The notes below the pieces were generated by a model. It saw only the letters and a list, made by a program, of their open reading frames with translations, was not told the DNA's origin and searched no databases. This document shows positions 1 to 64,000 of a stretch of 64,000 bases of DNA, in pieces. Positions within the stretch are counted from its first letter, which is position 1, and every line of letters begins with the position of its first letter. Origin of the DNA: Xanthobacter flavus (GTDB lineage: Bacteria; Pseudomonadota; Alphaproteobacteria; Rhizobiales; Xanthobacteraceae); assembly GCF_017875275.1 (NCBI RefSeq), contig NZ_JAGGML010000001.1, forward strand, positions 62,001 through 126,000, in the 5' to 3' direction. A program made the position numbers and the translations under genes.

Positions 1-1032
1 GAGGCCATCAAGAAGCACGGCGTGGGCGTGAAGTGCGCCACCATCACGCCGGACGAGGCCCGCGTCGAAGAGTTCAAGCTCAAGGAGATGTGGAAGTCGC
101 CCAACGGCACCATCCGCAACATCCTCGGTGGCGTGATCTTCCGCGAGCCCATCATCTGCAAGAACGTGCCGCGCCTCGTGCCGGGCTGGACGCAGCCGAT
201 CATCGTCGGCCGCCACGCCTTCGGCGACCAGTATCGCGCCACCGACTTCAAGGTGCCCGGCAAGGGCAAGCTCACCATCTCCTTCGTGGGCGAGGACGGC
301 ACCAAGATCGAGAAGGAAGTCTACAGCTTCCCCGGCGCCGGCGTGGCCATGGCCATGTACAATCTCGACGAGTCGATCCGCGAGTTCGCCCGCGCCTCGC
401 TGAACTACGGCCTGCTGCGCAACTATCCGGTCTACCTCTCCACCAAGAACACGATCCTCAAGGCCTATGACGGCCGCTTCAAGGACATCTTCCAGGAAGT
501 CTACGAGGCCGAGTTCAAGGCCGAGTTCGACAAGCGCGGCCTCACCTATGAGCACCGCCTCATCGACGACATGGTGGCCTCGGCCCTCAAGTGGTCCGGC
601 GGCTATGTGTGGGCCTGCAAGAACTACGACGGCGACGTGCAGTCCGACATCGTGGCCCAGGGCTTCGGCTCGCTCGGCCTGATGACCTCCGTGCTGATGA
701 CGCCCGACGGCAAGACGGTGGAGGCGGAAGCCGCCCACGGCACCGTCACCCGCCACTATCGCGAGCATCAGAAGGGCAAGGAGACCTCCACCAACTCCAT
801 CGCCTCCATCTTCGCCTGGACCCGGGGCCTTGCCCATCGCGCCAAGCTCGACGGCAACGAGGACCTCGCCAAGTTCGCCGATACGCTGGAGAAGGTGTGC
901 GTGGACACGGTCGAGGCCGGCGACATGACCAAGGACCTCGCGCTCCTCGTCGGCGCCGACCAGAAGTGGCTCTCCACCACCGGCTTCCTCGACAAGGTGT
1001 CCGAGAACCTCACCAAGGCCATGGCGGCCTGA
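1..1032 (+). CDS. icd: NADP-dependent isocitrate dehydrogenase, C-terminal part (5' end outside window)
   Basis: Oxidatively decarboxylates isocitrate to 2-oxoglutarate in the TCA cycle, making NADPH in the cytosol. The reading frame is open from base 1 ([20 protein letters not shown]), so the N-terminus lies outside the window; about 343 residues of a roughly 400-residue homodimeric enzyme are present. Recognisable family segments include the substrate/metal region ([20 protein letters not shown]), the DDMVA segment with metal-binding aspartates, and the NADP-binding [11 protein letters not shown] segment. The eukaryote-like subfamily is common in Alphaproteobacteria. A good hairpin terminator follows 60 bases after the stop. 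An in-frame GTG at base 22 is internal and is not the start. Confidence 0.95.
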
Positions 1033-1092
1033 GGCAGCCGACGCTTCGGCGGAAGCTCACAGAGCCTCCGCTGGCGATCTGGTCCGCAAATC

Positions 1093-1124
1093 AAGGGGTC
1101 GCCGTGCGCGGCCCCTTTTCTTTT
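1093..1124 (+). terminator. Rho-independent terminator after icd
   Basis: AAGGGGTCGC pairs with GCGGCCCCTT (one G-U pair) around a 5-base loop and is followed by TTTTCTTTT. It sits between the converging icd and channel genes and has a T-run only in the icd direction. Confidence 0.75.
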
Positions 1125-1130
1125 CGGGCG

Positions 1131-2294
1131 TCAGGCGGCCGGCGCCTCGCCCTCCGGCTTCACGTCCGGATGCAGTTCCGAAAGCCGGCCGATCACGTCC
1201 GGGTGGCGCAAGGCGAGCATGTAAAGCTCGTTCTCCTCGATGGAGAGGATCTTGGTCTTGGCCACCGCCCGCACCGCCACCGGATCGGGCTTGGTGTGGC
1301 CGGGCAGGAGCCCGAACACCTCGCCTGGCCCCAGCGTGCGCATGCCGTCCGGCGTCTCCATCTCCACCCGCCCTTCCAGCACCACGAACAGATGCGCCGC
1401 CTCCTCGCCACGCCGCACCACATGGTGGCCACGGTCGAAGCTGCGGGAATGCAGCACCGGCAGGATGTCGCCCAGCACGGGCGCATCGAGTTCGGAGAAG
1501 GGCGGCAGCCGGGCAATCATCGAGAAGGTGACGACGAAATTGTGCTTGGAGATCACCTCGGCGAAGGAGCCGGCAATGATGGCGATGGGCAGCGCCAGCA
1601 TCATGAGGCCGGAAATCATGGTGATCCCGCCGATGACGCGGCCGAGGTTGGTCACCGGCACCACGTCGCCATAGCCCACCGTGGTGAGTGTGGTGATGGA
1701 CCACCACATGGCGAGCGGGATGGAGCCGAACTTGTCTGGCTGGATGTTCCGCTCGGTCAGGTACATGGCGGTGGCCGACATGAGCACGCCCGAGCACAGG
1801 ATGATGAGGCACGACAACAGCGCGTAGCGCTCGCGCCGGATGGAGAGATAGAGCGCGTTGAAGCCCGAGGAATAGCGCGCGAGCTTGAGGAAGCGCACGA
1901 GGCGCAGGACCAGCAGTGCGTGGGGGTCGAAATCGGTCGCGAGGGCCACGAACCAGGGCAGGATGGCAACGAGGTCGATCAGCGCCGGCACGGTCAGCGC
2001 ATAGCTGAAGCGGGCGCTGGCGTCGGACATGCCGCGCCGCAGCGGGTGCTCCGGCGCCACCCACAGGCGGAAGCCATATTCCACGGTGAAGATCAGCAGC
2101 GCGACGAACTCGCCAACCTTGAACCACCACGCATCGTGGATCTCAAGCGACCGCACTGTCGCGAGCACCGCGCCGGCCACCGACACGAGCACCGTTCCGA
2201 TCAGGAAATAATGAACAAAGTCCGCCGTGCGGTCGCCCGGCAGGTCCCGTTCCAGAATGTCGAATACCCGTCGCCGGACCGGTTGCACCTTCAT
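1131..2294 (-). CDS. Cyclic nucleotide-gated K+ channel (MlotiK1-like)
   Basis: Inner-membrane potassium channel of the six-segment family with a C-terminal cyclic-nucleotide-binding domain, about 387 residues. The voltage-sensor-like S1-S4 region ends in a weakly charged S4 (LRLVRFLKLARYSSGF). The pore carries the selectivity filter TTVGYGD, and S6 leads into a CNBD containing the RRGEEAAHLFVVLEGRVEME sheet. ATG at 2294 is chosen over a TTG at 2339: it has a GAGGGCGAG ribosome site, starts 7 bases after the stop of the upstream antiporter gene, and avoids an overlap. The CNBD phosphate-binding segment (LGPGEVFGLLPG) is recognisable, but the usual Arg-Thr pair is not obvious, so the ligand is uncertain. 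Co-transcription with the antiporter suggests a K+/membrane-potential unit. Confidence 0.88.
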   Translation of the reverse strand: MKVQPVRRRVFDILERDLPGDRTADFVHYFLIGTVLVSVAGAVLATVRSLEIHDAWWFKVGEFVALLIFTVEYGFRLWVAPEHPLRRGMSDASARFSYALTVPALIDLVAILPWFVALATDFDPHALLVLRLVRFLKLARYSSGFNALYLSIRRERYALLSCLIILCSGVLMSATAMYLTERNIQPDKFGSIPLAMWWSITTLTTVGYGDVVPVTNLGRVIGGITMISGLMMLALPIAIIAGSFAEVISKHNFVVTFSMIARLPPFSELDAPVLGDILPVLHSRSFDRGHHVVRRGEEAAHLFVVLEGRVEMETPDGMRTLGPGEVFGLLPGHTKPDPVAVRAVAKTKILSIEENELYMLALRHPDVIGRLSELHPDVKPEGEAPAA

Positions 2295-2301
2295 CTCGCC
2301 C

Positions 2302-4044
2302 TCAGATTCGCTGCCCGCCTTGGCTTCGTGCGCGTGCAAGCGCCGCCTCGATGCGAGCCCGGGCAGTCTCGGTGCGCGCGGTGACCACCTCGTCCGGGAG
2401 ACCGAGCTGCGTCAAGAGCCGCGCGGCGAGCTGGAGGCTCGCCTCCTGCGCCTCCGGGATCACGCCCGCCACCCCGAGCGCGGACAGGCGGTGGGCGTGC
2501 TCCGCATCCTTGGCCCGGGCGATGATCGCGGCAGCCGGCCAATGCTGGCGCACGGCCGCCGCCATGCGCTCGGCCGCATTGGGCGCATCCAGCGTGACGA
2601 CGAAGGCACTGGCCCGCTCGGCGCCAAGGCGCTCAAGCATCTCCGCCCGTCCTGCATCGCCGAAATACACCGGCAGGCCGGCCCCTCGCGCCTCGGCCAC
2701 GCGGCGGGGATCGTTATCGAGCGCCACATAGGCGACACCCTCTTCATCCAGCGCTTCTGCCACCGTGCGGCCCACCCGCCCGAAACCGCCGATGATCACA
2801 TGCCGCTCCGGACGTGTGGGCGGTGGCACCGCCAGACCTTCATGAAGCCGGGCATCGAGCCGCCGCCCCAGGCGCCGCCCCGCCCGCGCGAGCAGCGGCG
2901 TCGCCGCGAGGCTGAGGCCCACCATGGCCACGAGCACGCCAGCATCCGCTGGAGCAAGCGCTCCGCTCGCCGCCAGAAGCGCCAGCACCACGAAGGCGAA
3001 TTCTCCGGTCTGTGCCAGCAGCACGGCCGCCTCGGCCGCCGTCGGCGCCGCCACCCGCATGAGACGCCCGGCGGCAAACGTGAAGGCAACCTTCACAACG
3101 AGAATGCAGACGACGCCGGCCACCACCCAGCCGAGCCGGGGGAGCACCACGGCAAAATCGACGCTCATGCCCACGGTGACGAAGAACACGCCGATGAGCA
3201 GGCCCTTGAATGGCTCGAGGTCCACCTCGATCTGATGGCGGTAGGCCGTCTCCGACAGCAGCATGCCGGCGAGAAAGGCTCCGAGCGCGCTGGAGAGCCC
3301 GGCCCGGTGGGTGACCGCCGCCGAGCCCACGACCACAACCAGCGTGATGGCCATGATGAGATCACGCGAGCGCGTCGATGCCGCCGCCGCGACCAGAGGC
3401 GCCAGCACGAAGCGCCCCGCCACGAGGATCAGCGCCACCGCGCCCGCCGCCTTGGCCAGCGCCAGGCCGGCCAGAGTGAGCACGTCCGGCGCATTGCCGG
3501 TCAGAAGCTCGGCCGCCAGCAGGATCGGCACGACCATCAGATCCTGGAACAGCAGCACGGCGATCACGAGCTGGCCCAGCGGCGCAAGGGCGCGATGCTG
3601 GTCGATCAGCAACTGGCTGACCACCGCCGTTGAGGAAAGGGCGAGGACGGAACCCAGCACCAGCGCCACGCTGGGCGGATATCCCACGAGGATCGCGCCG
3701 AACGCGAGCGGCACGCCGCACAGCACGACCTGCAGGCAGCCGACGCCGAACACCTCGCGCCGCAGCGCCCACAGGCGCGCGGTGGAGAACTCCAGACCCA
3801 GCAGGAACAGGAGGAATACGATTCCGAGCTCGCCGAAGGGCGCCGCCCGCTCCGGGCTGGAGATCGTGATAAAGCGTATCAGCGGCAACGTATCGGCGAG
3901 GCGGCCGAGCCCATGTGGCCCCACCAGCGCGCCCACCGCGATGAACCCCACCACGGCCCCGATGCGGGCGCGATGGAATAGCGGCACCAGCACGCCCGCG
4001 GCGAGGAGATAGACGAACGCATCCTTGAGGAAGCTGTCGTTCAC
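2302..4044 (-). CDS. KefB/KefC-type monovalent cation:proton antiporter (CPA2) with TrkA-N domain
   Basis: Integral membrane exchanger of K+ or Na+ against H+. About the first 390 residues are 12-13 hydrophobic helices of the Na+/H+ exchanger fold. A cytosolic RCK/TrkA-N Rossmann domain follows (HVIIGGFGRVGRTVAEAL, with the acidic LDND ending the second strand), and then an Ala/Arg-rich tail. GTG at 4044 is chosen because it is preceded by GGAG and starts directly before the first helix (VNDSFLKDAFVYLLAAG); the frame extends further upstream to 4113 but that part looks non-coding. At about 580 residues the length is normal for the family. Which cation it carries, and whether glutathione adducts gate it, cannot be told from sequence. 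Confidence 0.88.
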   Translation of the reverse strand: MNDSFLKDAFVYLLAAGVLVPLFHRARIGAVVGFIAVGALVGPHGLGRLADTLPLIRFITISSPERAAPFGELGIVFLLFLLGLEFSTARLWALRREVFGVGCLQVVLCGVPLAFGAILVGYPPSVALVLGSVLALSSTAVVSQLLIDQHRALAPLGQLVIAVLLFQDLMVVPILLAAELLTGNAPDVLTLAGLALAKAAGAVALILVAGRFVLAPLVAAAASTRSRDLIMAITLVVVVGSAAVTHRAGLSSALGAFLAGMLLSETAYRHQIEVDLEPFKGLLIGVFFVTVGMSVDFAVVLPRLGWVVAGVVCILVVKVAFTFAAGRLMRVAAPTAAEAAVLLAQTGEFAFVVLALLAASGALAPADAGVLVAMVGLSLAATPLLARAGRRLGRRLDARLHEGLAVPPPTRPERHVIIGGFGRVGRTVAEALDEEGVAYVALDNDPRRVAEARGAGLPVYFGDAGRAEMLERLGAERASAFVVTLDAPNAAERMAAAVRQHWPAAAIIARAKDAEHAHRLSALGVAGVIPEAQEASLQLAARLLTQLGLPDEVVTARTETARARIEAALARARSQGGQRI

Positions 4045-4163
4045 CGCGTCGCCACTCCGCTGCCTTCCACGGCGCCCCACCCCTGTGTGGCAACAAGGAC
4101 CGACGCAACGCAAGGGGCTGGATCAAATCCACCCCGCGCGCGAGAATGAGACCGCGCCGCCGA

Positions 4164-6815
4164 TCAGTTCGCCAGCGCCGCCTCGATGGCGGAGAGGGCC
4201 GCTTCGGCCTTGTCGCCATCCGGTCCGCCGGCCTGGGCCATGTCAGGACGACCGCCGCCGCCCTTGCCGCCCAGCGCCTCGGCGCCGCGACGCACCAGAG
4301 CGACCGCATCGACGCGGGCGGTGAGGTCGGCGGTGACGCCCACCACGATGCCCGCCTTGCCATCGGACGTGACGCCGACGATGGCCACCACACCCGAGCC
4401 GATCTGCTTCTTGCCCTCGTCCACGAGGCCCTTGAGATCCTTGATCTCGATGCCTTCCACCTGGCGGGCCAAAAGCTTGATGTCGCCGACCGTACGCACG
4501 GCGTCCGCCGAGCCCCGGCTGCCGCCCATGGCGAGCTTCTTGCGCGTCTCGGCCAGCTCGCGCTCCAGCTTGCGCCGCTCCTCGACGAGGGCCGCGACGC
4601 GCGCCTCCACCTCCGCCACCGGGGCCTTGAGCGCCGAGGCGGTGGCGATGAGCGCGGCATTCGCACCGTTGAGATGCTTGCGGGCCGCGCGGGCGGTGAG
4701 CGCCTCGATGCGGCGGACGCCAGACGCCACCGCGCCTTCGGAAACCACGGAGATGAGGCCGATGTCGCCGGTGCGCTTCACATGGGTGCCGCCGCACAGC
4801 TCCACCGAATAGGGCGCGCCGTTGCCGTCATCCGTGCCCATGGAGACGACGCGCACCTCCTCGCCGTACTTCTCGCCGAACAGGGCGCGGGCGCCCGACT
4901 TGATGGCGTCGTCCACCGCGAGGATGCGGGTTTCCACCGGCTCGTTGCGCAGCACGAAGCGGTTGGCGATCTCCTCTACCTCGGCCACCTCGGCCTCGCT
5001 GAGAGGCTTGGGGTGGGAGAAGTCGAAGCGCAGACGATCGGGCGCGACCAGCGAGCCCTTCTGCGCCACATGCTCGCCGAGCACCCGGCGCAGGGCCTCG
5101 TGGAGGAGGTGGGTGGCGGAATGGTTGGCGCGCACCGCGGCGCGGCGGCCGTGCTCCACCTCCAGCACCAGAGCGGTGCCGGGCTTGAGCGTGCCGCTCT
5201 CCACCTTGACATCGTGCAGGAAGAGGTCGCCCAGCTTCTTCTGGGTGGCCCGCACCTCGACGACGATGCCGCCCTCACCGGTCATGCGGCCGGTGTCACC
5301 CACCTGGCCGCCGGATTCGGCATAGAACGGGGTCTGGTTCAGCACCACGAGCCCGGTCTCGCCGGCGTTCAAAGCCCCAATTTCGGCGCCGTCGCGCACC
5401 AGGGCGGTGACCACGCCCTCCGCCTTCTCGGTGTCGTAGCCGAGGAAATCGGTGGCGCCGACCTTGTCCCGCACGGCGAACCAGAGCGTGTCGGTGGCGG
5501 CCTCGCCGGAGCCGGCCCAGTTGGCGCGGGCTTCCGCCTTCTGGCGGGCCATGGCGGCATCGAACGCATCCGTATCGACGCTGATGCCGCGGGCGCGCAG
5601 GGCGTCCTGGGTCAGGTCGAGGGGGAAGCCGTAGGTGTCGTAGAGCTTGAACGCCACGTCGCCGGGGAAGCTGGCGCCCGAGACGAGGCCCTGGCTCTCC
5701 TCCTCCAGGATGGACAGGCCGCGCTCCAGCGTGCGGCGGAAGCGCGTTTCCTCCAGCAGCAGCGTCTCTTCCGCCAGCGGCTCGGCGCGCACGATCTCGG
5801 GATAGGCCCGGCCCATCTCGCGCACCAGGATGGGCACGAGGCGGTGCATCAGCGGGTCCTTGGCGCCGAGCAGCTGCGCGTGGCGCATGGCGCGGCGCAT
5901 GATGCGGCGCAGGACATAGCCGCGCCCCTCGTTGGAGGGCAGCACGCCGTCGGCGGTGAGGAAGACGGACGCACGCAAATGATCGGCGATCACCCGGTGA
6001 CTGGCCTTCTGCGGCCCCTCGGGATCGACGCCGGTGAATTCCGCGACCTCGGCGATGAGGGCGCGCATGAGGTCGGTCTCGTAATTGTCGTGGGTGCCCT
6101 GCAGGACGGCTGAGATTCGCTCAAGGCCCATGCCGGTGTCGATGGACGGCCGCGGCAGCCCGACGCGCTCGCCACCCGGCAGCTGCTCATACTGCATGAA
6201 CACGAGATTCCAGATCTCGATGAAGCGGTCGCCGTCCTGGTCCGCCGAGCCGGGCGGGCCGCCGAAGATGTGCGGGCCGTGGTCGAAGAAGATCTCCGAG
6301 CAGGGGCCGCAGGGGCCGGTGTCGCCCATGGACCAGAAATTGTCGGAGGAAGAGATGCGGATGATGCGGTCGTCGGAGAGGCCGGCGATCTTCTTCCACA
6401 GGCCGTAGGCTTCCTCGTCCTCGCTGTAGACGGTGACGAGCAGGCGGTCCTTCGGCAGCTCGAAGGTGCGGGTCACGAGGTTCCAGGCAAGCTCGATCGC
6501 GCGGTCCTTGAAATAGTCGCCGAACGAGAAATTGCCGAGCATCTCGAAGAAGGTGTGGTGCCGCGCCGTGTAGCCCACATTGTCGAGATCGTTGTGCTTG
6601 CCGCCGGCCCTGACGCACTTCTGCGATGTCACCGCCCGCGAATAGGGCCGCTTCTCGACGCCGGTGAAGACGTTCTTGAACTGCACCATGCCGGCATTGG
6701 TGAACATCAGCGTGGGGTCGTTGTGCGGCACGAGGGGCGACGAGGCGACGGCCTCGTGGCCCTCCTTGACGAAGTAGTCGATGAAGCTCGACCGGATCTC
6801 GTTGACGCCGCTCAT
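4164..6815 (-). CDS. alaS: Alanine--tRNA ligase
   Basis: Charges tRNA-Ala and hydrolyses mischarged Ser/Gly-tRNA in the cytosol. The 883 residues match the usual bacterial length. The class II catalytic core is at the N-terminus ([20 protein letters not shown], then TFTNAGM-like and [19 protein letters not shown] motifs). The editing domain shows both zinc-binding signatures, HSATH and CGGTH, and the C-Ala/DHHA1 domain closes the protein. The start is ATG 6815, giving [11 protein letters not shown], with AAGGA upstream; the frame runs on to 7193 but that extension is arginine/proline-rich and unlike AlaS. The position directly downstream of recA is common in Alphaproteobacteria. Confidence 0.97.
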
Positions 6816-7116
6816 GGTGCCGGCACTGTCCTTAGGAGGCCGGGCCTTGCGGCGGCCGGCTCTGGTGATCACTGCGCGCGCCAGCGCCTCGGGCCGGATC
6901 GGGGCCGATCCCTCGGGCGTCGCGCGGTTCCCCGGACCTTGCGGCGGGCGGAACCGGGTTCGTTTAACGATGGGTCCGCCGCTTGTCCAGAAACGCCAGG
7001 CCACAAGGCCAAGCCGGGCAGACGAAAGGGCACCCGGAACGCGAACGGGCGGAGCCTGTCCGGCCCCGCCCGCGCTGAACCTGTGGACACGGCAGCCGCC
7101 ACGCCCGAAGTCAGGG

Positions 7117-8202
7117 TCAGGCGTCGGCGGCCGACCCCTCGGCATCCTCCTCGGGATCGCCGGCGAGGATCTTCTCGGCGATAAGGCCGGCATTCTGGCG
7201 GATGGCCGCCTCGATGCGCGCCGCCACCTCCTGGTTCTGCTTCAGGAAGGTCTTGGCGTTCTCGCGGCCCTGGCCGAGGCGCTGGCTGTCGTGGGAGAAC
7301 CACGCGCCGGACTTCTCCACCACGCCGGCCTTGACGCCGAGATCGAGCAGTTCGCCGGTCTTGGAGACGCCCTCGCCATACATGATGTCGAACTCGACCT
7401 GCTTGAAGGGCGGCGCCAGCTTGTTCTTCACCACCTTCACGCGGGTCTGGTTGCCCACCACTTCGTCGCGCTCCTTGATGGCGCCGATGCGGCGGATGTC
7501 GAGGCGGATCGAGGCGTAGAACTTCAGCGCGTTGCCGCCGGTGGTGGTCTCCGGCGAGCCATACATCACGCCGATCTTCATCCGGATCTGATTGATGAAG
7601 ATAACCATGGTGTTGGACTTGGAGATGGAGGCCGTGAGCTTGCGCAGCGCCTGGCTCATGAGGCGGGCCTGCAGGCCGGGCTGGTTGTCGCCCATCTCGC
7701 CGTCAAGCTCGGCGCGTGGGGTGAGGGCCGCCACGGAATCGACGACCAGCACGTCGACTGCGCCGGAGCGCACCAGCGTGTCGGCGATCTCCAGCGCCTG
7801 CTCGCCCGCGTCGGGCTGGGAGATGAGCAGATCGTCGAGGTTCACGCCCAGCTTGCGGGCATAGATCGGGTCGAGCGCGTGCTCGGCATCGATGAAAGCG
7901 CAGGTGCCGCCGCGCTTCTGAGATTCGGCAATGGTGTGAAGTGCGAGCGTGGTCTTGCCCGAGGATTCGGGACCGTAAATCTCGACGACGCGCCCCTTGG
8001 GCAGGCCGCCGATGCCCAGCGCGATGTCGAGCCCCAGAGAACCGGTGGGAATGCTCTCAATCTCAAGGGCTTTTCCACCCTTGCCGAGCCGCATGATGGA
8101 GCCCTTGCCGAAATGCCGCTCGATCTGCGAGAGGGCGGCATCCAGCGCCTTGGTCTTGTCCATGGAAGAACCTTCGACGAGTCGGAGTGTCGCCTGAGTC
8201 AT
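7117..8202 (-). CDS. recA: Recombinase RecA
   Basis: DNA strand-exchange ATPase and co-protease that triggers LexA self-cleavage. 361 residues. The Walker A motif is GPESSGKTT, Walker B is [10 protein letters not shown]1/L2 DNA-binding loops follow (for example [20 protein letters not shown]), and the acidic C-terminal tail ([14 protein letters not shown]) is typical. ATG 8202 gives [20 protein letters not shown], which matches the N-terminus of rhizobial RecA proteins; a second ATG at 8163 is possible. An SOS box lies 65 bases upstream, so the gene is expected to be DNA-damage inducible. alaS follows on the same strand. Confidence 0.98.
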
Positions 8203-8266
8203 CGCCGCGCTCCGGTGCTGGTGCAAGGGAAATAAGAACGTAGCAGTTGTACCTGTTTTGTTCTCA

Positions 8267-8281
8267 GTTCGCAATATGTTC
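8267..8281 (-). promoter_or_regulatory. LexA binding site (SOS box) of recA
   Basis: On the minus strand the sequence is GAACATATTGCGAAC, an exact match to the alphaproteobacterial SOS box GAAC-N7-GAAC. It lies 65 bases upstream of the recA start, where LexA repression is expected. The same motif recurs at 47744 and 48803. Confidence 0.85.
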
Positions 8282-8497
8282 TCTTTCGTCCACAGCGTGT
8301 GGATAACATTTCGTATATCCGCAGCACCGCGGCATCGCCCCACCGCCAAGCTGACGCGTCCAGTGCAGGTCGGCCGGCGCAACTCTTTCGCACCTGCAGT
8401 GAAACCACGACCCGACCCGCCGCGTTCAGGCGAAAGAACCCGGTCCACGTCCGCATCCTCGGTCCACATCGCGCCGGCGACGCCGGAGGAGAGACAC

Positions 8498-9583
8498 ATG
8501 CGCATCGCCCAGATCGCGCCGCTCATCGAGAGCGTGCCGCCGCGTCGTTACGGAGGAACCGAACGCATCGTCTCCTATCTTACCGAGGAGCTGGTGGCGC
8601 AGGGTCATGAGGTAACGCTGTTCGCCAGCGGCGATTCGCTCACGTCCGCACAGCTGGAGCCCATGTGCGAGATGGGCCTGCGCCTGTCGCCGGGTCCGGT
8701 CGACCCCATCGTGTTCCACATGCTCATGCTGGAGCGGGTGCGCCGGCGGGCGGACGAATTCGACGTAATCCATGTGCACGTCGACGTTTTGCACTATCCC
8801 GTGCTGAAGGAGCACGCGCCGCGCACGCTCACGACCTTGCACGGCCGCCTCGACAGCGTCGCCGCGCACCGGCTCTATGCGCTGTATGACGAGTTTCCGC
8901 TGGTCTCGATCTCCAACCACCAGCGCAAGCCCATGCCGCCGGTGAACTGGGCGTCGACCGTCTATCATGGCCTGCCGGAGAGCCTGCTGCCCTTCAATGC
9001 GGCGGGCGGCGAATATCTGGCCTTCCTCGGCCGCATCTCGCCGGAGAAGCGGCCGGACCGCGCCATCGAGATCGCTGCCCGCTCCGGCCTGCCGCTCAAG
9101 ATCGCCGCCAAGGTGGATCGGGTGGACGAGGATTACTGGGAACAGAAGATCCGCCCCATGGTCGAGGCGACCCCCGGCGTCGAGTACATCGGCGAGATCG
9201 ACGAGCGGCAGAAGGCGCAGTTCCTCGGCAATGCCAGGGCTCTGCTCTTCCCGATCGATTGGCCCGAACCGTTCGGACTGGTGATGATCGAGGCCATGTC
9301 CTGCGGCACGCCCACCATCGCCTATGGGTGCGGCTCTGTACCGGAGGTGCTGGAGAACGGCCTTACCGGCTTCATCGTCGCCGATCAGGACGAGGCGGTG
9401 GCGCGCGTCGGCGAGCTTGACCGGCTAGATCGGGCCGCCATTCGCCGCACCTTCGTGAAACGCTTCTCGGCGGCGCGAATGGCGCGGGATTATGTGGCCC
9501 TCTACGAGCGCCTTGCCGCACCCGTGCCCCCCCGCATGACGTTGCGCGAACTGATCGACGGGCGCGTCAATGCCCCCACCTGA
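8498..9583 (+). CDS. Glycosyltransferase family 4
   Basis: Predicted GT-B fold retaining glycosyltransferase using a nucleotide sugar, 361 residues. The N-terminal domain begins [20 protein letters not shown] with the glycine-rich acceptor loop, and the C-terminal domain has the GT4 signature [16 protein letters not shown] containing the E-x7-E sugar-nucleotide motif. ATG 8498 follows a strong GGAGGAGAG ribosome site, which rules out the upstream TTG. The last 14 bases overlap the start of the debranching enzyme gene, so the two are translationally coupled. Such pairs suggest synthesis or remodelling of a cytosolic alpha-glucan or glycosylated osmolyte; the acceptor is unknown. Confidence 0.85.
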
Positions 9584-11768
9584 TGCCGCGGCCCGCGCCG
9601 CTGCCGCAGACCCGCAGGAGCCGGGCTATGCCATCGCGGCCAGCGCCTCGCAGATCGAGGCGATGCCGCGCACGCTCAAGCACGACGAGACCTTCGCCGT
9701 GTTCGATGCCCATGGCGACGCCGTCCCCGGCCTTGCCAGCAACCATGGCCTGTTCCACCGCGACACGCGGCATCTCTCGCAGTTCTTCCTCACCATCGAT
9801 GGCGTGCGCCCGCTGCTGCTCGGCTCCACAGTGCGCGATGACAACGCGACGCTGAGCTGCGACCTCACCAATCCGGACCTTCCCGCCCGCAGCGACCAGT
9901 CCGAACTGGCGCACGACCTCATCCATCTGCGCCGGTCGCGCTTCCTGTTCCGGGGGGCGTGCCATGAGTGCCTGTCCATCCGCAATTTCGACGGCGAGAC
10001 CCGGACCTTCGAGATCGGCCTGTTCTTCGATGCCGATTTCGTGGACCTCTTCGAGGTGCGTGGCTCCCATCGGGCGAAGCGCGGCCGCATCGCGGCGCCG
10101 GTCGTTGGCGAAAGCCATGTCGGTCTCTCCTATCGCGGCCTTGATGCGCGCACCCGGACCACGCGCCTCGCCTTCGCCCCGACGCCGACCTCGCTCAAGG
10201 CCGACCGCGCACTTTACCGGCTCACGCTGAAGCCCGGCGAGGGCTTCTTGATCTTCGTGGAAATCCGCTGTGACGGTGTTGAGCCGGGGCGTGATGCGCG
10301 GCAGGCGTTCCGGCTCGGCCTCAAGGACATCCGGGCCGACATGCGGGCGCGAACGGCGCGCTCGGCGGGCGTGTCCTCCTCCAACGATCATTTCAACGAG
10401 GGATTGCGGCGGGCGGTGAGCGACCTCAACGTGCTCATCACCGATCTGCCGGAGGGCCCCTACCCTTACGCGGGCGTGCCCTGGTTCTCGACCGTGTTCG
10501 GGCGCGACGCCCTGATCACGGCGTTCGAGACCCTGTGGGTGACACCCTCACTGGCGCGCGGCGTACTGCTGCATCTCGCCGCCAATCAGGCCACCACCTT
10601 TGATCCGGAGGCGGATGCCGAGCCCGGCAAGATCCTTCACGAGGTGCGCTTCGGCGAGATGGCGGAACTCGGGGAGGTGCCGTTCCGTCGCTATTACGGC
10701 AGTATCGATTCTACCCCGCTGTTCGTGATGCTGGCCGGCGCTTATCTCGAGCGCACCGGCGACATCGAGACGCTGCGCCAGCTGTGGCCGTCTCTCGATG
10801 CGGCGCTGGGCTGGATGCGTGAGCACGGCGACCGCGATGGGGACGGCTTCATCGAATATGGCCGCCGGCGCGGCGACGGGCTGGTGAACCAGGGCTGGAA
10901 GGACAGCCACGACAGCATCTTCCACGCGGATGGCCGGCTCGCCAACGGCCCCATCGCGCTCGTCGAAGTGCAGGGCTATGCCTATGCCGCGTGGAATGCG
11001 GCCGCCGCCATCGCCCGGGCACTCGGCGAACCGGCTGCGGCGGAGGCCTACGCAGCGCGGGCGCGCGACTTGCGGACAGCCTTCGACGCCGCCTTCTTCG
11101 ATCCGGCTTTGGGCACGTACGTGCTGGCGCTCGATGGCGACAAGGCACCCTGCCGCGTGCGCACATCCAATGCCGGCCACGCCTTGTTTTCCGGCATCGC
11201 TTTGCCCGAGCGGGCGGAAGCGGTGGCGGCGTGCCTGATGGACACCAGTTCGTTCTCCGGCTGGGGCGTGCGGACGCTGGCGGCGGGCGAGGCGCGCTTC
11301 AATCCCATGAGCTACCACAATGGCTCGGTGTGGCCGCACGATAACGCCGTGGTGGCGATGGGCCTCGCCCGCTATGGCTTCCGGGCCGAGGCGGCGCGCA
11401 TCTTCGAGGGGCTGTTTCGCGCGTCCGTCTATTTCGACCTGAGGCGCATTCCCGAATTGTTCTGCGGCTTCGCCCGCCAGCGCAATCGGGGGCCCGTGGG
11501 TTATCCGGTCGCCTGCGCCCCCCAGGCCTGGGCAGCGGCGGCGCCACTCGCGCTTCTCCAGGCCTCGCTCGGCCTCAGCTTCGACGTGGCCGAGCGGCGC
11601 GCGGTGTTCGAGCGGCCGATGCTGCCCGAATTCCTGGACACCCTCACCCTCACCGGTCTCGCCGTCGCGGACGGTCGGATCGACGTGAAGGTGGAGCGGG
11701 TGGACGCCACAGCCGCCCTGTCCGTGATCAACCGACAGGGCGACGTGGGCATCCGGGTGGAGGCGTGA
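9570..11768 (+). CDS. Glycogen debranching enzyme family protein (amylo-alpha-1,6-glucosidase type)
   Basis: Predicted alpha-1,6-glucosidase acting on glycogen-like or related glucans, 732 residues. An N-terminal beta-rich domain (about residues 30-240, typified by FAVFDAHGDAVPGLASNHGLFHRDTRHLS) precedes an (alpha/alpha)6 catalytic barrel (about 290-650) with the family landmarks PWFSTVFGRDALITAFETLW, NQGWKDSHDSI and NPMSYHNGSVWPHDNA; the acidic residues in these segments are candidate catalytic residues. ATG 9570 lies inside the preceding glycosyltransferase gene (14-base overlap). The enzyme belongs to the non-GlgX type found widely in Alphaproteobacteria; the natural substrate is not established. 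Confidence 0.85.
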   Translation: MPPPDAAARAAAADPQEPGYAIAASASQIEAMPRTLKHDETFAVFDAHGDAVPGLASNHGLFHRDTRHLSQFFLTIDGVRPLLLGSTVRDDNATLSCDLTNPDLPARSDQSELAHDLIHLRRSRFLFRGACHECLSIRNFDGETRTFEIGLFFDADFVDLFEVRGSHRAKRGRIAAPVVGESHVGLSYRGLDARTRTTRLAFAPTPTSLKADRALYRLTLKPGEGFLIFVEIRCDGVEPGRDARQAFRLGLKDIRADMRARTARSAGVSSSNDHFNEGLRRAVSDLNVLITDLPEGPYPYAGVPWFSTVFGRDALITAFETLWVTPSLARGVLLHLAANQATTFDPEADAEPGKILHEVRFGEMAELGEVPFRRYYGSIDSTPLFVMLAGAYLERTGDIETLRQLWPSLDAALGWMREHGDRDGDGFIEYGRRRGDGLVNQGWKDSHDSIFHADGRLANGPIALVEVQGYAYAAWNAAAAIARALGEPAAAEAYAARARDLRTAFDAAFFDPALGTYVLALDGDKAPCRVRTSNAGHALFSGIALPERAEAVAACLMDTSSFSGWGVRTLAAGEARFNPMSYHNGSVWPHDNAVVAMGLARYGFRAEAARIFEGLFRASVYFDLRRIPELFCGFARQRNRGPVGYPVACAPQAWAAAAPLALLQASLGLSFDVAERRAVFERPMLPEFLDTLTLTGLAVADGRIDVKVERVDATAALSVINRQGDVGIRVEA

Positions 11769-11771
11769 TCT

Positions 11772-12476
11772 CTACGCCGCCGGCGGGTAATTGGAGGGGA
11801 AGAGCGCCTTGCGCGATTCCTCGTCGCCCATGGGCTTGAAGCTGTGGTCCTTGCCCACCTCGCGGGCACGGACTGCGGCGGGGCGGGCATCGATCTCGGC
11901 CAACCACCGCTTGATGTGTGGGAAGCGCGCCAGCGGATCCTCCTCGCCCTTCAACACCCGCCCGGCCCGAAGCACCCAGCCCCAAAGCGACATGTCGGCG
12001 ATGGTGTAGTCGTTGCCGGTGACATAGGGGCGGGTCGCCAGCAGGTCGTCGAGCACCTGATAGTGCCGCTCCGCTTCGCGCCGGTAGCGGTTGACGGCAT
12101 AGCCGAGCCCTTCGGGCGCGGCGTGCTGGAAGTGCACCGCCTGGCCGGAGAACGGCCCGAGCCCGCTGGCGATGAAGAGCAGCCAGGAGAGCAGCTCCGG
12201 CCGGTCCTTCGGATCACCGCCGAAGCGGCCCGTCTTTTCCGCCAGATAGATGAGAATGGCGGTGGAATCGAACACCCGCGCCTCTCCGCCCCCCGGCCCC
12301 TCCGTATCGACGATGGCCGGCACCTTGCCGTTGGGATTGATGGCGCGGAACGCCGGCTCGTGCTGCTCGCCCTTCGCCGTGTCGACGGGCACGATCTCGT
12401 AGGGAAGGCCGGTCTCCTCCAGGAAGAGCGCGACCTTCGCCGGGTTGGGCGTGGGATGAAAATAGAAGCGGATCAC
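11772..12476 (-). CDS. Glutathione S-transferase (YghU/YfcG-like)
   Basis: Cytosolic thioredoxin-fold enzyme that uses glutathione for conjugation or disulfide reduction; about 234 residues. The N-terminal domain has FYFHPTPNPAKVALFLEE, the cis-Pro segment GKVPAIVD, and the glutathione gamma-Glu-binding FDSTAILIYLAEKTGRF. The all-alpha C-terminal domain has YTIADMSLWGWV. GTG 12476 is chosen because it aligns with the start of the neighbouring paralogue (VIRFYFHPTPNP against MIDLHYWPTPNG) and follows AAGGG; an ATG at 12515 would add 13 atypical residues. It is transcribed divergently from that paralogue. Confidence 0.85.
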   Translation of the reverse strand: MIRFYFHPTPNPAKVALFLEETGLPYEIVPVDTAKGEQHEPAFRAINPNGKVPAIVDTEGPGGGEARVFDSTAILIYLAEKTGRFGGDPKDRPELLSWLLFIASGLGPFSGQAVHFQHAAPEGLGYAVNRYRREAERHYQVLDDLLATRPYVTGNDYTIADMSLWGWVLRAGRVLKGEEDPLARFPHIKRWLAEIDARPAAVRAREVGKDHSFKPMGDEESRKALFPSNYPPAA

Positions 12477-12636
12477 CGGGACCACCCTTCGCTGGCAGAC
12501 GCCGAAGCGGCGCATTGCGTTTTAGAACGACTGATATAGAATGCACGCATCAGACGGCTGCGCAAGCTGTCGGCATCGGAAAATGCGTTCTGCGCGGTTT
12601 TAGATCGCGTGAATGCCAGTAGAGGGATGATCCCGC

Positions 12637-13335
12637 ATGATCGACCTGCATTATTGGCCAACCCCGAATGGCCACAAGATCACGTTGTTTCTGGAAGAAG
12701 CAGGCCTAGACTATAAGATCATCCCGGTTGACATCAGCGCCGGTGACCAGTTCAAGCCCGACTTCCTCGCCATCGCCCCGAACAACCGGATGCCGGCCAT
12801 CGTCGATCACGCACCGGCAGACGGCGGGGCGCCCATTTCGATCTTCGAATCCGGCGCCATCCTGCTCTATCTCGCGGAGAAGACCGGCCGTTTCATTCCC
12901 GCCGACGTGCGCGGCCGCAAGAGTGTGCTGGAATGGCTGTTCTGGCAGGTCGGCGGGCTCGGCCCCATGGCCGGGCAGAACCATCATTTCGTCCAGTACG
13001 CGCCGGAGCGCATCCCCTACGCCATGGAGCGCTACGTGAAGGAGACGAACCGTCTCTACGGCGTGCTCGACACCCGCCTCGGCAAGAGCGCCAACGTGGC
13101 GGGCGAGGACTATTCCATCGCCGACATGGCGATCTATCCGTGGATCGTGCCGCACCAGCGCCAGCAGCAGGACCTCGACACCTTCCCGAACCTGAAGCGC
13201 TGGTTCGAGGCGGTGGCGGCGCGGCCGGCGACCATCGCCGCCTATGCCAAGGGCGAACCCTTCACCAAGCGGCCGACGGTGACCGAAGAGGGCAAGAAGG
13301 TCCTGTTCGGCCAGACCGCCCGGCCGGCCGGATGA
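12637..13335 (+). CDS. Glutathione S-transferase (Nu-class, YghU/YfcG-like)
   Basis: 232-residue paralogue of the divergent neighbour. It has HYWPTPNGHKITLFLEEAGL (the TPN motif of glutathione-disulfide reductase type GSTs), RMPAIVDH with the cis-proline, ESGAILLYLAEKTGRF, and a C-terminal helical domain with YSIADMAIYPW. Family members such as YfcG and YghU reduce disulfides using two glutathiones; that activity is inferred. ATG 12637 is preceded by GAGGG. A TetR-family regulator gene follows on the same strand after 57 bases. Confidence 0.88.
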   Translation: MIDLHYWPTPNGHKITLFLEEAGLDYKIIPVDISAGDQFKPDFLAIAPNNRMPAIVDHAPADGGAPISIFESGAILLYLAEKTGRFIPADVRGRKSVLEWLFWQVGGLGPMAGQNHHFVQYAPERIPYAMERYVKETNRLYGVLDTRLGKSANVAGEDYSIADMAIYPWIVPHQRQQQDLDTFPNLKRWFEAVAARPATIAAYAKGEPFTKRPTVTEEGKKVLFGQTARPAG

Positions 13336-13392
13336 CGCCTTCTCCGGCGCGGGTTACGCTGTGCCGGAGATAGAGGCAGAAAGACGGGGACC

Positions 13393-13992
13393 ATGGCGCG
13401 GCCGAGGGCGTTCGACGAGGGCGAGGTACTGGATGCGGCGCTGCGCTGCTTCTGGACCCGTGGCTATGAGGCCACCTCGGTGCGCGATCTCGCCGCCTCC
13501 ATGGGCCTCACCGGTGCCAGCCTCTACAACGCCTTCGGCGACAAGCGCACGCTCTATGAGAAGGCGCTGGAGCGCTATGCCAGCCATAGCATGGCGGAAC
13601 GCATCCGCCGGCTGGAAGCACCCGACATCTCCCCCCGCGAGGCCATCGCCGCCTTCTTTCGCGAGACGCTGGAGCGGGCGATCGACGACCCGGAGATGAA
13701 GGGCTGCTTCGTGGTGAATGCGGCGGTGGAGATGGGGCCGCACGACACCGAGCTGCGCGCCGCGGCGCTCGCCTCCCTCGGGCAGGTGGAAGCCTTCCTC
13801 ACTCGCCGCGTCGAGGCCGGCCGCGCCGATGGCACCATCCAGGACCGGGAACCGGCGCAGGAGCTGGCGCGCATGCTCCTCGGCGTCCATCTCGGCCTGC
13901 GCGTGCTGGCGCGCCTTCGCCCCGGCCGCGACCTGCTGGAGGGGGTGGTGAAGCCCGCCCTCGCCGCCCTCAATCCGCGCGCGCCGGTCTGA
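13393..13992 (+). CDS. TetR/AcrR family transcriptional regulator
   Basis: One-component repressor, 199 residues. The N-terminal helix-turn-helix is clear (VLDAALRCFWTRGYEATSVRDLAASMGLTGASLYNAFGDKRTLYEKAL). The C-terminal ligand domain is of the TetR_C type seen in regulators of thiol- or aldehyde-responsive genes (CFVVNAAVEMGPHD). ATG 13393 is preceded by GGGGA. It could control the adjacent GST or the dehalogenase, but no operator is evident. Confidence 0.88.
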   Translation: MARPRAFDEGEVLDAALRCFWTRGYEATSVRDLAASMGLTGASLYNAFGDKRTLYEKALERYASHSMAERIRRLEAPDISPREAIAAFFRETLERAIDDPEMKGCFVVNAAVEMGPHDTELRAAALASLGQVEAFLTRRVEAGRADGTIQDREPAQELARMLLGVHLGLRVLARLRPGRDLLEGVVKPALAALNPRAPV

Positions 13993-14034
13993 TCCGGCGC
14001 GCGATCCCAGCCCCTCCATGTCGGGATGCCGCCC

Positions 14035-14772
14035 ATGATCCGGGCCTATGTGTTCGATGCCTATGGCACGTTGTTCGATGTGCAATCGGTGAGCGCCGTC
14101 ACGGACGCGGCCTTTCCGGGCCATGGCGAGATCATCACCCAGGTGTGGCGGATGAAGCAGCTCGAATACAGCTGGCTGTGCTCGCTCATGGGGGATTATC
14201 AGGATTTCTGGTCCGTCACCCGCCGCGCCCTCACCTACACGCTGGGCATCCTCGGGCTGAGGCCCACGGAGCAATTGTTCGAGGATGTCGCCGAGGCCTA
14301 CCACCGCCTCGCCGCCTATCCCGACGCGGCCGAGGCGCTGGCCGGGCTGACGGGCGTGCGCCGCGCCATTCTCTCCAACGGCAGCCCCGCCATGTTGCAG
14401 GCGCTGGTCGGCCAATCGCCGCTGGCGCCGTTCATCGAGGAGACGATCAGCGTCGATGCCAAGCGCTGCTTCAAGCCGGATCCCCGCGCATATGAGCTGG
14501 TGGAGGAGCGGCTGGGCGTGACGCCCGGCGAGGTCATGTTCGTCTCCTCCAACGGCTTCGACATCGCCGGCGCGAAGAAGTTCGGCTTCAACGTGGCTCG
14601 CATCTCGCGCGTGCCGGAAGCTGCCCTCGCCGCCGAGCTGGCCGCGCCCGGGCCTTTGGCGGCTTCAGCTTTCTACCGCGCGCTGCGCACGCAGGAGGAA
14701 GCTCTCGGTCATGCGCCGGACGTGGTGGTGACGAGCCTGTCCGAGCTGGTGGCCTTGCGCACGGAAGGCTGA
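14035..14772 (+). CDS. Haloacid dehalogenase type II (L-2-haloacid dehalogenase, DhlB-like)
   Basis: HAD-superfamily hydrolase predicted to convert L-2-haloalkanoates to D-2-hydroxyacids. About 245 residues, with the nucleophile Asp in VFDAYGTLFDVQSV, the conserved Arg region (WRMKQLEYSW), motif II Ser/Asn in ILSNGSP, Lys in CFKPDPRAYELV, and the VSSNGFDIAGAKKFGF motif of type II dehalogenases. The resemblance to DhlB of Xanthobacter autotrophicus is strong throughout. ATG 14035 gives MIRAYVFDAYG, the same N-terminus as DhlB, with GGGA 8 bases upstream; another ATG lies 9 bases earlier. Confidence 0.88.
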   Translation: MIRAYVFDAYGTLFDVQSVSAVTDAAFPGHGEIITQVWRMKQLEYSWLCSLMGDYQDFWSVTRRALTYTLGILGLRPTEQLFEDVAEAYHRLAAYPDAAEALAGLTGVRRAILSNGSPAMLQALVGQSPLAPFIEETISVDAKRCFKPDPRAYELVEERLGVTPGEVMFVSSNGFDIAGAKKFGFNVARISRVPEAALAAELAAPGPLAASAFYRALRTQEEALGHAPDVVVTSLSELVALRTEG

Positions 14773-14811
14773 CGCGGACGGCCGATGCCCCGACGCCGGA
14801 ACGGGGCCCGC

Positions 14812-15759
14812 TCAATCCCGACCGGACAGATGTCTGGAGGCAGACGACACCGGCAAGGCGGCGAGCCGGCTCCTGAGGCGGGGGACGATGAACGTCACGA
14901 AGGCGCGCAGCTTCGCCGCCGGTAGGCGCGCCTCGGGATAGACTATGGCCACGGGCAAAGGCAGGCCTTCATAGTCCTCCAGCAGCAGCACGAGGCGCCC
15001 GGCGGCCACCGCCTCCTCCACCTGATAGGAGAGCACCCGGGTGATGCCGCGCCCGCGCACGGCGGCATCGATGGCGGCCTCGGCGCCGTTGACCACATAG
15101 TGCGCGCGCACATTCACCTGCTTGCGCGAGCCGCCGCCGGGGCCGGGCGCGAAGCTCCAGGTGGCATTGTCCGTGACCTGCGAGAAGGAGACGATGCGGT
15201 GGCCGGCGAGGTCCGCCGGCACCTGCGGCACGCCATGGGCGGCGAGATAGGCGGGGCTGGCGCAGACCACGCGCCGCACCTCCCCCACCCGCGTCGCGAC
15301 GAGGCTGGAATCCGGCAGATGACCGATGCGCACCGCTGCGTCGTGGCCTTCGTCGATCAAGCTCACCACGCGATCCACCAGCAGAAGGCGCGCTTCCAGC
15401 TTCGGGTTCGCCTCCAGCAATTCCTCCACCAGCGGCGCCACATGCAACCGCCCGAAAGTGACGGGCGCTGTGAGGGAGAGGAGACCGCGCGGATCGGTGC
15501 GCTCTCCCGCCGCGAGTTGGTCCGCCTCGGCAAGCTCGGCCAGGATGGCGCGGCAGGCGGCGAGATAGCGCTCCCCCGCCCTGGTGAGGTGCAGCGCGCG
15601 GGTGGTGCGGTGGAGGAGGCGCGTGCCCAGCCGCTCCTCAAGAAGCGCCACGGCGCGCGTGATGGCCGCCGGAGAGCGCCCGAGACGCCGCGCCGCTCCG
15701 GCGAGGCTCCCTTCGTCGAGCGCGGCGACGAAGGCGGTCATGGCGTCGATGCGGTCCAT
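14812..15759 (-). CDS. LysR family transcriptional regulator
   Basis: 315 residues. The N-terminal winged helix (MTAFVAALDEGSLAGAARRLGRSPAAITRAVALLEERLGTRLLHRTTR) is followed by a periplasmic-binding-protein-like effector domain (about 90-295). It is divergent from the AhpD-like gene with a 136-base intergenic region that contains a T-N11-A dyad, so it probably controls that gene and itself. The effector is unknown. Confidence 0.92.
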   Translation of the reverse strand: MDRIDAMTAFVAALDEGSLAGAARRLGRSPAAITRAVALLEERLGTRLLHRTTRALHLTRAGERYLAACRAILAELAEADQLAAGERTDPRGLLSLTAPVTFGRLHVAPLVEELLEANPKLEARLLLVDRVVSLIDEGHDAAVRIGHLPDSSLVATRVGEVRRVVCASPAYLAAHGVPQVPADLAGHRIVSFSQVTDNATWSFAPGPGGGSRKQVNVRAHYVVNGAEAAIDAAVRGRGITRVLSYQVEEAVAAGRLVLLLEDYEGLPLPVAIVYPEARLPAAKLRAFVTFIVPRLRSRLAALPVSSASRHLSGRD

Positions 15760-15776
15760 GGCTCGATTTCAAAAAG

Positions 15777-15793
15777 TGAAACAATTGCTTTCA
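15777..15793. promoter_or_regulatory. Candidate LysR operator between lysR and the AhpD-like gene
   Basis: TGAAACAATTGCTTTCA has TGAAA/TTTCA arms around a central CAATTG and satisfies the T-N11-A form of LysR-type sites. It is 18 bases from the lysR start in the divergent promoter region. Assignment rests on position and symmetry only. Confidence 0.45.
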
Positions 15794-15895
15794 GATTATA
15801 GCCGTTCTGCACAAGAGCGGGAAGCCTTAGCTATTCGTCACCGGGCCGCGAACGAACGCCGGCCCGACCCGAAGCGAAACGCGAAAGGCACTCCC

Positions 15896-16459
15896 ATGGG
15901 CCACTCTTCAAGCCGCATCCCCGCCCTCGATCCCGCCACCACCACTGGCAAGGCGAAGGACCTGCTCTCCGCCGTCCAGGCGAAGTTCGGCGCCACCCCC
16001 AACCTGTTCAAGGTCGCCGCCAACGCCCCGGCCGCTCTTGAAGGCCTCATTGGCCTGTCCGGCGCGCTGGGTGGCGGCGCCCTGCCGGCGAAGACGCGCG
16101 AAAGCCTCGCCATTGCCGTCGCCGAGGTGAATGGGTGCGACTATTGCCTTTCCGCCCACACCCTCATCGGCAAGGGCGCCGGCCTCTCCGAGGCCGACAT
16201 CACCCTTGCCCGTGCCGGCCGCGCGGCGGACAGCAAGGCGGAAGGCGCCATCGCCTTCGCCCGTGCCGTGGTCGCCCGTCGCGGCCAGGTGAGCGATGCA
16301 GACCTCGCCGCCGCCCGCGCCGCCGGCCTCGACGACGGCGCGCTGGTCGAAGTGGTGGCGCACGTCGCCGTGAACATCTTCACCAACTACCTCAACAACG
16401 TCGCCGGCACCGAGATCGACTTCCCCGTGGTGCGCTCCGGCGCGCCGCGGGCCGCCTGA
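15896..16459 (+). CDS. Carboxymuconolactone decarboxylase/AhpD family protein
   Basis: 187-residue all-alpha protein of the AhpD-like fold. The redox/catalytic signature is VNGCDYCLSAHTLIGK, with the CxxC pair and the following His that relay protons in AhpD-type peroxidase-linked enzymes. It is predicted to take part in peroxide or thiol stress. ATG 15896 gives MGHSSSRIPALDP; the open frame upstream to 15584 overlaps lysR and is rejected. The following gene (PNPOx-like) is 139 bases downstream on the same strand and may share regulation. Confidence 0.85.
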   Translation: MGHSSSRIPALDPATTTGKAKDLLSAVQAKFGATPNLFKVAANAPAALEGLIGLSGALGGGALPAKTRESLAIAVAEVNGCDYCLSAHTLIGKGAGLSEADITLARAGRAADSKAEGAIAFARAVVARRGQVSDADLAAARAAGLDDGALVEVVAHVAVNIFTNYLNNVAGTEIDFPVVRSGAPRAA

Positions 16460-16598
16460 GGCCTGCGGCCGGCATCCGAACGCACCCTTCCGGGCGAACC
16501 GCCCCCAAACAGCGGAGCGCGGGCGGGTGCCGGCCGAAACCTCACCGCCGGGCTCCCCACAGGGCCAGAAGCCAGTTTGTTTTCCGAAGGAGGCTGCC

Positions 16599-17237
16599 AT
16601 GTCCGAACCCCTTGCAATCACGCCCTCCAGCGATGTCGCCTTCACGGCGGCGGTGAAGGCCGCGCAGCAGGCGCGTGGCTCCCGCCAGGCCTATGCCCGC
16701 GTCGAGGCACGCGGCGGCTTCCGCACGGAGCTGACGCCGGATTTCGTGCAGTTCATCGGCGGGATCGACACCGCCTTCCTCGCCACCGCCAACGCCGCCG
16801 GCCAGCCCTATGTGCAGCATCGCGGCGGGCCGAAGGGCTTCATCCGCGTGCTGGACGAACACACCCTCGGCATGGCGGATTTCAGCGGCAACCGGCAATA
16901 CGTCACGGTCGGCAATGCCTCGGAGAACCCGAAGGCCTTCCTGTTCCTGATGGATTACACCCACCGCCGCCGCATCAAGGTGTGGGGCGAGCTCTCCGTG
17001 GTGGAGGGCGACGCGGACCTCGTGGCGCGGCTGATGCCGGAAGACTACGGCGCCATTCCGGAGCGCGCCTTGCTCCTCAAGGTCTCCGCCTGGGACGTGA
17101 ACTGCCCGCAGCACATCCCGCAGAAGATCGACGCGCCGCTGGTCGCCGCCGCCTTGGAGGAGCGCGAGGCGCGTATCGCCGCGCTGGAGGCGGAAGTCGC
17201 CCGCCTGCGCGGCCGTCTGGGAGAAGCCAGCATGTGA
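16599..17237 (+). CDS. Pyridoxamine 5'-phosphate oxidase family (flavin-binding split-barrel) protein
   Basis: 212 residues. The FMN split-barrel fold is recognisable from TAFLATANAAGQPYVQHRGGPKGFIRVLDEHTLGMADFSGNRQY with the conserved basic and aromatic flavin contacts. A short C-terminal coiled coil (ALEEREARIAALEAEVARL) is an addition to the core. ATG 16599 is preceded by AAGGAGG. This subfamily is usually annotated as an oxidoreductase of unknown substrate, not PdxH. Confidence 0.8.
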   Translation: MSEPLAITPSSDVAFTAAVKAAQQARGSRQAYARVEARGGFRTELTPDFVQFIGGIDTAFLATANAAGQPYVQHRGGPKGFIRVLDEHTLGMADFSGNRQYVTVGNASENPKAFLFLMDYTHRRRIKVWGELSVVEGDADLVARLMPEDYGAIPERALLLKVSAWDVNCPQHIPQKIDAPLVAAALEEREARIAALEAEVARLRGRLGEASM

Positions 17238-17334
17238 CGCCACGCCCCCGCTTCACTCGTTCGTGAGCGACGTAACGGAGGCCGTGTCCCCCGCGAAATC
17301 TCTCTCAGACAAGCAGCCGGAACGGGGGCGTGCC

Positions 17335-18129
17335 ATGACCGACCTGTGCGAGGACGTGCGCGCCTGTGCCATCGCCGTGATGGCGAAAGCGTCGGCGGCG
17401 GGGCGCACCAAGACCCGGCTCTGTCCGCCGCTCGATCCCCGGGAAGCGGCGGCGTTCAACACCGCCTTCATTCAGGACATCGTGGGCAACATCCTCGCCG
17501 CCGGGCGTATGACGCCCGTCACGCCCTACGTGGCCTATGGTCCGGCGGGGGCCGCGCATTTCTTCGATGCCGTGCTGCCGCCCGGCGTCGGCCGGATGGA
17601 GGCTGTGGCCCCCGACTTCGGCGCCTGCCTCACGATGACCCTCGCACACCTCTTCGCTTTGGGACATCCGGCGGCGGCGGTGCTGAACGCGGACAGCCCG
17701 ACGCTTCCCCCTGCCCTGCTCGCGGAACTCGCCCATGTGCTCGCCCAGCCCGGCGACCGCGCGGTTCTCGGCCCCTCCACGGATGGCGGCTATTACGTGC
17801 TGGGGCTGAAAGCGCCCCACTGGCACCTGTTCGCAGACATCGACTGGAGCACTGAGCGCGTCTTCGCGCAGACGATGGCGCGCGCCACCGAGATCGGCCT
17901 GCCCGTCCATGTGCTCCCGACTTGGTACGACGTGGACGACGCCCATGCCCTGCGGCTGCTCCATGGCGAATTGATCGCCGGCATTCCATTCGGCCCCGCG
18001 CCCCATGCCCGGGGCGACGCGCGCAACAGCACCAACCTCCTGAGGCGCCTCCTCGCCCACGCCGACCTCGCCGAACGGCTGGGCTTGCCCGTCGCCGACA
18101 CCGATCCGCTTTGCCGCCGCGCGTCCTGA
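17335..18129 (+). CDS. DUF2064/TIGR04282-type nucleotidyl- or glycosyl-transferase-like protein
   Basis: 264 residues with a GT-A-like fold. Family features are VMAKASAAGRTKTRLCPPLDPREAAAFNTAF (the KT.RL substrate loop), LNADSPTLPPALLAEL with the DSPTLP metal-binding segment, and GPSTDGGYYVLGLK. Relatives are named 'transferase 1, rSAM-associated' because they accompany radical SAM proteins, as here. ATG 17335 follows a G-rich stretch; the frame is open from 17263 but that part is atypical. It is the first gene of a five-gene operon with a radical SAM enzyme, GT2, nucleoside phosphorylase and kinase. Confidence 0.8.
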   Translation: MTDLCEDVRACAIAVMAKASAAGRTKTRLCPPLDPREAAAFNTAFIQDIVGNILAAGRMTPVTPYVAYGPAGAAHFFDAVLPPGVGRMEAVAPDFGACLTMTLAHLFALGHPAAAVLNADSPTLPPALLAELAHVLAQPGDRAVLGPSTDGGYYVLGLKAPHWHLFADIDWSTERVFAQTMARATEIGLPVHVLPTWYDVDDAHALRLLHGELIAGIPFGPAPHARGDARNSTNLLRRLLAHADLAERLGLPVADTDPLCRRAS

Positions 18130-18167
18130 GCGCGACTGCCCCTGACTTCCAGCAACGGACCTTGCCG

Positions 18168-19235
18168 ATGAATGCTCTCACCCCCGGCGCACCCGCCGTC
18201 TCGCGACGCTATTTCGAGCGGGCGGAAACGGAGCGCACCAGCGTGCCGGTGCGAAAGCCGGTCTGCCTCTATCTGGAGACCACGAACCGCTGCAACCTAC
18301 TCTGCACGACCTGCCCGCGCACTTATGAGGAGCTTGAACCGCCCGCGGACATGAGCTGGGAGCTGTTCACCTCCATCGTGGACCAGATCCCCGATCTCGA
18401 ACGCTGCGTCCTCCATGGCGTCGGCGAGCCGATGCTGGTGCCGGACCTCGACCGCATGGTCCGCTACCTGAAGGACCGCGGCACCTACGTCTTGTTCAAC
18501 ACCAACGGCACGGTACTGACCGAGAAGAACGGCCGCGCCATGATCGCCGCCGGCCTCGACGAACTGCGCGTCTCCCTCGATGCCGCCAACGCGCATTCCT
18601 ACCGCGCCATCCGGGGCAAGAACTATTTCGACCGCATCCTGAAGAACGTCCGCGCCTTCCGCGAGCTTCAGGAGCGCGAGGGCCACACCAATCCCCGCGT
18701 CTCCGCCTGGCTCACCGGGCTCAAGGAGACGATCTGTGAGCTGCCGGACTTCGTGCGCGTGGCGGCGGACCTCGGCGTGCGGGAAGTCTATCTCCAGCGC
18801 CTTGTCTTCTTCGAGCAGGAAGCCATCGGCCGCGCCAGGCCGGACCAGGCGCTCTACGAGCAGATCAACACCGACGAGGCCGCCTATATCGCCGAGGCGG
18901 CGCGGGTGGCGGCGGAGCTGGGGATGGTCTTCTCCGCCTCCGGCGCGGCCTCCGAGCCCGGCATGAGCCTGAAGCGATCGGAGGACGGCTCGCCCTGGTC
19001 CATGTGCCGGCGGCCGTGGACGGTGATGTACTTCACCGCCAACGGGCGCGCCCTGCCCTGCTGCATCGCCCCCTTTTCCCAGCGCGGCTACGAGAACTAC
19101 ACGCTGGGCGACGCGACAACCCAGCCGCTCTCCGACATCTGGCACGGCGACGCCTACAAGGCGTTCCGCGCCGGCCTCCTCTCCGAAACGCCGCCGGCCG
19201 CCTGTGCCAATTGCGGCCTGCGCTGGAGCCTCTAG
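18168..19235 (+). CDS. Radical SAM protein with SPASM-like C-terminal cysteines
   Basis: 355 residues. The [4Fe-4S]/SAM signature CNLLCTTC (CxxxCxxC) lies about residue 43, followed by the GGE-like HGVGEPML motif and the NTNG segment of the partial TIM barrel. The C-terminus has clustered cysteines (CRRPW, PCCIAPF, CANCGLRW) typical of an auxiliary-cluster SPASM domain. The product would be a modified metabolite or peptide, with 5'-deoxyadenosine as by-product. The stop codon is immediately followed by the ATG of the GT2 gene. No precursor peptide or ArsM-type methyltransferase is visible in the operon, so the substrate is unknown. Confidence 0.85.
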   Translation: MNALTPGAPAVSRRYFERAETERTSVPVRKPVCLYLETTNRCNLLCTTCPRTYEELEPPADMSWELFTSIVDQIPDLERCVLHGVGEPMLVPDLDRMVRYLKDRGTYVLFNTNGTVLTEKNGRAMIAAGLDELRVSLDAANAHSYRAIRGKNYFDRILKNVRAFRELQEREGHTNPRVSAWLTGLKETICELPDFVRVAADLGVREVYLQRLVFFEQEAIGRARPDQALYEQINTDEAAYIAEAARVAAELGMVFSASGAASEPGMSLKRSEDGSPWSMCRRPWTVMYFTANGRALPCCIAPFSQRGYENYTLGDATTQPLSDIWHGDAYKAFRAGLLSETPPAACANCGLRWSL

Positions 19236-19964
19236 ATGGCCCGCGCAGACGCTCCGAGGATCGCCCTCGTCATCCCGACGCTGAACGAAGCCGAGGCCAT
19301 CGCCGGCACCCTCGCCGAGATTCCGAAAGGCATCGTCGATCTCGTGGTGGTCGCCGATGGCGGCTCCACAGACGGCACGCGGGAGATCGCGGCCTCAGCC
19401 GGCGCGACCGTCCTCGCCTCCGGACGCGGCTTCGGCCGCGCCTGTCTCGCAGGCGTGTGCGAGGCGCGCGACGCCGACATCATCGCCTTCATGGATGCGG
19501 ACGGGGCGGACGACCCCGCCTTCCTGCCCGCCCTGCTGAAACCGCTCGCCGAGGGCAAGGCGGATTTCGTCATCGCGTCCCGCACCCGCGGCGTGCGCGA
19601 GCCGGGCGCCATGGCCTGGCATCAGGTGGCGGCGGGGCGGGCGGCGGGCATCGGCATGCGCGCGCTCTACGGCGTCGCCTATTCGGACATGTGCACTTTC
19701 CGCGCCATCCGCCGGGAGGCGCTGCTCGGCCTCGGCATGCGGGAACTCACCTACGGCTGGAACATCGAGATGCAGATGCGCGCCGCCCGCGCCGGGCTCG
19801 CCATCGTCGAGATTCCCGTCGCCTACCGCCGCCGCAGGGGCGGCGTCTCCAAGGTCGCCGGCAACCTCTCCACCACGCTGACCGCCGGCAGCCGCATCGT
19901 CTCCACCTTCCTGCGGGTCGCGACCCAGAGCGCCGCGCCCGCCGTCGCGCCGAACAAGATGTGA
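19236..19964 (+). CDS. Glycosyltransferase family 2 (DPM1-like)
   Basis: 242 residues of GT-A fold: IALVIPTLNEAEAIAGTLAEIP, VVVADGGSTDGT, the DxD metal motif in FMDADGADDP, and a GWNIEMQMRAARAG acceptor segment. No transmembrane anchor is seen. ATG 19236 directly abuts the radical SAM stop, with GGAG in the end of that gene as ribosome site. It probably transfers a sugar onto, or from, the product of the radical SAM step; donor and acceptor are unknown. Confidence 0.85.
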   Translation: MARADAPRIALVIPTLNEAEAIAGTLAEIPKGIVDLVVVADGGSTDGTREIAASAGATVLASGRGFGRACLAGVCEARDADIIAFMDADGADDPAFLPALLKPLAEGKADFVIASRTRGVREPGAMAWHQVAAGRAAGIGMRALYGVAYSDMCTFRAIRREALLGLGMRELTYGWNIEMQMRAARAGLAIVEIPVAYRRRRGGVSKVAGNLSTTLTAGSRIVSTFLRVATQSAAPAVAPNKM

Positions 19965-19973
19965 GTGACCGCC

Positions 19974-20843
19974 ATGCTGCTCCAGCCGCTCGATGACACC
20001 GACGACCTCTCGCGCATCCGCGCCGTGCCTGTCCCCTCCGGCTTTCTGCCGCTGATCGAGCGGGCCGATCATCGCGCGCCATCGGTGTTCCGGCCCGAGA
20101 ACATGATGCGCGAGGCGCGCCGCCAGAAGGGGCTCGACGCCGGCCCGGTGCCGCGCGTGGTGCTGCTCGATCCCGATGGCGACATGGTGGACTATGTGCG
20201 CGCGCATTTCGGCGCCGTCCGCTCGCCCTACTGGGCCTGCTACCACACGGACATGTGGACCTGGGAGGCGGCGGGCCTCTCCTTCGGCATCGTTGGCTAT
20301 GCGGTGGGGGCGTCCTTCTCCGTGCTGGTGGCGGAGCAGGCCTTCGTCTGCGGCTGCGAGCTGCTGATCTCGGTGGCCTCCGCCGGGCAGATCGCCGCGC
20401 ACGCGCCGCCCTCCTACCACATCATCATCGACCGGGCGCTCCGCGACGAGGGGACGAGCTACCACTATCTGCCGCCCGCGCCCTTCGCCTCGGCGGACCC
20501 GGAAGTCATCACCATCGCCCGCGCCGCCTGCAGCGAGGACACGGGACCGGTGCTGACCGGCGCCACCTGGACCACCGACGCCCCCTTCCGTGAAACCGAG
20601 GCCGCCATCGCCCGGCGCAAGGCCGAGGGGCTGCTGGCGGTGGAGATGGAGGCGGCCGCGCTCTACGCCTTCGCGCAGGCGCAAGGCAGGCCGGTGCTCT
20701 GCCTCGCGCACGTCACCAACCAACTCGGCCAGGTGCATGGCGATTTCGAGAAGGGCGACGACAACGGCGCGGCGCGCTCCATCGCCCTCGCCGCCGGCTT
20801 CGCCACGGCCTGGATGGCGCACTGCGCCGTTCACCCCCGCTGA
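19974..20843 (+). CDS. Nucleoside phosphorylase (uridine phosphorylase-like)
   Basis: About 289 residues of the PNP/UDP phosphorylase fold. The C-terminal half shows the family segments TGATWTTDAPFRET and LLAVEMEAAALYAFAQ, in which the MEAAALY glutamate contacts ribose. The N-terminal third is unusual. It would phosphorolyse a purine or pyrimidine nucleoside to base and (deoxy)ribose-1-phosphate. In this operon 5'-deoxyadenosine from the radical SAM enzyme, or a modified adenosine, is the attractive substrate (inference). A GTG at 19965 overlaps nothing and is an alternative start. Confidence 0.8.
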   Translation: MLLQPLDDTDDLSRIRAVPVPSGFLPLIERADHRAPSVFRPENMMREARRQKGLDAGPVPRVVLLDPDGDMVDYVRAHFGAVRSPYWACYHTDMWTWEAAGLSFGIVGYAVGASFSVLVAEQAFVCGCELLISVASAGQIAAHAPPSYHIIIDRALRDEGTSYHYLPPAPFASADPEVITIARAACSEDTGPVLTGATWTTDAPFRETEAAIARRKAEGLLAVEMEAAALYAFAQAQGRPVLCLAHVTNQLGQVHGDFEKGDDNGAARSIALAAGFATAWMAHCAVHPR

Positions 20844-20856
20844 GAGGACGGCCCCG

Positions 20857-22119
20857 ATGCTCGACCGCACCGCCTATCTCGCCCTCGACGCCGAAAGCCT
20901 GCCCCACCGCCTCGGCGGACGGCCGGAGCTTCTGGACCGGCTCGGCCCGGCCGAGGCCTGGCAGGTGCGGGAGGTGGGGGACGGCAACCTCAACCTCGTC
21001 TTCATCGTCGAGGGGCCGAAGGGCTCCGTCGTGGTGAAGCAGGCCCTGCCCTATGCCCGCGTAGTGGGCGAGAGCTGGCCCATGTCCCTCGATCGCGCCT
21101 TCTTCGAGCACGAGGCGCTGTCGCGCCTTGGCAGGCGCGATCCCGGGCGCACGCCGGAACTCCTCTTCTTCGACCCCGCCCAGGCGATGCTCGCCATGGA
21201 GCATCTGACACCGCACAAGGTGGTGCGCCGCGCCTTCATGGCGGGGGAGGAGCTGCCGCTGCTCGGCACCCATCTCGGGCTCTATCTCGCCCGCACGCTG
21301 TTCCGGGGCTCGGACTGGTGCATGCCCACGCTGGCGCGCAAGGCCGATCTCGCCTTGTTCGCGGGCAATGCGGAACTCGCCGGCATCACCGAGGAACTGG
21401 TCTTCTCGGACCCGTTCAAGGCCGCGCCTCTCAACCGGCATACGCCGGGGCTGGAGGACATCGCGAGCGCCTTCCGCGCCGACCGCCCTCTGAAGCTCGC
21501 GGCGGTGGAGATGAAGGCGCGCTTCTGCACCTGCGCCGAGACCCTGCTGCACGGCGACCTCCACACCGGTTCGGTGATGGCGACGCCCACCGACACAAGG
21601 GTCATCGACGCGGAGTTCGCCCTCTATGGCCCCATGGGGTTCGATGTGGGCGTATGCCTCGCCAACCTCTGGATGGCCGCCTTCGCGCAGGAGGCCCACC
21701 GCGCCGACGCGCGGGCGGCGGGCTCGTACAGCGCATTCCTGCTCGCCACCGCCGGCACCCTGTGGCGGACCTTCGAGGCGGACTTCTCGCGCCTGTGGGC
21801 ACACGAGCGCACCGGCATCCTCGGTGGCTTCGATCTGTTCGAGGCGCAGGGGGATGAGGGCGGCGCGACGGTGGCGCTTACGACGCATCTCACTGGCGTC
21901 TGGCAGGACGCATTGGGCTTCGCCGGCATGGAGATCATCCGCCGCATCCTCGGCCTCGCCCATATCGCCGAGTTCGAGACCATCGCGGATGTGGTCCTGC
22001 GCGCGCGGCTGGAACGGCGCGCCCTCGGCTTCGGCCGTCATCTGGCGCTGAACCGGTGGCAGATCCCCTCCATCGAGGCGGCGAACCTGCTGGCGGAAAC
22101 GGAAAGGACGCGGCCGTGA
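20857..22119 (+). CDS. mtnK: S-methyl-5-thioribose kinase-like kinase
   Basis: 420 residues. The MtnK hallmarks are all present: the glycine-rich loop EVGDGNLNLVFIVEG, the catalytic LLHGDLHTGSVM, and IDAEFALYGPMGFDVG, where DxE replaces the kinase DFG. MtnK phosphorylates 5-methylthioribose, and some homologues accept 5-deoxyribose. ATG 20857 lies 13 bases after the phosphorylase stop. No mtnA or mtnP accompanies it here, so its role may be salvage of the radical SAM by-product or assembly of a pentose-containing product rather than standard methionine salvage. Confidence 0.85.
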   Translation: MLDRTAYLALDAESLPHRLGGRPELLDRLGPAEAWQVREVGDGNLNLVFIVEGPKGSVVVKQALPYARVVGESWPMSLDRAFFEHEALSRLGRRDPGRTPELLFFDPAQAMLAMEHLTPHKVVRRAFMAGEELPLLGTHLGLYLARTLFRGSDWCMPTLARKADLALFAGNAELAGITEELVFSDPFKAAPLNRHTPGLEDIASAFRADRPLKLAAVEMKARFCTCAETLLHGDLHTGSVMATPTDTRVIDAEFALYGPMGFDVGVCLANLWMAAFAQEAHRADARAAGSYSAFLLATAGTLWRTFEADFSRLWAHERTGILGGFDLFEAQGDEGGATVALTTHLTGVWQDALGFAGMEIIRRILGLAHIAEFETIADVVLRARLERRALGFGRHLALNRWQIPSIEAANLLAETERTRP

Positions 22120-22135
22120 CCGCGCCCTTTCCCCA

Positions 22136-22606
22136 TCAGCGCCGGGTGATGGCGATGCGGATGATGTCGTCCGCCGGCACGCTCTGGCCCGCCCCCGGTG
22201 TCCACGCCGCGAGCTTCGGCAGGTCGTCGCGCGGAATGTCGAGGAGTGCGATCTGCCGCCCGAGGATCGCCACCGTCTCGATGGGCACCGGCACGGGGCG
22301 GCCCCCGCGGCCGAACCAGCCGCCCACCGGCACCACCAGCACGATGCCACCCTCGGGCGTCCGCGCCACCTCTGTGACGAAGCCCAGCGTGCGGTCATCG
22401 AAATCGAGCAGCGGCAGGCCCACGAGATCGCCTACCCGCACCTTTTGCGGAAAGCGCGCGGCCATTCGCTCGGCAGGGGTGAGAGCGTCCTCCGCCGGCT
22501 GCGTCTGGGTGCTGGCGTGGGGCGGACCGGCGGCGAAGGACGGCGCGCCGGCGGCGGTGGCGCCGAAGACAAGTGCGAGCGCGAGAACAGAACGACTGGG
22601 GCGCAT
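22136..22606 (-). CDS. Exported PRC-barrel domain protein
   Basis: 156 residues. A Sec signal peptide (MRPSRSVLALALVFGATAAGAPSFAA) precedes a PRC-barrel (about 55-125: VGDLVGLPLLDFDDRTLGFVTEVARTPEGGIVLVVPVGGW). Convergent with the kinase operon and divergent from the cytochrome/molybdoenzyme genes, with which it shares an 80-116-base AT-rich promoter region. PRC barrels in the periplasm are usually of unknown binding role. Confidence 0.75.
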   Translation of the reverse strand: MRPSRSVLALALVFGATAAGAPSFAAGPPHASTQTQPAEDALTPAERMAARFPQKVRVGDLVGLPLLDFDDRTLGFVTEVARTPEGGIVLVVPVGGWFGRGGRPVPVPIETVAILGRQIALLDIPRDDLPKLAAWTPGAGQSVPADDIIRIAITRR

Positions 22607-22630
22607 GCGAAGTCTCCAAGATAGTTTTAT

Positions 22631-22645
22631 TGACGATATACGTCA
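22631..22645. promoter_or_regulatory. Perfect palindrome in the divergent PRC / cytochrome b promoter
   Basis: TGACGATATACGTCA has perfect TGACG/CGTCA arms with an ATATA spacer, in an AT-rich intergenic region between divergent genes. This is a plausible operator for an unidentified regulator of the cytochrome/molybdoenzyme pair or of the PRC gene. Confidence 0.4.
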
Positions 22646-22722
22646 TCATTTACGATGAATGGTCAATATTTATTACGTGACACAAAATGAAATTCAATAA
22701 TCCCGAAACGCGAGGGATGCAC

Positions 22723-23388
22723 ATGAAAGACAACATATCAAGACGCATGCATCCGCTCCCCTTGCGGATCATGCACTGGACCAATGCCATCGCCATGATC
22801 GTGATGATCGGCAGCGGCTGGAAGATCTACAATGACGAGGTGATCTTCGGCTTTCTGCATTTCCCGCAGGCCATCGTGCTCGGGGTGTGGGCACAGCACG
22901 CGCTCCAGTGGCACTTCTTCGGCATGTGGGTGCTGGTGCTGAACGGCCTCGCCTATCTCGCCTACGGCGTCGCCACCGGCCGCTTCGCCCGCCTGTTCTT
23001 CCCCATCCGCCCGCGCGAAGTGATCGCCGATGCCGTCGCCGCGTTGAGCTTTCGCCTGAAGCACCAGGATCTCACCCACTACAATGCGGTGCAGAAGGTG
23101 CTCTATGTGGGTGTCATCACCATCATCGTGGTGCAGGTGGCCTCGGGCCTCGCCATCTGGAAGCCGGTGCAGTTCTCCGGGCTCGTCTCGATGCTCGGCG
23201 GCTTCCAGTCCGCGCGGCTGATCCACTTCCTCGGCATGGCGGCCATCGTGCTGTTCATGGTGGTCCACGTCACCCTTGCGCTGCTCGTGCCGAAGACACT
23301 CCTCGCCATGTTCACCGGCGGCCCCCGCTTGCCCGCGCCCGCCCCCCTGCACGCCGATGGCGCGCCCGCGCCCGATCCCTCGCGCTGA
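22723..23388 (+). CDS. Cytochrome b561/b-type membrane subunit
   Basis: About 221 residues with four to five transmembrane helices and conserved haem-ligand histidines (RIMHWTNAIAMIVMIGSG, QWHFFGMWVLVLNGLAYLAYG, HYNAVQKVLYVGVI, LIHFLGMAAIVLFMVVHVTLAL). It resembles the cytochrome b subunit that anchors periplasmic molybdoenzymes or hydrogenases. ATG 22723 has GAGGG upstream; ATG 22687 would add 12 residues but has no ribosome site. The gene for the Tat-exported molybdoenzyme starts 15 bases after the stop, so they probably form a quinone-linked complex. Confidence 0.82.
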   Translation: MKDNISRRMHPLPLRIMHWTNAIAMIVMIGSGWKIYNDEVIFGFLHFPQAIVLGVWAQHALQWHFFGMWVLVLNGLAYLAYGVATGRFARLFFPIRPREVIADAVAALSFRLKHQDLTHYNAVQKVLYVGVITIIVVQVASGLAIWKPVQFSGLVSMLGGFQSARLIHFLGMAAIVLFMVVHVTLALLVPKTLLAMFTGGPRLPAPAPLHADGAPAPDPSR

Positions 23389-23403
23389 CCTGAGGCCACG
23401 CCA

Positions 23404-24195
23404 ATGTCCCTCCGCTCCTTCTTCCGGCCGAACCGGGCCTCCATCGCGCGGCCCGACCAGAGCCTCATGGTCGAGAACCGCGCCCTCCTTGAGCGCATCG
23501 ACCGCCGCAAGCTGCTGCGCGGCTCGCTGAGCCTCGGCGCGCTGTCGCTCCTCGCCGGCTGCGACATCTCCAATCGCGAGGAGGTTCAGGGCGTTCTGCG
23601 CACAGTCTCCGACTTCAACGACGGCGTGCAGGCCGCCCTGTTCGACCCGAAGCGGCTCGCCCCCACCTATTCCCGCGACCTCGTGGTGAAGCCGCCCCGC
23701 TTCAACGCCTATTATGAGATCGACGAGGTGAAGCCGGTGGATGTCTCCACCTGGCAATTGGAACTTTCCGGCCTCATCAAGGACAAGCGGCCGTGGACGC
23801 TGGACCGCATCAATGCCCTGCCGCAGCAGGAAGTCATCATCCGCCACATCTGCGTGGAGGGTTGGGACTATATCGGCCAGTGGTCCGGGCCGAACCTGAG
23901 GGATTTCCTCACCCGCGTCGGTGCGGACCTTTCGGCCAAGTACATCGCCTTCTACGGCAACGACGATTACATGGAGAGCATCGACATGGCCTCGGCGCTC
24001 CACCCGCAAACTATCCTCGCCACCCATTATGCGGGCGAACCCATCACCGACCCGTTCGGCGCCCCGATGCGGCTGCGCACCGCGGTAAAGCTCGGCTACA
24101 AGAATCCCAAATGGATCCGCGCCATCGAAGTGACCAACACCTACCCTCTTGGGTTCTGGGAGAAGCAGGGATTCAACTGGTTCGCCGGCCTGTGA
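23404..24195 (+). CDS. Tat-exported molybdopterin-dependent oxidoreductase (sulfite oxidase/YedY-like)
   Basis: 263 residues. The N-terminus carries a twin-arginine motif (DRRKLLRGSLS) and then LLAGC, which reads as a lipobox, so the enzyme may be a periplasmic lipoprotein. The catalytic domain has the molybdenum-ligand cysteine in IICHICVEG-type context (IIRHICVEGWDYIGQWSG), YGNDDYMESIDMA, and the C-terminal NPKWIRAIEVTNTY. The cytochrome b gene upstream supports electron transfer to or from the quinone pool. It could oxidise sulfite or act as a reductase like MsrP; the substrate cannot be assigned. Confidence 0.85.
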   Translation: MSLRSFFRPNRASIARPDQSLMVENRALLERIDRRKLLRGSLSLGALSLLAGCDISNREEVQGVLRTVSDFNDGVQAALFDPKRLAPTYSRDLVVKPPRFNAYYEIDEVKPVDVSTWQLELSGLIKDKRPWTLDRINALPQQEVIIRHICVEGWDYIGQWSGPNLRDFLTRVGADLSAKYIAFYGNDDYMESIDMASALHPQTILATHYAGEPITDPFGAPMRLRTAVKLGYKNPKWIRAIEVTNTYPLGFWEKQGFNWFAGL

Positions 24196-24214
24196 CGGCC
24201 GGCGCTGCCCGGTG

Positions 24215-26221
24215 ATGGTTTCCCTTCCGAGCCTTCTCCCGTGCATCCTGCTGGCGTTTTTCCTGTGGGCCTTGCCCGGCTGGCTTCTCGCGCGGCGACT
24301 GGGGCAAGGCCGCACCGCGGCGCTGGCGCTCGCTCCGGCGCTCGGATGGGCGACGCAGACACCGGCTGCCCTCGCCGTGGCCCATCTGTTCGGCCTCTCG
24401 CCGGTCGTCGTCATCGGATCAGCGGCGCTGGTGAGCCTGTGCGCGCTCGCCCTGCCGCGCACGCGGGATGAAGCGCCCTTTCCGCTCTCCGCGCTCGTGT
24501 TCGCGGGGCTCCTTGCTCTGGTGCCCATGCTGGGGGTGCTGCCGAAGGTGACGGCGGACGGCGCCATCGCCCTCGCCTCACCCATCTACGATCATGCCAA
24601 GATCATCCTGATCGACGAGATCGCCCAGAACCGGGCCATCCCCCCAGCCAACCCGGTGTTCGGGGCAGGCGGCGCGGCAGGGACGGTGGCCTATTATTAT
24701 CTCTGGCACTTCGGCGCGGCGGAACTCGCCCTCCTCTCCGGCGCGCAAGGCTGGGCGGCAGATGCTGCGGCCACCTGGTTCACCGGCTTCGCCGCGCTGG
24801 CGCTGGTGGCGGGGCTCGCCTTCCGTCTGAACCCCAGCCTATCCGCGCCCTTCCTCGCGCTCCTCGCCGCATCGGCGGGCTCCCTGCGGCCGGTCCTTGC
24901 GGCGCTGTTCGGTGGGGCGCGGGTGGACCACGTGCTCGATCCCGCCTCGGGCCTCGCCGGCCTTCTCTATCAGACGAGCTGGAGCCCGCATCATGTGAGC
25001 TCCGCCACCGCCTGTGTGATCGCGGTGCTGCTCATGGCGCGGCTGCGCGCCGGGCGGTGCGCCGGGGAGGCTACGGTGCTCGCGGGCCTGATCGGGCTGG
25101 CGGCTGCGGCTGCGTTCGGCAGTTCCCTGTGGGTGGGCGGGGTGACCTTCGCTCTGGCGGGAACGGCGGCGGCGCTGGTGCTGGGCCTCTCACCTCCTCC
25201 GGTGGGGCGACTGCGGTTCCTCGCGGCACTGGCCGGCGCGGCGCTGGTGGCGCTGGCGCTGGTGGCCCCTTTGCTGATGGCGCAGATCCATGCGGCGGCA
25301 GCGCGGGGGAGCGGCATGCCCGTCCAGATGGTCCCCTTCCCCGTGCTCGGACCGGGATGGCCGCAGGCTCTGCGCGCGGTGCTCGATCCCCTCTCCTATG
25401 GGCTGGTACTGCTGCCGGTGGAGTTTCCCGGCGTCCTGTTCGCCGGCGTCGTGGGTTTCGCTCTGGTCTTTACCGGGCGAGTGGCCGGCAGGGCCGAGCA
25501 GCAGACGGCTCGGGCGCTCGCGGCGCTCGTCATTGTCGCTCTGGCGGTCAGCGCGGCCCTGCAAAGCACCGTGGGGGAGAACAACGATCTCGGCTGGCGC
25601 GCCGTCCTGCCGGCGGTGCTGGTGCTCGCGGCCTTTGCCGGCGCCGCGCTCGCGGCGGGACTGTCTCGGGCGGTCGAGACGACGCGCGCCCGGACCGGGC
25701 TCGCGCTGCTGGCCGCCGGCCTCGCGCTCATTGCCATCGGCTTGCCGGACACCCTCGCCCTCGCCCGGCGCAACATCGCGGGCGAACAGAGCGCCGATGG
25801 CCGAACATTCGCTGGCGATCCGGCGCTGTGGCAGGCGGTGCGGCGGCACGTGGGACCGCAGGAGCGGATCGCCAGCAATCCGGCGCGGCTGGAGAAGCTG
25901 ACGCCCTGGCCGATCAACCTGTCGTGGGCGCTCCTGTCGCGCCGCCGTTCGTGCTTCGGCGGCGAGGAGATGGCGCTCGCCTTCGCGCCCCTCTCCGCAT
26001 CGGCGCGGACGGACGCGGCGGCCCTCTTCGGCCGGGTGTTCGCCGGGATGGGAACGGCGGAGGATGTCGCGACCCTGCGCCGGACCTTTGGCTGCGGCGG
26101 CGTTGTCGTCACGCCGCAGGACAGCGCGTGGACCGCCGATCCCTTCGTATCCAGCGCCCTCTATCGGCTCGCTGAAGAGAAAGACGGGCGCTGGCGCATC
26201 TATGTGGCGCGCGATCATTGA
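24215..26221 (+). CDS. Polytopic membrane protein, glycosyltransferase-C-like, function unknown
   Basis: 668 residues. The first about 530 are hydrophobic, with 12 or more predicted helices; the last about 130 are soluble. Conserved-looking acidic/aromatic loops (IYDHAKIILIDEI, TVAYYYLWHFGAAELALL, SWSPHHVSSATACV) resemble the layout of GT-C fold membrane glycosyltransferases, but no diagnostic motif is certain. ATG 24215 is chosen because it starts directly at the first helix (MVSLPSLLPCILLAFFLWALPGW); the frame is open further upstream inside the previous gene. Possible role in lipid-linked sugar transfer (weak inference). Confidence 0.6.
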   Translation: MVSLPSLLPCILLAFFLWALPGWLLARRLGQGRTAALALAPALGWATQTPAALAVAHLFGLSPVVVIGSAALVSLCALALPRTRDEAPFPLSALVFAGLLALVPMLGVLPKVTADGAIALASPIYDHAKIILIDEIAQNRAIPPANPVFGAGGAAGTVAYYYLWHFGAAELALLSGAQGWAADAAATWFTGFAALALVAGLAFRLNPSLSAPFLALLAASAGSLRPVLAALFGGARVDHVLDPASGLAGLLYQTSWSPHHVSSATACVIAVLLMARLRAGRCAGEATVLAGLIGLAAAAAFGSSLWVGGVTFALAGTAAALVLGLSPPPVGRLRFLAALAGAALVALALVAPLLMAQIHAAAARGSGMPVQMVPFPVLGPGWPQALRAVLDPLSYGLVLLPVEFPGVLFAGVVGFALVFTGRVAGRAEQQTARALAALVIVALAVSAALQSTVGENNDLGWRAVLPAVLVLAAFAGAALAAGLSRAVETTRARTGLALLAAGLALIAIGLPDTLALARRNIAGEQSADGRTFAGDPALWQAVRRHVGPQERIASNPARLEKLTPWPINLSWALLSRRRSCFGGEEMALAFAPLSASARTDAAALFGRVFAGMGTAEDVATLRRTFGCGGVVVTPQDSAWTADPFVSSALYRLAEEKDGRWRIYVARDH

Positions 26222-26246
26222 CCTCCCAGTCACCGCGACTAGAATA

Positions 26247-26261
26247 TGGGAAGACGTTCCA
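26247..26261. promoter_or_regulatory. IclR-box-like palindrome upstream of the thiol dioxygenase gene
   Basis: TGGGAAGACGTTCCA is an imperfect palindrome resembling the TGGAA-N5-TTCCA form of IclR-family sites. It sits in an AT-richer stretch about 90 bases upstream of the dioxygenase start. An IclR regulator is encoded two genes away. Confidence 0.4.
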
Positions 26262-26351
26262 AATATTGATACGGTGGTCGTTGCCGGACCCCGGGGGCAT
26301 CAGGCAGCCTTTCCGGCGGACAAGATCGGCGCACGGACGGCAGGAGTGCCC

Positions 26352-26930
26352 ATGTCAGGAAGCAGCAGGTTCCGCACTTTCATCCGTGAGCTCACCCTGC
26401 TCGCGGACCAGCGCCTTGACGAGCCGGCCATGCTGCAGGCCGCAAAGCCGCTGATGAGCGACCTGATCTCCAACGACGAATGGTTGCCCGACGCCTTCGC
26501 CCGCCCGGACGAGCGCACCTACCAGCAGTATCTGCTCCATTGCGACCCGCTCGAGCGGTTCAGCCTGGTCAGTTTCGTATGGGGGCCAGGCCAGGAGACG
26601 CCGATCCACGACCACACGGTCTGGGGCCTGCTTGGCGTCCTGCGCGGATCGGAAACCTCCCAGCGCTACCAGATCGCCGAGGGGGCGATGCAACCCGAAG
26701 GGGCCATCGAAATTCTCGAAAGCGGCGACATCGACATGGTCTCGCCGACCATCGGAGACATTCACAAGGTGAAAAATGGGAGCCTCAGCAAATCCTCTGT
26801 TTCCATTCACCTCTATGGCGGAAACATCGGCGCGATAAACCGTCACGCGTACGCCAGAGACGCAAATATCAAGACATTTCGCAGCGGCTATTCTCTCAAT
26901 GTCACGCCCAATTTCTGGGAGCACAAGTAG
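26352..26930 (+). CDS. Cysteine dioxygenase-family thiol dioxygenase (3-mercaptopropionate dioxygenase-like)
   Basis: 192-residue cupin that oxidises a thiol to a sulfinate with O2. Iron ligands are visible: H86 and H88 in TPIHDHTVWGLLG and H138 in SPTIGDIHKV; H153 and Y155 in SIHLYGG match the conserved Ser-His-Tyr relay. The Cys that forms the Cys-Tyr cross-link in mammalian cysteine dioxygenase is Gly here (WGLLGVLRG), as in bacterial 3-mercaptopropionate dioxygenases. ATG 26352 follows AGGAG. The next gene encodes a class III CoA transferase, which supports a 3-mercaptopropionate to 3-sulfinopropionate to 3-sulfinopropionyl-CoA route (inference). Confidence 0.82.
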   Translation: MSGSSRFRTFIRELTLLADQRLDEPAMLQAAKPLMSDLISNDEWLPDAFARPDERTYQQYLLHCDPLERFSLVSFVWGPGQETPIHDHTVWGLLGVLRGSETSQRYQIAEGAMQPEGAIEILESGDIDMVSPTIGDIHKVKNGSLSKSSVSIHLYGGNIGAINRHAYARDANIKTFRSGYSLNVTPNFWEHK

Positions 26931-27031
26931 AGAGCCGGCGGGCGCGGCCGCCGTCAAGATCCATTGAGTTTGCACGGCAATCCCCCAAAGCCCGGGCGAT
27001 GGCCTGCCTGACCTGTTTTCAGGAGAAGAGA

Positions 27032-28183
27032 TTGAAACCCCTTGCCGGAGTGAAAGTCGTCGAATTCTGCACCGTGGCCGCAGGCCCGTTCTGCGCGATG
27101 CTGCTCGCAGACATGGGCGCAGACGTCATCAAGGTGGAGAATCCGGACGGCGGCGACTCCATGCGCCAATGGCCCCCGCTGAGCGAGGGGTTCAGCGAGA
27201 ACTTCGCCTCTTTGAACCGGAACAAGCGATCGGTCACGCTGGATCTCAAGGGCACGCGCGACAAGCAGCGCGCGCTGGATCTGATCGCGGCGGCGGACGT
27301 CGTGGTGGAAAACAACCGGCCGGGCGTGATGGCGCGTCTCGGGCTGGATTATGCCTCGGTCAGCGAGGGACACCCGGGCCTTGTCTATTGCTCGATCTCG
27401 GCATTTGGACAGGAAGGGCCCCGCTCTCGCGAGGCGGGTTTCGACCTCACGCTTCAGGCGATGAGCGGCGTCATGAGCGTGACCGGCGAGCCAGGCAGCC
27501 CACCCGTCAAGTGCGGCGTGCCGATCTCCGATTTCGGCACCGGTCTCTATGCGGCCTACGCCATCGCCGCGGCGCTCTTCCATGTGCGGGGCGGCGGGCG
27601 GGGGGGCCATATCGACGCCTCCATGTTCGGCGCCTCCCTCGCCATGGGGGCGCTGCAGACCAGCGAATATTTCGGCAGCGGCAGGGACCCGCGGCGCCTC
27701 GGCTCGGCGCACCCCCGCAACGCGCCGTATCAGGCCTTCCGGGCCAAGGACGGCTACTTCGCCATGGCCGCCGGCAACAATGCGCTCTATCGCGCGGCGT
27801 GCGAGGCCATCTCCCGCCCCGATCTGTTCGAGGATCCGCGCTTCGCCTCCACCGGCCTGCGGGCGCAGAACCAGGCCGACCTCCTGGAGATCCTGGAACA
27901 GGAATTCGCCGCCTTCACCTGCGAGGACTTGCTGGCGATGTTCCGCAAAGCCGGGGTGCCCTGCGCGCCGATCAACACCTATTCGCAGGCCCTGGCCGAT
28001 CCGCAGGTCGCCCACATGGAATGGGTTCAGCCGGTGCAGCTTCCCTCGGGCGTGATGACCAAGACCTTCGTTTCGCCCCTGCGCATTTCCGGCAAGGGCT
28101 TCGGCATCGACCGGCCGCCGCCGCAGCTTGGCGAGCACAATGACGAGGTCTTCCAGACGGCCCCGAGCCGCGAGACGGCTTAG
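27032..28183 (+). CDS. Class III CoA transferase (CaiB/BaiF family)
   Basis: About 383 residues. The formyl-CoA transferase fold is shown by PLAGVKVVEFCTVAAGPFCAMLLADMGADVIKVE, NRNKRSVTLDLK, ENNRPGVMARLGLDY, and GFDLTLQAMSGVMSVTGEPG, whose Asp is the expected CoA-ester nucleophile. TTG 27032 is chosen because AGGAG lies 6 bases upstream; ATG 26999 has no ribosome site. It follows the thiol dioxygenase gene by about 100 bases. Class III transferases activate 3-sulfinopropionate in the known dithiodipropionate pathway, so that acid is a reasonable substrate guess. Confidence 0.85.
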   Translation: MKPLAGVKVVEFCTVAAGPFCAMLLADMGADVIKVENPDGGDSMRQWPPLSEGFSENFASLNRNKRSVTLDLKGTRDKQRALDLIAAADVVVENNRPGVMARLGLDYASVSEGHPGLVYCSISAFGQEGPRSREAGFDLTLQAMSGVMSVTGEPGSPPVKCGVPISDFGTGLYAAYAIAAALFHVRGGGRGGHIDASMFGASLAMGALQTSEYFGSGRDPRRLGSAHPRNAPYQAFRAKDGYFAMAAGNNALYRAACEAISRPDLFEDPRFASTGLRAQNQADLLEILEQEFAAFTCEDLLAMFRKAGVPCAPINTYSQALADPQVAHMEWVQPVQLPSGVMTKTFVSPLRISGKGFGIDRPPPQLGEHNDEVFQTAPSRETA

Positions 28184-28235
28184 GGGGCTCAAAACGCGGC
28201 CGGCGATGTCACCGGCCGGCCGCAGGTCAGGCCCG

Positions 28236-29024
28236 TCAGGCCATCGGCTTCGGCGGGTTGAACGCGCGCGCCGACATGAGAGCGGGATTGTGGCCGAGCG
28301 CCCGTGACAGATCGACGGCCGTCCGCATGACCACGTCCCTGTATCGCGCCGGGAAGCTGTCCTGCAGCCGGTCGACAGGGCCGGAAATGCCGATCGCGGC
28401 GACGGGGGCTCCCGTGCCGTCTTTGACGATGGCCGCCAGTCCCCACACGCTCTCGCGCCATTCGCCGCGATTCACCGCAAATCCCGCATCCCTGATCTGC
28501 GCCAGTTCCTCGCGCAGCCGGCCCAGCGTGGAGATGGAATTCGGCGTGAAAACCGCGAGCGGATCGGAGAAGACGCGCAGCGCTTCGTCCTGCTGGTAGG
28601 CCAGAAGCGCCTTTCCGGACGCGACGCAATGCGCCGGCGCCCGGCCACCGATGGAGGAATAGGCCCGCACCGGATGCGGACTCTCGATCTTGTGGAGATA
28701 GATGACCTCGGCGCCATCGAGGACCGCAAGATGGATCGTCTCAAGGGTCGCATCCGCCAGCGTGCGCATGAACGGCTCGGCGACCTGCCGCACATCGAGC
28801 CGCCCCAGCACCTGCCCCGCCAACTCGAAGACTTTCAGCGTGCAGTCATAAGTGCCGCCCGGCAACGCCCGCACGAAGCCGGCGGCGACGAGCGTCTGAA
28901 GCGTGCGGTGCGCGTTGCTCTTGGTCATGTCGAGCTCGCGCGCGAGCTCGCTGACGCCTCCGGGCGCGGGTCGACCGGCCAGATGCTCCAGAACGCGCAG
29001 TCCCTTGAGAAGTGTACGATCCAC
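28236..29024 (-). CDS. IclR family transcriptional regulator
   Basis: 262 residues with an N-terminal winged helix (LKGLRVLEHLAGRPAPGGVSELARELDMTKSNAHRTLQTL) and an IclR effector domain (about 80-250, including SIGGRAPAHCVASGKALLA). It is convergent with the CoA transferase gene and lies between it and the enoyl-CoA hydratase gene, so it probably regulates both. The GTG start at 29024 matches the usual IclR N-terminus (DRTLLKGLRVLE), although no clear ribosome site precedes it. Confidence 0.9.
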   Translation of the reverse strand: MDRTLLKGLRVLEHLAGRPAPGGVSELARELDMTKSNAHRTLQTLVAAGFVRALPGGTYDCTLKVFELAGQVLGRLDVRQVAEPFMRTLADATLETIHLAVLDGAEVIYLHKIESPHPVRAYSSIGGRAPAHCVASGKALLAYQQDEALRVFSDPLAVFTPNSISTLGRLREELAQIRDAGFAVNRGEWRESVWGLAAIVKDGTGAPVAAIGISGPVDRLQDSFPARYRDVVMRTAVDLSRALGHNPALMSARAFNPPKPMA

Positions 29025-29119
29025 TGTATCACTATTCAGTACGGAGCATTAAAGGGCGTAACTGCCTTCCCCGGAGAGGTCAAGCTTGGGCAGGTCCTGC
29101 TCAACCGGGGCCGGCCGGA

Positions 29120-29872
29120 TCAGGCCGTCTTCTGTCTGGCCGAGGCCAGAACGTGAGCGCGATAGGCGACGATGCGCGCCTTGAGGCCGTCGCGGGCGGC
29201 GGAGCGGCAGAGGTCCGCAAGCTCTGCATCGGCATCCCCTACCTTGGTGGCTCCGCGCAAGGCGGCTACTGTCTGCGGGTCGAGGCGCTTCGCCTCCCGC
29301 ACGAGGTCCGCCAGCGCGGCATCGATGCCCTCCTCCGCGATCTGCTCCGTCACGAGACCGATGGCCTGGGCGCGGGCGGAGTCGATGACCTCGCCCCGCA
29401 ACAGAATGCTGCGGGCACGGTCGCGACCGACGCGGCTGGCAAGGCGAGCGGTGCCGAGCACCAGTCCGAAGCCGGAGCCGGGAAACGCGAAACGGGGCGT
29501 CTCCACCGCAATGCGATGATCGCAGGCTGCGAAGAGATCGGCGCCCGCCCCGAACACGCTGCCACGCCCGAGCGCCACGGTCACGACAGGCGCATCGAAC
29601 ACCTTGCGCAGAAACCCCTCGATGGTCACGAACCGCAGCAGAAGGTCGCCGTCGCTCTCGCTGTCGAGATCGGACAGGTCAAAGCCAGTGCAGAAATGGC
29701 GCCCCGCGCCCTCGAAAACGACCAGACGCGCGCCCTGCGTGAGGGCGGCATCGAAGGCGCGATCAAGGTCGCGCACCGCGGCCCCGCTAAGGGCATTGCC
29801 CTTCTCCGGCCGGCTCAGAACGATGCGACACACGGCGTCGTCGAGAGACCAGGTCAGAGTGGCGTCGGCCAT
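29120..29872 (-). CDS. Enoyl-CoA hydratase/isomerase family protein
   Basis: 250-residue crotonase-fold protein. The oxyanion-hole segments are FEGAGRHFCTGFDLSDL and VALGRGSVFGAGADLFAACDHRIA. The second position has Gly-rich residues in place of one of the two usual catalytic glutamates, so the reaction may not be simple hydration. ATG 29872 follows GAAGGA. It is co-oriented with iclR and probably handles the CoA thioester made by the neighbouring CoA transferase. Confidence 0.82.
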   Translation of the reverse strand: MADATLTWSLDDAVCRIVLSRPEKGNALSGAAVRDLDRAFDAALTQGARLVVFEGAGRHFCTGFDLSDLDSESDGDLLLRFVTIEGFLRKVFDAPVVTVALGRGSVFGAGADLFAACDHRIAVETPRFAFPGSGFGLVLGTARLASRVGRDRARSILLRGEVIDSARAQAIGLVTEQIAEEGIDAALADLVREAKRLDPQTVAALRGATKVGDADAELADLCRSAARDGLKARIVAYRAHVLASARQKTA

Positions 29873-29936
29873 GATCGGATTCCTTCGTCCGCAGTCGGAA
29901 TGCTGTCTCGGTCACAAGCGAGCGCAGGGCGCTATA

Positions 29937-29951
29937 TAGAATAGTGTTCTA
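29937..29951. promoter_or_regulatory. Palindrome upstream of the enoyl-CoA hydratase gene
   Basis: TAGAATAGTGTTCTA has TAGAA/TTCTA arms and lies 65 bases upstream of the start. The octamer CACTATTC on its minus strand also occurs at 29031-29038 just upstream of iclR, which hints at one regulator for both promoters. From here to the insertion sequence at 30068 nothing else is visible. Confidence 0.4.
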
Positions 29952-30095
29952 AATAATAAAACAACATACGGTCTGGCGCATGCCGGCAGTCCGAATCTCC
30001 GTCGGCCGACCGCGCTGGCCGCCTCAACCGGGAGGCACGGGGCTCGAGCGCCCAAGACCTCAAGGAGTGATCTTCCCCCGAGAAAGTGGACGGGG

Positions 30096-30956
30096 TTAAG
30101 CCGCTCTGCGTTCCATCTCGGCTGGGCTGATATAGCCGAGGGCCGAGTGCAGGCGGCGGGAATTGTAGAAGCCCTCAATGTATCCGAACAGATCGCGTCG
30201 CGCCTCGGCCCTGGTGGCATAGAGGCGATGGTGGACCCGCTCGGTTTTCAGGGTGTGGAAGAAGCTTTCCATGGGGGCATTGTCCCAGCAGTCGCCCTTG
30301 CGGCTCATGGATGGGGTGATGCCCGCTGCGGCAAGTGCCCCGCGGTAGGCCTCGGCAGCGTATTGAATCCCACGATCTGAGTGGTGGATCAGGCCGGGTG
30401 CCGGCCTCTGGCGCGCGATGGCCATGGCGAGGGCTTCCAGCGCGATCTGTGTGTGCAATGTCTCGCGCATGGACCAGCCGACCAGCTTGCGGGTGTGCAT
30501 GTCGAGCACGCCGGCAAGGGTGAGCCAGCCTTCGCCTGTGGGGATGTAAGTGAGGTCCGCCAGCCAGACCTGGTTCGGGGCCTGGGTCATGAAGTTGCGG
30601 GCGAGCCGGTTGGGAGCGATCGGTTAGGAATGGCGGCTGTGGGTCGTCCGCGTGCGCCTTGGCACGGCGGCCAGGCCCCGGATGCCGGCGCGGCGCATGA
30701 GCCGCTCGATCCGGGACCGGCCCACGCGCCGACCGTGCCCCCTCAGGACCGCATGGATCCGCGGCGCGCCATAGGTCCCGCAGCTCTGCGCATGGATCAG
30801 CCGGATGTCGTCGGTGAGTGCCCGGTTGGTCTGCGCGCGCAAGCTCTCCGGCCGGGCGCGCCAGGCAAAATAGCCGCTGGCCGACAGCCCGAGGGCCGCG
30901 CACATCACGCGAACCGGCCACACAGCGCGATGCTCATCGACGAACCCGAACTTCAT
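30096..30956 (-). pseudogene. IS3-family transposase orfB, interrupted by an in-frame stop
   Basis: Would encode the DDE integrase domain. It starts at ATG 30956, overlapping the orfA stop (ATGA). A TAA at 30624-30626 interrupts the frame, which then continues in the same frame for 11 codons to MTQAPNQVWLADLTYI and on to the end. The DDE residues are visible on both sides of the break: D in WLADLTY, D in HHSDRGIQY and E in NAPMESFFHTLK. The context suggests that a Tyr codon TAT has become TAA. The other copy shares this TAA sequence, so the lesion predates their separation. Confidence 0.85.
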
Positions 30957-31267
30957 CGGGAGGCCGCTCCGAAGATGAGCGCGGCTTTTTTTAAGATGTC
31001 GCGCTCCATCCGCAGGCGCTCGTTCTCCCGCCTGAGCCGGGCGTTCTCCGCCGCAAGGTCGGCCGGCGACGGGCCCGCCGCCTGCAGGATCGGGCGCCGC
31101 GCCGGCCCCGTCGCCTGTGGTGCCAGATCTCTCACCCACCGCCGCAGAACCGTCTCGTGCAGCCCCAGCTCCTGCGCCACCTGCCCGGCGGAAAGACCGC
31201 TGGAGGTTACCCGCTCAACGGCCTCCCGCTTGAACGCCTCTGGAAACACCCGGCGCCGTGTGCCCAT
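30953..31267 (-). CDS. IS3-family transposase orfA
   Basis: 104-residue helix-turn-helix protein ([42 protein letters not shown]) with a leucine-zipper-like segment ([24 protein letters not shown]). The ATG at 31267 follows GGAGTG. The run of seven A within the ILKKA codons allows a -1 shift into orfB to make the OrfAB transposase. It is identical in protein sequence to the orfA of the second copy. Confidence 0.88.
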   Translation of the reverse strand: MGTRRRVFPEAFKREAVERVTSSGLSAGQVAQELGLHETVLRRWVRDLAPQATGPARRPILQAAGPSPADLAAENARLRRENERLRMERDILKKAALIFGAASR

Positions 31268-31329
31268 CGAACACTCCTCTGAAGCTCGCAAAAGCTAACA
31301 TGGGTGTCCACAAAAACGGGGGAGGATCA

Positions 31330-31530
31330 GTGGCGGTTCTGCCATGCGAATCTTGGTGATCGAGAACTGCTGCCAGATATAGTTCTTCTGAGCCGGCGTC
31401 AGCTTGCCGGCACGGTCAGCGGCAAAGACGAGGCTGGCCATCGACACCCGCCAAACACGCTTCAGTGCGGCGAGCCTTGGGAGGTCCGTGCGGCCAGTAC
31501 CGAAATGAGATTTGACATCCTGCGTTGGCG
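31330..31530 (-). pseudogene. C-terminal remnant of an ImmA/IrrE-like (or XRE-associated) metallopeptidase
   Basis: The translated remnant LAALKRVWRVSMASLVFAADR...GKLTPAQKNYIWQQFS...IRMAEPP resembles the C-terminus of ImmA/IrrE-type regulators found beside HTH antitoxins. It is cut at its end by the IS and merges upstream with the truncated MFS segment, so neither end is intact. It is a scar of an earlier rearrangement. Confidence 0.45.
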
Positions 31531-33257
31531 TCAGGAAGCGAGGTCGGCAAGGCCGGCACCAGCCGCCATTGCCCACCTGCCGTGCCCCTTGTCGATGGCG
31601 GCGCCCACGGGGAAGGCGGCAATGCCCCCGAGGGCAAGGCCGAGCGTCGCGGCGCCGAACAGATCCGGCTTCGACCAGCCGAGGTCGCGCTCCATGGCCT
31701 CCGCCACGAGGGGAAAGCTGTAGTAGAGCGAGCCCCAGGAGCAGATCTGGCCGATGGCGACGCCAGTGATGAACAGGCTGCGCCCCGAGAGCGGACGCGC
31801 CGGCACCGGTTGCGCGAGCTCGCCGCCCAGGCCACCGGTCACGCGGCCGTACCGCAGAAGGGGGGGCGCCTCCGCCTGCACCGGCGCGGTTTCGCGGCGG
31901 CAGCCGTCCTCGCCTTCCACTTTGGCCTGGGCATCATCCACGCAGCAGGCATCGGCGTCCTGAGGCGCAGGCCCACCGCAGCAGCCGGATGCCCCTCGCG
32001 TCACCGGCGTGACGCTGCAGACGCCGGTCTCCGGCAGCACCAGATGGACGCTCCGCGCCGCGTCGTGATCGCCGGCGATCTCCGCAGCGATGGAGCGGAC
32101 CTGCTCATAGCCCGTGGCCATCAGGAAGGTGGGGGCGCGGCCGTAGGACTTGGAGCCGACGATGTAGAAGCCCGGCTCGGGGTGGGCCAGCTCCACCGCG
32201 CCATGGGGCGGGACGGTGCCGCATGAATGCAGGTTCGGGTCGATCAGCGGGGCGAGGGCCGGCGGCGCCTAGACGGCGGGGTCGAGGGCGATGCGCACCT
32301 CGCGCAGCAGAGCAAGGTCGGGGCGAAAGCCGGTGGCCACCACGATCCGGTCCACGGTCCCGGTCCAGGGCTCCGTGCCGAGACGGCCGCACACGTCCAG
32401 CCCCGTCGCGCCGCGAACAATCCGCTCCGCCGCGAATGGCGCAAGGACATCGAGCCGGCCGGCGGCGATGGCCTGGGTCGCCGCAAGGCCGAGGGCACCG
32501 CGGGCGGGCAGCGCGTCGTTGAGGCCGCCGCCCAGCAGCTTCTCCATACGGTTGCGCCGAAGCGCTCACGTGACGCCGGTGGCTGGCGCCGCCTCCTGCA
32601 GGCGGAGAAGATCGAGCACGACGTTGATGGCCGAATGGCCGGAGCCTACCACCAGCACGCGCCGGCCGGAATAAGCCTCGCGCTCAGTGCCGGACACGTC
32701 GGGAATGCCATAGGCGATATCCGCAGCGGCCTCTTCTTCGCTGGGCACCGGCGGGCCGTCCGCGCCCATGGGGTTGGGCTGGGTCCACGTGCCGGAGGCG
32801 TCGATGACGGCCCAGGCGAGCGAACGGTGCTCAGCGCCGTCCGGGTCGCGCCAACGGATCTCGAACGGGGTGTCCGCGCGCCCCTCGGATGACATCTTGT
32901 CGAGGCCGTGGCGGGCGATGGCGCTCACCTGTGCCCCGAACCGCAGGTGCGGCGCAAGGGCGGGATGAGCCGCCAACGGCTCAAGATAGCGCCGCACGAT
33001 CTCCCCGCCGAGCGGCAGGGCCTTGGGGTTAGGCGCGCTCCACTCGGCTTCCTCCAACAGTGTGCGGGCGGCCGCGTCGAGATATTGTAGGCCCAGGGCG
33101 AGAACACCCGTACGTGGCCCCAGGCATTGAGCGACGTGCCGACGCCGGCGCCCCGCTCGAAGACGAGGGGCGTGAGGCCGCGGGCAATGAGATGCGCCGC
33201 GGCGGCAAGCCCCACGGGGCCGGCTCCGATGATGGCGACGGGAAGAGATAGGGTCAC
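31531..33257 (-). pseudogene. arsO: ArsO-like flavoprotein fused to an MFS domain, broken by a frameshift, two stops and truncation
   Basis: The N-terminal part is an FAD/NADPH monooxygenase of the ArsO type (LPVAIIGAGPVGLAAAAHLIARG; RRVLVVGSGHSAINVVLDLL; the ATGFRPDLALLREV motif; YGRAPTFLMATGYEQVRS). A Cys-rich linker (ASGCCGG, DADACC) leads into an MFS transporter start (FITGVAIGQICSWGSLYYSFPLVAEAM). Lesions seen: a frameshift near 33085 (after WAYNI), TGA at 32566-32568 where TGG is expected, TAG at 32269-32271 where GAG is expected, and loss of most of the MFS domain at about 31540. GTG 33257 is the likely original start. It follows padR and arsC in the same direction. Confidence 0.85.
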
Positions 33258-33283
33258 GCCGGGAGACTCCGATGATCGATCCA

Positions 33284-33300
33284 TTGATGATCGATGTATA
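33284..33300. promoter_or_regulatory. Candidate PadR operator upstream of arsO
   Basis: TTGATGATCGATGTATA occurs here, 27 bases upstream of the arsO start, and again as an exact inverted copy at 33787-33803 directly upstream of padR. A partial copy (GATGATCGAT) is adjacent at 33271-33280. Confidence 0.6.
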
Positions 33301-33318
33301 AAAGCAAATAAAAGCGGC

Positions 33319-33776
33319 TCACCGACAGCATCTTGCGTTGCCCGCGTGTTCGGCCGGCGCGTCGGCAATCATCTTCTCCGCGTCGACCAGACAGCGCGTT
33401 ACGTCCATCCAGGCCTCCACCGCCACCTTGAAGGCGGCGCGGCCCTTGTCCGTGAGGGTGTAGACCTTGCGCTCGCGCCCGAGACCACCTCGCTTGCAGC
33501 GGTGACATATCCGCCCTCCTCGAACTCCCGCAGCACCGGATAGATGGTGCCCTCTGCAGGGGAACAGCAGCCGTTCGTCGTTGCCTCGACTGCCCGTGCC
33601 ACGTCGTATCCGTGCATGGGCCGCTGATGCAGCACGCACAGAATGAAGAATTTCGACAGGCTCATCTTGATGGTGCCGTTCCAGTAGGCACGGCTCAGGA
33701 AATCGGGCCCGGGCTTCGGCACCGGGGCGGGCGACGGCGGAACGGATGGGGTGGCCGATGGAGAGGTTCGAGACAT
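33319..33776 (-). pseudogene. PadR family regulator with a frameshift
   Basis: The first part has the PadR winged helix (MSLSKFFILCVLHQRPMHGYDVARAVEATT...PAEGTIYPVLREFEEGGYVTAASEVV). Near 33480 the frame is lost, and the rest (GRERKVYTLTDKGRAAFKVAVEAWMDV...) continues in the next frame to 33319. Loss of one base in GGCCGCGAG, giving GGCGCGAG, explains it. Relatives respond to metalloids or phenolic acids. An exact pair of 17-base sites flanks the gene and suggests that it once repressed itself and arsO. Confidence 0.8.
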
Positions 33777-33786
33777 GCAGGAAGGC

Positions 33787-33803
33787 TATACATCGATCAT
33801 CAA
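33787..33803. promoter_or_regulatory. Candidate PadR operator upstream of padR
   Basis: TATACATCGATCATCAA is the exact reverse complement of the site at 33284-33300. It begins 11 bases upstream of the padR start codon, suiting autorepression. Confidence 0.6.
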
Positions 33804-33843
33804 TGTGTCAATCATCAAGGCATACTTGAAAGCGCTCCCCGCG

Positions 33844-34278
33844 TCAGCAAACGCGCCGTCCCTCGGCATCGATCACCACCTCTCCATCCTCCTTCGTAAA
33901 CGGCCCTTTCTGCGGCGCGGGCAGGATGTCCAGGACCCTTTCCGACGGCCGGCACAGCCGCGCCCCGAGCGGGGTGAAGACGAACGGCCGGTTAATGAGG
34001 ATGGGGTGGGCCATCATGGCATCGAGCAGAGTGTCGTCGGTGAGGGCGGGATCGTCGAGGCCGAGTTCGGCATAGGGTGTGCCCTTCTGGCGGGTCGCGG
34101 CGCGCACCGTGAGGCCCGCCGCGGCGATGGCGGCGGCGACCTCTTCCCGCGCGGGCGGGGTCTTGAGATATTCGACGATCGTCGGCTCGATACCGGCGTT
34201 GCGGATCAGGGCGAGCGTGTTGCGCGATGTGCCGCAGGCCGGATTGTGCCAGATGGTGACAAGGGAATGCTCAGTCAT
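33844..34278 (-). CDS. arsC: Arsenate reductase, glutaredoxin-linked type
   Basis: 144 residues, cytosolic; reduces arsenate to arsenite using glutathione and glutaredoxin. The catalytic Cys is in WHNPACGTSRNTLALIRNAG, and the arginines that bind arsenate are in AATRQKGTPY, ILINRPFV and LCRPSERVLDIL. It is the last intact gene of the arsenic operon, 18 bases after the transporter permease. The operon also has a thioredoxin-type ArsC, so two unrelated arsenate reductases are encoded. Confidence 0.93.
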   Translation of the reverse strand: MTEHSLVTIWHNPACGTSRNTLALIRNAGIEPTIVEYLKTPPAREEVAAAIAAAGLTVRAATRQKGTPYAELGLDDPALTDDTLLDAMMAHPILINRPFVFTPLGARLCRPSERVLDILPAPQKGPFTKEDGEVVIDAEGRRVC

Positions 34279-34295
34279 CGTTCAGGCTCCGAAGA

Positions 34296-35114
34296 TCAGA
34301 TGATGGCGTGGCGGACCTTGGCGGACACCCATTCGCTCACCACCACGGTGGCGAGGATCACCATGAGGATCAGCGTCACCTGCGGCCACGCCAGCGTATT
34401 GAGCGAGCTTTCCAGGTTGAGTCCTATCCCGCCCGCGCCAACCAGGCCGAGCACCGTGGATTCGCGGATGTTGATGTCCCAGCGAAACACGCTGATGCCG
34501 GCGAAGGCGGGCATGATCTGCGGCACGATCCCGTAGGCGAGGGTCTGGGCGCCCGAGGCGCCGGTAGCGCGGATCGCCTCCACCTGGCTCTCGTCGATTT
34601 CCTCGATGGCCTCGTAGAGCAGCTTGCCGATGAAGCCGATGGACCTGAGCGCGATGGCGATGATGCCGGCCAGCACGCCCGGACCCAGGATCGCCACCAG
34701 CAGCAGCGCCCAGATGATGGAATTAATGGAGCGCGAGGCGACGATGACGAACAGCGCCAGCGGCCGCACGAAGGCGGCGCTAGGCGTGGTGTTGCGTGCC
34801 GCGAGGAAGGCCACCGGCACCGACAGCACGATGGCGATGAGCGTGCCGAGGGTGGCAATGTTGAGCGTGTCCCAAAGCGGCTTGAGCAGTGCCGGGAAAT
34901 AGGACCAGCGCGGCGGGACCATGCGCGCGCCGATGTCGGCGGCCTGGGTGGGGGCATCCCAGACGAAGGCCCAGATGGTGCCTTCCGTCATCACCCGCCA
35001 GCAGAACACGGTGAAGGCCACGGCGAGAAGCCAGCCGAACCACACGGCGATCTGGCCGCGCGAAGTGCGCCGTTGCCAGGACCGGCGGCCTTCGGGGAGG
35101 GCTATGACCGGCAT
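34296..35114 (-). CDS. phnE: Phosphonate/phosphate-type ABC transporter permease (second PhnE)
   Basis: 272 residues with about six membrane helices and the permease EAA-type loop around [32 protein letters not shown]. It starts at ATG 35114, overlapping the stop of the first permease (TAATG). Paired PhnE permeases with PhnC and PhnD form phosphonate, phosphite or phosphate importers. Its place in an arsenic operon suggests phosphate uptake that discriminates against arsenate, or uptake linked to phosphate starvation. Confidence 0.88.
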   Translation of the reverse strand: MPVIALPEGRRSWQRRTSRGQIAVWFGWLLAVAFTVFCWRVMTEGTIWAFVWDAPTQAADIGARMVPPRWSYFPALLKPLWDTLNIATLGTLIAIVLSVPVAFLAARNTTPSAAFVRPLALFVIVASRSINSIIWALLLVAILGPGVLAGIIAIALRSIGFIGKLLYEAIEEIDESQVEAIRATGASGAQTLAYGIVPQIMPAFAGISVFRWDINIRESTVLGLVGAGGIGLNLESSLNTLAWPQVTLILMVILATVVVSEWVSAKVRHAII

Positions 35115-35920
35115 TATTTCACCGGCCCGCGCACGAGGCCGGAGACATATTCGCTCGCCATCACGATGGCGATGATGAGGATGAGGATGGCGGCGGCGCT
35201 GTCGAATTCGTAGCGGTCGATGGCGGTGTTCAGCGTGGCGCCGATGCCGCCGGCGCCGACGATGCCCACCACGGCGGATTCGCGGAAATTGATGTCGAGC
35301 CGGTAGAGCGACAGCCCGAGCAGGCGCGGGGCCACCTGGGGCAGGACGCCGAAGGCGATCAGCGCGGGCCAGGGCGCGCCCGTGGCGCGGATCGCCTCCA
35401 CCGGGGCGGGGTCGATGTCCTCGATGTCCTCCGCCAGCAGCTTGGAGAGGAAGCCGATGGTGGCGAAGGACAAGGTGAGGAAGCCCGCGAACGGGCCGAA
35501 ACCCACCATGGACACCAGCAGGATGGCGACGATGATCTCCTGCAGGGACCGCGACACGGCGATGATGGACCGGCAGACGTAGTAGACCGCCCGCGGCACC
35601 ACATTGCGCGCGGCGCCGATGCCGATGGGAACCGAAATGGCGATGCCAACCACGGTGGATGTCACCGTCATGGTCAGGCTCTCGATCATGCCCTGGACGA
35701 TGTCGTCCCAGCGCCGGGAGAAATTCGGCTCCAGGAAGCCGGAGACGAAACGTAGGCCGCGTGCCCACCCGTCCGAGAGGCGCGCCCAATTGACCTCGAC
35801 GCTGCCGAGGGCCAGCGCCAGATAGAGCGCCGCGCCGATGATGAGCGCATAGCGCAGATACGGATTGGCGATGAGCGGCGGCGGGCGCCAGCGGCGCGCC
35901 GGGACATGGGCCGTTGTCAC
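35114..35920 (-). CDS. phnE: Phosphonate/phosphate-type ABC transporter permease (first PhnE)
   Basis: 268 residues, homologous to its neighbour, with the loop [32 protein letters not shown] for contact with the ATPase. GTG 35920 overlaps the ATPase stop (GTGA), so the genes are translationally coupled. The two permeases probably form the heterodimeric channel. Confidence 0.88.
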
Positions 35921-36771
35921 AGCGCCCTCGCGGCGGCGGCGGGCGTCGTCTGCGCTCTCAGGCCGCGAACCGCGTCGGCCGCGGCGGCTTCCTCGGCCGC
36001 GTCGGCCTCCACCTCGCGGATGGTGCGCGACCAGTCCTCCTCGCCATAGATGGCGGTGAGGGCGGCCGTGTCGAGGGCCTCCGGGGGCCCATCGAACACG
36101 ATGCGCCCGGCCTTGAGGCCGATGATGCGCTGGACGAACATCTGCGCCAGCGCCACGTCGTGGATGTTGACGATGGCCGCCAGCTGCCGCTCGGCGCACA
36201 CTTCGACGATGAGGCGCATGATCTGGCGAGACGTCTTGGGATCGAGGCTGGCGGTGGGCTCGTCCACCAGCAGGATGTCGGGCTCCTGCACGAGGGCGCG
36301 GGCGATGCCCACCCGCTGGCGCTGGCCGCCCGAAAGCTCGTCGGCGCGCTTGTCCACATGATCGAGGAGGCCGACGCGCTCCAGCACGGCGAAGGCGCGG
36401 TCGATGTCGGCCTGGGGAAAGCGACGCAGGAAGGCGCGCCAGAAGCCCACATAGCCGAGCCGCCCGGAGAGCACGTTCTCCATGACGGTGAGGCGTTCCA
36501 CCAGGGCATATTCCTGGAAGATCATGCCCATGCGCCGCCGCGCTCGCCGCAGGCCGGCCCCACCGAGACGGGTGATCTCGGTGTCGCCGAGGCGGATGGA
36601 GCCGGACGTGGGCTCCACCAGCCGGTTCACGCAGCGGATGAGGGTGGACTTGCCGGCGCCGGAAGGACCGATCAGTCCCACCACCTGGCCGGCCGGGATG
36701 CCGAGCGAGACATCGTCGAGGGCCTTGTCCCCCTTGGCATAACGCTTCGACAGGCCGGCGATGGTCAGCAT
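35917..36771 (-). CDS. phnC: Phosphonate/phosphate-type ABC transporter ATP-binding protein
   Basis: 284 residues. Walker [10 protein letters not shown], the signature [15 protein letters not shown], Walker [13 protein letters not shown] and the switch His in NIHDVALAQ are all intact. The C-terminal 40 residues are Ala/Arg-rich and dispensable-looking. It energises the two PhnE-like permeases. ATG 36771 is 36 bases after the binding-protein gene. Confidence 0.92.
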
Positions 36772-36807
36772 CCCGCAGTCTCACTCATGCCGGGCCTACG
36801 CCGGAGC

Positions 36808-37776
36808 CTATTTGCAGGTGTAGCTGACGCCCATGGCGTCGTCGATCTGCCGCACCACCGCCCAGGTGTCCTTGAAGGTGATGGGGATGAACTTCTCCTG
36901 CGGCGGCTCGGCGGACTTGAACTCCTTCTGCAGGCCGGTGCCCTCCCAGTTGAAGCTGAAGAACGCCTCCTTCACCTTCGCCGCCAGCTCCGGCTTCAGA
37001 TTGTAGACATAGCCATAGCCGGTGGTGGGGAAGGTCTGCGACTTGTAGATGGTCACCACCTGCTCGGGCTTGATGACACCTCGGGCGATCATGCGCTTCA
37101 TCACCGAATTGGCGACGGCCGCTGCGGGATAGTCCTTGTTGGCGACGCCGATGATGGAATTGTCGTGCTTGCCGGAGAAGGCCGGCTCGAAGTCCTTGCC
37201 GGCCTCCATGCCGAACTGCGACTTCAGGAGCGCGGAGGGCGCCTTGTAGCCGGAGTTCGAGGTCTCCGAGGTGAAGGCCATCTTCTTGCCCTTGATGTCC
37301 TCGACCTTGGTGATGCCGGAACCGGGATAGGTGATGATCTCCATCTCGTAGCCATAGGCGCCGTCCTTGGACGCCATCATGGTGAAGGGCACGAAGCCGG
37401 CGCAGGCCACCGCGATGGGATTGGAGCCGGTGTTGAAGCCGGCCACATGCAGGCGGCCGGCGCGCATGGCTTCGAGCTGCGCCGCATTGGATTGCACGGG
37501 GAAGAACTGCACCTTCTTGCCCGTCACCTTGGCGAGATGGTCGAGGAATTCGGCCCACACCTTCGCATAGACTGCGGGATCCTCCACCGGGGTATAGGCG
37601 AAGATGAGGGTGTCGGGGTCGAGCTGCTTCGCCGGGTCCGACGGGGTATCGGCCACCATGTCGCCATTGGTGTCGGTGAAGCGCGGGTCGAGCTTGAATT
37701 CGGCCTGGGCAAAGGACGGCGCCAGCATGGTCGCCGCGAGCATGGCGGCACAGGTCAGGGAGCGCAGGAGCGACAT
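36808..37776 (-). CDS. phnD: Periplasmic phosphate/phosphite/phosphonate-binding protein
   Basis: 322 residues. A Sec signal peptide (MSLLRSLTCAAMLAATMLAPSFAQA) is followed by the PhnD-type binding domain (LIFAYTPVEDPAVYAKVWAEFLDHLAKVTGKKVQFFPVQSNAAQLEAMRAGRLHVAGF; TSETSNSGYKAPSALL). The ligand could be phosphate, phosphite or a phosphonate; close homologues in arsenic islands are thought to serve phosphate supply. ATG 37776 is preceded by GGAG. Confidence 0.88.
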   Translation of the reverse strand: MSLLRSLTCAAMLAATMLAPSFAQAEFKLDPRFTDTNGDMVADTPSDPAKQLDPDTLIFAYTPVEDPAVYAKVWAEFLDHLAKVTGKKVQFFPVQSNAAQLEAMRAGRLHVAGFNTGSNPIAVACAGFVPFTMMASKDGAYGYEMEIITYPGSGITKVEDIKGKKMAFTSETSNSGYKAPSALLKSQFGMEAGKDFEPAFSGKHDNSIIGVANKDYPAAAVANSVMKRMIARGVIKPEQVVTIYKSQTFPTTGYGYVYNLKPELAAKVKEAFFSFNWEGTGLQKEFKSAEPPQEKFIPITFKDTWAVVRQIDDAMGVSYTCK

Positions 37777-37847
37777 GGCTTCATCTCCGATTGGATCGCA
37801 TCTTGAGTACGACTGTTGTGTGACGCACCGACTACGATGCGGCCGGC

Positions 37848-39122
37848 TCAACTGCTCGGCAGGGCACTGCCGGGCCTGGCCTTCTCCAGGGCGCTGGCGT
37901 GGGTCGGCAGCAGCAGGGTGGTGAGCCAGCAGATGCCGAGCATGACGGCGGAGCCGGCGAGGCAGGTCGTGATGCCCCCCACCTGGTAGAGCAGGCCGCT
38001 GAGGAGGGTTCCGGCGAAGCGCCCCGCGGCATTCGCGGCATAATAGAAGCCGACGTCCTCCGCCGCCTTCTCCGATCCTGCATAGGCGAGGATCAGATAG
38101 GAGTGCAGCGAGGAATTCACCGCGAAGGCGACGCCGAAAATGGCGAGCCCTATGACCACGATCAGGTCCGGCCGTATGGGCGTCGCGGCGAGAAGCACGG
38201 CGATGGCCACGGGAACGAGGGCGAGGCCCAGCGCCCACCAGCGCGCCGCCGGAACCTCCTTCGACAATCCGTCCGGGCTGCGGCTCACCACCGCCGGGGC
38301 TGCCGCCTGAACGATGCCGTAGCCGATGGTCCACAGCGCCAGGAAGCCACCAACCATGGGGAAGGTCCAGCCGGTGCCATAGAGAAACACCGGCACACCC
38401 ACCACGAACCACACGTCCCGCGCGCCGAACAGGGCGACGCGCGCGGCAGCGAGCAGGTTCACCCCCCGGCTCTTGCCGAACAATTCCTTCGCCGAGCTGC
38501 TCGCCTTGGCCTTGCCCATCATGGGTGGCAGGGACAGCAGGACGCCGAGCAGCACGATCGCCAGCACACCCGCCATGAGCCACAGCGAGAGGCGGAAGCC
38601 GAACGCCTCCAGCAATACACCGCCGAGAAAGAAGCCGAAGCCCTTCATGGCATTTTTCGAGCCGGTGAACCACGCCACCCAGCGGAACAGGCGCCCCTCG
38701 GCACTGCCCTTCGCTTCCGCTTCCGTGACCTTGATGGCGGATTTGGAGGCGGTCTTGGTGAGGTCCTTGGCCACCCCGCACACGCCCTGTGCCGCCACCA
38801 CCCAGGCCACCAGAAAAGCGGTCTCCCACGAGGGGGACATGGCCGAGAGCAGCAGGAAGCCGGCGATCTGGGTGGTGAGCCCCACCGTGAGCATCCGGGT
38901 GATACCGAAGCGCGCGGCGAGCCAGCCGCCGATGAAGTTCGCCCCGATGCCCGCCGCCTCATAGAGCAGGAACAGGAAGGCGAGGGTGAAGGGCGAGTAG
39001 CCGAGCTTGAAGAAGGTGAACAGCACCAGCATGCGCAAGGCGCCGTCGGTCAGCGTGAAGCCCCAATAGGCCGCCGTGACGATGGCGTAGTTGCGCAGGC
39101 CCGCGGAGGAGGACGCCGCCAT
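37848..39122 (-). CDS. arsJ: ArsJ, organoarsenical (1-arseno-3-phosphoglycerate) efflux permease
   Basis: About 424 residues of major facilitator type with 11-12 helices; the N-terminus RNYAIVTAAYWGFTLTDGALRMLVLFTFFKLG is characteristic of ArsJ. It exports 1-arseno-3-phosphoglycerate made by the partner GAPDH from arsenate, giving arsenate resistance without reduction. The start overlaps the gapdh stop (TGATG; a GTG 3 bases earlier is also possible), which shows tight coupling. The gapdh-arsJ pair is diagnostic. Confidence 0.92.
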   Translation of the reverse strand: MAASSSAGLRNYAIVTAAYWGFTLTDGALRMLVLFTFFKLGYSPFTLAFLFLLYEAAGIGANFIGGWLAARFGITRMLTVGLTTQIAGFLLLSAMSPSWETAFLVAWVVAAQGVCGVAKDLTKTASKSAIKVTEAEAKGSAEGRLFRWVAWFTGSKNAMKGFGFFLGGVLLEAFGFRLSLWLMAGVLAIVLLGVLLSLPPMMGKAKASSSAKELFGKSRGVNLLAAARVALFGARDVWFVVGVPVFLYGTGWTFPMVGGFLALWTIGYGIVQAAAPAVVSRSPDGLSKEVPAARWWALGLALVPVAIAVLLAATPIRPDLIVVIGLAIFGVAFAVNSSLHSYLILAYAGSEKAAEDVGFYYAANAAGRFAGTLLSGLLYQVGGITTCLAGSAVMLGICWLTTLLLPTHASALEKARPGSALPSS

Positions 39123-40162
39123 CACAGGCCCGCCCGTTCGAGATGGCAGGCGAGGTCCACCATGCGGCAGGCATAGCCCATCTCGTTGTCGTACCAGGCA
39201 TAGACCTTGAGCAGGGTGCCGTCGGTGACGAGGGTGGAGGGTCCGTCCACGATGGCGGACCTCGTGTCGCGAGCATAGTCCGCCGACACCAAAGGGCGCG
39301 GCTCGAAGCCGAGGATACCGTTGAGCGCACCCGCGGCGGCCTTGGCGAACAACGCGTTCACCTCGTCCGCCGTGGTCTCGCGGTTCAGCTCGAACACGCA
39401 GTCAGTGAGCGAGGCGTTGAGCACGGGGGCGCGCACCGCATGGCCGTTCAGCTTGCCCTTCAGCTCGGGATAGATGAGGGCGATGGCGGTGGCGCTGCCG
39501 GTGGTGGTGGGCTGTAGCGAGAGCATGGCCGAGCGGGCCCGGCGCAGGTCCTTGTGGGGCGCATCCACCACCACGTTGGTGTTGGTGGGATCGTGGATGG
39601 TGGTGATCTGGCCGTGGCGGATGCCGATGGCCTCGTGCACCACCTTCACCACCGGTGCGAGGCAGTTGGTGGTGCAGGAGGCGGCAGTGACGATGGGGTG
39701 CCTCTCGCGGTCATAGAGCTGCTCGTTAACCCCCACCACCACGTTGAGCACGGACGGGTCCTTCACCGGCGCGGCGACGATGACGCGCTTGGCGCCCCGC
39801 TTCAGGTGGCCTTCGAGCACCTGCGGCGTGAGGAACTTGCCGGTGGATTCCAGCACCACATCCACCCCGAGGTCGCCCCAGGGGATGTCTTCCGGCTTGG
39901 CATGGGACGAGAAGGACATGGCCTTCTCGCCGATGCGCACGCTGCCCTCATCGTGGGAGATGGGCGCGCGCCAGCGGCCCTGCACGCTGTCGAATTCCAG
40001 CAGGTGGGCGCACGCCTCGGCGCCGCCCTTGATCTCGTTGAGGTGGACAATGTCGAGCCGGTTGTTGCCACGCGGGTCGTTGTCCGGGCGGTGCGCCGCC
40101 CCCAGGGCCGCGCGCAGCGACAATCGTCCGATGCGGCCGAGGCCGTTGATCCCAACTCTCAT
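39122..40162 (-). CDS. gapdh: Glyceraldehyde-3-phosphate dehydrogenase of the ars operon
   Basis: 346 residues. The NAD-binding start [19 protein letters not shown] and the catalytic [16 protein letters not shown] with its nucleophilic Cys are intact, as are the substrate-binding [14 protein letters not shown] and the C-terminal [15 protein letters not shown]. In this operon it is expected to use arsenate in place of phosphate, giving 1-arseno-3-phosphoglycerate for ArsJ. It is distinct from the housekeeping enzyme, which is not in the window. Confidence 0.92.
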
Positions 40163-40214
40163 GGCAGCGTCATTCCCTGTGATCTTGAGATGGTGCGGCG
40201 TTGCCGCGGCGGCC

Positions 40215-41276
40215 TCAGGCCTTGGTATGATCGGCGACGTCCGTCACCTTCACGCCGCCGGCCTCGTACCAATCCTTGGAACGGTTCACGATCCACACGA
40301 CGGACAGCATCACCGGAACCTCGATGAGCACGCCCACCACGGTGGCGAGCGCAGCCCCGGACTTGAAGCCGAAAAGGCTGATGGCGGCGGCCACCGCCAG
40401 CTCGAAGAAATTGGAGGCGCCGATGAGGGCCGAAGGGCCGGCCACGCAATGGGCTTCACCGCTGATGCGGTTCAGCAGATAGGCGAGGCCCGAGTTGAAA
40501 TAGACCTGGATCAGGATCGGCACCGCCAGAAGAGCGATCACCAGCGGCTGGGCGAGGATCTGCTCGCCCTGGAAGGCGAACAGCAACACCAGGGTGGCAA
40601 GCAGCGCCACAAGGGAAAGGGGCTGGAGCACGCCGAGGAGGCGATCGAGCCCCCCCTGCCCCCCGCGCACCAGAATGCGTCCGCGCAGAAGCTGCGCCGC
40701 GATCACCGGCACGACGATGTAGAGCACCACCGACAGCAAGAGCGTGTCCCACGGCACGGTGATGGAGGAGAGCCCGAGCAGCAGTCCCACCACCGGCGCG
40801 AAGGCGACGATCATGATGGCATCGTTCAGCGCCACCTGGGACAGGGTGAAATGCGGCTCGCCCTTGGTAAGGTTCGACCAGACGAACACCATGGCCGTGC
40901 AGGGGGCCGCCGCCAGAAGGATGAGGCCGGCGATATAGCTGTCGATCTGGTCGGCTGGCAGATAGGGCCGGAACAGGTGGCCGATAAACAGCCAGCCGAG
41001 GAAGGCCATGGAGAACGGCTTCACTGCCCAGTTGACAAGCAGCGTCACCGAGATGCCGCGCCAGTGCCGACCGACCTCCTTGAGCGCGGCGAAGTCGATC
41101 TTCACCAGCATGGGCACGATCATCAGCCAGATGAGGAGCGCGACCGGCAGATTGACCCGCGCCACTTCCAGCCCCCCGATGGCCTGGAACACGGACGGCG
41201 CCAGCGCGCCGAGCGCGACGCCGGCGATGATGCACAGGAAGACCCAGAGCGTGAGGTAGCGTTCAAACACGGACAC
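40215..41276 (-). CDS. acr3: Arsenite efflux transporter Acr3
   Basis: 353 residues with about ten helices. Acr3 hallmarks: the N-terminal [20 protein letters not shown], the [18 protein letters not shown] segment with the conserved Cys essential for arsenite transport, and [18 protein letters not shown]. It exports arsenite using the proton gradient. The start is GTG 41276. It takes the arsenite produced by the ArsC proteins of the same operon. Confidence 0.95.
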
Positions 41277-41357
41277 GGCGTGGAATCTCCCAGGGCTACG
41301 ATCTGCGGCCGGCGGCGGCGACAGCGTGGGCGCGGTCTGTTTCAGGATGACGACGGC

Positions 41358-42245
41358 TCACGCCGCCTGCCCGGCAAGTGTAAGATCCGTCGCGCCTTCC
41401 ATCTTGCCGATCTCGCCGATGCGCTCTTTCAGCGACGCCAGATCGAGCTGCTCGAATGGCAGGTTGACGAAGGCGGAGACGCGCCCGGCAAGCCGGCGGT
41501 AGGTGGCAAGGAAGGCCGCCTTCTGCTCCGCCTCGCTTTCCTTCACCGCCAGAGGATCGGGTAGGCCCCAATGGGCCTGCAGCGGATGCCCGGGGAAAGC
41601 GGGGCAGATCTCGCCCGCGGCGGCGTCGCAGGTGGTAATGACGAAGTCCATCTGCGGTGCGTCCGGTTCGGCGAAGCCGTTCCAGCTCTTGGAGGCAAGG
41701 GGGGCGGTGTCGTAGCCGAGCGAGCCGAGCAGGTCGATCGCCATCGGATGCGGCTTCAGCTTCGGCCGGCTGCCCGCCGAGAACGCGCGGAAGCGGCCGC
41801 GGCCCTCCCGGTTGAGCAGCGCCTCGGCGATCAGCGAGCGGGCGGAGTTCGCCGAGCAGACGAGCAGCACATTGTAGACACGGTCGTTCGCGGCGGCAGG
41901 CCGGAGCTGAGGGAAGGCGGCGGCACGTGCTCCGCGTCCGGGAGAGACAGCGAAGCCCATCTCCGCCATCATTTGGGCCAGCACCGGACGGGCTGTCGTC
42001 AGGCTGGCGGCATAGATGATGGATCGCCCCTCGCGCCGCGACGTCACGAGACCCGCGCGCTCCAGCAAGCCGAGATGGACGGACATGGTGTTGTGCGGCA
42101 CGGCCAACAGGCGCGCGATGTCGCCTGCCGGTAGGCCATAGGGCACATAGCGCAACAGCAGGCGATAGGTTTCGAGACGCGTGCCCTGGGAGAGCGCATC
42201 GAAAATCCGGGTTGCGTCGTCTGCGTTCAACCGTGTCGCGTCCAT
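41358..42245 (-). CDS. arsR/arsC: ArsR-type regulator fused to thioredoxin-linked arsenate reductase (ArsR-ArsC)
   Basis: 295 residues. Residues 1-100 form an ArsR/SmtB winged helix (IFDALSQGTRLETYRLLLRYVPYGLPAGDIARLLAVPHNTMSVHLGLL). Residues 124-285 form a low-molecular-weight-phosphatase-type ArsC with P-loop CSANSARS (C130) and the two further redox cysteines in TTCDAAAGEICPAF. The regulator half contains no cysteine at all, so the usual ELCVCDL arsenite sensor is absent; sensing may be by another route, or the reductase half may participate. It follows pstS by 45 bases. Confidence 0.92.
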   Translation of the reverse strand: MDATRLNADDATRIFDALSQGTRLETYRLLLRYVPYGLPAGDIARLLAVPHNTMSVHLGLLERAGLVTSRREGRSIIYAASLTTARPVLAQMMAEMGFAVSPGRGARAAAFPQLRPAAANDRVYNVLLVCSANSARSLIAEALLNREGRGRFRAFSAGSRPKLKPHPMAIDLLGSLGYDTAPLASKSWNGFAEPDAPQMDFVITTCDAAAGEICPAFPGHPLQAHWGLPDPLAVKESEAEQKAAFLATYRRLAGRVSAFVNLPFEQLDLASLKERIGEIGKMEGATDLTLAGQAA

Positions 42246-42290
42246 CTCACCTCACCGAACAGATGGGTCTGTGCACGAGGGCCAGACCTG

Positions 42291-43319
42291 TCAGACCCCA
42301 CCTTTAAAGGTCTTCGCCCAATAATCCTTCACCTGCTGAACCAGCGCCGGCGGCAGGGGAACATAGCCAAGCTCCGAGGCGGCTTTTTCCCCGTCCCCGA
42401 GAGCAAACCTCCAGAATTCGAACGCCACCTGGCTGTTGGCCGGGACTTTCGGTTCCTTGTACATGAGCGCAAAGGTCGTCGCAGCGATCGGGTAAGCGTC
42501 GGGCGCAGCGGAATCGTTGATGACCACGAAGAAATCCCTCGCAGCGGTCCAATCAAAGCTCAATGCTGCAGCCTGAAACGATGCTGCGCTCGGCGCTATG
42601 AACTTGCCGGCGCGATTCTGCACCAGGCCGTAGGCGAGCTTCGCCTGCACGACGTAAGTGAACTCGACATAACCAATGGAATTCTTGACTCGCTTGACCT
42701 CGGTCGACACGCCCTCGTTGCCACGTGCGCCCGTCCCTACGGGCCAAGCCACGGAGCTGCCTTCACCCACCTGCTGCTTCCACTCGGGGCTCGCTTTGGC
42801 GAGATAAGACACCCAGTTGAACGTGGTGCCAGATCCATCGGCACGATGCACCACCACGATCTTCGCGTCGGGCAATTTCAGATCGGGATTTAGGGCCTTG
42901 ATGGCGGGATCGGACCAGGTGGCGACCTTGCCCAGATAGATGTCGGCCAAAAGGGCTCCGGTGAACCGGATCTGGCCAGGGCCCACGCCGTCCACATTCA
43001 ACACCGGTGCGACGCCGCCGAACACGATAGGGAACTGGCCGAGGCCGTATTTCTCCAATTCGTCGGGCTTCAGGGGCTTGTCGGAGGCTCCGAAATCGGC
43101 GGCGCCATCCTTGATGCGATTGATGCCGGCGGATGAGCCCACCGACTGGTAGCCGACAAGGTGGCCCGTTCGCTCACGGAACAATTCTGCCCACTCCCAA
43201 ATGATGGGATAGGCGAAGGTGGAGCCGGCACCCCGCACCTCGCCCGCATGAGCGGCAGGCGTGAGAAAGGATATGGCCGCAATCGCAGTGGCGGTGGTCA
43301 AGGCAAAAATGCGGTTCAC
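42291..43319 (-). CDS. pstS: Phosphate ABC transporter substrate-binding protein PstS
   Basis: 342 residues. A signal peptide (MNRIFALTTATAIAAISFLTPAAHA) is followed by the PstS domain: GAGSTFAYPIIWEWAELF, VGSSAGINRIKDGAADFGASDKPL, RADGSGTTFNWVSYL, and the C-terminal FWRFALGDGEKAASELGYVPLP. GTG 43319 follows GGGAGG. Specific phosphate binding helps cells in the presence of arsenate, and pstS genes are frequent in arsenic islands. It is the first gene of the operon; pstCAB are not in the window. Confidence 0.92.
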   Translation of the reverse strand: MNRIFALTTATAIAAISFLTPAAHAGEVRGAGSTFAYPIIWEWAELFRERTGHLVGYQSVGSSAGINRIKDGAADFGASDKPLKPDELEKYGLGQFPIVFGGVAPVLNVDGVGPGQIRFTGALLADIYLGKVATWSDPAIKALNPDLKLPDAKIVVVHRADGSGTTFNWVSYLAKASPEWKQQVGEGSSVAWPVGTGARGNEGVSTEVKRVKNSIGYVEFTYVVQAKLAYGLVQNRAGKFIAPSAASFQAAALSFDWTAARDFFVVINDSAAPDAYPIAATTFALMYKEPKVPANSQVAFEFWRFALGDGEKAASELGYVPLPPALVQQVKDYWAKTFKGGV

Positions 43320-43414
43320 GGCTGCCTCCCTGTTCCATCGACAACCGCTCCAAGGCTTACCCTATCAGCGTCGTTATGTCGATTGGCGTAGACAGATCGC
43401 TATATTATGCTTAT

Positions 43415-43428
43415 GTCACTTCCGTGAC
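43415..43428. promoter_or_regulatory. Candidate operator upstream of the pstS-ars operon
   Basis: GTCACTTCCGTGAC is a perfect GTCAC/GTGAC inverted repeat about 96 bases upstream of pstS, next to an AT-rich TATATTATG stretch that could hold the promoter. It may be the binding site of the ArsR-ArsC fusion or of a phosphate regulator. Confidence 0.4.
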
Positions 43429-43489
43429 GCACCTGAGAGGCACACCTTCCGCAGCGACAGCGCAATTGTCGATGCGTCCATGCTAGCAG

Positions 43490-43800
43490 AAATAATTTAA
43501 AAGGCATGGCGGACTGCCTCAAGGTACAGTTTCGCACATGGTGCATTTTTCACTCGTAGAATTTATATATTCGACCGATTCAGGATGTTATTATCCCGCG
43601 AGTCCGTCTCTATATACTGTCGCCTAGTATCATATTGTACCTGAATCCATCCCATTGTCGAACTTTGTATTGTACTTATTCCACCAAGAATGGAATATAT
43701 AATTTTAAGAACGCCTAATATTACAATCAACATTGACGGAAATTCTATATATACACCAAATGTCATCATTTAGTTACATAAATTACTAGAGCCGCTTATG
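43490..43800. other. AT-rich intergenic segment without a supported gene
   Basis: A stretch of about 300 bases is sharply AT-richer than anything around it (TATATA, AATTTA and ATAATTT runs). A 68-codon reading frame on the minus strand (43769-43563) has no ribosome site and no recognisable motif and is not called. The segment separates divergent pstS and the broken pstS-like gene and looks like foreign DNA or a decayed insert. Confidence 0.5.
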
Positions 43801-43849
43801 CTGGGCGCGAGCTCCAAGGCCCTGGCGACATCGTCCAGGAAACGCATCC

Positions 43850-44469
43850 ATGAAGATCACCACTCTCGCGAGCGCCTTCGCGCTACTTGCCGCCGGCGCG
43901 GCGCTCAACGGCGCGGCGGCCCAGGCTCTGGTCAAGGCTGACGGTCGTCTACGGCGTTCCCCGTGACCGAGGCCATGGCAGAGGAGTTCCAGAAGCAGAA
44001 CAAGGACATCAAGGTCACTGTCGGCATCGGCGGCAGGGGCGGCGGCTTCAAGAAGTTCTGCCGCGGCGAGACCGACATCTCCAACGCCTCGCGGCCGATC
44101 ACCGCGAGCGAGCAGAAGGCCTGCAAGGAAGCCGGCATCGAATATATCGAATTGCCCGTGGCGCTCGACGCTCTCACTGTCATCGTCCACCCGTCCAATA
44201 CATGGGCCAGCGAGATGACCGTTGCGGAGCTGAAGAAGATCTGGGAGCCCGAGGCCCAAGGCAAGATCACCAATTGGAAGTAAGTCCGCGACAGCTTCCC
44301 CGATCGTCCGCTGGCGCTCTACGGAGCAGGTGTCGATTCCGGCACTTACGACTATTTCACCGCCGCCATCGTCGGCAAGGAACACTCCAGCCGCGGCGGC
44401 TTCACCGCTTCGGAGGACGACAACGTGCTCGTGCAGGGCGTCGCCGGTGACCAGAACGCGCTCGGCTTC
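43850..44469 (+). pseudogene. Second PstS-like phosphate-binding protein, frameshifted, with a stop and truncated by an IS
   Basis: Begins with a signal peptide (MKITTLASAFALLAAGAALNGAAAQA) and VKADG, then loses frame near 43940. It resumes at 43963 as [45 protein letters not shown], the SphX/PstS-like family. A TAA at 44281-44283 replaces a likely CAA after ITNWK; the frame then reads [28 protein letters not shown] up to NALGF, where the IS begins. Three independent lesions show that it is dead. Confidence 0.85.
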
Positions 44470-44510
44470 GACACCCATGTTAGCTTTTGCGAGCTTCAGA
44501 GGAGTGTTCG

Positions 44511-44825
44511 ATGGGCACACGGCGCCGGGTGTTTCCAGAGGCGTTCAAGCGGGAGGCCGTTGAGCGGGTAACCTCCAGCGGTCTTTCCGCCGGGCAGGTG
44601 GCGCAGGAGCTGGGGCTGCACGAGACGGTTCTGCGGCGGTGGGTGAGAGATCTGGCACCACAGGCGACGGGGCCGGCGCGGCGCCCGATCCTGCAGGCGG
44701 CGGGCCCGTCGCCGGCCGACCTTGCGGCGGAGAACGCCCGGCTCAGGCGGGAGAACGAGCGCCTGCGGATGGAGCGCGACATCTTAAAAAAAGCCGCGCT
44801 CATCTTCGGAGCGGCCTCCCGATGA
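44511..44825 (+). CDS. IS3-family transposase orfA (copy 2)
   Basis: 104 residues identical to the orfA of copy 1: helix-turn-helix followed by a leucine-zipper-like segment. ATG 44511 has GGAGTG upstream. It cannot support transposition alone because the paired orfB is broken and both ends of the element are lost. Confidence 0.85.
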
Positions 44826-45386
44826 CGTTCGGGTTCGTCGATGAGCATCGCGCTGTGTGGCCGGTTCGGGTGATGTGCGCGGCCCTCGGGCTGTCGGCCA
44901 GCGGCTATTATGCCTGGCGCGCCCGGCCGGAGAGCTTGCGTGCGCAGACCAACCGGGCACTCACCGACGACATCCGGCTGATCCATGCGCAGAGCGGCGG
45001 GACCTATGGCGCGCCCCGGATCCATGCGGTCCTGAGAGGGCACGGTCGGCGCGTGGGCCGGTCCCGGATCGAGCGGCTCATGCGCCGCGCCGGCATCCGG
45101 GGCCTGGCCGCCGTGCCAAGGCGCACGCGGACGCCCACAGCCGCCATTCCTAACCGATCGCTCCCAACCGGCTCGCCCGCAACTTCATGACCCAGGCCCC
45201 GAACCAGGTCTGGCTGGCGGACCTCACTTACATCCCCACAGGCGAAGGCTGGCTCACCCTTGCCGGCGTGCTCGACATGCACACCCGCAAGCTGGTCGGC
45301 TGGTCCATGCGCGAGACATTGCACACACAGATCGCGCTGGAAGCCCTCGCCATGGCCATCGAGCGCCAGCGGCCGGCACCCGGCCT
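44822..45386 (+). pseudogene. IS3-family transposase orfB (copy 2), frameshifted and 3'-truncated
   Basis: Starts at ATG 44822, overlapping orfA. One A is missing relative to copy 1 in the stretch ACGCGGACG-CCCACAG (about 45130), shifting the frame so that it ends at 45190; the original frame reopens at MTQAPNQVWLADLTYI (45187) and runs out of the element. The same TAA as in copy 1 is still present. The third catalytic residue region is lost with the 3' end. Confidence 0.85.
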
Positions 45387-45744
45387 CGATGCGGCCGAGG
45401 CAGAGATCAAGCGAATTGACCGGGAGCTCGACAAGTTGATGAAGCTCATCCTCGCGTCCGACAGCGACGACGCCCCCACCCCGATGATGAAGCACATGAA
45501 GGAGCTGGAGGCTCGCCAGAAGGAGCTAAAAGCGTTCCTGCAGGACGCCCAGGAGCCGCCGCCCCTCCTGCATCCAAACATGGCGCATCACAACCACGCC
45601 CAGGTGGATGAGCTGTATGCGGCGCTTCAGGAGGTTTCGGAGGAAAAGCGGATGACGGCGGCCGACCTGATTTGCTCGCCGGTGAAGGAGATCATCCTGA
45701 CGCCGGCAGAAGGCGAGCTTCGGATCGACGTGCGAAGTGGCTGA
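45387..45744 (+). pseudogene. C-terminal remnant of a large serine recombinase, fused in frame to IS orfB
   Basis: From the IS breakpoint the frame reads DAAEAEIKRIDRELDKLMKLIL, then MKHMKELEARQKELKAFLQ and a C-terminal TAADLICSPVKEIILTPAEGELRIDV. This is the coiled-coil and terminal part of serine-type site-specific recombinases (phage integrase or resolvase family). The catalytic and zinc-ribbon domains are gone. It probably marks an older integrated element at this locus. Confidence 0.7.
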
Positions 45745-45772
45745 AACTCTTGCGATTTCGCTCAAAAGCAAA

Positions 45773-45795
45773 CGGCCCGCCAGAGGGGCGGGCCG
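45773..45795. terminator. GC hairpin after the recombinase remnant
   Basis: CGGCCCGCC and GGCGGGCCG form a perfect 9-base stem with a 5-base loop. No T-run follows, so it is a weak or bidirectional terminator candidate. Confidence 0.45.
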
Positions 45796-45809
45796 ATCGC
45801 AAGTCGAGA

Positions 45810-45832
45810 TGGTTGCGGGGGCGCGATTTGAG
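45810..45832 (-). other. tRNA 3'-end-like fragment, possible attachment-site scar
   Basis: TGGTTGCGGGGGCGCGATTT on the plus strand is, read on the minus strand, the end of a tRNA: part of a T-arm (TCAAATC), a CCCCCGCA acceptor strand and CCA. No tRNA body is attached. It lies just after a recombinase remnant and may be an integration scar. Confidence 0.35.
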
Positions 45833-45980
45833 CGCACCCATACCTACCTCGCGCCCCTCGTGATCCCGCTTCGTTCCTCGAATCGGCGCAAGCGCAGTTG
45901 CTCAGCCTGACCCAGCGGTAGAATTGCGATAGACTCGCAACCCGGCCCTTGGCATTGTTCCGCTAGGTCAGGGGTTATTC

Positions 45981-46466
45981 ATGAACAAGAAGATGAGGCT
46001 GGCGCTCGCAATGGGCGCCACGGTGTCGCTTGCCGCCTGCGCGACGATTACACGGGGCACCACGAGCCAGGTGCAGATCCAGTCTGAGCCGAGCGGAGCG
46101 GATGTCCGCACCTCCACCGGCTTCACCTGCACCACCCCGTGCACCATGACAGTGAACAGGAAGGACGAGTTCTCCGTCACCTTCACCAAGGCGGGCTTCG
46201 AGCCGGAGGAGGTCGAGGTGAAGACGCGAATCGCCGGTGAGGGCGCCGCGGCGGGGATTGTCGGCAACGCGATCGTGGGCGGGGTAATCGGCCTCGCCGC
46301 CGATGCGGCGTCCGGGGCGACCCTGGAGCACACCCCGAACCCGCTGCGGATCATCCTCTATCCAAAGGGGAAGAAGCCCGCCGACGCCGCACCGAACATT
46401 GTCTGGCCGCAGGGGCACGCGCCAATGGCAAAGCCGGGCGAGCCCACGGCCCAGCCGGCGAGCTGA
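45981..46466 (+). CDS. PEGA-like lipoprotein
   Basis: 161 residues. A lipoprotein signal peptide (MRLALAMGATVSLAACAT) has its lipobox Cys at about residue 20. The mature part has a PEGA-like beta segment (VQIQSEPSGADVRTSTGFTCTTPCTMTV) and a glycine-rich hydrophobic stretch (GEGAAAGIVGNAIVGGVIGLAADAASGA). It is a phage- or island-borne outer-membrane or periplasmic protein of unknown role. It converges on the psiF-like gene. Confidence 0.7.
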   Translation: MNKKMRLALAMGATVSLAACATITRGTTSQVQIQSEPSGADVRTSTGFTCTTPCTMTVNRKDEFSVTFTKAGFEPEEVEVKTRIAGEGAAAGIVGNAIVGGVIGLAADAASGATLEHTPNPLRIILYPKGKKPADAAPNIVWPQGHAPMAKPGEPTAQPAS

Positions 46467-46479
46467 CCTGCCGACGGTT

Positions 46480-46722
46480 TCACTGCCCCACGGCATCCTT
46501 CACGCACTTGGTGGTGAAGCTGGTCTGCGCGGCGCCGTGCAGCTTCTTGTCGGCCGCCTGAGTGGTGCAGGCCGCAGTCGCGTCTTTCTGGCATTTGGTG
46601 AGGAAGCTCGTGCGCGCCGCGCCGGCGAGCTTCTTCGCGTCGGCGTTTGCGACGCAGGTATCCGCCGAGGCGGCGGCAGCCGAAAGCGACAGCAGGGCGA
46701 GCGCGATTACGAGCGTCTTCAT
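46480..46722 (-). CDS. Exported PsiF-repeat protein
   Basis: 80 residues. A signal peptide (MKTLVIALALLSLSAAAASA) is followed by two PsiF-type repeats with paired cysteines (ADAKKLAGAARTSFLTKCQKDA and ADKKLHGAAQTSFTTKCVKDA). PsiF proteins are small secreted proteins first seen as phosphate-starvation inducible; function unknown. Confidence 0.75.
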   Translation of the reverse strand: MKTLVIALALLSLSAAAASADTCVANADAKKLAGAARTSFLTKCQKDATAACTTQAADKKLHGAAQTSFTTKCVKDAVGQ

Positions 46723-46796
46723 GATTCCCTCCCACGGACGAAGCCGGAGGCGGGAGGTTATCACCCGGGGCGACGACGTTCGACCATGCCGAAACG

Positions 46797-47276
46797 TCAC
46801 CGATGCCCTTTACGCCAGTCCCAAGGGGCGACGAACTCGGTAGCCCACATGCCCGCGCCGGCGGTGCGCGCCTCGTCCTCCTGAGGGAGGTATTCCCGGC
46901 TGTACCCAACGAAGGCGAGCGCCCAGCCGGCGCGAACCATAGAGGCGCCGACATCCTGCCCCTCCACCGCGCAATGGGCGAGCATCCGGCCGTAGCGGTC
47001 CTTTCCAGCCTCCGTGCAAGTGACGGTGTGCTCCGCCAGAAGGTCGGCGAGGAAGAAGGCCGCCTTCTGGCCGCAGCGGACCACCTGGCCCGTCTCCTTG
47101 GACATGCACGTCTGCCGGCTCTCTGGCGCGTCAATGCCCTCCAGCCGGATCCGGGCGCCATGGATCTCAATCGTGTCCCCGTCGATCACAGAGGCCCGGC
47201 CGGCAAGAGACTCGGCATTGGCAGCCGCCATTGCGGCAAGGCTCAGAATGGCCGCCGATGTCGCCGCACGACTCAT
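46797..47276 (-). CDS. Secreted thermonuclease (staphylococcal nuclease-like)
   Basis: 159 residues. After a signal peptide (MSRAATSAAILSLAAMAAANA) the SNase fold is clear: VIDGDTIEIHGARIRLEGIDAPE with the catalytic Arg and Asp residues, GQKAAFFLADLL, and DRYGRMLAHCAVEGQDVGASMVRAGWA with the second Arg and Glu-region. It degrades DNA or RNA in the periplasm or outside. It is the last gene of a three-gene, start/stop-overlapping operon that begins under an SOS-box promoter at 47744. Confidence 0.85.
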   Translation of the reverse strand: MSRAATSAAILSLAAMAAANAESLAGRASVIDGDTIEIHGARIRLEGIDAPESRQTCMSKETGQVVRCGQKAAFFLADLLAEHTVTCTEAGKDRYGRMLAHCAVEGQDVGASMVRAGWALAFVGYSREYLPQEDEARTAGAGMWATEFVAPWDWRKGHR

Positions 47277-47497
47277 TCCCGCCCTGCCCTGCTCTGCTCC
47301 GGCTTCGTCCAGTCCTTATCCAGGAAGATAGCAGCCTCCAGGATCGCTGCGAGGAACGCGGACAGCGCCCGATACTCGGGAGAGCTGATAGGCGCGATGG
47401 CCATCAGCTGAACAACGCTACGCCGGGCCGCTGCGACGGTCTGGATGAACTCCTCCGTCTGGGTCGTTGACCAATGACGCTTTGTGCGGCGAGTCAT
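47273..47497 (-). CDS. Small hypothetical protein of the nuclease operon
   Basis: 74 residues (MTRRTKRHWSTTQTEEFIQTVAAARRSVVQLM...), mostly helical, not recognised. The ATG overlaps the stop of the gene upstream, and its own stop overlaps the ATG of the thermonuclease gene (both ATGA overlaps), which supports it being translated. Confidence 0.65.
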   Translation of the reverse strand: MTRRTKRHWSTTQTEEFIQTVAAARRSVVQLMAIAPISSPEYRALSAFLAAILEAAIFLDKDWTKPEQSRAGRE

Positions 47498-47703
47498 GAT
47501 CCGGACGCCGCCCCACCGCGCCGGAAGCCGGCCGACACCAACACCATGAGCCGGGACATCTCATGCTCGAGATAGGCCTGTCCGACCAGCAGGGCGCGGA
47601 TGGTTGCCCGAGGATCCCCGTCGCAGGCCGCTAAGGCCTCGTCTATCTCGGCATCGCTGACGTCAAAAGGGGCTCGCTCGGCGGGCTGGGGCTCGCTCGA
47701 CAT
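47494..47703 (-). CDS. Small acidic protein, first gene of the SOS-box operon
   Basis: 69 residues: MSSEPQPAERAPFDVSDAEIDEALAACDGDPRATIRALLVGQAYLEHEMSRLM.... It is not recognised as a known family. The segment DEALAACDGDPRATIRALLVGQAYLE recurs in many alphaproteobacterial phage and island proteins. ATG 47703 has GGAG 8 bases upstream. A close but C-terminally altered paralogue lies at 48562-48762. The start is 41 bases from the LexA-type box. Confidence 0.7.
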   Translation of the reverse strand: MSSEPQPAERAPFDVSDAEIDEALAACDGDPRATIRALLVGQAYLEHEMSRLMVLVSAGFRRGGAASGS

Positions 47704-47777
47704 GGTCATCTCCGGCACTGATCTGCGCCTATGGATTCCATGAGAACGAAAAGAGAACAAGCCACGAGATATAGGGG
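47556..47777. repeat. Direct repeat unit A: small gene plus divergent SOS-box promoter
   Basis: About 220 bases, most of the small acidic gene and the whole divergent promoter with its GAAC-N7-GAAC box and GATATAGGG element, recur at 48617-48836 in the same orientation with scattered substitutions. Confidence 0.85.
47744..47758. promoter_or_regulatory. LexA-type SOS box between the nuclease operon and the SRAP gene
   Basis: GAACGAAAAGAGAAC is an exact GAAC-N7-GAAC match. It is 41 bases from the small-gene start on the minus strand and 57 bases from the SRAP start on the plus strand. A GATATAGG element follows at about 47769 and could be the -10 of the rightward promoter. Confidence 0.7.
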
Positions 47778-47814
47778 CTGGCGCATGGCCGGCGCTGTGC
47801 CGTAGCTTCGGCCC

Positions 47815-48534
47815 ATGTGCAACCTCTACAGCCACACCTCGAACGTCCAAGCGATCATCGACCTGACGCGCGCCACGCGGAGCCTCGTCGGCAATCTGGC
47901 TCCGCAGCCGGGGATTTTCCCGGACTATGAGGCGCCCATCGTTAAGACGGGTGCCGACGGCGCACGCGAGATAGCCATGGCGCGTTGGGGCATGCCGTCT
48001 TCGCAACTGGCGCTGATCGAGGCGGCAAAGAAGCGCGCGGCGAAGCTGGAGGCCAAGGGGCAGGCCGTCGATTTCAAGGAGCTGCTGCGCCTAGAGCCGG
48101 ACAGCGGCACCACGAACATACGCAACACTTCGAGCAGGCACTGGCAGCGCTGGCTGGCGCCCGAGAACCGTTGCCTCGTGCCGTTCACCAGCTTCAGCGA
48201 ATTCAACAAGGCCGCCGGGGGGGACGTGTGGTTCGCCTTCTCGGAGGAAAGGCCCCTCGCCTTCTTCGCCGGGATCTGGACGGCCGGATGGACCTGCGTC
48301 CGCAAGATGAAGACCGGCGTGGAGACCGTAGACCTGTTCGGCTTCCTTACCACCGAGCCAAGCGAACCCGTCGCCAGCATCCATCCGAAGGCGATGCCCG
48401 TCATCCTGACGGAGCCGACAGAGATCGACGCCTGGATGCACGCACCGTGGGAAGACGCGAAGGCGCTCCAACGACCGTTGCCGGCCGGTGCGCTGCAGAT
48501 CCTGGCGCGAGGAATTAAAAAGGATGGCGCTTAG
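47815..48534 (+). CDS. SRAP domain protein (YedK/HMCES-like, SOS response-associated peptidase)
   Basis: 239 residues. The active-site Cys is residue 2 (MCNLYSHTSN); ARWGMPSS, NIRNTSSRHW, NRCLVPFTSFSEF and the HPKAMPVILTEP segment with the catalytic His are conserved. SRAP proteins form DNA-protein crosslinks with abasic sites in single-stranded DNA and protect them from error-prone repair. The LexA-type box directly upstream fits the family name. It is framed by the two repeat units. Confidence 0.93.
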   Translation: MCNLYSHTSNVQAIIDLTRATRSLVGNLAPQPGIFPDYEAPIVKTGADGAREIAMARWGMPSSQLALIEAAKKRAAKLEAKGQAVDFKELLRLEPDSGTTNIRNTSSRHWQRWLAPENRCLVPFTSFSEFNKAAGGDVWFAFSEERPLAFFAGIWTAGWTCVRKMKTGVETVDLFGFLTTEPSEPVASIHPKAMPVILTEPTEIDAWMHAPWEDAKALQRPLPAGALQILARGIKKDGA

Positions 48535-48561
48535 CCGATATCGGTGCGGCTCGCACGCTGT

Positions 48562-48762
48562 TCAGCCTCGACATGCGCCCCGGAGAGAGCCGAGGGTGCA
48601 TCCGCCTAAACGCAGAACATCCTGCTCAAGGTAAGCTTGCCCGACCAGGAGAGCGCGGATCGTCGCCCGGGGATCCCCATCGCAGGCCTCCAAGGCCTCG
48701 TTTATCTCCGCACCGCTGACGTCAAAAGGGGTTCGCTCGGCGGGCTGCGGCTCGCTGGACAT
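48562..48762 (-). CDS. Paralogue of the small acidic SOS-operon protein, altered C-terminus
   Basis: 66 residues (MSSEPQPAERTPFDVSGAEINEALEACDGDPRATIRALLVGQAYLEQDVLRL...). The first about 50 residues match the protein at 47494-47703; the last 15 are unrelated and arise where the duplication ends, so this may be a decaying copy. It is divergent from the TIR-STAND gene and shares the SOS box at 48803. Confidence 0.5.
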   Translation of the reverse strand: MSSEPQPAERTPFDVSGAEINEALEACDGDPRATIRALLVGQAYLEQDVLRLGGCTLGSLRGACRG

Positions 48763-48836
48763 GGTCGTCTCCGGCGCTGATCTGCTGTTATGGATCCTAT
48801 GAGAACAAAAGGAGAACCGGCCACGAGATATAGGGG
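48617..48836. repeat. Direct repeat unit B: duplicated small gene and SOS-box promoter, facing the TIR-STAND gene
   Basis: Counterpart of 47556-47777. The start codon context, the SOS box and GATATAGGGGG element are retained, while the sequence beyond about 48836 no longer matches. Confidence 0.85.
48803..48817. promoter_or_regulatory. LexA-type SOS box upstream of the TIR-STAND gene
   Basis: GAACAAAAGGAGAAC is an exact GAAC-N7-GAAC match, at the same place in repeat unit B as the box at 47744 in unit A. It is 41 bases from the small paralogue and about 130 bases from the TTG start of the TIR-STAND gene. Confidence 0.65.
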
Positions 48837-48945
48837 GTCAGGGCAAGCTGATAGGGTCCAAACTCCTGGCGTGGCACCAGGCACTAGGCCATGGGCCAGG
48901 CAATGTCGTAGGATCAGCTCGCGGCCACGCCTGGGGGAGGTAGAT

Positions 48946-51462
48946 TTGCGAGCATTTCTTTCTCATTCGTCCTTAGACAAGGGCTTCGTGGAGGCTGTCG
49001 CTGAAACCATGCGGGCGGGCACGTATGAGTTAGATTCGATCACATTCGATGCGGGGCTTGTGAACTCCGCAGCAATTCAGGCGGCATTGAAGCGGTGCGA
49101 TCTATTTTGCCTTTTTCTGTCACGCTCATCCGTACGATCCTCCTATGTTGACTTCGAGGTATTGCTTGGAACCGAATTTCTCGCGCGCGGCTCCATTTCT
49201 CGCTTTATAGCAATTTGCCTCGATGATGAGGCTTTCACTCTGGCGAGCGATAATATTAAATTCTACAATATAGTTCGCAAATCTCTCACGCCAGAAGCAT
49301 CCGCCCGCCTTATAATGGGGCAACTAGTTTCCGCGTCCAATAAGCTTGAACATTTCACACACCCTTTTGTTGGACGGACCGACGAACTTAAGAATCTCGA
49401 AGCACAGGCCTCCGACTACCAACGACCTCCACTAAAATGCCTTTATATATCTGGCAATTCTGGAACTGGCCGGCGGTCTCTCGCAGCTAAATTTTACGAA
49501 AATCATTTTACACATGTGGGACGCATATTTCCTGAAGTCCATATATCTAAATATGATGGCGCATATGAACTATATTTCAACATTCTAAGGGAGCTCAGAC
49601 CTACAATTTCAGTCAGCGATCTGAGAACAAGAATGACGAGCATTTCAATTTCGAGCGCCGATCAAATAATGACCATTGCCGCTCATCTATTAAATTCTCT
49701 ACTACCGAGCAATGAAGCGGCATTTTTGATTGATGAAGGCGGCGTCCTTACACAGGCGGGCGCACTGACACCTGAAATGACGATGCTAATCAAGCACCTC
49801 GAAGCTCGCCCACATCCACCAGCCACATTCATTTCCCCGCGAATGGTGCCCAAGCGCTATCGTACACAATTCCCGGACGTCGCCTTTCTACCCATCACGG
49901 CTATGGAATGGAGCGACGCGTTTAGATTAACATCAACCCTTCTTAAACGGAAATCCGTCGAAATTGACGAAAATTCACTAAACCAAATTATTTCCCTTAC
50001 AGACGGGCACCCATTCAATATCTATCGAATAGTTGAAGATATTCATGAAGTTGGCGTCAAAGCGTTTTTGGCAAACCCCTCAAATTATATCGAATGGAAA
50101 CATCTCCAGACATCCGAGTATATTGAAAAAATTGATCTTTCTGATGTCGATTGCTTCGTTTTAACAATTTTGAAGAACATTCCGGTATTAGATTTTGATA
50201 CCATTTCGGCGGCTCTGAAAACTGCTCCGGATGTTTTGTCGGACTGCCTGCAGAAGCTGACGCTTCTACATGTCGTAGATAGCGAAGGCGATCGCTTTCG
50301 CCTATCTCCCGCCTTAAGGACAGCGATTGAACGAGACGCGCGCATCAAGATGCCGCCCGACCTGCAAGTGCAAGCCACCTCAGTTGTGGCTCACTCGCTG
50401 AGCCTTCGGATAGAAGACGGAACCGCGCCAGTTTCGCTCGTCGATTCGGCTGTCCTCGCCAGCGTGGAAAGCGGAGAGGCTTTAACCGAATTGGCTGCCG
50501 CATTCTTGCTGCCCTCTCACTACGTCTGGCTAGCGAAACTCCGCTACGATCAGCGCGATTGGCTAGAGAGTATCCGATTCGGCCTGGAAGCTCTCAAGGG
50601 CGAAGCACGCCTCTCAACAAATGGACTGATCTCCGCTTGCCGTTCTGTTTGTCTTGCTGCGGCGCGAACGGGAAACGACCCTGTATTCACTCGCGCGATC
50701 GCCAAACTGCAGGCACGATCCAAGGATCACTGGATACGCAGCAATGTAAAATATCTTCAGGGATTTCAGCTTCGCATGAGGGGGCTGATTCCAGCCGCCC
50801 ACGATTTATTTCAAGAGGCGTATGATTTATATGAGGGAAATATATCAGCAATACGAGAGCTGGCAGCGATAGCTCTTTATAGAGGAGATCTAGAACAGGC
50901 TGAGACGTTAGCTCGCAAAGCATACGGATTTTCGCAAAACAACGTCTATATGATAGACATGTTGCTAACAATTCTCATAAGGAAGTCAAATTCAAAGACT
51001 ATGTCCAACGAGATGTCCGACCTTTTTTCAAAGCTCGAGCGAGTCGGTGAAGAAAACGGCCGTTCATTTTACACGACGCGACGGGCCGAATTTGAGCATT
51101 TGAGAGGCGACAACAATGCCGCAGCATCACTGATTTCGATCGCCGCATCGAAAACTCCTACGATATTTGAAGTTAGGCGACTGCAGGCGGAGATTTTTTT
51201 GAAGGCTGGAAATAAAAATAAAGCATACGAAGCCCTTCAAGCCATGGACAAGATGGTTCACGGGAACAGTATATCTGAAGGCCGATCAAATTACAGATTT
51301 TTTCTGGAGACAAAGGCACACTACCTTACTGATATCGGACAGTTTTCTGAAGCGAAGGATTTGTTCGAGGATACGTCATATTTTTCAAAGGCTGAACGAG
51401 ATAGGGAAATTAAAAATATTGAAGTAGCGCAGTCGTTTTACGACATGAGACGGAGACCATAA
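48946..51462 (+). CDS. TIR-STAND NTPase-TPR protein, probable anti-phage defence sensor
   Basis: 838 residues. Residues 1-140 are a TIR domain (RAFLSHSSLDKGFVEAVAETM; CDLFCLFLSRSSVRSSYVDFEVL, with E71 at the position of the NADase glutamate). Residues 155-480 are a STAND-like ATPase: FVGRTDELKNLE, a P-loop at 170-178 (GNSGTGRRS, with RR in place of KT/KS), and Walker B AAFLIDE (258-264). The C-terminal 270 residues are helical TPR-like repeats. TTG 48946 is chosen because GGGGGAGG lies 5 bases upstream and the protein then begins at the TIR strand; an ATG at 48790 is in the duplicated promoter region. The gene is much AT-richer than its surroundings, so it was acquired. Expected action: TPR senses an invader, STAND assembles, TIR depletes NAD. 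Confidence 0.78.
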   Translation: MRAFLSHSSLDKGFVEAVAETMRAGTYELDSITFDAGLVNSAAIQAALKRCDLFCLFLSRSSVRSSYVDFEVLLGTEFLARGSISRFIAICLDDEAFTLASDNIKFYNIVRKSLTPEASARLIMGQLVSASNKLEHFTHPFVGRTDELKNLEAQASDYQRPPLKCLYISGNSGTGRRSLAAKFYENHFTHVGRIFPEVHISKYDGAYELYFNILRELRPTISVSDLRTRMTSISISSADQIMTIAAHLLNSLLPSNEAAFLIDEGGVLTQAGALTPEMTMLIKHLEARPHPPATFISPRMVPKRYRTQFPDVAFLPITAMEWSDAFRLTSTLLKRKSVEIDENSLNQIISLTDGHPFNIYRIVEDIHEVGVKAFLANPSNYIEWKHLQTSEYIEKIDLSDVDCFVLTILKNIPVLDFDTISAALKTAPDVLSDCLQKLTLLHVVDSEGDRFRLSPALRTAIERDARIKMPPDLQVQATSVVAHSLSLRIEDGTAPVSLVDSAVLASVESGEALTELAAAFLLPSHYVWLAKLRYDQRDWLESIRFGLEALKGEARLSTNGLISACRSVCLAAARTGNDPVFTRAIAKLQARSKDHWIRSNVKYLQGFQLRMRGLIPAAHDLFQEAYDLYEGNISAIRELAAIALYRGDLEQAETLARKAYGFSQNNVYMIDMLLTILIRKSNSKTMSNEMSDLFSKLERVGEENGRSFYTTRRAEFEHLRGDNNAAASLISIAASKTPTIFEVRRLQAEIFLKAGNKNKAYEALQAMDKMVHGNSISEGRSNYRFFLETKAHYLTDIGQFSEAKDLFEDTSYFSKAERDREIKNIEVAQSFYDMRRRP

Positions 51463-51553
51463 TTATTATACACCGCCGCGCTAATTCTCAAAGCCCCCTC
51501 TGGTTACACAATTATGTCGGACGTTGAGCGTGCCAATTAAATGTGATGGCCGG

Positions 51554-51784
51554 CTATCTCACTGGCCACCCGACAATCGTGCCGAGCTTCACGAGGAAGC
51601 CGCCGGCCGCGCCGATCACCATTGCGATCCCGACCAAAAACCAGCGCGCGCCACGCGCCTGCTGAAGGAGGGCGTGCATGGAATCAACCTTGGTGGACAT
51701 GTTCGCCAAGGTTTTTTCCATGTGCTCCATCTGGGTCTCCAGGCGGATCACCCGGTCGCGCGTGTCGGTTTCGACGTCGCTCAT
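51554..51784 (-). CDS. Small phage membrane protein (holin-like candidate)
   Basis: 76 residues: an N-terminal coiled coil (VIRLETQMEHMEKTLANMSTKVDSMHALLQQ) and one or two C-terminal membrane segments (GARWFLVGIAMVIGAAGGFLVKLGTIVGW). It is the last gene of the lysis cassette, 3 bases after the o-spanin stop, and suits a holin or lysis regulator. Confidence 0.6.
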   Translation of the reverse strand: MSDVETDTRDRVIRLETQMEHMEKTLANMSTKVDSMHALLQQARGARWFLVGIAMVIGAAGGFLVKLGTIVGWPVR

Positions 51785-51787
51785 GGA

Positions 51788-52054
51788 CTACCCCTTCGCG
51801 AACTGAGCGCGCACCGCCTCGTACCAGTCGCGGCACGCGGCGAGATGGCCATTGGCCTGAAGGAAGGCCGCTCCCACCTTGGCGAGGGCCACCCGTGCGT
51901 CTGTCCCGCGCGGGATGGCCGGCGGATCGACGGGCTTGCAGGCGGGCGGAAGCGGGGGGAGGGACCGCTTAAGGCCGGCCACCCCATCCTGGCAGCCGGT
52001 CAAGGACATCATCAGCAGAGCAGCCGGGACGGCCGGCAAGAGATTCCAGCGCAT
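51788..52054 (-). CDS. o-spanin (Rz1-like lipoprotein)
   Basis: 88 residues with a lipoprotein signal (MRWNLLPAVPAALLMMSLTGC) and a proline-rich mature part (LKRSLPPLPPACKPVDPPAIP). Its first 86 bases lie inside the 3' end of the i-spanin gene in another frame, the classical Rz/Rz1 overlap. It would join the inner-membrane spanin to disrupt the outer membrane at lysis. Confidence 0.75.
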   Translation of the reverse strand: MRWNLLPAVPAALLMMSLTGCQDGVAGLKRSLPPLPPACKPVDPPAIPRGTDARVALAKVGAAFLQANGHLAACRDWYEAVRAQFAKG

Positions 52055-52349
52055 CGGTCGCCTCCTTGAGCTTGCGCGCCTGTTCGTCGAGCTGGGATTG
52101 AAGGGTGGAGGCGTGGGCGCCGGCGGCGGTGGCCGCAGCGGCGTCGGCCTTCGAGACCGCCGCTTGGCCGCTCTCCCGCAGCCACGCCTCCCGAGCGTCG
52201 CCGCCATAGTCCATCGCCACCCAGCCGGCGGCGGCGATGGCATAGACGAGGGCGATCTTCTCCCCGAGGTAGCGCCGGGCCGCGAGATAGGCGGCCACGG
52301 CGCCGATGGCATAGAGCCACCAAGGGATGATGGAGAGAAGCCACTGCAT
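51969..52349 (-). CDS. i-spanin (Rz-like)
   Basis: 126 residues: N-terminal membrane segments (MQWLLSIIPWWLYAIGAVAAYLAARRYLG...ALVYAIAAAGWVAM) followed by a periplasmic coiled coil (ASTLQSQLDEQARKLKEATDALESLAG). ATG 52349 overlaps the endolysin stop (TGATG). It partners the overlapping lipoprotein gene. Confidence 0.7.
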   Translation of the reverse strand: MQWLLSIIPWWLYAIGAVAAYLAARRYLGEKIALVYAIAAAGWVAMDYGGDAREAWLRESGQAAVSKADAAAATAAGAHASTLQSQLDEQARKLKEATDALESLAGRPGCSADDVLDRLPGWGGRP

Positions 52350-53215
52350 CAGGCCGCTGCCTCTGCCGCCCGCGCAGCTTCTCCGCCGAGCCACGTCGGC
52401 CACCACCGGGGGAGCTTCCCTGCCGCCTTGGCGCGGGAATAGGCGGCATAGGCGAGGCCTCCGAGAATCACGAGGCCGGCAATGAGCCCGAGCACGGTCC
52501 CGGCCTGGATGCGGTCAATGCCGCCCTGCGCCTGGTCGATCACCTCCAGCGCCTTGTCGGCGGTGAAGCCGCCGGCGGGCACGGACGCCGCGGCGGTGCC
52601 CTGGATGACGCCGGACTGGGAAAGCGGCTGCTCCTCTACCGGAGCGTCCGGCACGACGGTGCCGGTGGGGACGCCCGCGCCGGCGGCGATGGGCTCCACG
52701 ACCCGGGCCACGGCCTTGCGGGTGAACAGGGCGCCTTCCGCCTCGCGACGCCGTTCCAGCCCGCGCAGGGTCTGCCCCTTGGACTTGACCCACTGCATGA
52801 GGCCAGGGCGCACCGCGCCATAGTCGCCGCGGTTGAGGGCCTTGACGAAGCTGGCGCGGCCGATCGCGCCGGTATTGAAGTCGAAGGACACGAGCGCCGC
52901 GAACTGGTTGTCCGTCAGCGGCACCTTCACCGTCCGGGCCACGCGGTCCTCGCACTCGTCGAGGTCCGCGTCGAGGATCGCGCACGCCTCCGGCTCGGTG
53001 ATGCGCAGGCCCTTCCTGATCTTGAGCGGGTGCTGGGCATCGTCCGTGTGGCCGTAGCCGATGGTCAGCGTGCCCTTGGGCTTGCTACCGTCCCATTCGC
53101 GGTAGCCATAAGGGACGCCCTTCACCGGGCGCAGGTCGTCGTAGACGAAGGGGACGAAGCTCTCGTAGGACTTCACGAGCGCCAGCCCCGCCGCGTTGAT
53201 GTCGCGTCGTGCCAT
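52349..53215 (-). CDS. Phage endolysin, GH24 lysozyme with C-terminal membrane anchor
   Basis: 288 residues. The muramidase domain (1-155) has the catalytic Glu in LVKSYESFVPFVYDD and the LTIGYGHT segment. The C-terminal 130 residues are a linker and a transmembrane helix (TVLGLIAGLVILGGLAYAAYSRAK) near the end, so the enzyme is membrane-tethered rather than released by a signal peptide. It is the first gene of the lysis cassette. Confidence 0.88.
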   Translation of the reverse strand: MARRDINAAGLALVKSYESFVPFVYDDLRPVKGVPYGYREWDGSKPKGTLTIGYGHTDDAQHPLKIRKGLRITEPEACAILDADLDECEDRVARTVKVPLTDNQFAALVSFDFNTGAIGRASFVKALNRGDYGAVRPGLMQWVKSKGQTLRGLERRREAEGALFTRKAVARVVEPIAAGAGVPTGTVVPDAPVEEQPLSQSGVIQGTAAASVPAGGFTADKALEVIDQAQGGIDRIQAGTVLGLIAGLVILGGLAYAAYSRAKAAGKLPRWWPTWLGGEAARAAEAAA

Positions 53216-53312
53216 GGTTCACCTATGATGTGCTGGAAATGAAAAAGCCGCCCGGAGGCGGCCGTGTTAGAATGGGAGCGTTCGCCTCAAGCCCTGACAC
53301 TTGGGCGGACGG

Positions 53313-53348
53313 GAGCCGGGTGACCTACCCCCATAGGTCACCCGGCTC
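53313..53348. terminator. Perfect 15-base inverted repeat, terminator-like
   Basis: GAGCCGGGTGACCTA and TAGGTCACCCGGCTC are separated by CCCCCA. The hairpin sits in the gene-poor gap between the endolysin and the tail genes. No clear T-run follows, so it could instead be a protein-binding site or an RNA structure. Confidence 0.5.
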
Positions 53349-53498
53349 ACTTTCGCAGTGCACCAATTTTCCGCTAAGGACGAGCAGCCGCCTTCACGCG
53401 CCACGTGGAGCCGGTCAGAGCCGGGCGGCAAGGCCCCTAAACCATGGCCTCCCGGCTCGTCCTGCCCATGGTCGTAAGCCGAGCTTCAGGAATTCGCG

Positions 53499-53561
53499 AT
53501 GATCGCTGTCACCATCGCATTCGCAGCCCTTGTGGTGCTGGTGCTCAGGCTCCCGGCTTAA
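53499..53561 (+). CDS. Tiny hydrophobic peptide 1
   Basis: 20 codons: MIAVTIAFAALVVLVLRLPA, a single membrane helix. AGGA lies 8 bases before the ATG. It is one of three similar tiny frames in the 770-base gap without other genes. Real translation is unproven. Confidence 0.35.
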   Translation: MIAVTIAFAALVVLVLRLPA

Positions 53562-53697
53562 ACACGAGCTCTGGGTAAAAGCGGCCCTACCTCCTGCGCG
53601 TGCAACCGGCTCACCGCTACCTCAATTGGAGGATGCACGCCCTGCCGCCCTGCGGCACCATGCTCGCATTCATTGAGCTGGTGTCAGGGGGGCAACC

Positions 53698-53769
53698 ATG
53701 CGCGTTGACTGGATTGTTATCTGCACTGCAGCATTTGTCTTCGGCGCGCTCTGGCTGGTTCTGCAATAA
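53698..53769 (+). CDS. Tiny hydrophobic peptide 2
   Basis: 23 codons: MRVDWIVICTAAFVFGALWL then VLQ, a single membrane helix. GGGGGG ends 5 bases before the ATG. Same orientation as the other two tiny frames. Confidence 0.4.
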   Translation: MRVDWIVICTAAFVFGALWLVLQ

Positions 53770-53801
53770 GCATCGCCAACCGCCAAAATTGGAGGGCTCG
53801 A

Positions 53802-53879
53802 ATGCCGGGGCTGCTCGAGCTCGTCGTGGTCGCGCTCGTGATAGCTGCCATTATGGCCGCATGGTTGAGCCGCCGCTGA
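53802..53879 (+). CDS. Tiny hydrophobic peptide 3
   Basis: 25 codons: MPGLLELVVVALVIAAIMAA then WLSRR, a single membrane helix with a basic tail. GGAGGG lies 5 bases before the ATG, a strong ribosome site within ATTGGAGGG, a motif also present as ATTGGAGG at about 53624. Confidence 0.4.
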   Translation: MPGLLELVVVALVIAAIMAAWLSRR

Positions 53880-53982
53880 CGGTGCGATACTGCCAATTTG
53901 AGGCTACGCCTGCCTTGGCTTCGTGCCTCGTTTCCAAGTCTCACATGAGCTGGCCATGGCGGTCAGGAAGAGAAGCGAGCGA

Positions 53983-55059
53983 TCAGAACAGCGCCTTGTC
54001 ATAGGCCGCCGCCCGTCGCCCGTTGCCGGCGGCGTTGGGGTGCACCGTGTCTGCCATGAAGCCCGCCGCCACCGCCGCCGCATAGGCGCCGAGAGTGTCC
54101 CGGTCATCCAGGTAGCCGCACCCGCGGGCGATAGCGACGCCCTTCAAGACGCGGTCATACCTTGCAAGGAAGGTGCTGCCCGCGTCGGAGCTATCGTTCG
54201 GACGCACCAGCATGACCTGGGTGCCCCCGCTCTGCCAGCGGCCCACGAGCTTGTCGATCAGGTGGCCGTAGCCCCCGTCATCGAGCGTCACCCGGTCGTT
54301 CATCCCGCCGTTGAGTAGGTAGACGTCAGGCCGCAGCATCTCCATCCACTTGCGGCCCCAGGCATCATCGAGGCTGGCGTGCTGCGAGAGATAAGTCCCG
54401 GAGATGCCGCAGTTGGAGAGCGTCGCCCCGCCGCTATCCCTCAGGAAGTCGGCACCGAACAGCACGACATTTCCCGTGATCGAGAAGACCGCGATCCCAG
54501 TCGCGGCCACGCCGTCTTGATAGATGTCCACGGCGCATAGCTCTCCGGTCGGATAGCGCGCGCCATCCACGCTTGCACCAGTTGCGCCGTCGCCGGCGGA
54601 GACCACACCAAACGAGCCGCCGGCACCGAGCTCGAAGTAGATGCGGCATCGGTCCCAGGCAACGCCGGGGTCCAAGCCTGCATATCCACCGGCGACGCCG
54701 ACATAGGAGGTTCCCAACCCACACAGGGAATGGGATCGCGGCCCACTGTCCCAGGCGGGGTTCCCGACAAGGAAGGGGGTCACGGTGCCGCTGGTGGCCC
54801 CATTGTAGAAGCCGGGCTGGAGCGCGTCGAACCACACGAGGCCCGGCCCGCCATCGCCGAGGCGCCGCTTGAGCCGGCTTGTGAGCGACGGGATATAGGA
54901 CGACACAGGATTCCCGCCGCCGGCCGTGAGGCTATCGATGCCGGCCAGCACGCGCACATGGCGCTGGGGAGCGACCTTCGCGCGACCGAGGGGGTTGAGC
55001 CGGCGGAGGGAGCGCAGCGCGCTGCCGGCGAGCTGCTGCGCAGTGGTGTCCATGCTCAT
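53983..55059 (-). CDS. Phage SGNH/GDSL-type hydrolase (tail-associated esterase candidate)
   Basis: 358 residues. Block I is LAGIDSLTAGGG with the nucleophilic Ser, LLNGGMNDRV supplies the oxyanion Asn/Gly, and the terminal DTVHPNAAGNGRR gives the Asp-x-x-His pair. Such enzymes on tails deacetylate surface polysaccharides. ATG 55059 overlaps the stop of the gene upstream (TGATGA), showing coupling. Confidence 0.75.
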   Translation of the reverse strand: MSMDTTAQQLAGSALRSLRRLNPLGRAKVAPQRHVRVLAGIDSLTAGGGNPVSSYIPSLTSRLKRRLGDGGPGLVWFDALQPGFYNGATSGTVTPFLVGNPAWDSGPRSHSLCGLGTSYVGVAGGYAGLDPGVAWDRCRIYFELGAGGSFGVVSAGDGATGASVDGARYPTGELCAVDIYQDGVAATGIAVFSITGNVVLFGADFLRDSGGATLSNCGISGTYLSQHASLDDAWGRKWMEMLRPDVYLLNGGMNDRVTLDDGGYGHLIDKLVGRWQSGGTQVMLVRPNDSSDAGSTFLARYDRVLKGVAIARGCGYLDDRDTLGAYAAAVAAGFMADTVHPNAAGNGRRAAAYDKALF

Positions 55060-55424
55060 CAGGAGATCCGATAGCTGACTGGGCCGGAAGTGAAGTCGGA
55101 GCACTCGAGGTAATAGTCCACGCCCGGCTCGCCCTCCTCCGCCCGCTCGGAGGCCGGTGCCGTCCAGACGTAGATGGTTTCGCCGCCGGCGGTCAGCTCG
55201 TGCTTGGTCACGCCGCCGTCGAAGGAGCGCTTGAGGGTCAGCGTCGCCACGAAGTCCCCGGAGATGGTGACGTTGAACACCTGGCCGGCATTCGGCCGGA
55301 AGGGGCCGCTCAATCCGTCGGCAATGAAGGTGCCCTCGACGGGAGCCGGGCGCCCGTCGTCGGCAGCCCCCGGCAGGCCGACGATGGCGACCTTCTGGAT
55401 TTCGTATCGAACTGGGGAGGTCAT
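55059..55424 (-). CDS. Phage structural protein of unknown function
   Basis: 121 residues, beta-rich (GQVFNVTISGDFVATLTLKRSFDGGVTKHEL...YYLECSDFTSGPVSYRIS). It resembles small beta-sandwich tail proteins but no family is certain. It lies between the fibre gene and the hydrolase gene on the same strand with a 1-base overlap downstream. Confidence 0.6.
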   Translation of the reverse strand: MTSPVRYEIQKVAIVGLPGAADDGRPAPVEGTFIADGLSGPFRPNAGQVFNVTISGDFVATLTLKRSFDGGVTKHELTAGGETIYVWTAPASERAEEGEPGVDYYLECSDFTSGPVSYRIS

Positions 55425-55432
55425 GGTGCACC

Positions 55433-56614
55433 TCAGGAGGTGGGCGGGGTGATGCGGATGAAGACGAGGGCGACGCGCACCACGCCGCCCGTGAAGTTGC
55501 CGCCGTTGGCCGTGAACCTCACGGCGCGGCCGACATTGAAGACACCGGTCCCGACCGAGCCGATGTTCGTCGAGCCGGCTCCCGTGGGCAGCGCGGCGGC
55601 GAAGGTGTCGCCATCGTCGGCCGTGCCGACGTCAAAGGACCCGGCGCCGGTGACCGCCGCTGTCACGCGCGTCGAGACGGCGAGGAGAATGGCTCCGGCT
55701 GGGATTGTGATGGTGGAGTCGGAGGTCGCACCGGCCAAGGCCACTGCCTCTTCCTGCACCAGGATGTCCGCCCGCGCGCCAGCCGCTGCAAGAGCAAGAG
55801 CGTCCAAGCCCGCAGCTCGGCGCTTGGCCATGTCAGTGACAAAGGTAGGGACGGGAGACCGCGCCGGGCCAGGCGCCGCGGGATCGTGGAGCGCGATCTG
55901 ATCCGTGGCGAAGCTGATGTTCGCCTTCGCCGTCACCTCGGACAGGTCGAGGGCGAGACCGACGTCATCGGCCAGGGCGCCGCCGCCGGAAAGCCCGGTG
56001 CCGGCGGTAATCACGCGAGACGAGGGAACGCTGCCAGCCGCGGCAATCGCTCCGGCGAGCGCCTTCTTCTGCTTCCCGGAATCGCTGGCATCAACCACCG
56101 CCACATAGTCGGCCACCGGGTCCACCTCTGCGAGCACATCAAGGCCGGCAATATCGAGCCTGAGGATACGGTTCTCGGTCAGGTCGCCGCCGCCGGAGAG
56201 CCCCTCCCCCGCCTCCACCTTCCGCGCCGGGGACACCGCCGCGCCGGCAGTCGAGGCCTGGGCGAAGGTAATGGAGCCGGTGCCCACCGGCACGGGGTTG
56301 AGGGAGGAGACCCACCACTCGGTGTTCGCGCCTGCGAAGCCGTCGGTCACGAACACGCGCGTGCCCCGGGTCACCTCCTTTTTGCTATCGAAGTCCGACG
56401 CCCGTTCCCAGTTCCCGGCCCGTGCGATCCAGATGCCGTTCTCGTGCTTCGCGGTCTGGTCCTTCACCAGCACCCGGTCACCATCGATCAGCGTGATGGC
56501 GTCGAGTACGTCGAGCCCATTGAGCGCAATGTTGACGCCGGGGGTGGCCACGCGGCACGGCCCCTTGATCGCCGCGGCCGTGATGAAGCCGGCGGCAAGG
56601 TCGGTCATTCCCAT
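55433..56614 (-). CDS. Tail fibre-like protein
   Basis: 393 residues. The first 110 resemble phage fibre N-terminal modules (GDRVLVKDQTAKHENGIWIARAGNWERASDFD...). The middle has two copies of an AGxGLSGGGxL...LDL/LDI repeat (AGEGLSGGGDLTENRILRLDI and AGTGLSGGGALADDVGLALDL). The C-terminal 90 residues form a beta-rich head (TRVTAAVTGAGSFDVGTADDG). It probably binds the host surface together with the hydrolase downstream. Confidence 0.7.
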   Translation of the reverse strand: MGMTDLAAGFITAAAIKGPCRVATPGVNIALNGLDVLDAITLIDGDRVLVKDQTAKHENGIWIARAGNWERASDFDSKKEVTRGTRVFVTDGFAGANTEWWVSSLNPVPVGTGSITFAQASTAGAAVSPARKVEAGEGLSGGGDLTENRILRLDIAGLDVLAEVDPVADYVAVVDASDSGKQKKALAGAIAAAGSVPSSRVITAGTGLSGGGALADDVGLALDLSEVTAKANISFATDQIALHDPAAPGPARSPVPTFVTDMAKRRAAGLDALALAAAGARADILVQEEAVALAGATSDSTITIPAGAILLAVSTRVTAAVTGAGSFDVGTADDGDTFAAALPTGAGSTNIGSVGTGVFNVGRAVRFTANGGNFTGGVVRVALVFIRITPPTS

Positions 56615-56626
56615 GGTGGTGATCCC

Positions 56627-59600
56627 TTACTGCGCGCCAACCTTGAGGGTGCGCTTGCGCGGCTTCATGCCGAGCGCATCGCCTAGCCCATCTTCGAGGT
56701 TGTCGATTGCTCGTCTGAGGAACCAGAAGTTCTGGCCCGGCAGGAAGGAGCGGCGGAGCGCCGCGAGGTCTGCGCGGTGAGCGTAAGGCGCCTGTCCTCG
56801 AGGACGGGCCATGTCGCCAATGAAGCGACCTCCCGAAAAGACAGCGTCCTGCACCTTGCCGGCGACGGGGCCAAGAAGTGTCCCCATCTCGTTGACGTTG
56901 GAGTAGCGCGATGTGTATTCGCCGGTGAGAGCAGACAGCCCTACCCGACCGGACGTGGCTTTTTCCGCTATCGTGTTGGCTTGATCCAGCCACCCCAGAA
57001 GCCCCGACGTGCTCAGGCCCTCCACCACCAGCTTCACCGGATCGGTCGGAATCTCCCGCCCCTGCACCGCCTGCCGCGCGGCATAGCTCATTGCGCCCAG
57101 CCCAATCATGGCGGCGAAACCCATGATGGCGCGGGCATCGCGCTGTTGGATGCCAGCCAGAGTCACCGTCTGCGCCGTGGCGGTCATGAAGCTTTGGAAC
57201 TGGAAAACCAGCCGGCCCACCTCATTGCCCTGCGACCAGAACGGCCGCTCCATGCCTGGCCGGACGATGGAGCGCTCCACCCCGCGGCCCACCGCGATGC
57301 TCATGGCCTCGGCGGCGCCCTGGTCCTGCCAGGCGCTGGTGTTCGTGAGCCAGAGTCCATCGAACCGCTCGCCGCCATTGTCGGCGCTGAATTCCTTCCA
57401 GATGCGAGCCGCCATGGGCTCGGAAATGCCGAGGTCGGCGAGCATCTCCCGCTGGCGCCCCGACAGCCGGCCATCCGTCGCCGCCTGTGCCGCCTTGAGC
57501 GTCTTGCTCATCACCGTGTAGCCGACGACGCGCTCCCCCATGTCGGTCCACTGCGGCAGCATGGTAAGAGCCATGAACTTGTTGACGCTCGCGCCCACCG
57601 CGCGCTCCAGCGGCGAGCCCCGGCCGTAATCGTCGAGAACATCCGAGAATGCCGCCATGCGGGCGTTCAGCTCCAGGTCGAGCCCCACGCCCATCAGCTT
57701 CAGCTCCTCCTTGGCACGCCCCCCAACCTCCCGGCCGATGGAGGTGACGAAGGGCGCCCAGCCATTGCCCAGCAGCTCGATCATTCCGTGGCGCACCAGC
57801 GGCGTGGCGAGGTCGGACATGGCCGAGATCACAACCGAGCCGAGAGAGGTGAGGATGTTGAAGCCGCGGGCGACGCGCGCCGCCTGATGGCCGACACCCT
57901 GCGGGTTGTCCGGCATCCCGAACAACCCGCGCTGCCTCTCCAGCAGCTTCATGAGCGTCTCGATGTCGTCGTCGGCCCGCTTCTTGATGCGCTCGTTCGC
58001 CGCCTCGATCTCCTTCGCCGTTGGCTCCCGGCCGGTCCTGGCCTGATAGTCCGAGGCGAACTGGTCCATCTGCCGCTGGGCTTCGTCCACGATCTCCCTG
58101 AACACCAGGGAGCCGTCGGCGCTGATGTGCTTCAGGCCTCCCATGTCCGTGACGGAGCCGAAGCGCTGGACGATGGCCATGTCCATCTCCATCTGCTCAA
58201 TCATCACGCGGGCGACGTGCTCGATGTCCGTCTCCAGCCATTTCGCCTTGGTGTCGAACGGCATGGCGAAGGTGCGCCCCTGGAAGGTCCTCCCCAGTTC
58301 CTCCTTGCCCGAGCGAATGGCCGCGCCGGTTGGGGCCTGATCGTCATAGGGGAAGCGTCCCGCAGGCGTGCCCACCACCCGCTGCCAGGTTTCCTCCGCG
58401 CGGGCGCGCAGTTCGTCCGGGGTCAGGTCGGTCCGCGCCTTCAGGATGGCCTCCGCGGCATCATCCACGGCGCTATCAGCGGTCTTGAGCCGCGGCGCAT
58501 CGGCGGGCGCGCCCTCGGTCGCGGCCTCCCTCTTTTCCAGCGCGCGCTTGGCCCCCTTCGAGCTGTTGCCGTTCCAGGCCCCCACCACCTCTTCCATCTT
58601 GGTCCGCAAGGCGGCGGCCTCCGCGTCATGGTTCGCCATGGCGGCTTCCAGCATCTGCCGGCGCACGGACAGGTCGATGGCGCGATCCGAGAGCGTCTCC
58701 ATCCGGTCCTTGTTGGCGGTGAGCGCACGGAGCGCCTCCTCCGCTTTCGTCTCGGCACGTCCCATGCGCCGACGCACGCCGGCAAGCGCCACCATCGCGT
58801 CGCGCACCGCGGCCCGCGCCGAGGTGCGTTCCCCGAGAGCCCCTTCCAACGCCTGCCGCGCCTCCTCCGCGAGCGCGCCGCCGGTCATGCCTTCCGAGCG
58901 CAGGTCCTCCTCGCCGGAGAGTCGGCGCTCCAGGTCCTCCAGAGTCTGAGGCCGGCCCTCCTCGCCGCGCAGGAAGGTGGCGACGTCATCCAGCGTGCGC
59001 AGCGTGGTGCCGCGCTCGGCCGCCATCTGCTGGATCTCCTGAGCAACCCGTGATTGCCCGGCATATTCCGCATCGAGCTGGCGCGCCTCCCACCAGCCAG
59101 GCTCTTCGCCCCGCGCCGCGGCCGCGATCCAGTCTTCGACCTGCTGCGGCGTCGGACGCTCCGGGAGCAGCCCGCCGGCCTCCTCCGCTATGGCTTCGCC
59201 AAGCTCGTCCAGGGAGCGGCCCTGTTTTGTGACGACGCCGCGCGGCAGGTCATGCCCTTTCAGGATGCCTTCGGGGTCGGCGACACCTCCCCGCCGAGAG
59301 ACCCACCGCAGGAAGGAGGGGGGCTCATAGCTCCGCTTGCGCCCGATCACGATCTCCGCAGCAAGGCGAACACCAGAGAGCACCGCATCCCGCTCGAACC
59401 GCGCCGCCCGCGCGATATCCGTCTGGGTCCGGGGCTTGGCGAGGCGGCTCATCTCCCGCGCCTGGGCGCGAAGGTCATCGATCTCCGCCCGTGCCTCGGG
59501 GCTGTTGAGGTCCGCTTTCACCGCGCCGACGAACTCGTCGAGCGAGGTGGCCTGCTCCGCCGCGCCCGCGGCCTGTCCCTCGAGCTGATCCGCGCGCCGG

Positions 59601-62600
59601 CCGGCCCGCCGGGCCTCCATGCCCCGCTCGCTGGTGCGCGCCGCCAGCTCCTGCTCCTGCCGGTCCACGGTGTCCATGCGGCTCTGGAGCTTGCGCGCGC
59701 GCACGTCCATCTCGTCCCGCTGCTGGGCAAGCTCCTGCATGCGGGACTGAAGGCGGGCCTTCACCTGCTGGTCGGCCGCGTAGAAGCCGGCGGTGTCCTG
59801 CACGAACGCCTGCTTCCGCTTTCCGACCAGGCGGGTGTTGAACAGGTGCGTGGCATAGGAGAGCGTGCCCACCGGGCTCGGCTTCTCGTTCCAGATGCCG
59901 ATCTCCACCGCCTTGTCGGCCAGCGCGTCGGCGATCTTGCGGAACTCGCCGGCCGCTTTCGCGACCTCAGGGATGGCGTGCTTGTCGCCCATGTTGGCGG
60001 CGTGGAACACCTCGGACTTGAAGTCGGCAAAGTCGAGATGCTGCTGGTCAGGGAACATCTGCCGCACGTTGTCGCCGAACCGCTTGTGCCGGCCGAAACG
60101 ATATTCGCTGTAGAGGTCCTCCAGCGTGCGGGTGAAGCCGGCAAATTTCGCCCGGGCGAGGCGCCTCACATCATCGAGGTTGCCGCGCAGGCCGATGGCC
60201 TCATCCGCGGCGGTGGGAATGCCCTCGGCGTTCTTAGCGTAGGAGAGGCGCCCGTCGCCGATCCATTCCGCGGCGCGCCGGGTGGCGGCGATGGGCGATG
60301 TCTGCACGAAGGCGATGGGCGAGCCGTACATGGGCGTCTTCCCCGCCACCTCCGCGGCGCCGAGGGAGGACTTCAGCCGGTTGCCCTCCTCCCACCGGTA
60401 TGCGGCGCCGCCAGAGGCACCGAGCCCGCCGACGCTGTCCGGACGCTCTTCCGCGGCCAGCATCCGGTCCATGACGCCGCGAATCTCATCCGGGATCGGC
60501 TCGCCGAGGTCGCTCAAGCTCTTGTAGATGGCGGTGAGCCACGCCTTGAACTGGTCGAAGGCCCGCTGGAGCGCCGAGGACGGGGCCTTGCCGTCCCGCA
60601 GGTATTGCTCGAATCCCTCCGCCCACTTCTCATGCTCCGCCCGGCCGATCTTGGAGGCGTCGTCCACGCCCAGCCAGGAGAGCACCTGATCGAGGTCCTC
60701 CTTCATGGCGGGGCTCACCTCGGCGTCCCGGATCAGCTCGGAAAGCCAGAGGTGGGAGGACTCGTGCATGAAGGTGGACTGGTCCCGGCCCTTGAACATC
60801 TCGATCAGAGCGCGGTTGCTCTCCATCGTGATGGCACCGCGGGGCACGCCCTCGCCGGGCTGGAAGACCGAGAAGGCGTGGGGAGGCAGATTCTTGAAGG
60901 CGGCCACCACTTCGGATACATTACGAGGCGTTGCGCTGGCAGGCCGCGCTGACGGGTCGCTTTGCTGGGCTTTGCCCACAGACGCCGAAATAGCCTGCCG
61001 CCCTTCCTCCTTCGGACTCGGCGCAAGGTCGAAGCCCTCCATGTGATAGAGGCGGCTTCCATCCTTGGGAAATTTCTTGATCACCAGCCGGGCCGTGAAA
61101 TCGCGTCCGTCCAGGATGATATGGACAACACCGTAGCTGTAGTCCGGAAGGCTTCCGTTGTAGATCACCGAGCTCTGGATGATATCCGGCAGGTTCTGGA
61201 TGAGCCGTCTCTTGATATCGTTGGTGAAACCGGACAAGACCTTCTTCGTCACGTCGCGACTGATGCCGATGGCCTGACCCGTGGTCGCCGTATAGGTCCC
61301 CCGAACGGACATCAGGTCTTGCAAGGCCTCGTGTGGCGTGCGAGCCGGAAGATCGTTCAGATAGAGCGGCGGGACCGGCGTGTTGGGATCGATCTCGATG
61401 GGCAACTGTCGGGATCCCGTGTTCTTTTCCGACTGGAACATCCGCGCCATCGCCTCGGGCGTCCGGCCCTCCGGCGGCACGCTGGCGAGGGCATGCTCGA
61501 ACGCCTGGATGCGCGTGCCCGTGGCGCCGGGATCGGCCGCCTCCTCCGCGCGCAGGCCTGCCAGCTCCTCCTCCATACGCCGGGGCGAATAGAAGGCCCC
61601 GTCCACCTTCCGGTGCCACTGGACCGCTTCAGGGTTCCGCTTCGCCCAGAAGGCATGACCGTCGGGCAGGAGGGTGCCGGAGGGCACCATGGCCGTGCCC
61701 ATCTCCTTCTCCACCACGTCATAGAGCTTGCTCGCGTAGCCCTTGCCGCGCTCGCGGGACGGCACGTTCGTCCAATCGACCTCCCAGCGGCCATCATCCC
61801 GGCGCACCAGCTCCACACGGCCAAGAATGCCCTCGATACCCTCCGGCAGGCGCTGCCCCTCCGAGGGCTTCGGAAACAGGTCGAAGGCCACCACGTCGTG
61901 CCCACCGGCGCCCCGGCGCACCGAGCCGCGCACCACCATGTCGTCTCCGACCGGGATTTCCTTCCATCGCGCCGCCTGGGCCAGCACATCGTCGCCCAGC
62001 GCCTCGGGGGCCTCGCCCGCCCGTACATCGATCCCCTCCTTCCGATAGAGGTCGAAAGCGCTCTCGCCGAGGCCGCGCCGCTCCGCGCGTGCCGCATAGT
62101 GTGCCTCCAAGATGGCTGCATTCGCTGCGGCTTCCTCCTCCGCCAGTCCGGCTTCCACAAGCTGGCGTCGCACATCGTCGAAGACCGGGCGCGGACCCAC
62201 CTCGATGTTCTGGGCCAGGCGGTCAAATTCCGCCTTGGAGAGCTGGGAGGCGGACCGGCCGAGCACTTCGCCAAGGATGGTCGAACCGACACTGAAGAGG
62301 CCCCCGACGCCACCACCGAACGCCGCGCCCACTGCCGTGCTGGAGAGATAATCCCCGGGCGTGCGGGCGACGTGGGTGCCCTGCATGATCGCTTCGTTTG
62401 CAAAGCCTCCCGCCGCACCCGCCAGGGCGCCAGCTCCGATGCTCTTCGCGAGCCCAGCTCCGAGCCTGCCGACCCGGTAGACCGCGCCGGCGGGGAGAAA
62501 GGTGGTGGGGTTTGCAAAGCCGAGCGGCAAGCCGAGACCGATTGCCCAGTAGGGATGCTGGGCCTTGATCATCTCGTTCTCTTTCTCGTCCTGAAAATTC

Positions 62601-62998
62601 TGCTTGAGCAGATTCATCTCCGGGGCGGACCCCACATAGGCCGCGCGTCCGCGGAAGGCTGGATCGAACTCGAACTCGTAGCCTTCCATGTCGGGATAGG
62701 GGTTGTAGCTCTCGTCCCGCTTCAGCCCCCAGGTCTCGTAGGTGGAGCGGATCGTGGACACGACTTCGTTGTCATATAGGAGGGCGCCGCCCACATCCCG
62801 AATTGTGCCGAGCACCCCGCGATCAGGAAGGTTGGGGCCCTGGCGTTCGCGCAACGGCTCCATCGGGCGGGGGATGGTGAACACGTCGGGCTCGCGGGGT
62901 GTGACTTCCACCCAGCTTTCCCAAGGTTCTGTCGCCTTCGCGGGCACAGCCGGGCTCGCCTCGCTGGTGGACACCGGCAAGGTGGTTTCATCGACCAT
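56627..62998 (-). CDS. Giant polyvalent phage protein (ejected internal virion protein)
   Basis: 2123 residues. N-terminal 150: proline-rich. About 155-240: glycine/alanine-rich hydrophobic region that could insert in membranes. About 385-450: a GNAT-like fold segment (VPSRERGKGYASKLYDVVEKEMG). About 555-665: a barnase/RelE-like nuclease-type domain ending YHMEGFDLAPSP. 745-749: HESSH, a zinc-peptidase motif in STFMHESSHLWLSEL. About 1075-1500: long coiled coils. The last 250 residues (NEVGRLVFQFQSFMTATAQ...) resemble the C-terminus of podovirus internal proteins. Such proteins are injected with the DNA and carry several host-directed activities. Domain assignments other than HExxH are tentative. 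Confidence 0.7.
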   Translation of the reverse strand: MVDETTLPVSTSEASPAVPAKATEPWESWVEVTPREPDVFTIPRPMEPLRERQGPNLPDRGVLGTIRDVGGALLYDNEVVSTIRSTYETWGLKRDESYNPYPDMEGYEFEFDPAFRGRAAYVGSAPEMNLLKQNFQDEKENEMIKAQHPYWAIGLGLPLGFANPTTFLPAGAVYRVGRLGAGLAKSIGAGALAGAAGGFANEAIMQGTHVARTPGDYLSSTAVGAAFGGGVGGLFSVGSTILGEVLGRSASQLSKAEFDRLAQNIEVGPRPVFDDVRRQLVEAGLAEEEAAANAAILEAHYAARAERRGLGESAFDLYRKEGIDVRAGEAPEALGDDVLAQAARWKEIPVGDDMVVRGSVRRGAGGHDVVAFDLFPKPSEGQRLPEGIEGILGRVELVRRDDGRWEVDWTNVPSRERGKGYASKLYDVVEKEMGTAMVPSGTLLPDGHAFWAKRNPEAVQWHRKVDGAFYSPRRMEEELAGLRAEEAADPGATGTRIQAFEHALASVPPEGRTPEAMARMFQSEKNTGSRQLPIEIDPNTPVPPLYLNDLPARTPHEALQDLMSVRGTYTATTGQAIGISRDVTKKVLSGFTNDIKRRLIQNLPDIIQSSVIYNGSLPDYSYGVVHIILDGRDFTARLVIKKFPKDGSRLYHMEGFDLAPSPKEEGRQAISASVGKAQQSDPSARPASATPRNVSEVVAAFKNLPPHAFSVFQPGEGVPRGAITMESNRALIEMFKGRDQSTFMHESSHLWLSELIRDAEVSPAMKEDLDQVLSWLGVDDASKIGRAEHEKWAEGFEQYLRDGKAPSSALQRAFDQFKAWLTAIYKSLSDLGEPIPDEIRGVMDRMLAAEERPDSVGGLGASGGAAYRWEEGNRLKSSLGAAEVAGKTPMYGSPIAFVQTSPIAATRRAAEWIGDGRLSYAKNAEGIPTAADEAIGLRGNLDDVRRLARAKFAGFTRTLEDLYSEYRFGRHKRFGDNVRQMFPDQQHLDFADFKSEVFHAANMGDKHAIPEVAKAAGEFRKIADALADKAVEIGIWNEKPSPVGTLSYATHLFNTRLVGKRKQAFVQDTAGFYAADQQVKARLQSRMQELAQQRDEMDVRARKLQSRMDTVDRQEQELAARTSERGMEARRAGRRADQLEGQAAGAAEQATSLDEFVGAVKADLNSPEARAEIDDLRAQAREMSRLAKPRTQTDIARAARFERDAVLSGVRLAAEIVIGRKRSYEPPSFLRWVSRRGGVADPEGILKGHDLPRGVVTKQGRSLDELGEAIAEEAGGLLPERPTPQQVEDWIAAAARGEEPGWWEARQLDAEYAGQSRVAQEIQQMAAERGTTLRTLDDVATFLRGEEGRPQTLEDLERRLSGEEDLRSEGMTGGALAEEARQALEGALGERTSARAAVRDAMVALAGVRRRMGRAETKAEEALRALTANKDRMETLSDRAIDLSVRRQMLEAAMANHDAEAAALRTKMEEVVGAWNGNSSKGAKRALEKREAATEGAPADAPRLKTADSAVDDAAEAILKARTDLTPDELRARAEETWQRVVGTPAGRFPYDDQAPTGAAIRSGKEELGRTFQGRTFAMPFDTKAKWLETDIEHVARVMIEQMEMDMAIVQRFGSVTDMGGLKHISADGSLVFREIVDEAQRQMDQFASDYQARTGREPTAKEIEAANERIKKRADDDIETLMKLLERQRGLFGMPDNPQGVGHQAARVARGFNILTSLGSVVISAMSDLATPLVRHGMIELLGNGWAPFVTSIGREVGGRAKEELKLMGVGLDLELNARMAAFSDVLDDYGRGSPLERAVGASVNKFMALTMLPQWTDMGERVVGYTVMSKTLKAAQAATDGRLSGRQREMLADLGISEPMAARIWKEFSADNGGERFDGLWLTNTSAWQDQGAAEAMSIAVGRGVERSIVRPGMERPFWSQGNEVGRLVFQFQSFMTATAQTVTLAGIQQRDARAIMGFAAMIGLGAMSYAARQAVQGREIPTDPVKLVVEGLSTSGLLGWLDQANTIAEKATSGRVGLSALTGEYTSRYSNVNEMGTLLGPVAGKVQDAVFSGGRFIGDMARPRGQAPYAHRADLAALRRSFLPGQNFWFLRRAIDNLEDGLGDALGMKPRKRTLKVGAQ

Positions 62999-63004
62999 CG
63001 GATG

Positions 63005-64000
63005 TCACTCCGGAATTGTCACACCGCCGACTGCGCCCTTTGGCGCGTCGGAATAGGGTTGGGCTTCCTGGGCGGCGCGGGTCCGGCGGAGCGGATAGCC
63101 CGTGTACGCTTGGGAGATCGTGTCCTTCACCCGCTCGTCTTCATTGGACTTCTGAAGCTGCGCCTGATCGTCCGCTTTCTTCGCGGCCTTGCCATCGAAG
63201 CGGACCCGCACCGGCAAATTGTCTGCCCCGCGCAATTCATCCCATTTGCCGGTTTCGTCCTTGAACCAGACGCCGTAGCGAGGCGGCCGCGCGTTCTCAG
63301 CGCCGGACTCCAGCGCCTTCACATCTGCGGCGGTTTCGGGCGTCGAAATCAGCTCCCAGTCCTGCGCCTTCACCCCCGCCTTCTTCATCACCCCCTCAAC
63401 AGAGGTCTTCATCCAGTCGAAGGAGTTGTTCACCGGCTGGTAGTAGCGCTCCGGGGGATAGTTCATGACGCGGCCGCCCTTGCCCATCAGCGGAAGGCTG
63501 TTCCACCATGAGCGGTCCCCGCCGCCATGAATGTCGGTCTCTCCCCACTGCCGCTGGAGCCGCTCGATGGTCAGCTTCTTCGCGAGGTCGGCATCGCCAT
63601 TCGCGGCGACATACATTTCACGATAGAGCTTGGTGTAATCGTATTGGAGCTTCTGGGATTGGGGCGGGCTGAGCGGAGGTGTGCCGGCATACCCATCCTT
63701 GTCCGCCTGGGTCAGTTCATCGCCGGCCCCCTCGGTTGTCTTCACGTTGGTGGCGAAGATGGCCGGCAAGTCCGCGACGGTGAGTCCGAGCCCGTTGTTC
63801 GTGTCCTTCAGGGTCTTGTCCGCCTCTTTCAAAAGGCGCTCCCGCCCGGCTGCGGCCGCAGGGTCCGAGTCCTTTTTGATGAGGTCGAAAAGCTCCTGCG
63901 CTGTTCGAACGTTCGAGCCCTCTGCGAAAATGGATGCCGCGGTCGCCATCTTCGTCCCGAATGTTCTGGTGAACACGTCGGGACTGCGCTTGTACAGCGC
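63005..64000 (-). CDS. Phage internal virion protein, partial (N-terminus beyond window)
   Basis: The frame is open to the last base of the window (ALYKRSPDVFTRTFGTKM...), so the start is outside. The visible 330 residues are helical and charged (FDLIKKDSDPAAAAGRERLLKEADKTLKD; RYYQPVNNSFDWMKTSVEGVMKKAG; YGVWFKDETGKWDELRG). It ends 7 bases before the giant protein starts. Position suggests a second internal or portal-associated protein; no family is recognised. Confidence 0.6.
   Translation of the reverse strand, partial: ALYKRSPDVFTRTFGTKMATAASIFAEGSNVRTAQELFDLIKKDSDPAAAAGRERLLKEADKTLKDTNNGLGLTVADLPAIFATNVKTTEGAGDELTQADKDGYAGTPPLSPPQSQKLQYDYTKLYREMYVAANGDADLAKKLTIERLQRQWGETDIHGGGDRSWWNSLPLMGKGGRVMNYPPERYYQPVNNSFDWMKTSVEGVMKKAGVKAQDWELISTPETAADVKALESGAENARPPRYGVWFKDETGKWDELRGADNLPVRVRFDGKAAKKADDQAQLQKSNEDERVKDTISQAYTGYPLRRTRAAQEAQPYSDAPKGAVGGVTIPE

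Follow-up and report, generated by a model that had tools for sequence, protein, structure and literature searches.

A TIR-NLR gene beside an SOS-type promoter near one end of a Xanthobacter flavus prophage

Near one end of a predicted prophage in Xanthobacter flavus lies an AT-rich gene whose product is a putative anti-phage sensor of the TIR-NLR type, and we consider it probable that this gene is cargo, lodged at a cargo position beside an SOS-type promoter. The stretch analysed (hereafter the window) comprises 64,000 nucleotides of a single-contig genome of 5.35 Mb. The protein belongs to a known defence family and it is the setting of its gene that is new; on a small number of cases and a weak GC test, our results suggest that the cargo site is a better finding than SOS control of the TIR gene itself.

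By analogy with its family, the protein would recognise a phage product through its C-terminal repeats and oligomerise by means of its STAND ATPase, whereupon NAD degradation by the TIR domain would halt the infected cell before phage is released, an abortive outcome. A host LexA operator would control a small divergent gene and, with it, a SRAP gene, any SOS input to the TIR gene being suggested by position, and different defence genes would occupy the site beside the SOS-type promoter.

Results and discussion

The TIR-NLR gene and its product

An earlier reading of this DNA, made from the sequence alone, placed the gene at 48790–51462. That open reading frame does exist on the plus strand, but the ATG at 48790 is merely the earliest one in that frame, and the start is likely to be the TTG at 48946, giving a protein of 838 aa (Table 1). 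A ribosome-binding-like stretch, GGGGGAGG, ends 5 nt upstream of this TTG, and the relatives L099, L100 and L102–L104 have an ATG at the equivalent residue. The ATG at 48790 was rejected because box 2 would then fall inside the coding region and because the relatives begin at the position of the TTG. The gene has a GC content of 48%, the surrounding 1-kb blocks being mostly at 62–72%.

Table 1. Features of the region, in window coordinates unless another frame is given
Feature	Coordinates	Strand	Basis or remark
Small gene copy 1	47494..47703	-	69 aa, divergent from SRAP
LexA-type box 1, GAACGAAAAGAGAAC	47744..47758	+	exact motif match
SRAP gene	47815..48534	+	239 aa; Pfam SRAP E 3.4e-18
Small gene copy 2	48562..48762	-	66 aa, divergent from TIR gene
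Promoter block copy 2	48617..48836		homologous to other small-gene promoters
LexA-type box 2, GAACAAAAGGAGAAC	48803..48817	+	exact motif match
TIR-NLR gene	48946..51462	+	likely TTG start; translation; PADLOC TIR-NLR E 3.4e-35; 9m0n_A E 1.8e-36
TIR domain, residues 4-95, with Glu71	48955..49230	+	Pfam TIR_2 35 bits, cut-off 28
STAND ATPase region, about residues 140-395, end approximate	49363..50130	+	AAA_16, P-loop, 6mfv_A fold match
TPR-like C-terminal helical repeats, about residues 595-838	50728..51459	+	TPR_19, model, fold matches
Phage endolysin, past the TIR gene	52349..53215	-	Pfam Phage_lysozyme; PHROG endolysin E 1.8e-37
GAACRAAARGNGAAC site 130 nt before major head gene	L062:8107-8121
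GAACRAAARGNGAAC site overlapping GTG start of integrase	genome 163545-163559

The layout first read from the translation, a TIR domain followed by a STAND-type ATPase and TPR repeats, is borne out by the profile and structure searches. The PADLOC TIR-NLR model covers the protein end to end (residues 2–826) and the solved chain 9m0n_A aligns with residues 1–787. Among the individual Pfam domains TIR_2 scores above its cut-off, AAA_16 at residues 140–217 reaches 25.1 bits, under the cut-off of 32.6, and TPR_19 reaches 20.2 bits, under the cut-off of 25. Despite the low AAA_16 score we recognise a central STAND NTPase from the full-length TIR-NLR match together with a fold match to 6mfv_A, and C-terminal TPR repeats from the sub-threshold Pfam matches, helix pairs in the C-terminal part of the predicted structure and the TPR proteins among its Foldseek matches. 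This model, built with 14 sequences, has a mean pLDDT of 84.8 and a pTM of 0.74; its best Foldseek match is 6mfv_A, a solved STAND-TPR protein (E 1.8e-10), and its second the plant NLR RPP1 (E 6.2e-08), with low query-normalised TM-scores of 0.20 and 0.31 respectively, and 9m0n is absent among the 50 matches listed. Residue Glu71, already singled out as a putative NADase glutamate, is invariant in 14/14 aligned proteins (alignment A3), and its numbering fits a start at the TTG; we take it to be the catalytic Glu of the TIR NADase. With the TIR domain, the glutamate, the NTPase and the repeats each found, the evidence supports a sensor of the TIR-NLR type, which adds one more protein to an established defence family.

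Could the gene nevertheless be a degraded or inactive passenger? We regard this as very unlikely. The P-loop, GNSGTGRRS, has Arg in place of the usual Lys, and at E 1e-20 only one of 198 family genomes, the source genome itself, has a match to the protein, both of which would suit a passenger; the frame of 838 codons, however, is open, Glu71 is kept, and residues R176 and R177 are invariant in 4/4 rows of alignment A2, with GRRS also in 9m0n_A. Since the P-loop Arg is common to the A2 relatives and the solved chain, it is a group trait and was not counted as excluding membership of TIR-NLR. Elsewhere, the gene has no match in 50,697 phage records, and a plasmid search returned four matching records, the best from Zymomonas with 41.5% identity over the full length. 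The solved protein itself (9m0n_A / 9umd, 'Tetratricopeptide repeat protein', 824 aa) resembles ours in its extent of alignment and its P-loop but differs in that identity is low; no paper naming 9M0N was found in a literature search that covered few subscription papers.

The closest described system appears to be the TIR-NLR gene at the P4 defence hotspot, which is active from its native promoter, and against P2-like phages, according to the accessible portion of its report (Rousset et al. 2022, PMC9122126). Both are, to judge from that portion, single genes combining TIR, STAND NTPase and TPR at a phage or satellite defence hotspot; unlike the P4 case, the gene described here sits in an alphaproteobacterial prophage with a serine integrase, and next to it are a small gene in divergent orientation and a LexA-type box. 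The same portion of the paper mentions SOS or LexA 0 times.

Prophage setting

The region had been called prophage-like, and this description is confirmed by PHROG matches to endolysin, tail, major head, terminase large subunit and integrase genes between 52.3 and 103.2 kb (window numbering, extended rightward), with structural, packaging, lysis and integration genes all present. The integrase is a serine integrase with a GTG start (L063:17554-19161). An IMG/VR predicted virus of 52,759 bp begins near 48799, the TIR gene coming first in it; its length would put the other end near the integrase start, so that SRAP, box 1 and the integrase fall just outside, and we infer that the prediction is too short at both ends. 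Judged from the sequence, the TIR gene sits near one end of the real prophage. An attachment-site search by shared words found nothing above chance, a 14-nt word at 45809 and 103108 being of a length common by chance. The prophage also carries a repressor-like gene of XRE type with a LexA-like C-terminal half (L063:6590-7309, assigned by eye), and a second prophage at 635 kb in the source genome has its own box and SRAP gene.

A LexA-type box and its occurrence in the genome

The exact GAAC-N7-GAAC box reported upstream of the TIR gene is present, and so is a second beside SRAP (Table 1). The alphaproteobacterial LexA motif is GTTC-N7-GTTC, that is GAAC-N7-GAAC on the opposite strand, in the accessible part of the relevant study (PMC3323433). 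The window holds three such sites against 1.39 expected, with at least three in 13/100 shuffles, and the genome holds 98 against 57 for a reversed control pattern, so one exact match is weak evidence. At genome density about 0.3% of starts would be expected to have a box within 150 nt, an arithmetic estimate. The box gains weight because the source genome has the same motif ahead of lexA, of the uvrA/ssb pair (where there are two boxes), of a YifB-family gene and of an imuA-like gene (39 bits, below the NCBIfam cut-off of 150 bits), and because it equals the alphaproteobacterial LexA motif. We read 22 of the 98 loci (L003, L004 and 20 chosen mainly for A-rich spacers), several of which have the box inside an open reading frame or ahead of an unnamed gene; an RmuC-like identity for one boxed gene was dropped when NCBIfam gave no match. 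The direct repeat stands here as it does ahead of lexA and repair genes in the alphaproteobacterial SOS regulon, but its neighbours are a small gene and defence cargo.

A narrower motif, GAACRAAARGNGAAC, defined after the sites had been seen, has five exact matches across the 5.35 Mb of the genome, each of them within or next to one of two predicted prophages. Four lie near the prophage described here (on the SRAP side, on the TIR side, before the major head gene and at the integrase start) and one lies before SRAP in the second prophage at 635 kb. This confinement, together with the presence of the XRE-type gene, would fit operators of a phage regulator such as the prophage repressor, control then tracking prophage induction and not host LexA. 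We think this improbable, as these half-sites are also found upstream of host lexA, uvrA/ssb and the imuA-like gene, and boxed copies of the small gene described below are widespread in the family (counted regardless of prophage location). We infer instead that the box is a host LexA operator.

A small divergent gene and a two-sided promoter

Boxes 1 and 2 are each flanked on one side by a gene that runs rightward, SRAP and TIR respectively, and on the other by a small leftward gene that had been overlooked, with a weak UBA-like Pfam score below the cut-off. Box 2 lies 128 nt before the TIR start, against 56 nt between box 1 and the SRAP start. The small gene is found in 125/296 family genomes, and a box lies within about 30–110 nt of it in 33 of 35 distinct copies, drawn from the two prophage sites in the source genome, from 4 viral loci and from 30 loci among the 125 genomes. 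Five of the copies face SRAP directly and one more has SRAP 658 nt off. In distant copies the conserved part is the small-gene side (TTGATTCCATGA before the box and AAG after it), and the rightward ATATAGGGG element is kept in closer copies only, whether SRAP is present or not. From this distribution the conserved job of the box would be control of the small gene, and of SRAP where present.

The promoter upstream of the TIR gene had been read as a duplicate of that of the SRAP gene. The similarity is real, positions 48617–48836 matching 47556–47777 at 85.6%, but the promoter is two-sided, its conserved owner appears to be the small gene, and the duplication is not a fresh local one. Copy 2 shares 85.7% identity with copy 1, 84.3% with a copy on another viral contig and 80.8% with that in the second prophage, and its homology stops near 48836 against most relatives. 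Because the two copies here have diverged from each other as much as copy 2 has from the viral-contig copy, a fresh tandem duplication of the SRAP promoter was rejected, and the TIR gene seems to have been joined to a transplanted copy of a two-sided promoter.

Possible SOS control of the TIR gene

It was proposed from the sequence that the TIR gene is under SOS control. What holds of this proposal is the exact box upstream; what speaks against it is that the box accompanies nearly every small gene, in the proportion given above, and hardly any TIR homologue. We scanned 16 upstream regions of TIR homologues (L113 left out) for the exact box and found it in 1/16, with about 0.1 expected at the density of the source genome, an arithmetic estimate. 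A box near the start, as in a regulon, is found for the TIR gene, but it is not kept before its orthologues: the upstream regions of a Pleomorphomonas relative (65% identity) and of the Zymomonas plasmid relative are without the exact box. The sole boxed homologue is a TIR-NLR of Bradyrhizobium huanghuaihaiense with 23% identity, whose GAACATAAAAGGAAC stands 146 nt before the aligned start with no small gene near, a single case that is suggestive against the 0.1 expected. Among 265 Bradyrhizobium-type genomes four have TIR matches, of which one is the same record and the other three are distant and boxless. A sigma-70 scan with an E. coli-type consensus found no promoter on either strand of the interval from the box to the TIR gene, nor near the box.

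Two readings of the box compete over these results. In the first, the TIR gene is under direct repression by LexA and is induced when DNA is damaged, so that the lysogen is primed against phages; we hold this tentatively, at a little short of an even chance, and with the same reserve we think that the gene may gain SOS-dependent transcription from the two-sided promoter. The box upstream of the gene is of the A-rich spacer class of the genome's prophage boxes, the promoter block is conserved as far as 48836, its rightward ATATAGGGG end included, and the boxed Bradyrhizobium huanghuaihaiense homologue has an unrelated promoter. Direct repression is weakened by the single box among 16 homologues, and by a box already accounted for by the small gene. 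In the second reading the box serves the small gene only, and the TIR gene is expressed at a low and constant level from an unseen promoter of its own, as a constitutive sensor; this too is possible, though we give it rather less than an even chance. The homologues without a box would be expected under it, as would conservation of the small-gene side in distant copies, and a P4-type satellite TIR-NLR functioned in E. coli under its native promoter in the accessible part of the report (PMC9122126). It sits less easily with the rightward promoter half, which is kept in copy 2 and in the closer copies whatever stands to the right.

The case cautions that a LexA box ahead of a gene may be that of a divergent neighbour. 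As for other links of this kind, the AbpAB defence system is reported to be activated by DNA damage in the accessible part of its description (PMC10732053). Host DNA damage is tied to a defence system there as it would be here, but for AbpAB, on that part of the paper, it is an activating trigger and not transcription control, and the genes are unrelated. A search of the literature on SOS- or LexA-linked defence, and on SRAP with prophage and LexA, did not find the present arrangement in the sources it reached, which included few subscription papers, and those in part.

A candidate cargo site for defence genes

SRAP matches were found in 93/296 family genomes and at 17 viral loci. Between them, viral contigs and family genomes supplied the 58 SRAP places that we examined, of which L122 and L168 are the same, leaving 57 distinct; nine of these have a box within 260 nt, six have the small gene and five have both. 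Four of the five cassettes of small gene, box and SRAP are followed by AT-rich cargo to the right. In the window this cargo is the TIR-NLR gene; in the cassette of the second prophage of the source genome (L122) it is a gene of 529 aa of dCTP-deaminase type (PADLOC dCTPase, E 1.7e-157); in that of a congener (L170) it is a three-gene Lamassu-like operon composed of a DUF676 esterase with ABC-3C CTD9, an MC5/LmuC middle component (E 1.4e-07) and LmuB (E 9.5e-40); and in L121 it is a gene of 211 aa without known identity, at 40% GC. The fifth, L123, has no AT-rich cargo.

The GC content after SRAP drops lower in the five cassettes than in 49 other SRAP loci (p 0.024), three places with less than 1,500 nt to the right having been left out; against 14 viral SRAP loci the same drop is not clear (p 0.093). 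Recognisable defence systems number three in the five cassettes, as a raw count. These observations suggest that the cassette marks a place in prophages, linked to SOS, where defence genes are taken up as cargo, a lead and not an established hotspot. The P2/P4 phage defence hotspots are alike in that one site holds varied defence cargo, as far as the accessible part of the report goes (PMC9122126), but differ in that here SRAP and an SOS-type promoter mark the site and five cassettes are known.

A bolder proposal, which we consider unlikely on present evidence, is that prophages of the Xanthobacteraceae type carry a portable two-sided SOS promoter that docks exchangeable anti-phage systems and raises the defences of the lysogen upon SOS. 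DNA damage, prophage induction or attack by a rival phage would be the triggers, and TIR-NLR, dCTP deaminase and Lamassu-type systems the cargoes, a scheme to which we give the same low credence. Should the SOS switch indeed govern the defence cargo of these prophages, the immune state of the cell would track DNA damage, and the combination of small gene, box and SRAP could be used to find more defence systems in prophages of Alphaproteobacteria.

The boxed SRAP places L173–L175, in bacterial genomes, have no such cargo. At L125, which has a box and SRAP with just 351 nt of sequence leftward, an AT-rich ATPase resembling AriA/PtuA lies on the other strand. The viral SRAP places L126 and L137, without a cassette, also have AT-rich neighbours, and at L133, likewise without a cassette, a DUF4365 gene matches a PADLOC candidate model.

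Putative regulatory boxes and surroundings of the prophage

Boxes of the narrow class (GAAC-N7-GAAC with an A-rich spacer) also occur 130 nt upstream of the prophage major head gene and overlapping the serine-integrase start codon, GTG, and these two placements hint that one regulator may control the whole prophage. Right of the window the prophage encodes a protein that, assigned by eye, is repressor-like and has a C-terminal half of the LexA type, and within the window a phage protein of 2123 aa contains an LPD3 domain (34 bits against a cut-off of 27). The prophage region is flanked by two pairs of inverted copies, 84-85% identical, and an IS-like element with its own inverted copy (98.8% identical) adjoins a serine-recombinase-like C-terminal fragment, assigned by eye.

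Coordinates of the features (partner copies at 118 kb and beyond in window numbering continued rightward)
Feature	Position	Partner copy
Flanking pair, outer	window 39447-43430	120007-124000
Flanking pair, inner	window 43749-44468	118960-119684
IS-like element	window 44470-45390	30388-31308
Recombinase-like fragment	window, about 45290-45744	
TIR-NLR P-loop (residues 170-178)	window 49453-49479	
Large phage protein	window 56627-62998	
Head-gene box	genome 134107-134121 (L062:8107-8121)	
Integrase box	genome 163545-163559	
Repressor-like protein	L063:6590-7309	
Second-prophage cassette and cargo	genome about 635.4-638 kb (L122)	
Congener cassette and operon	L170:56-3659 (minus strand)	
Bradyrhizobium box	L108:4855-4869	

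TIR-NLR relatives and other cassettes

In the P-loop of the TIR-NLR, Arg-Arg replaces Lys, as is common to its relatives and the solved chain. The distant TIR-NLR of Bradyrhizobium huanghuaihaiense has an exact LexA-type box of its own, with no copy of the small gene close by; its reading frame stops early, at 744 aa, and is followed by a 156-aa ORF.

The arrangement of small gene, box and SRAP gene recurs with different cargo. In the second prophage it precedes an AT-rich dCTP-deaminase-type defence gene, and in the congener an esterase / LmuC / LmuB operon, which is, judged from sequence, of Lamassu or ABC-3C type.
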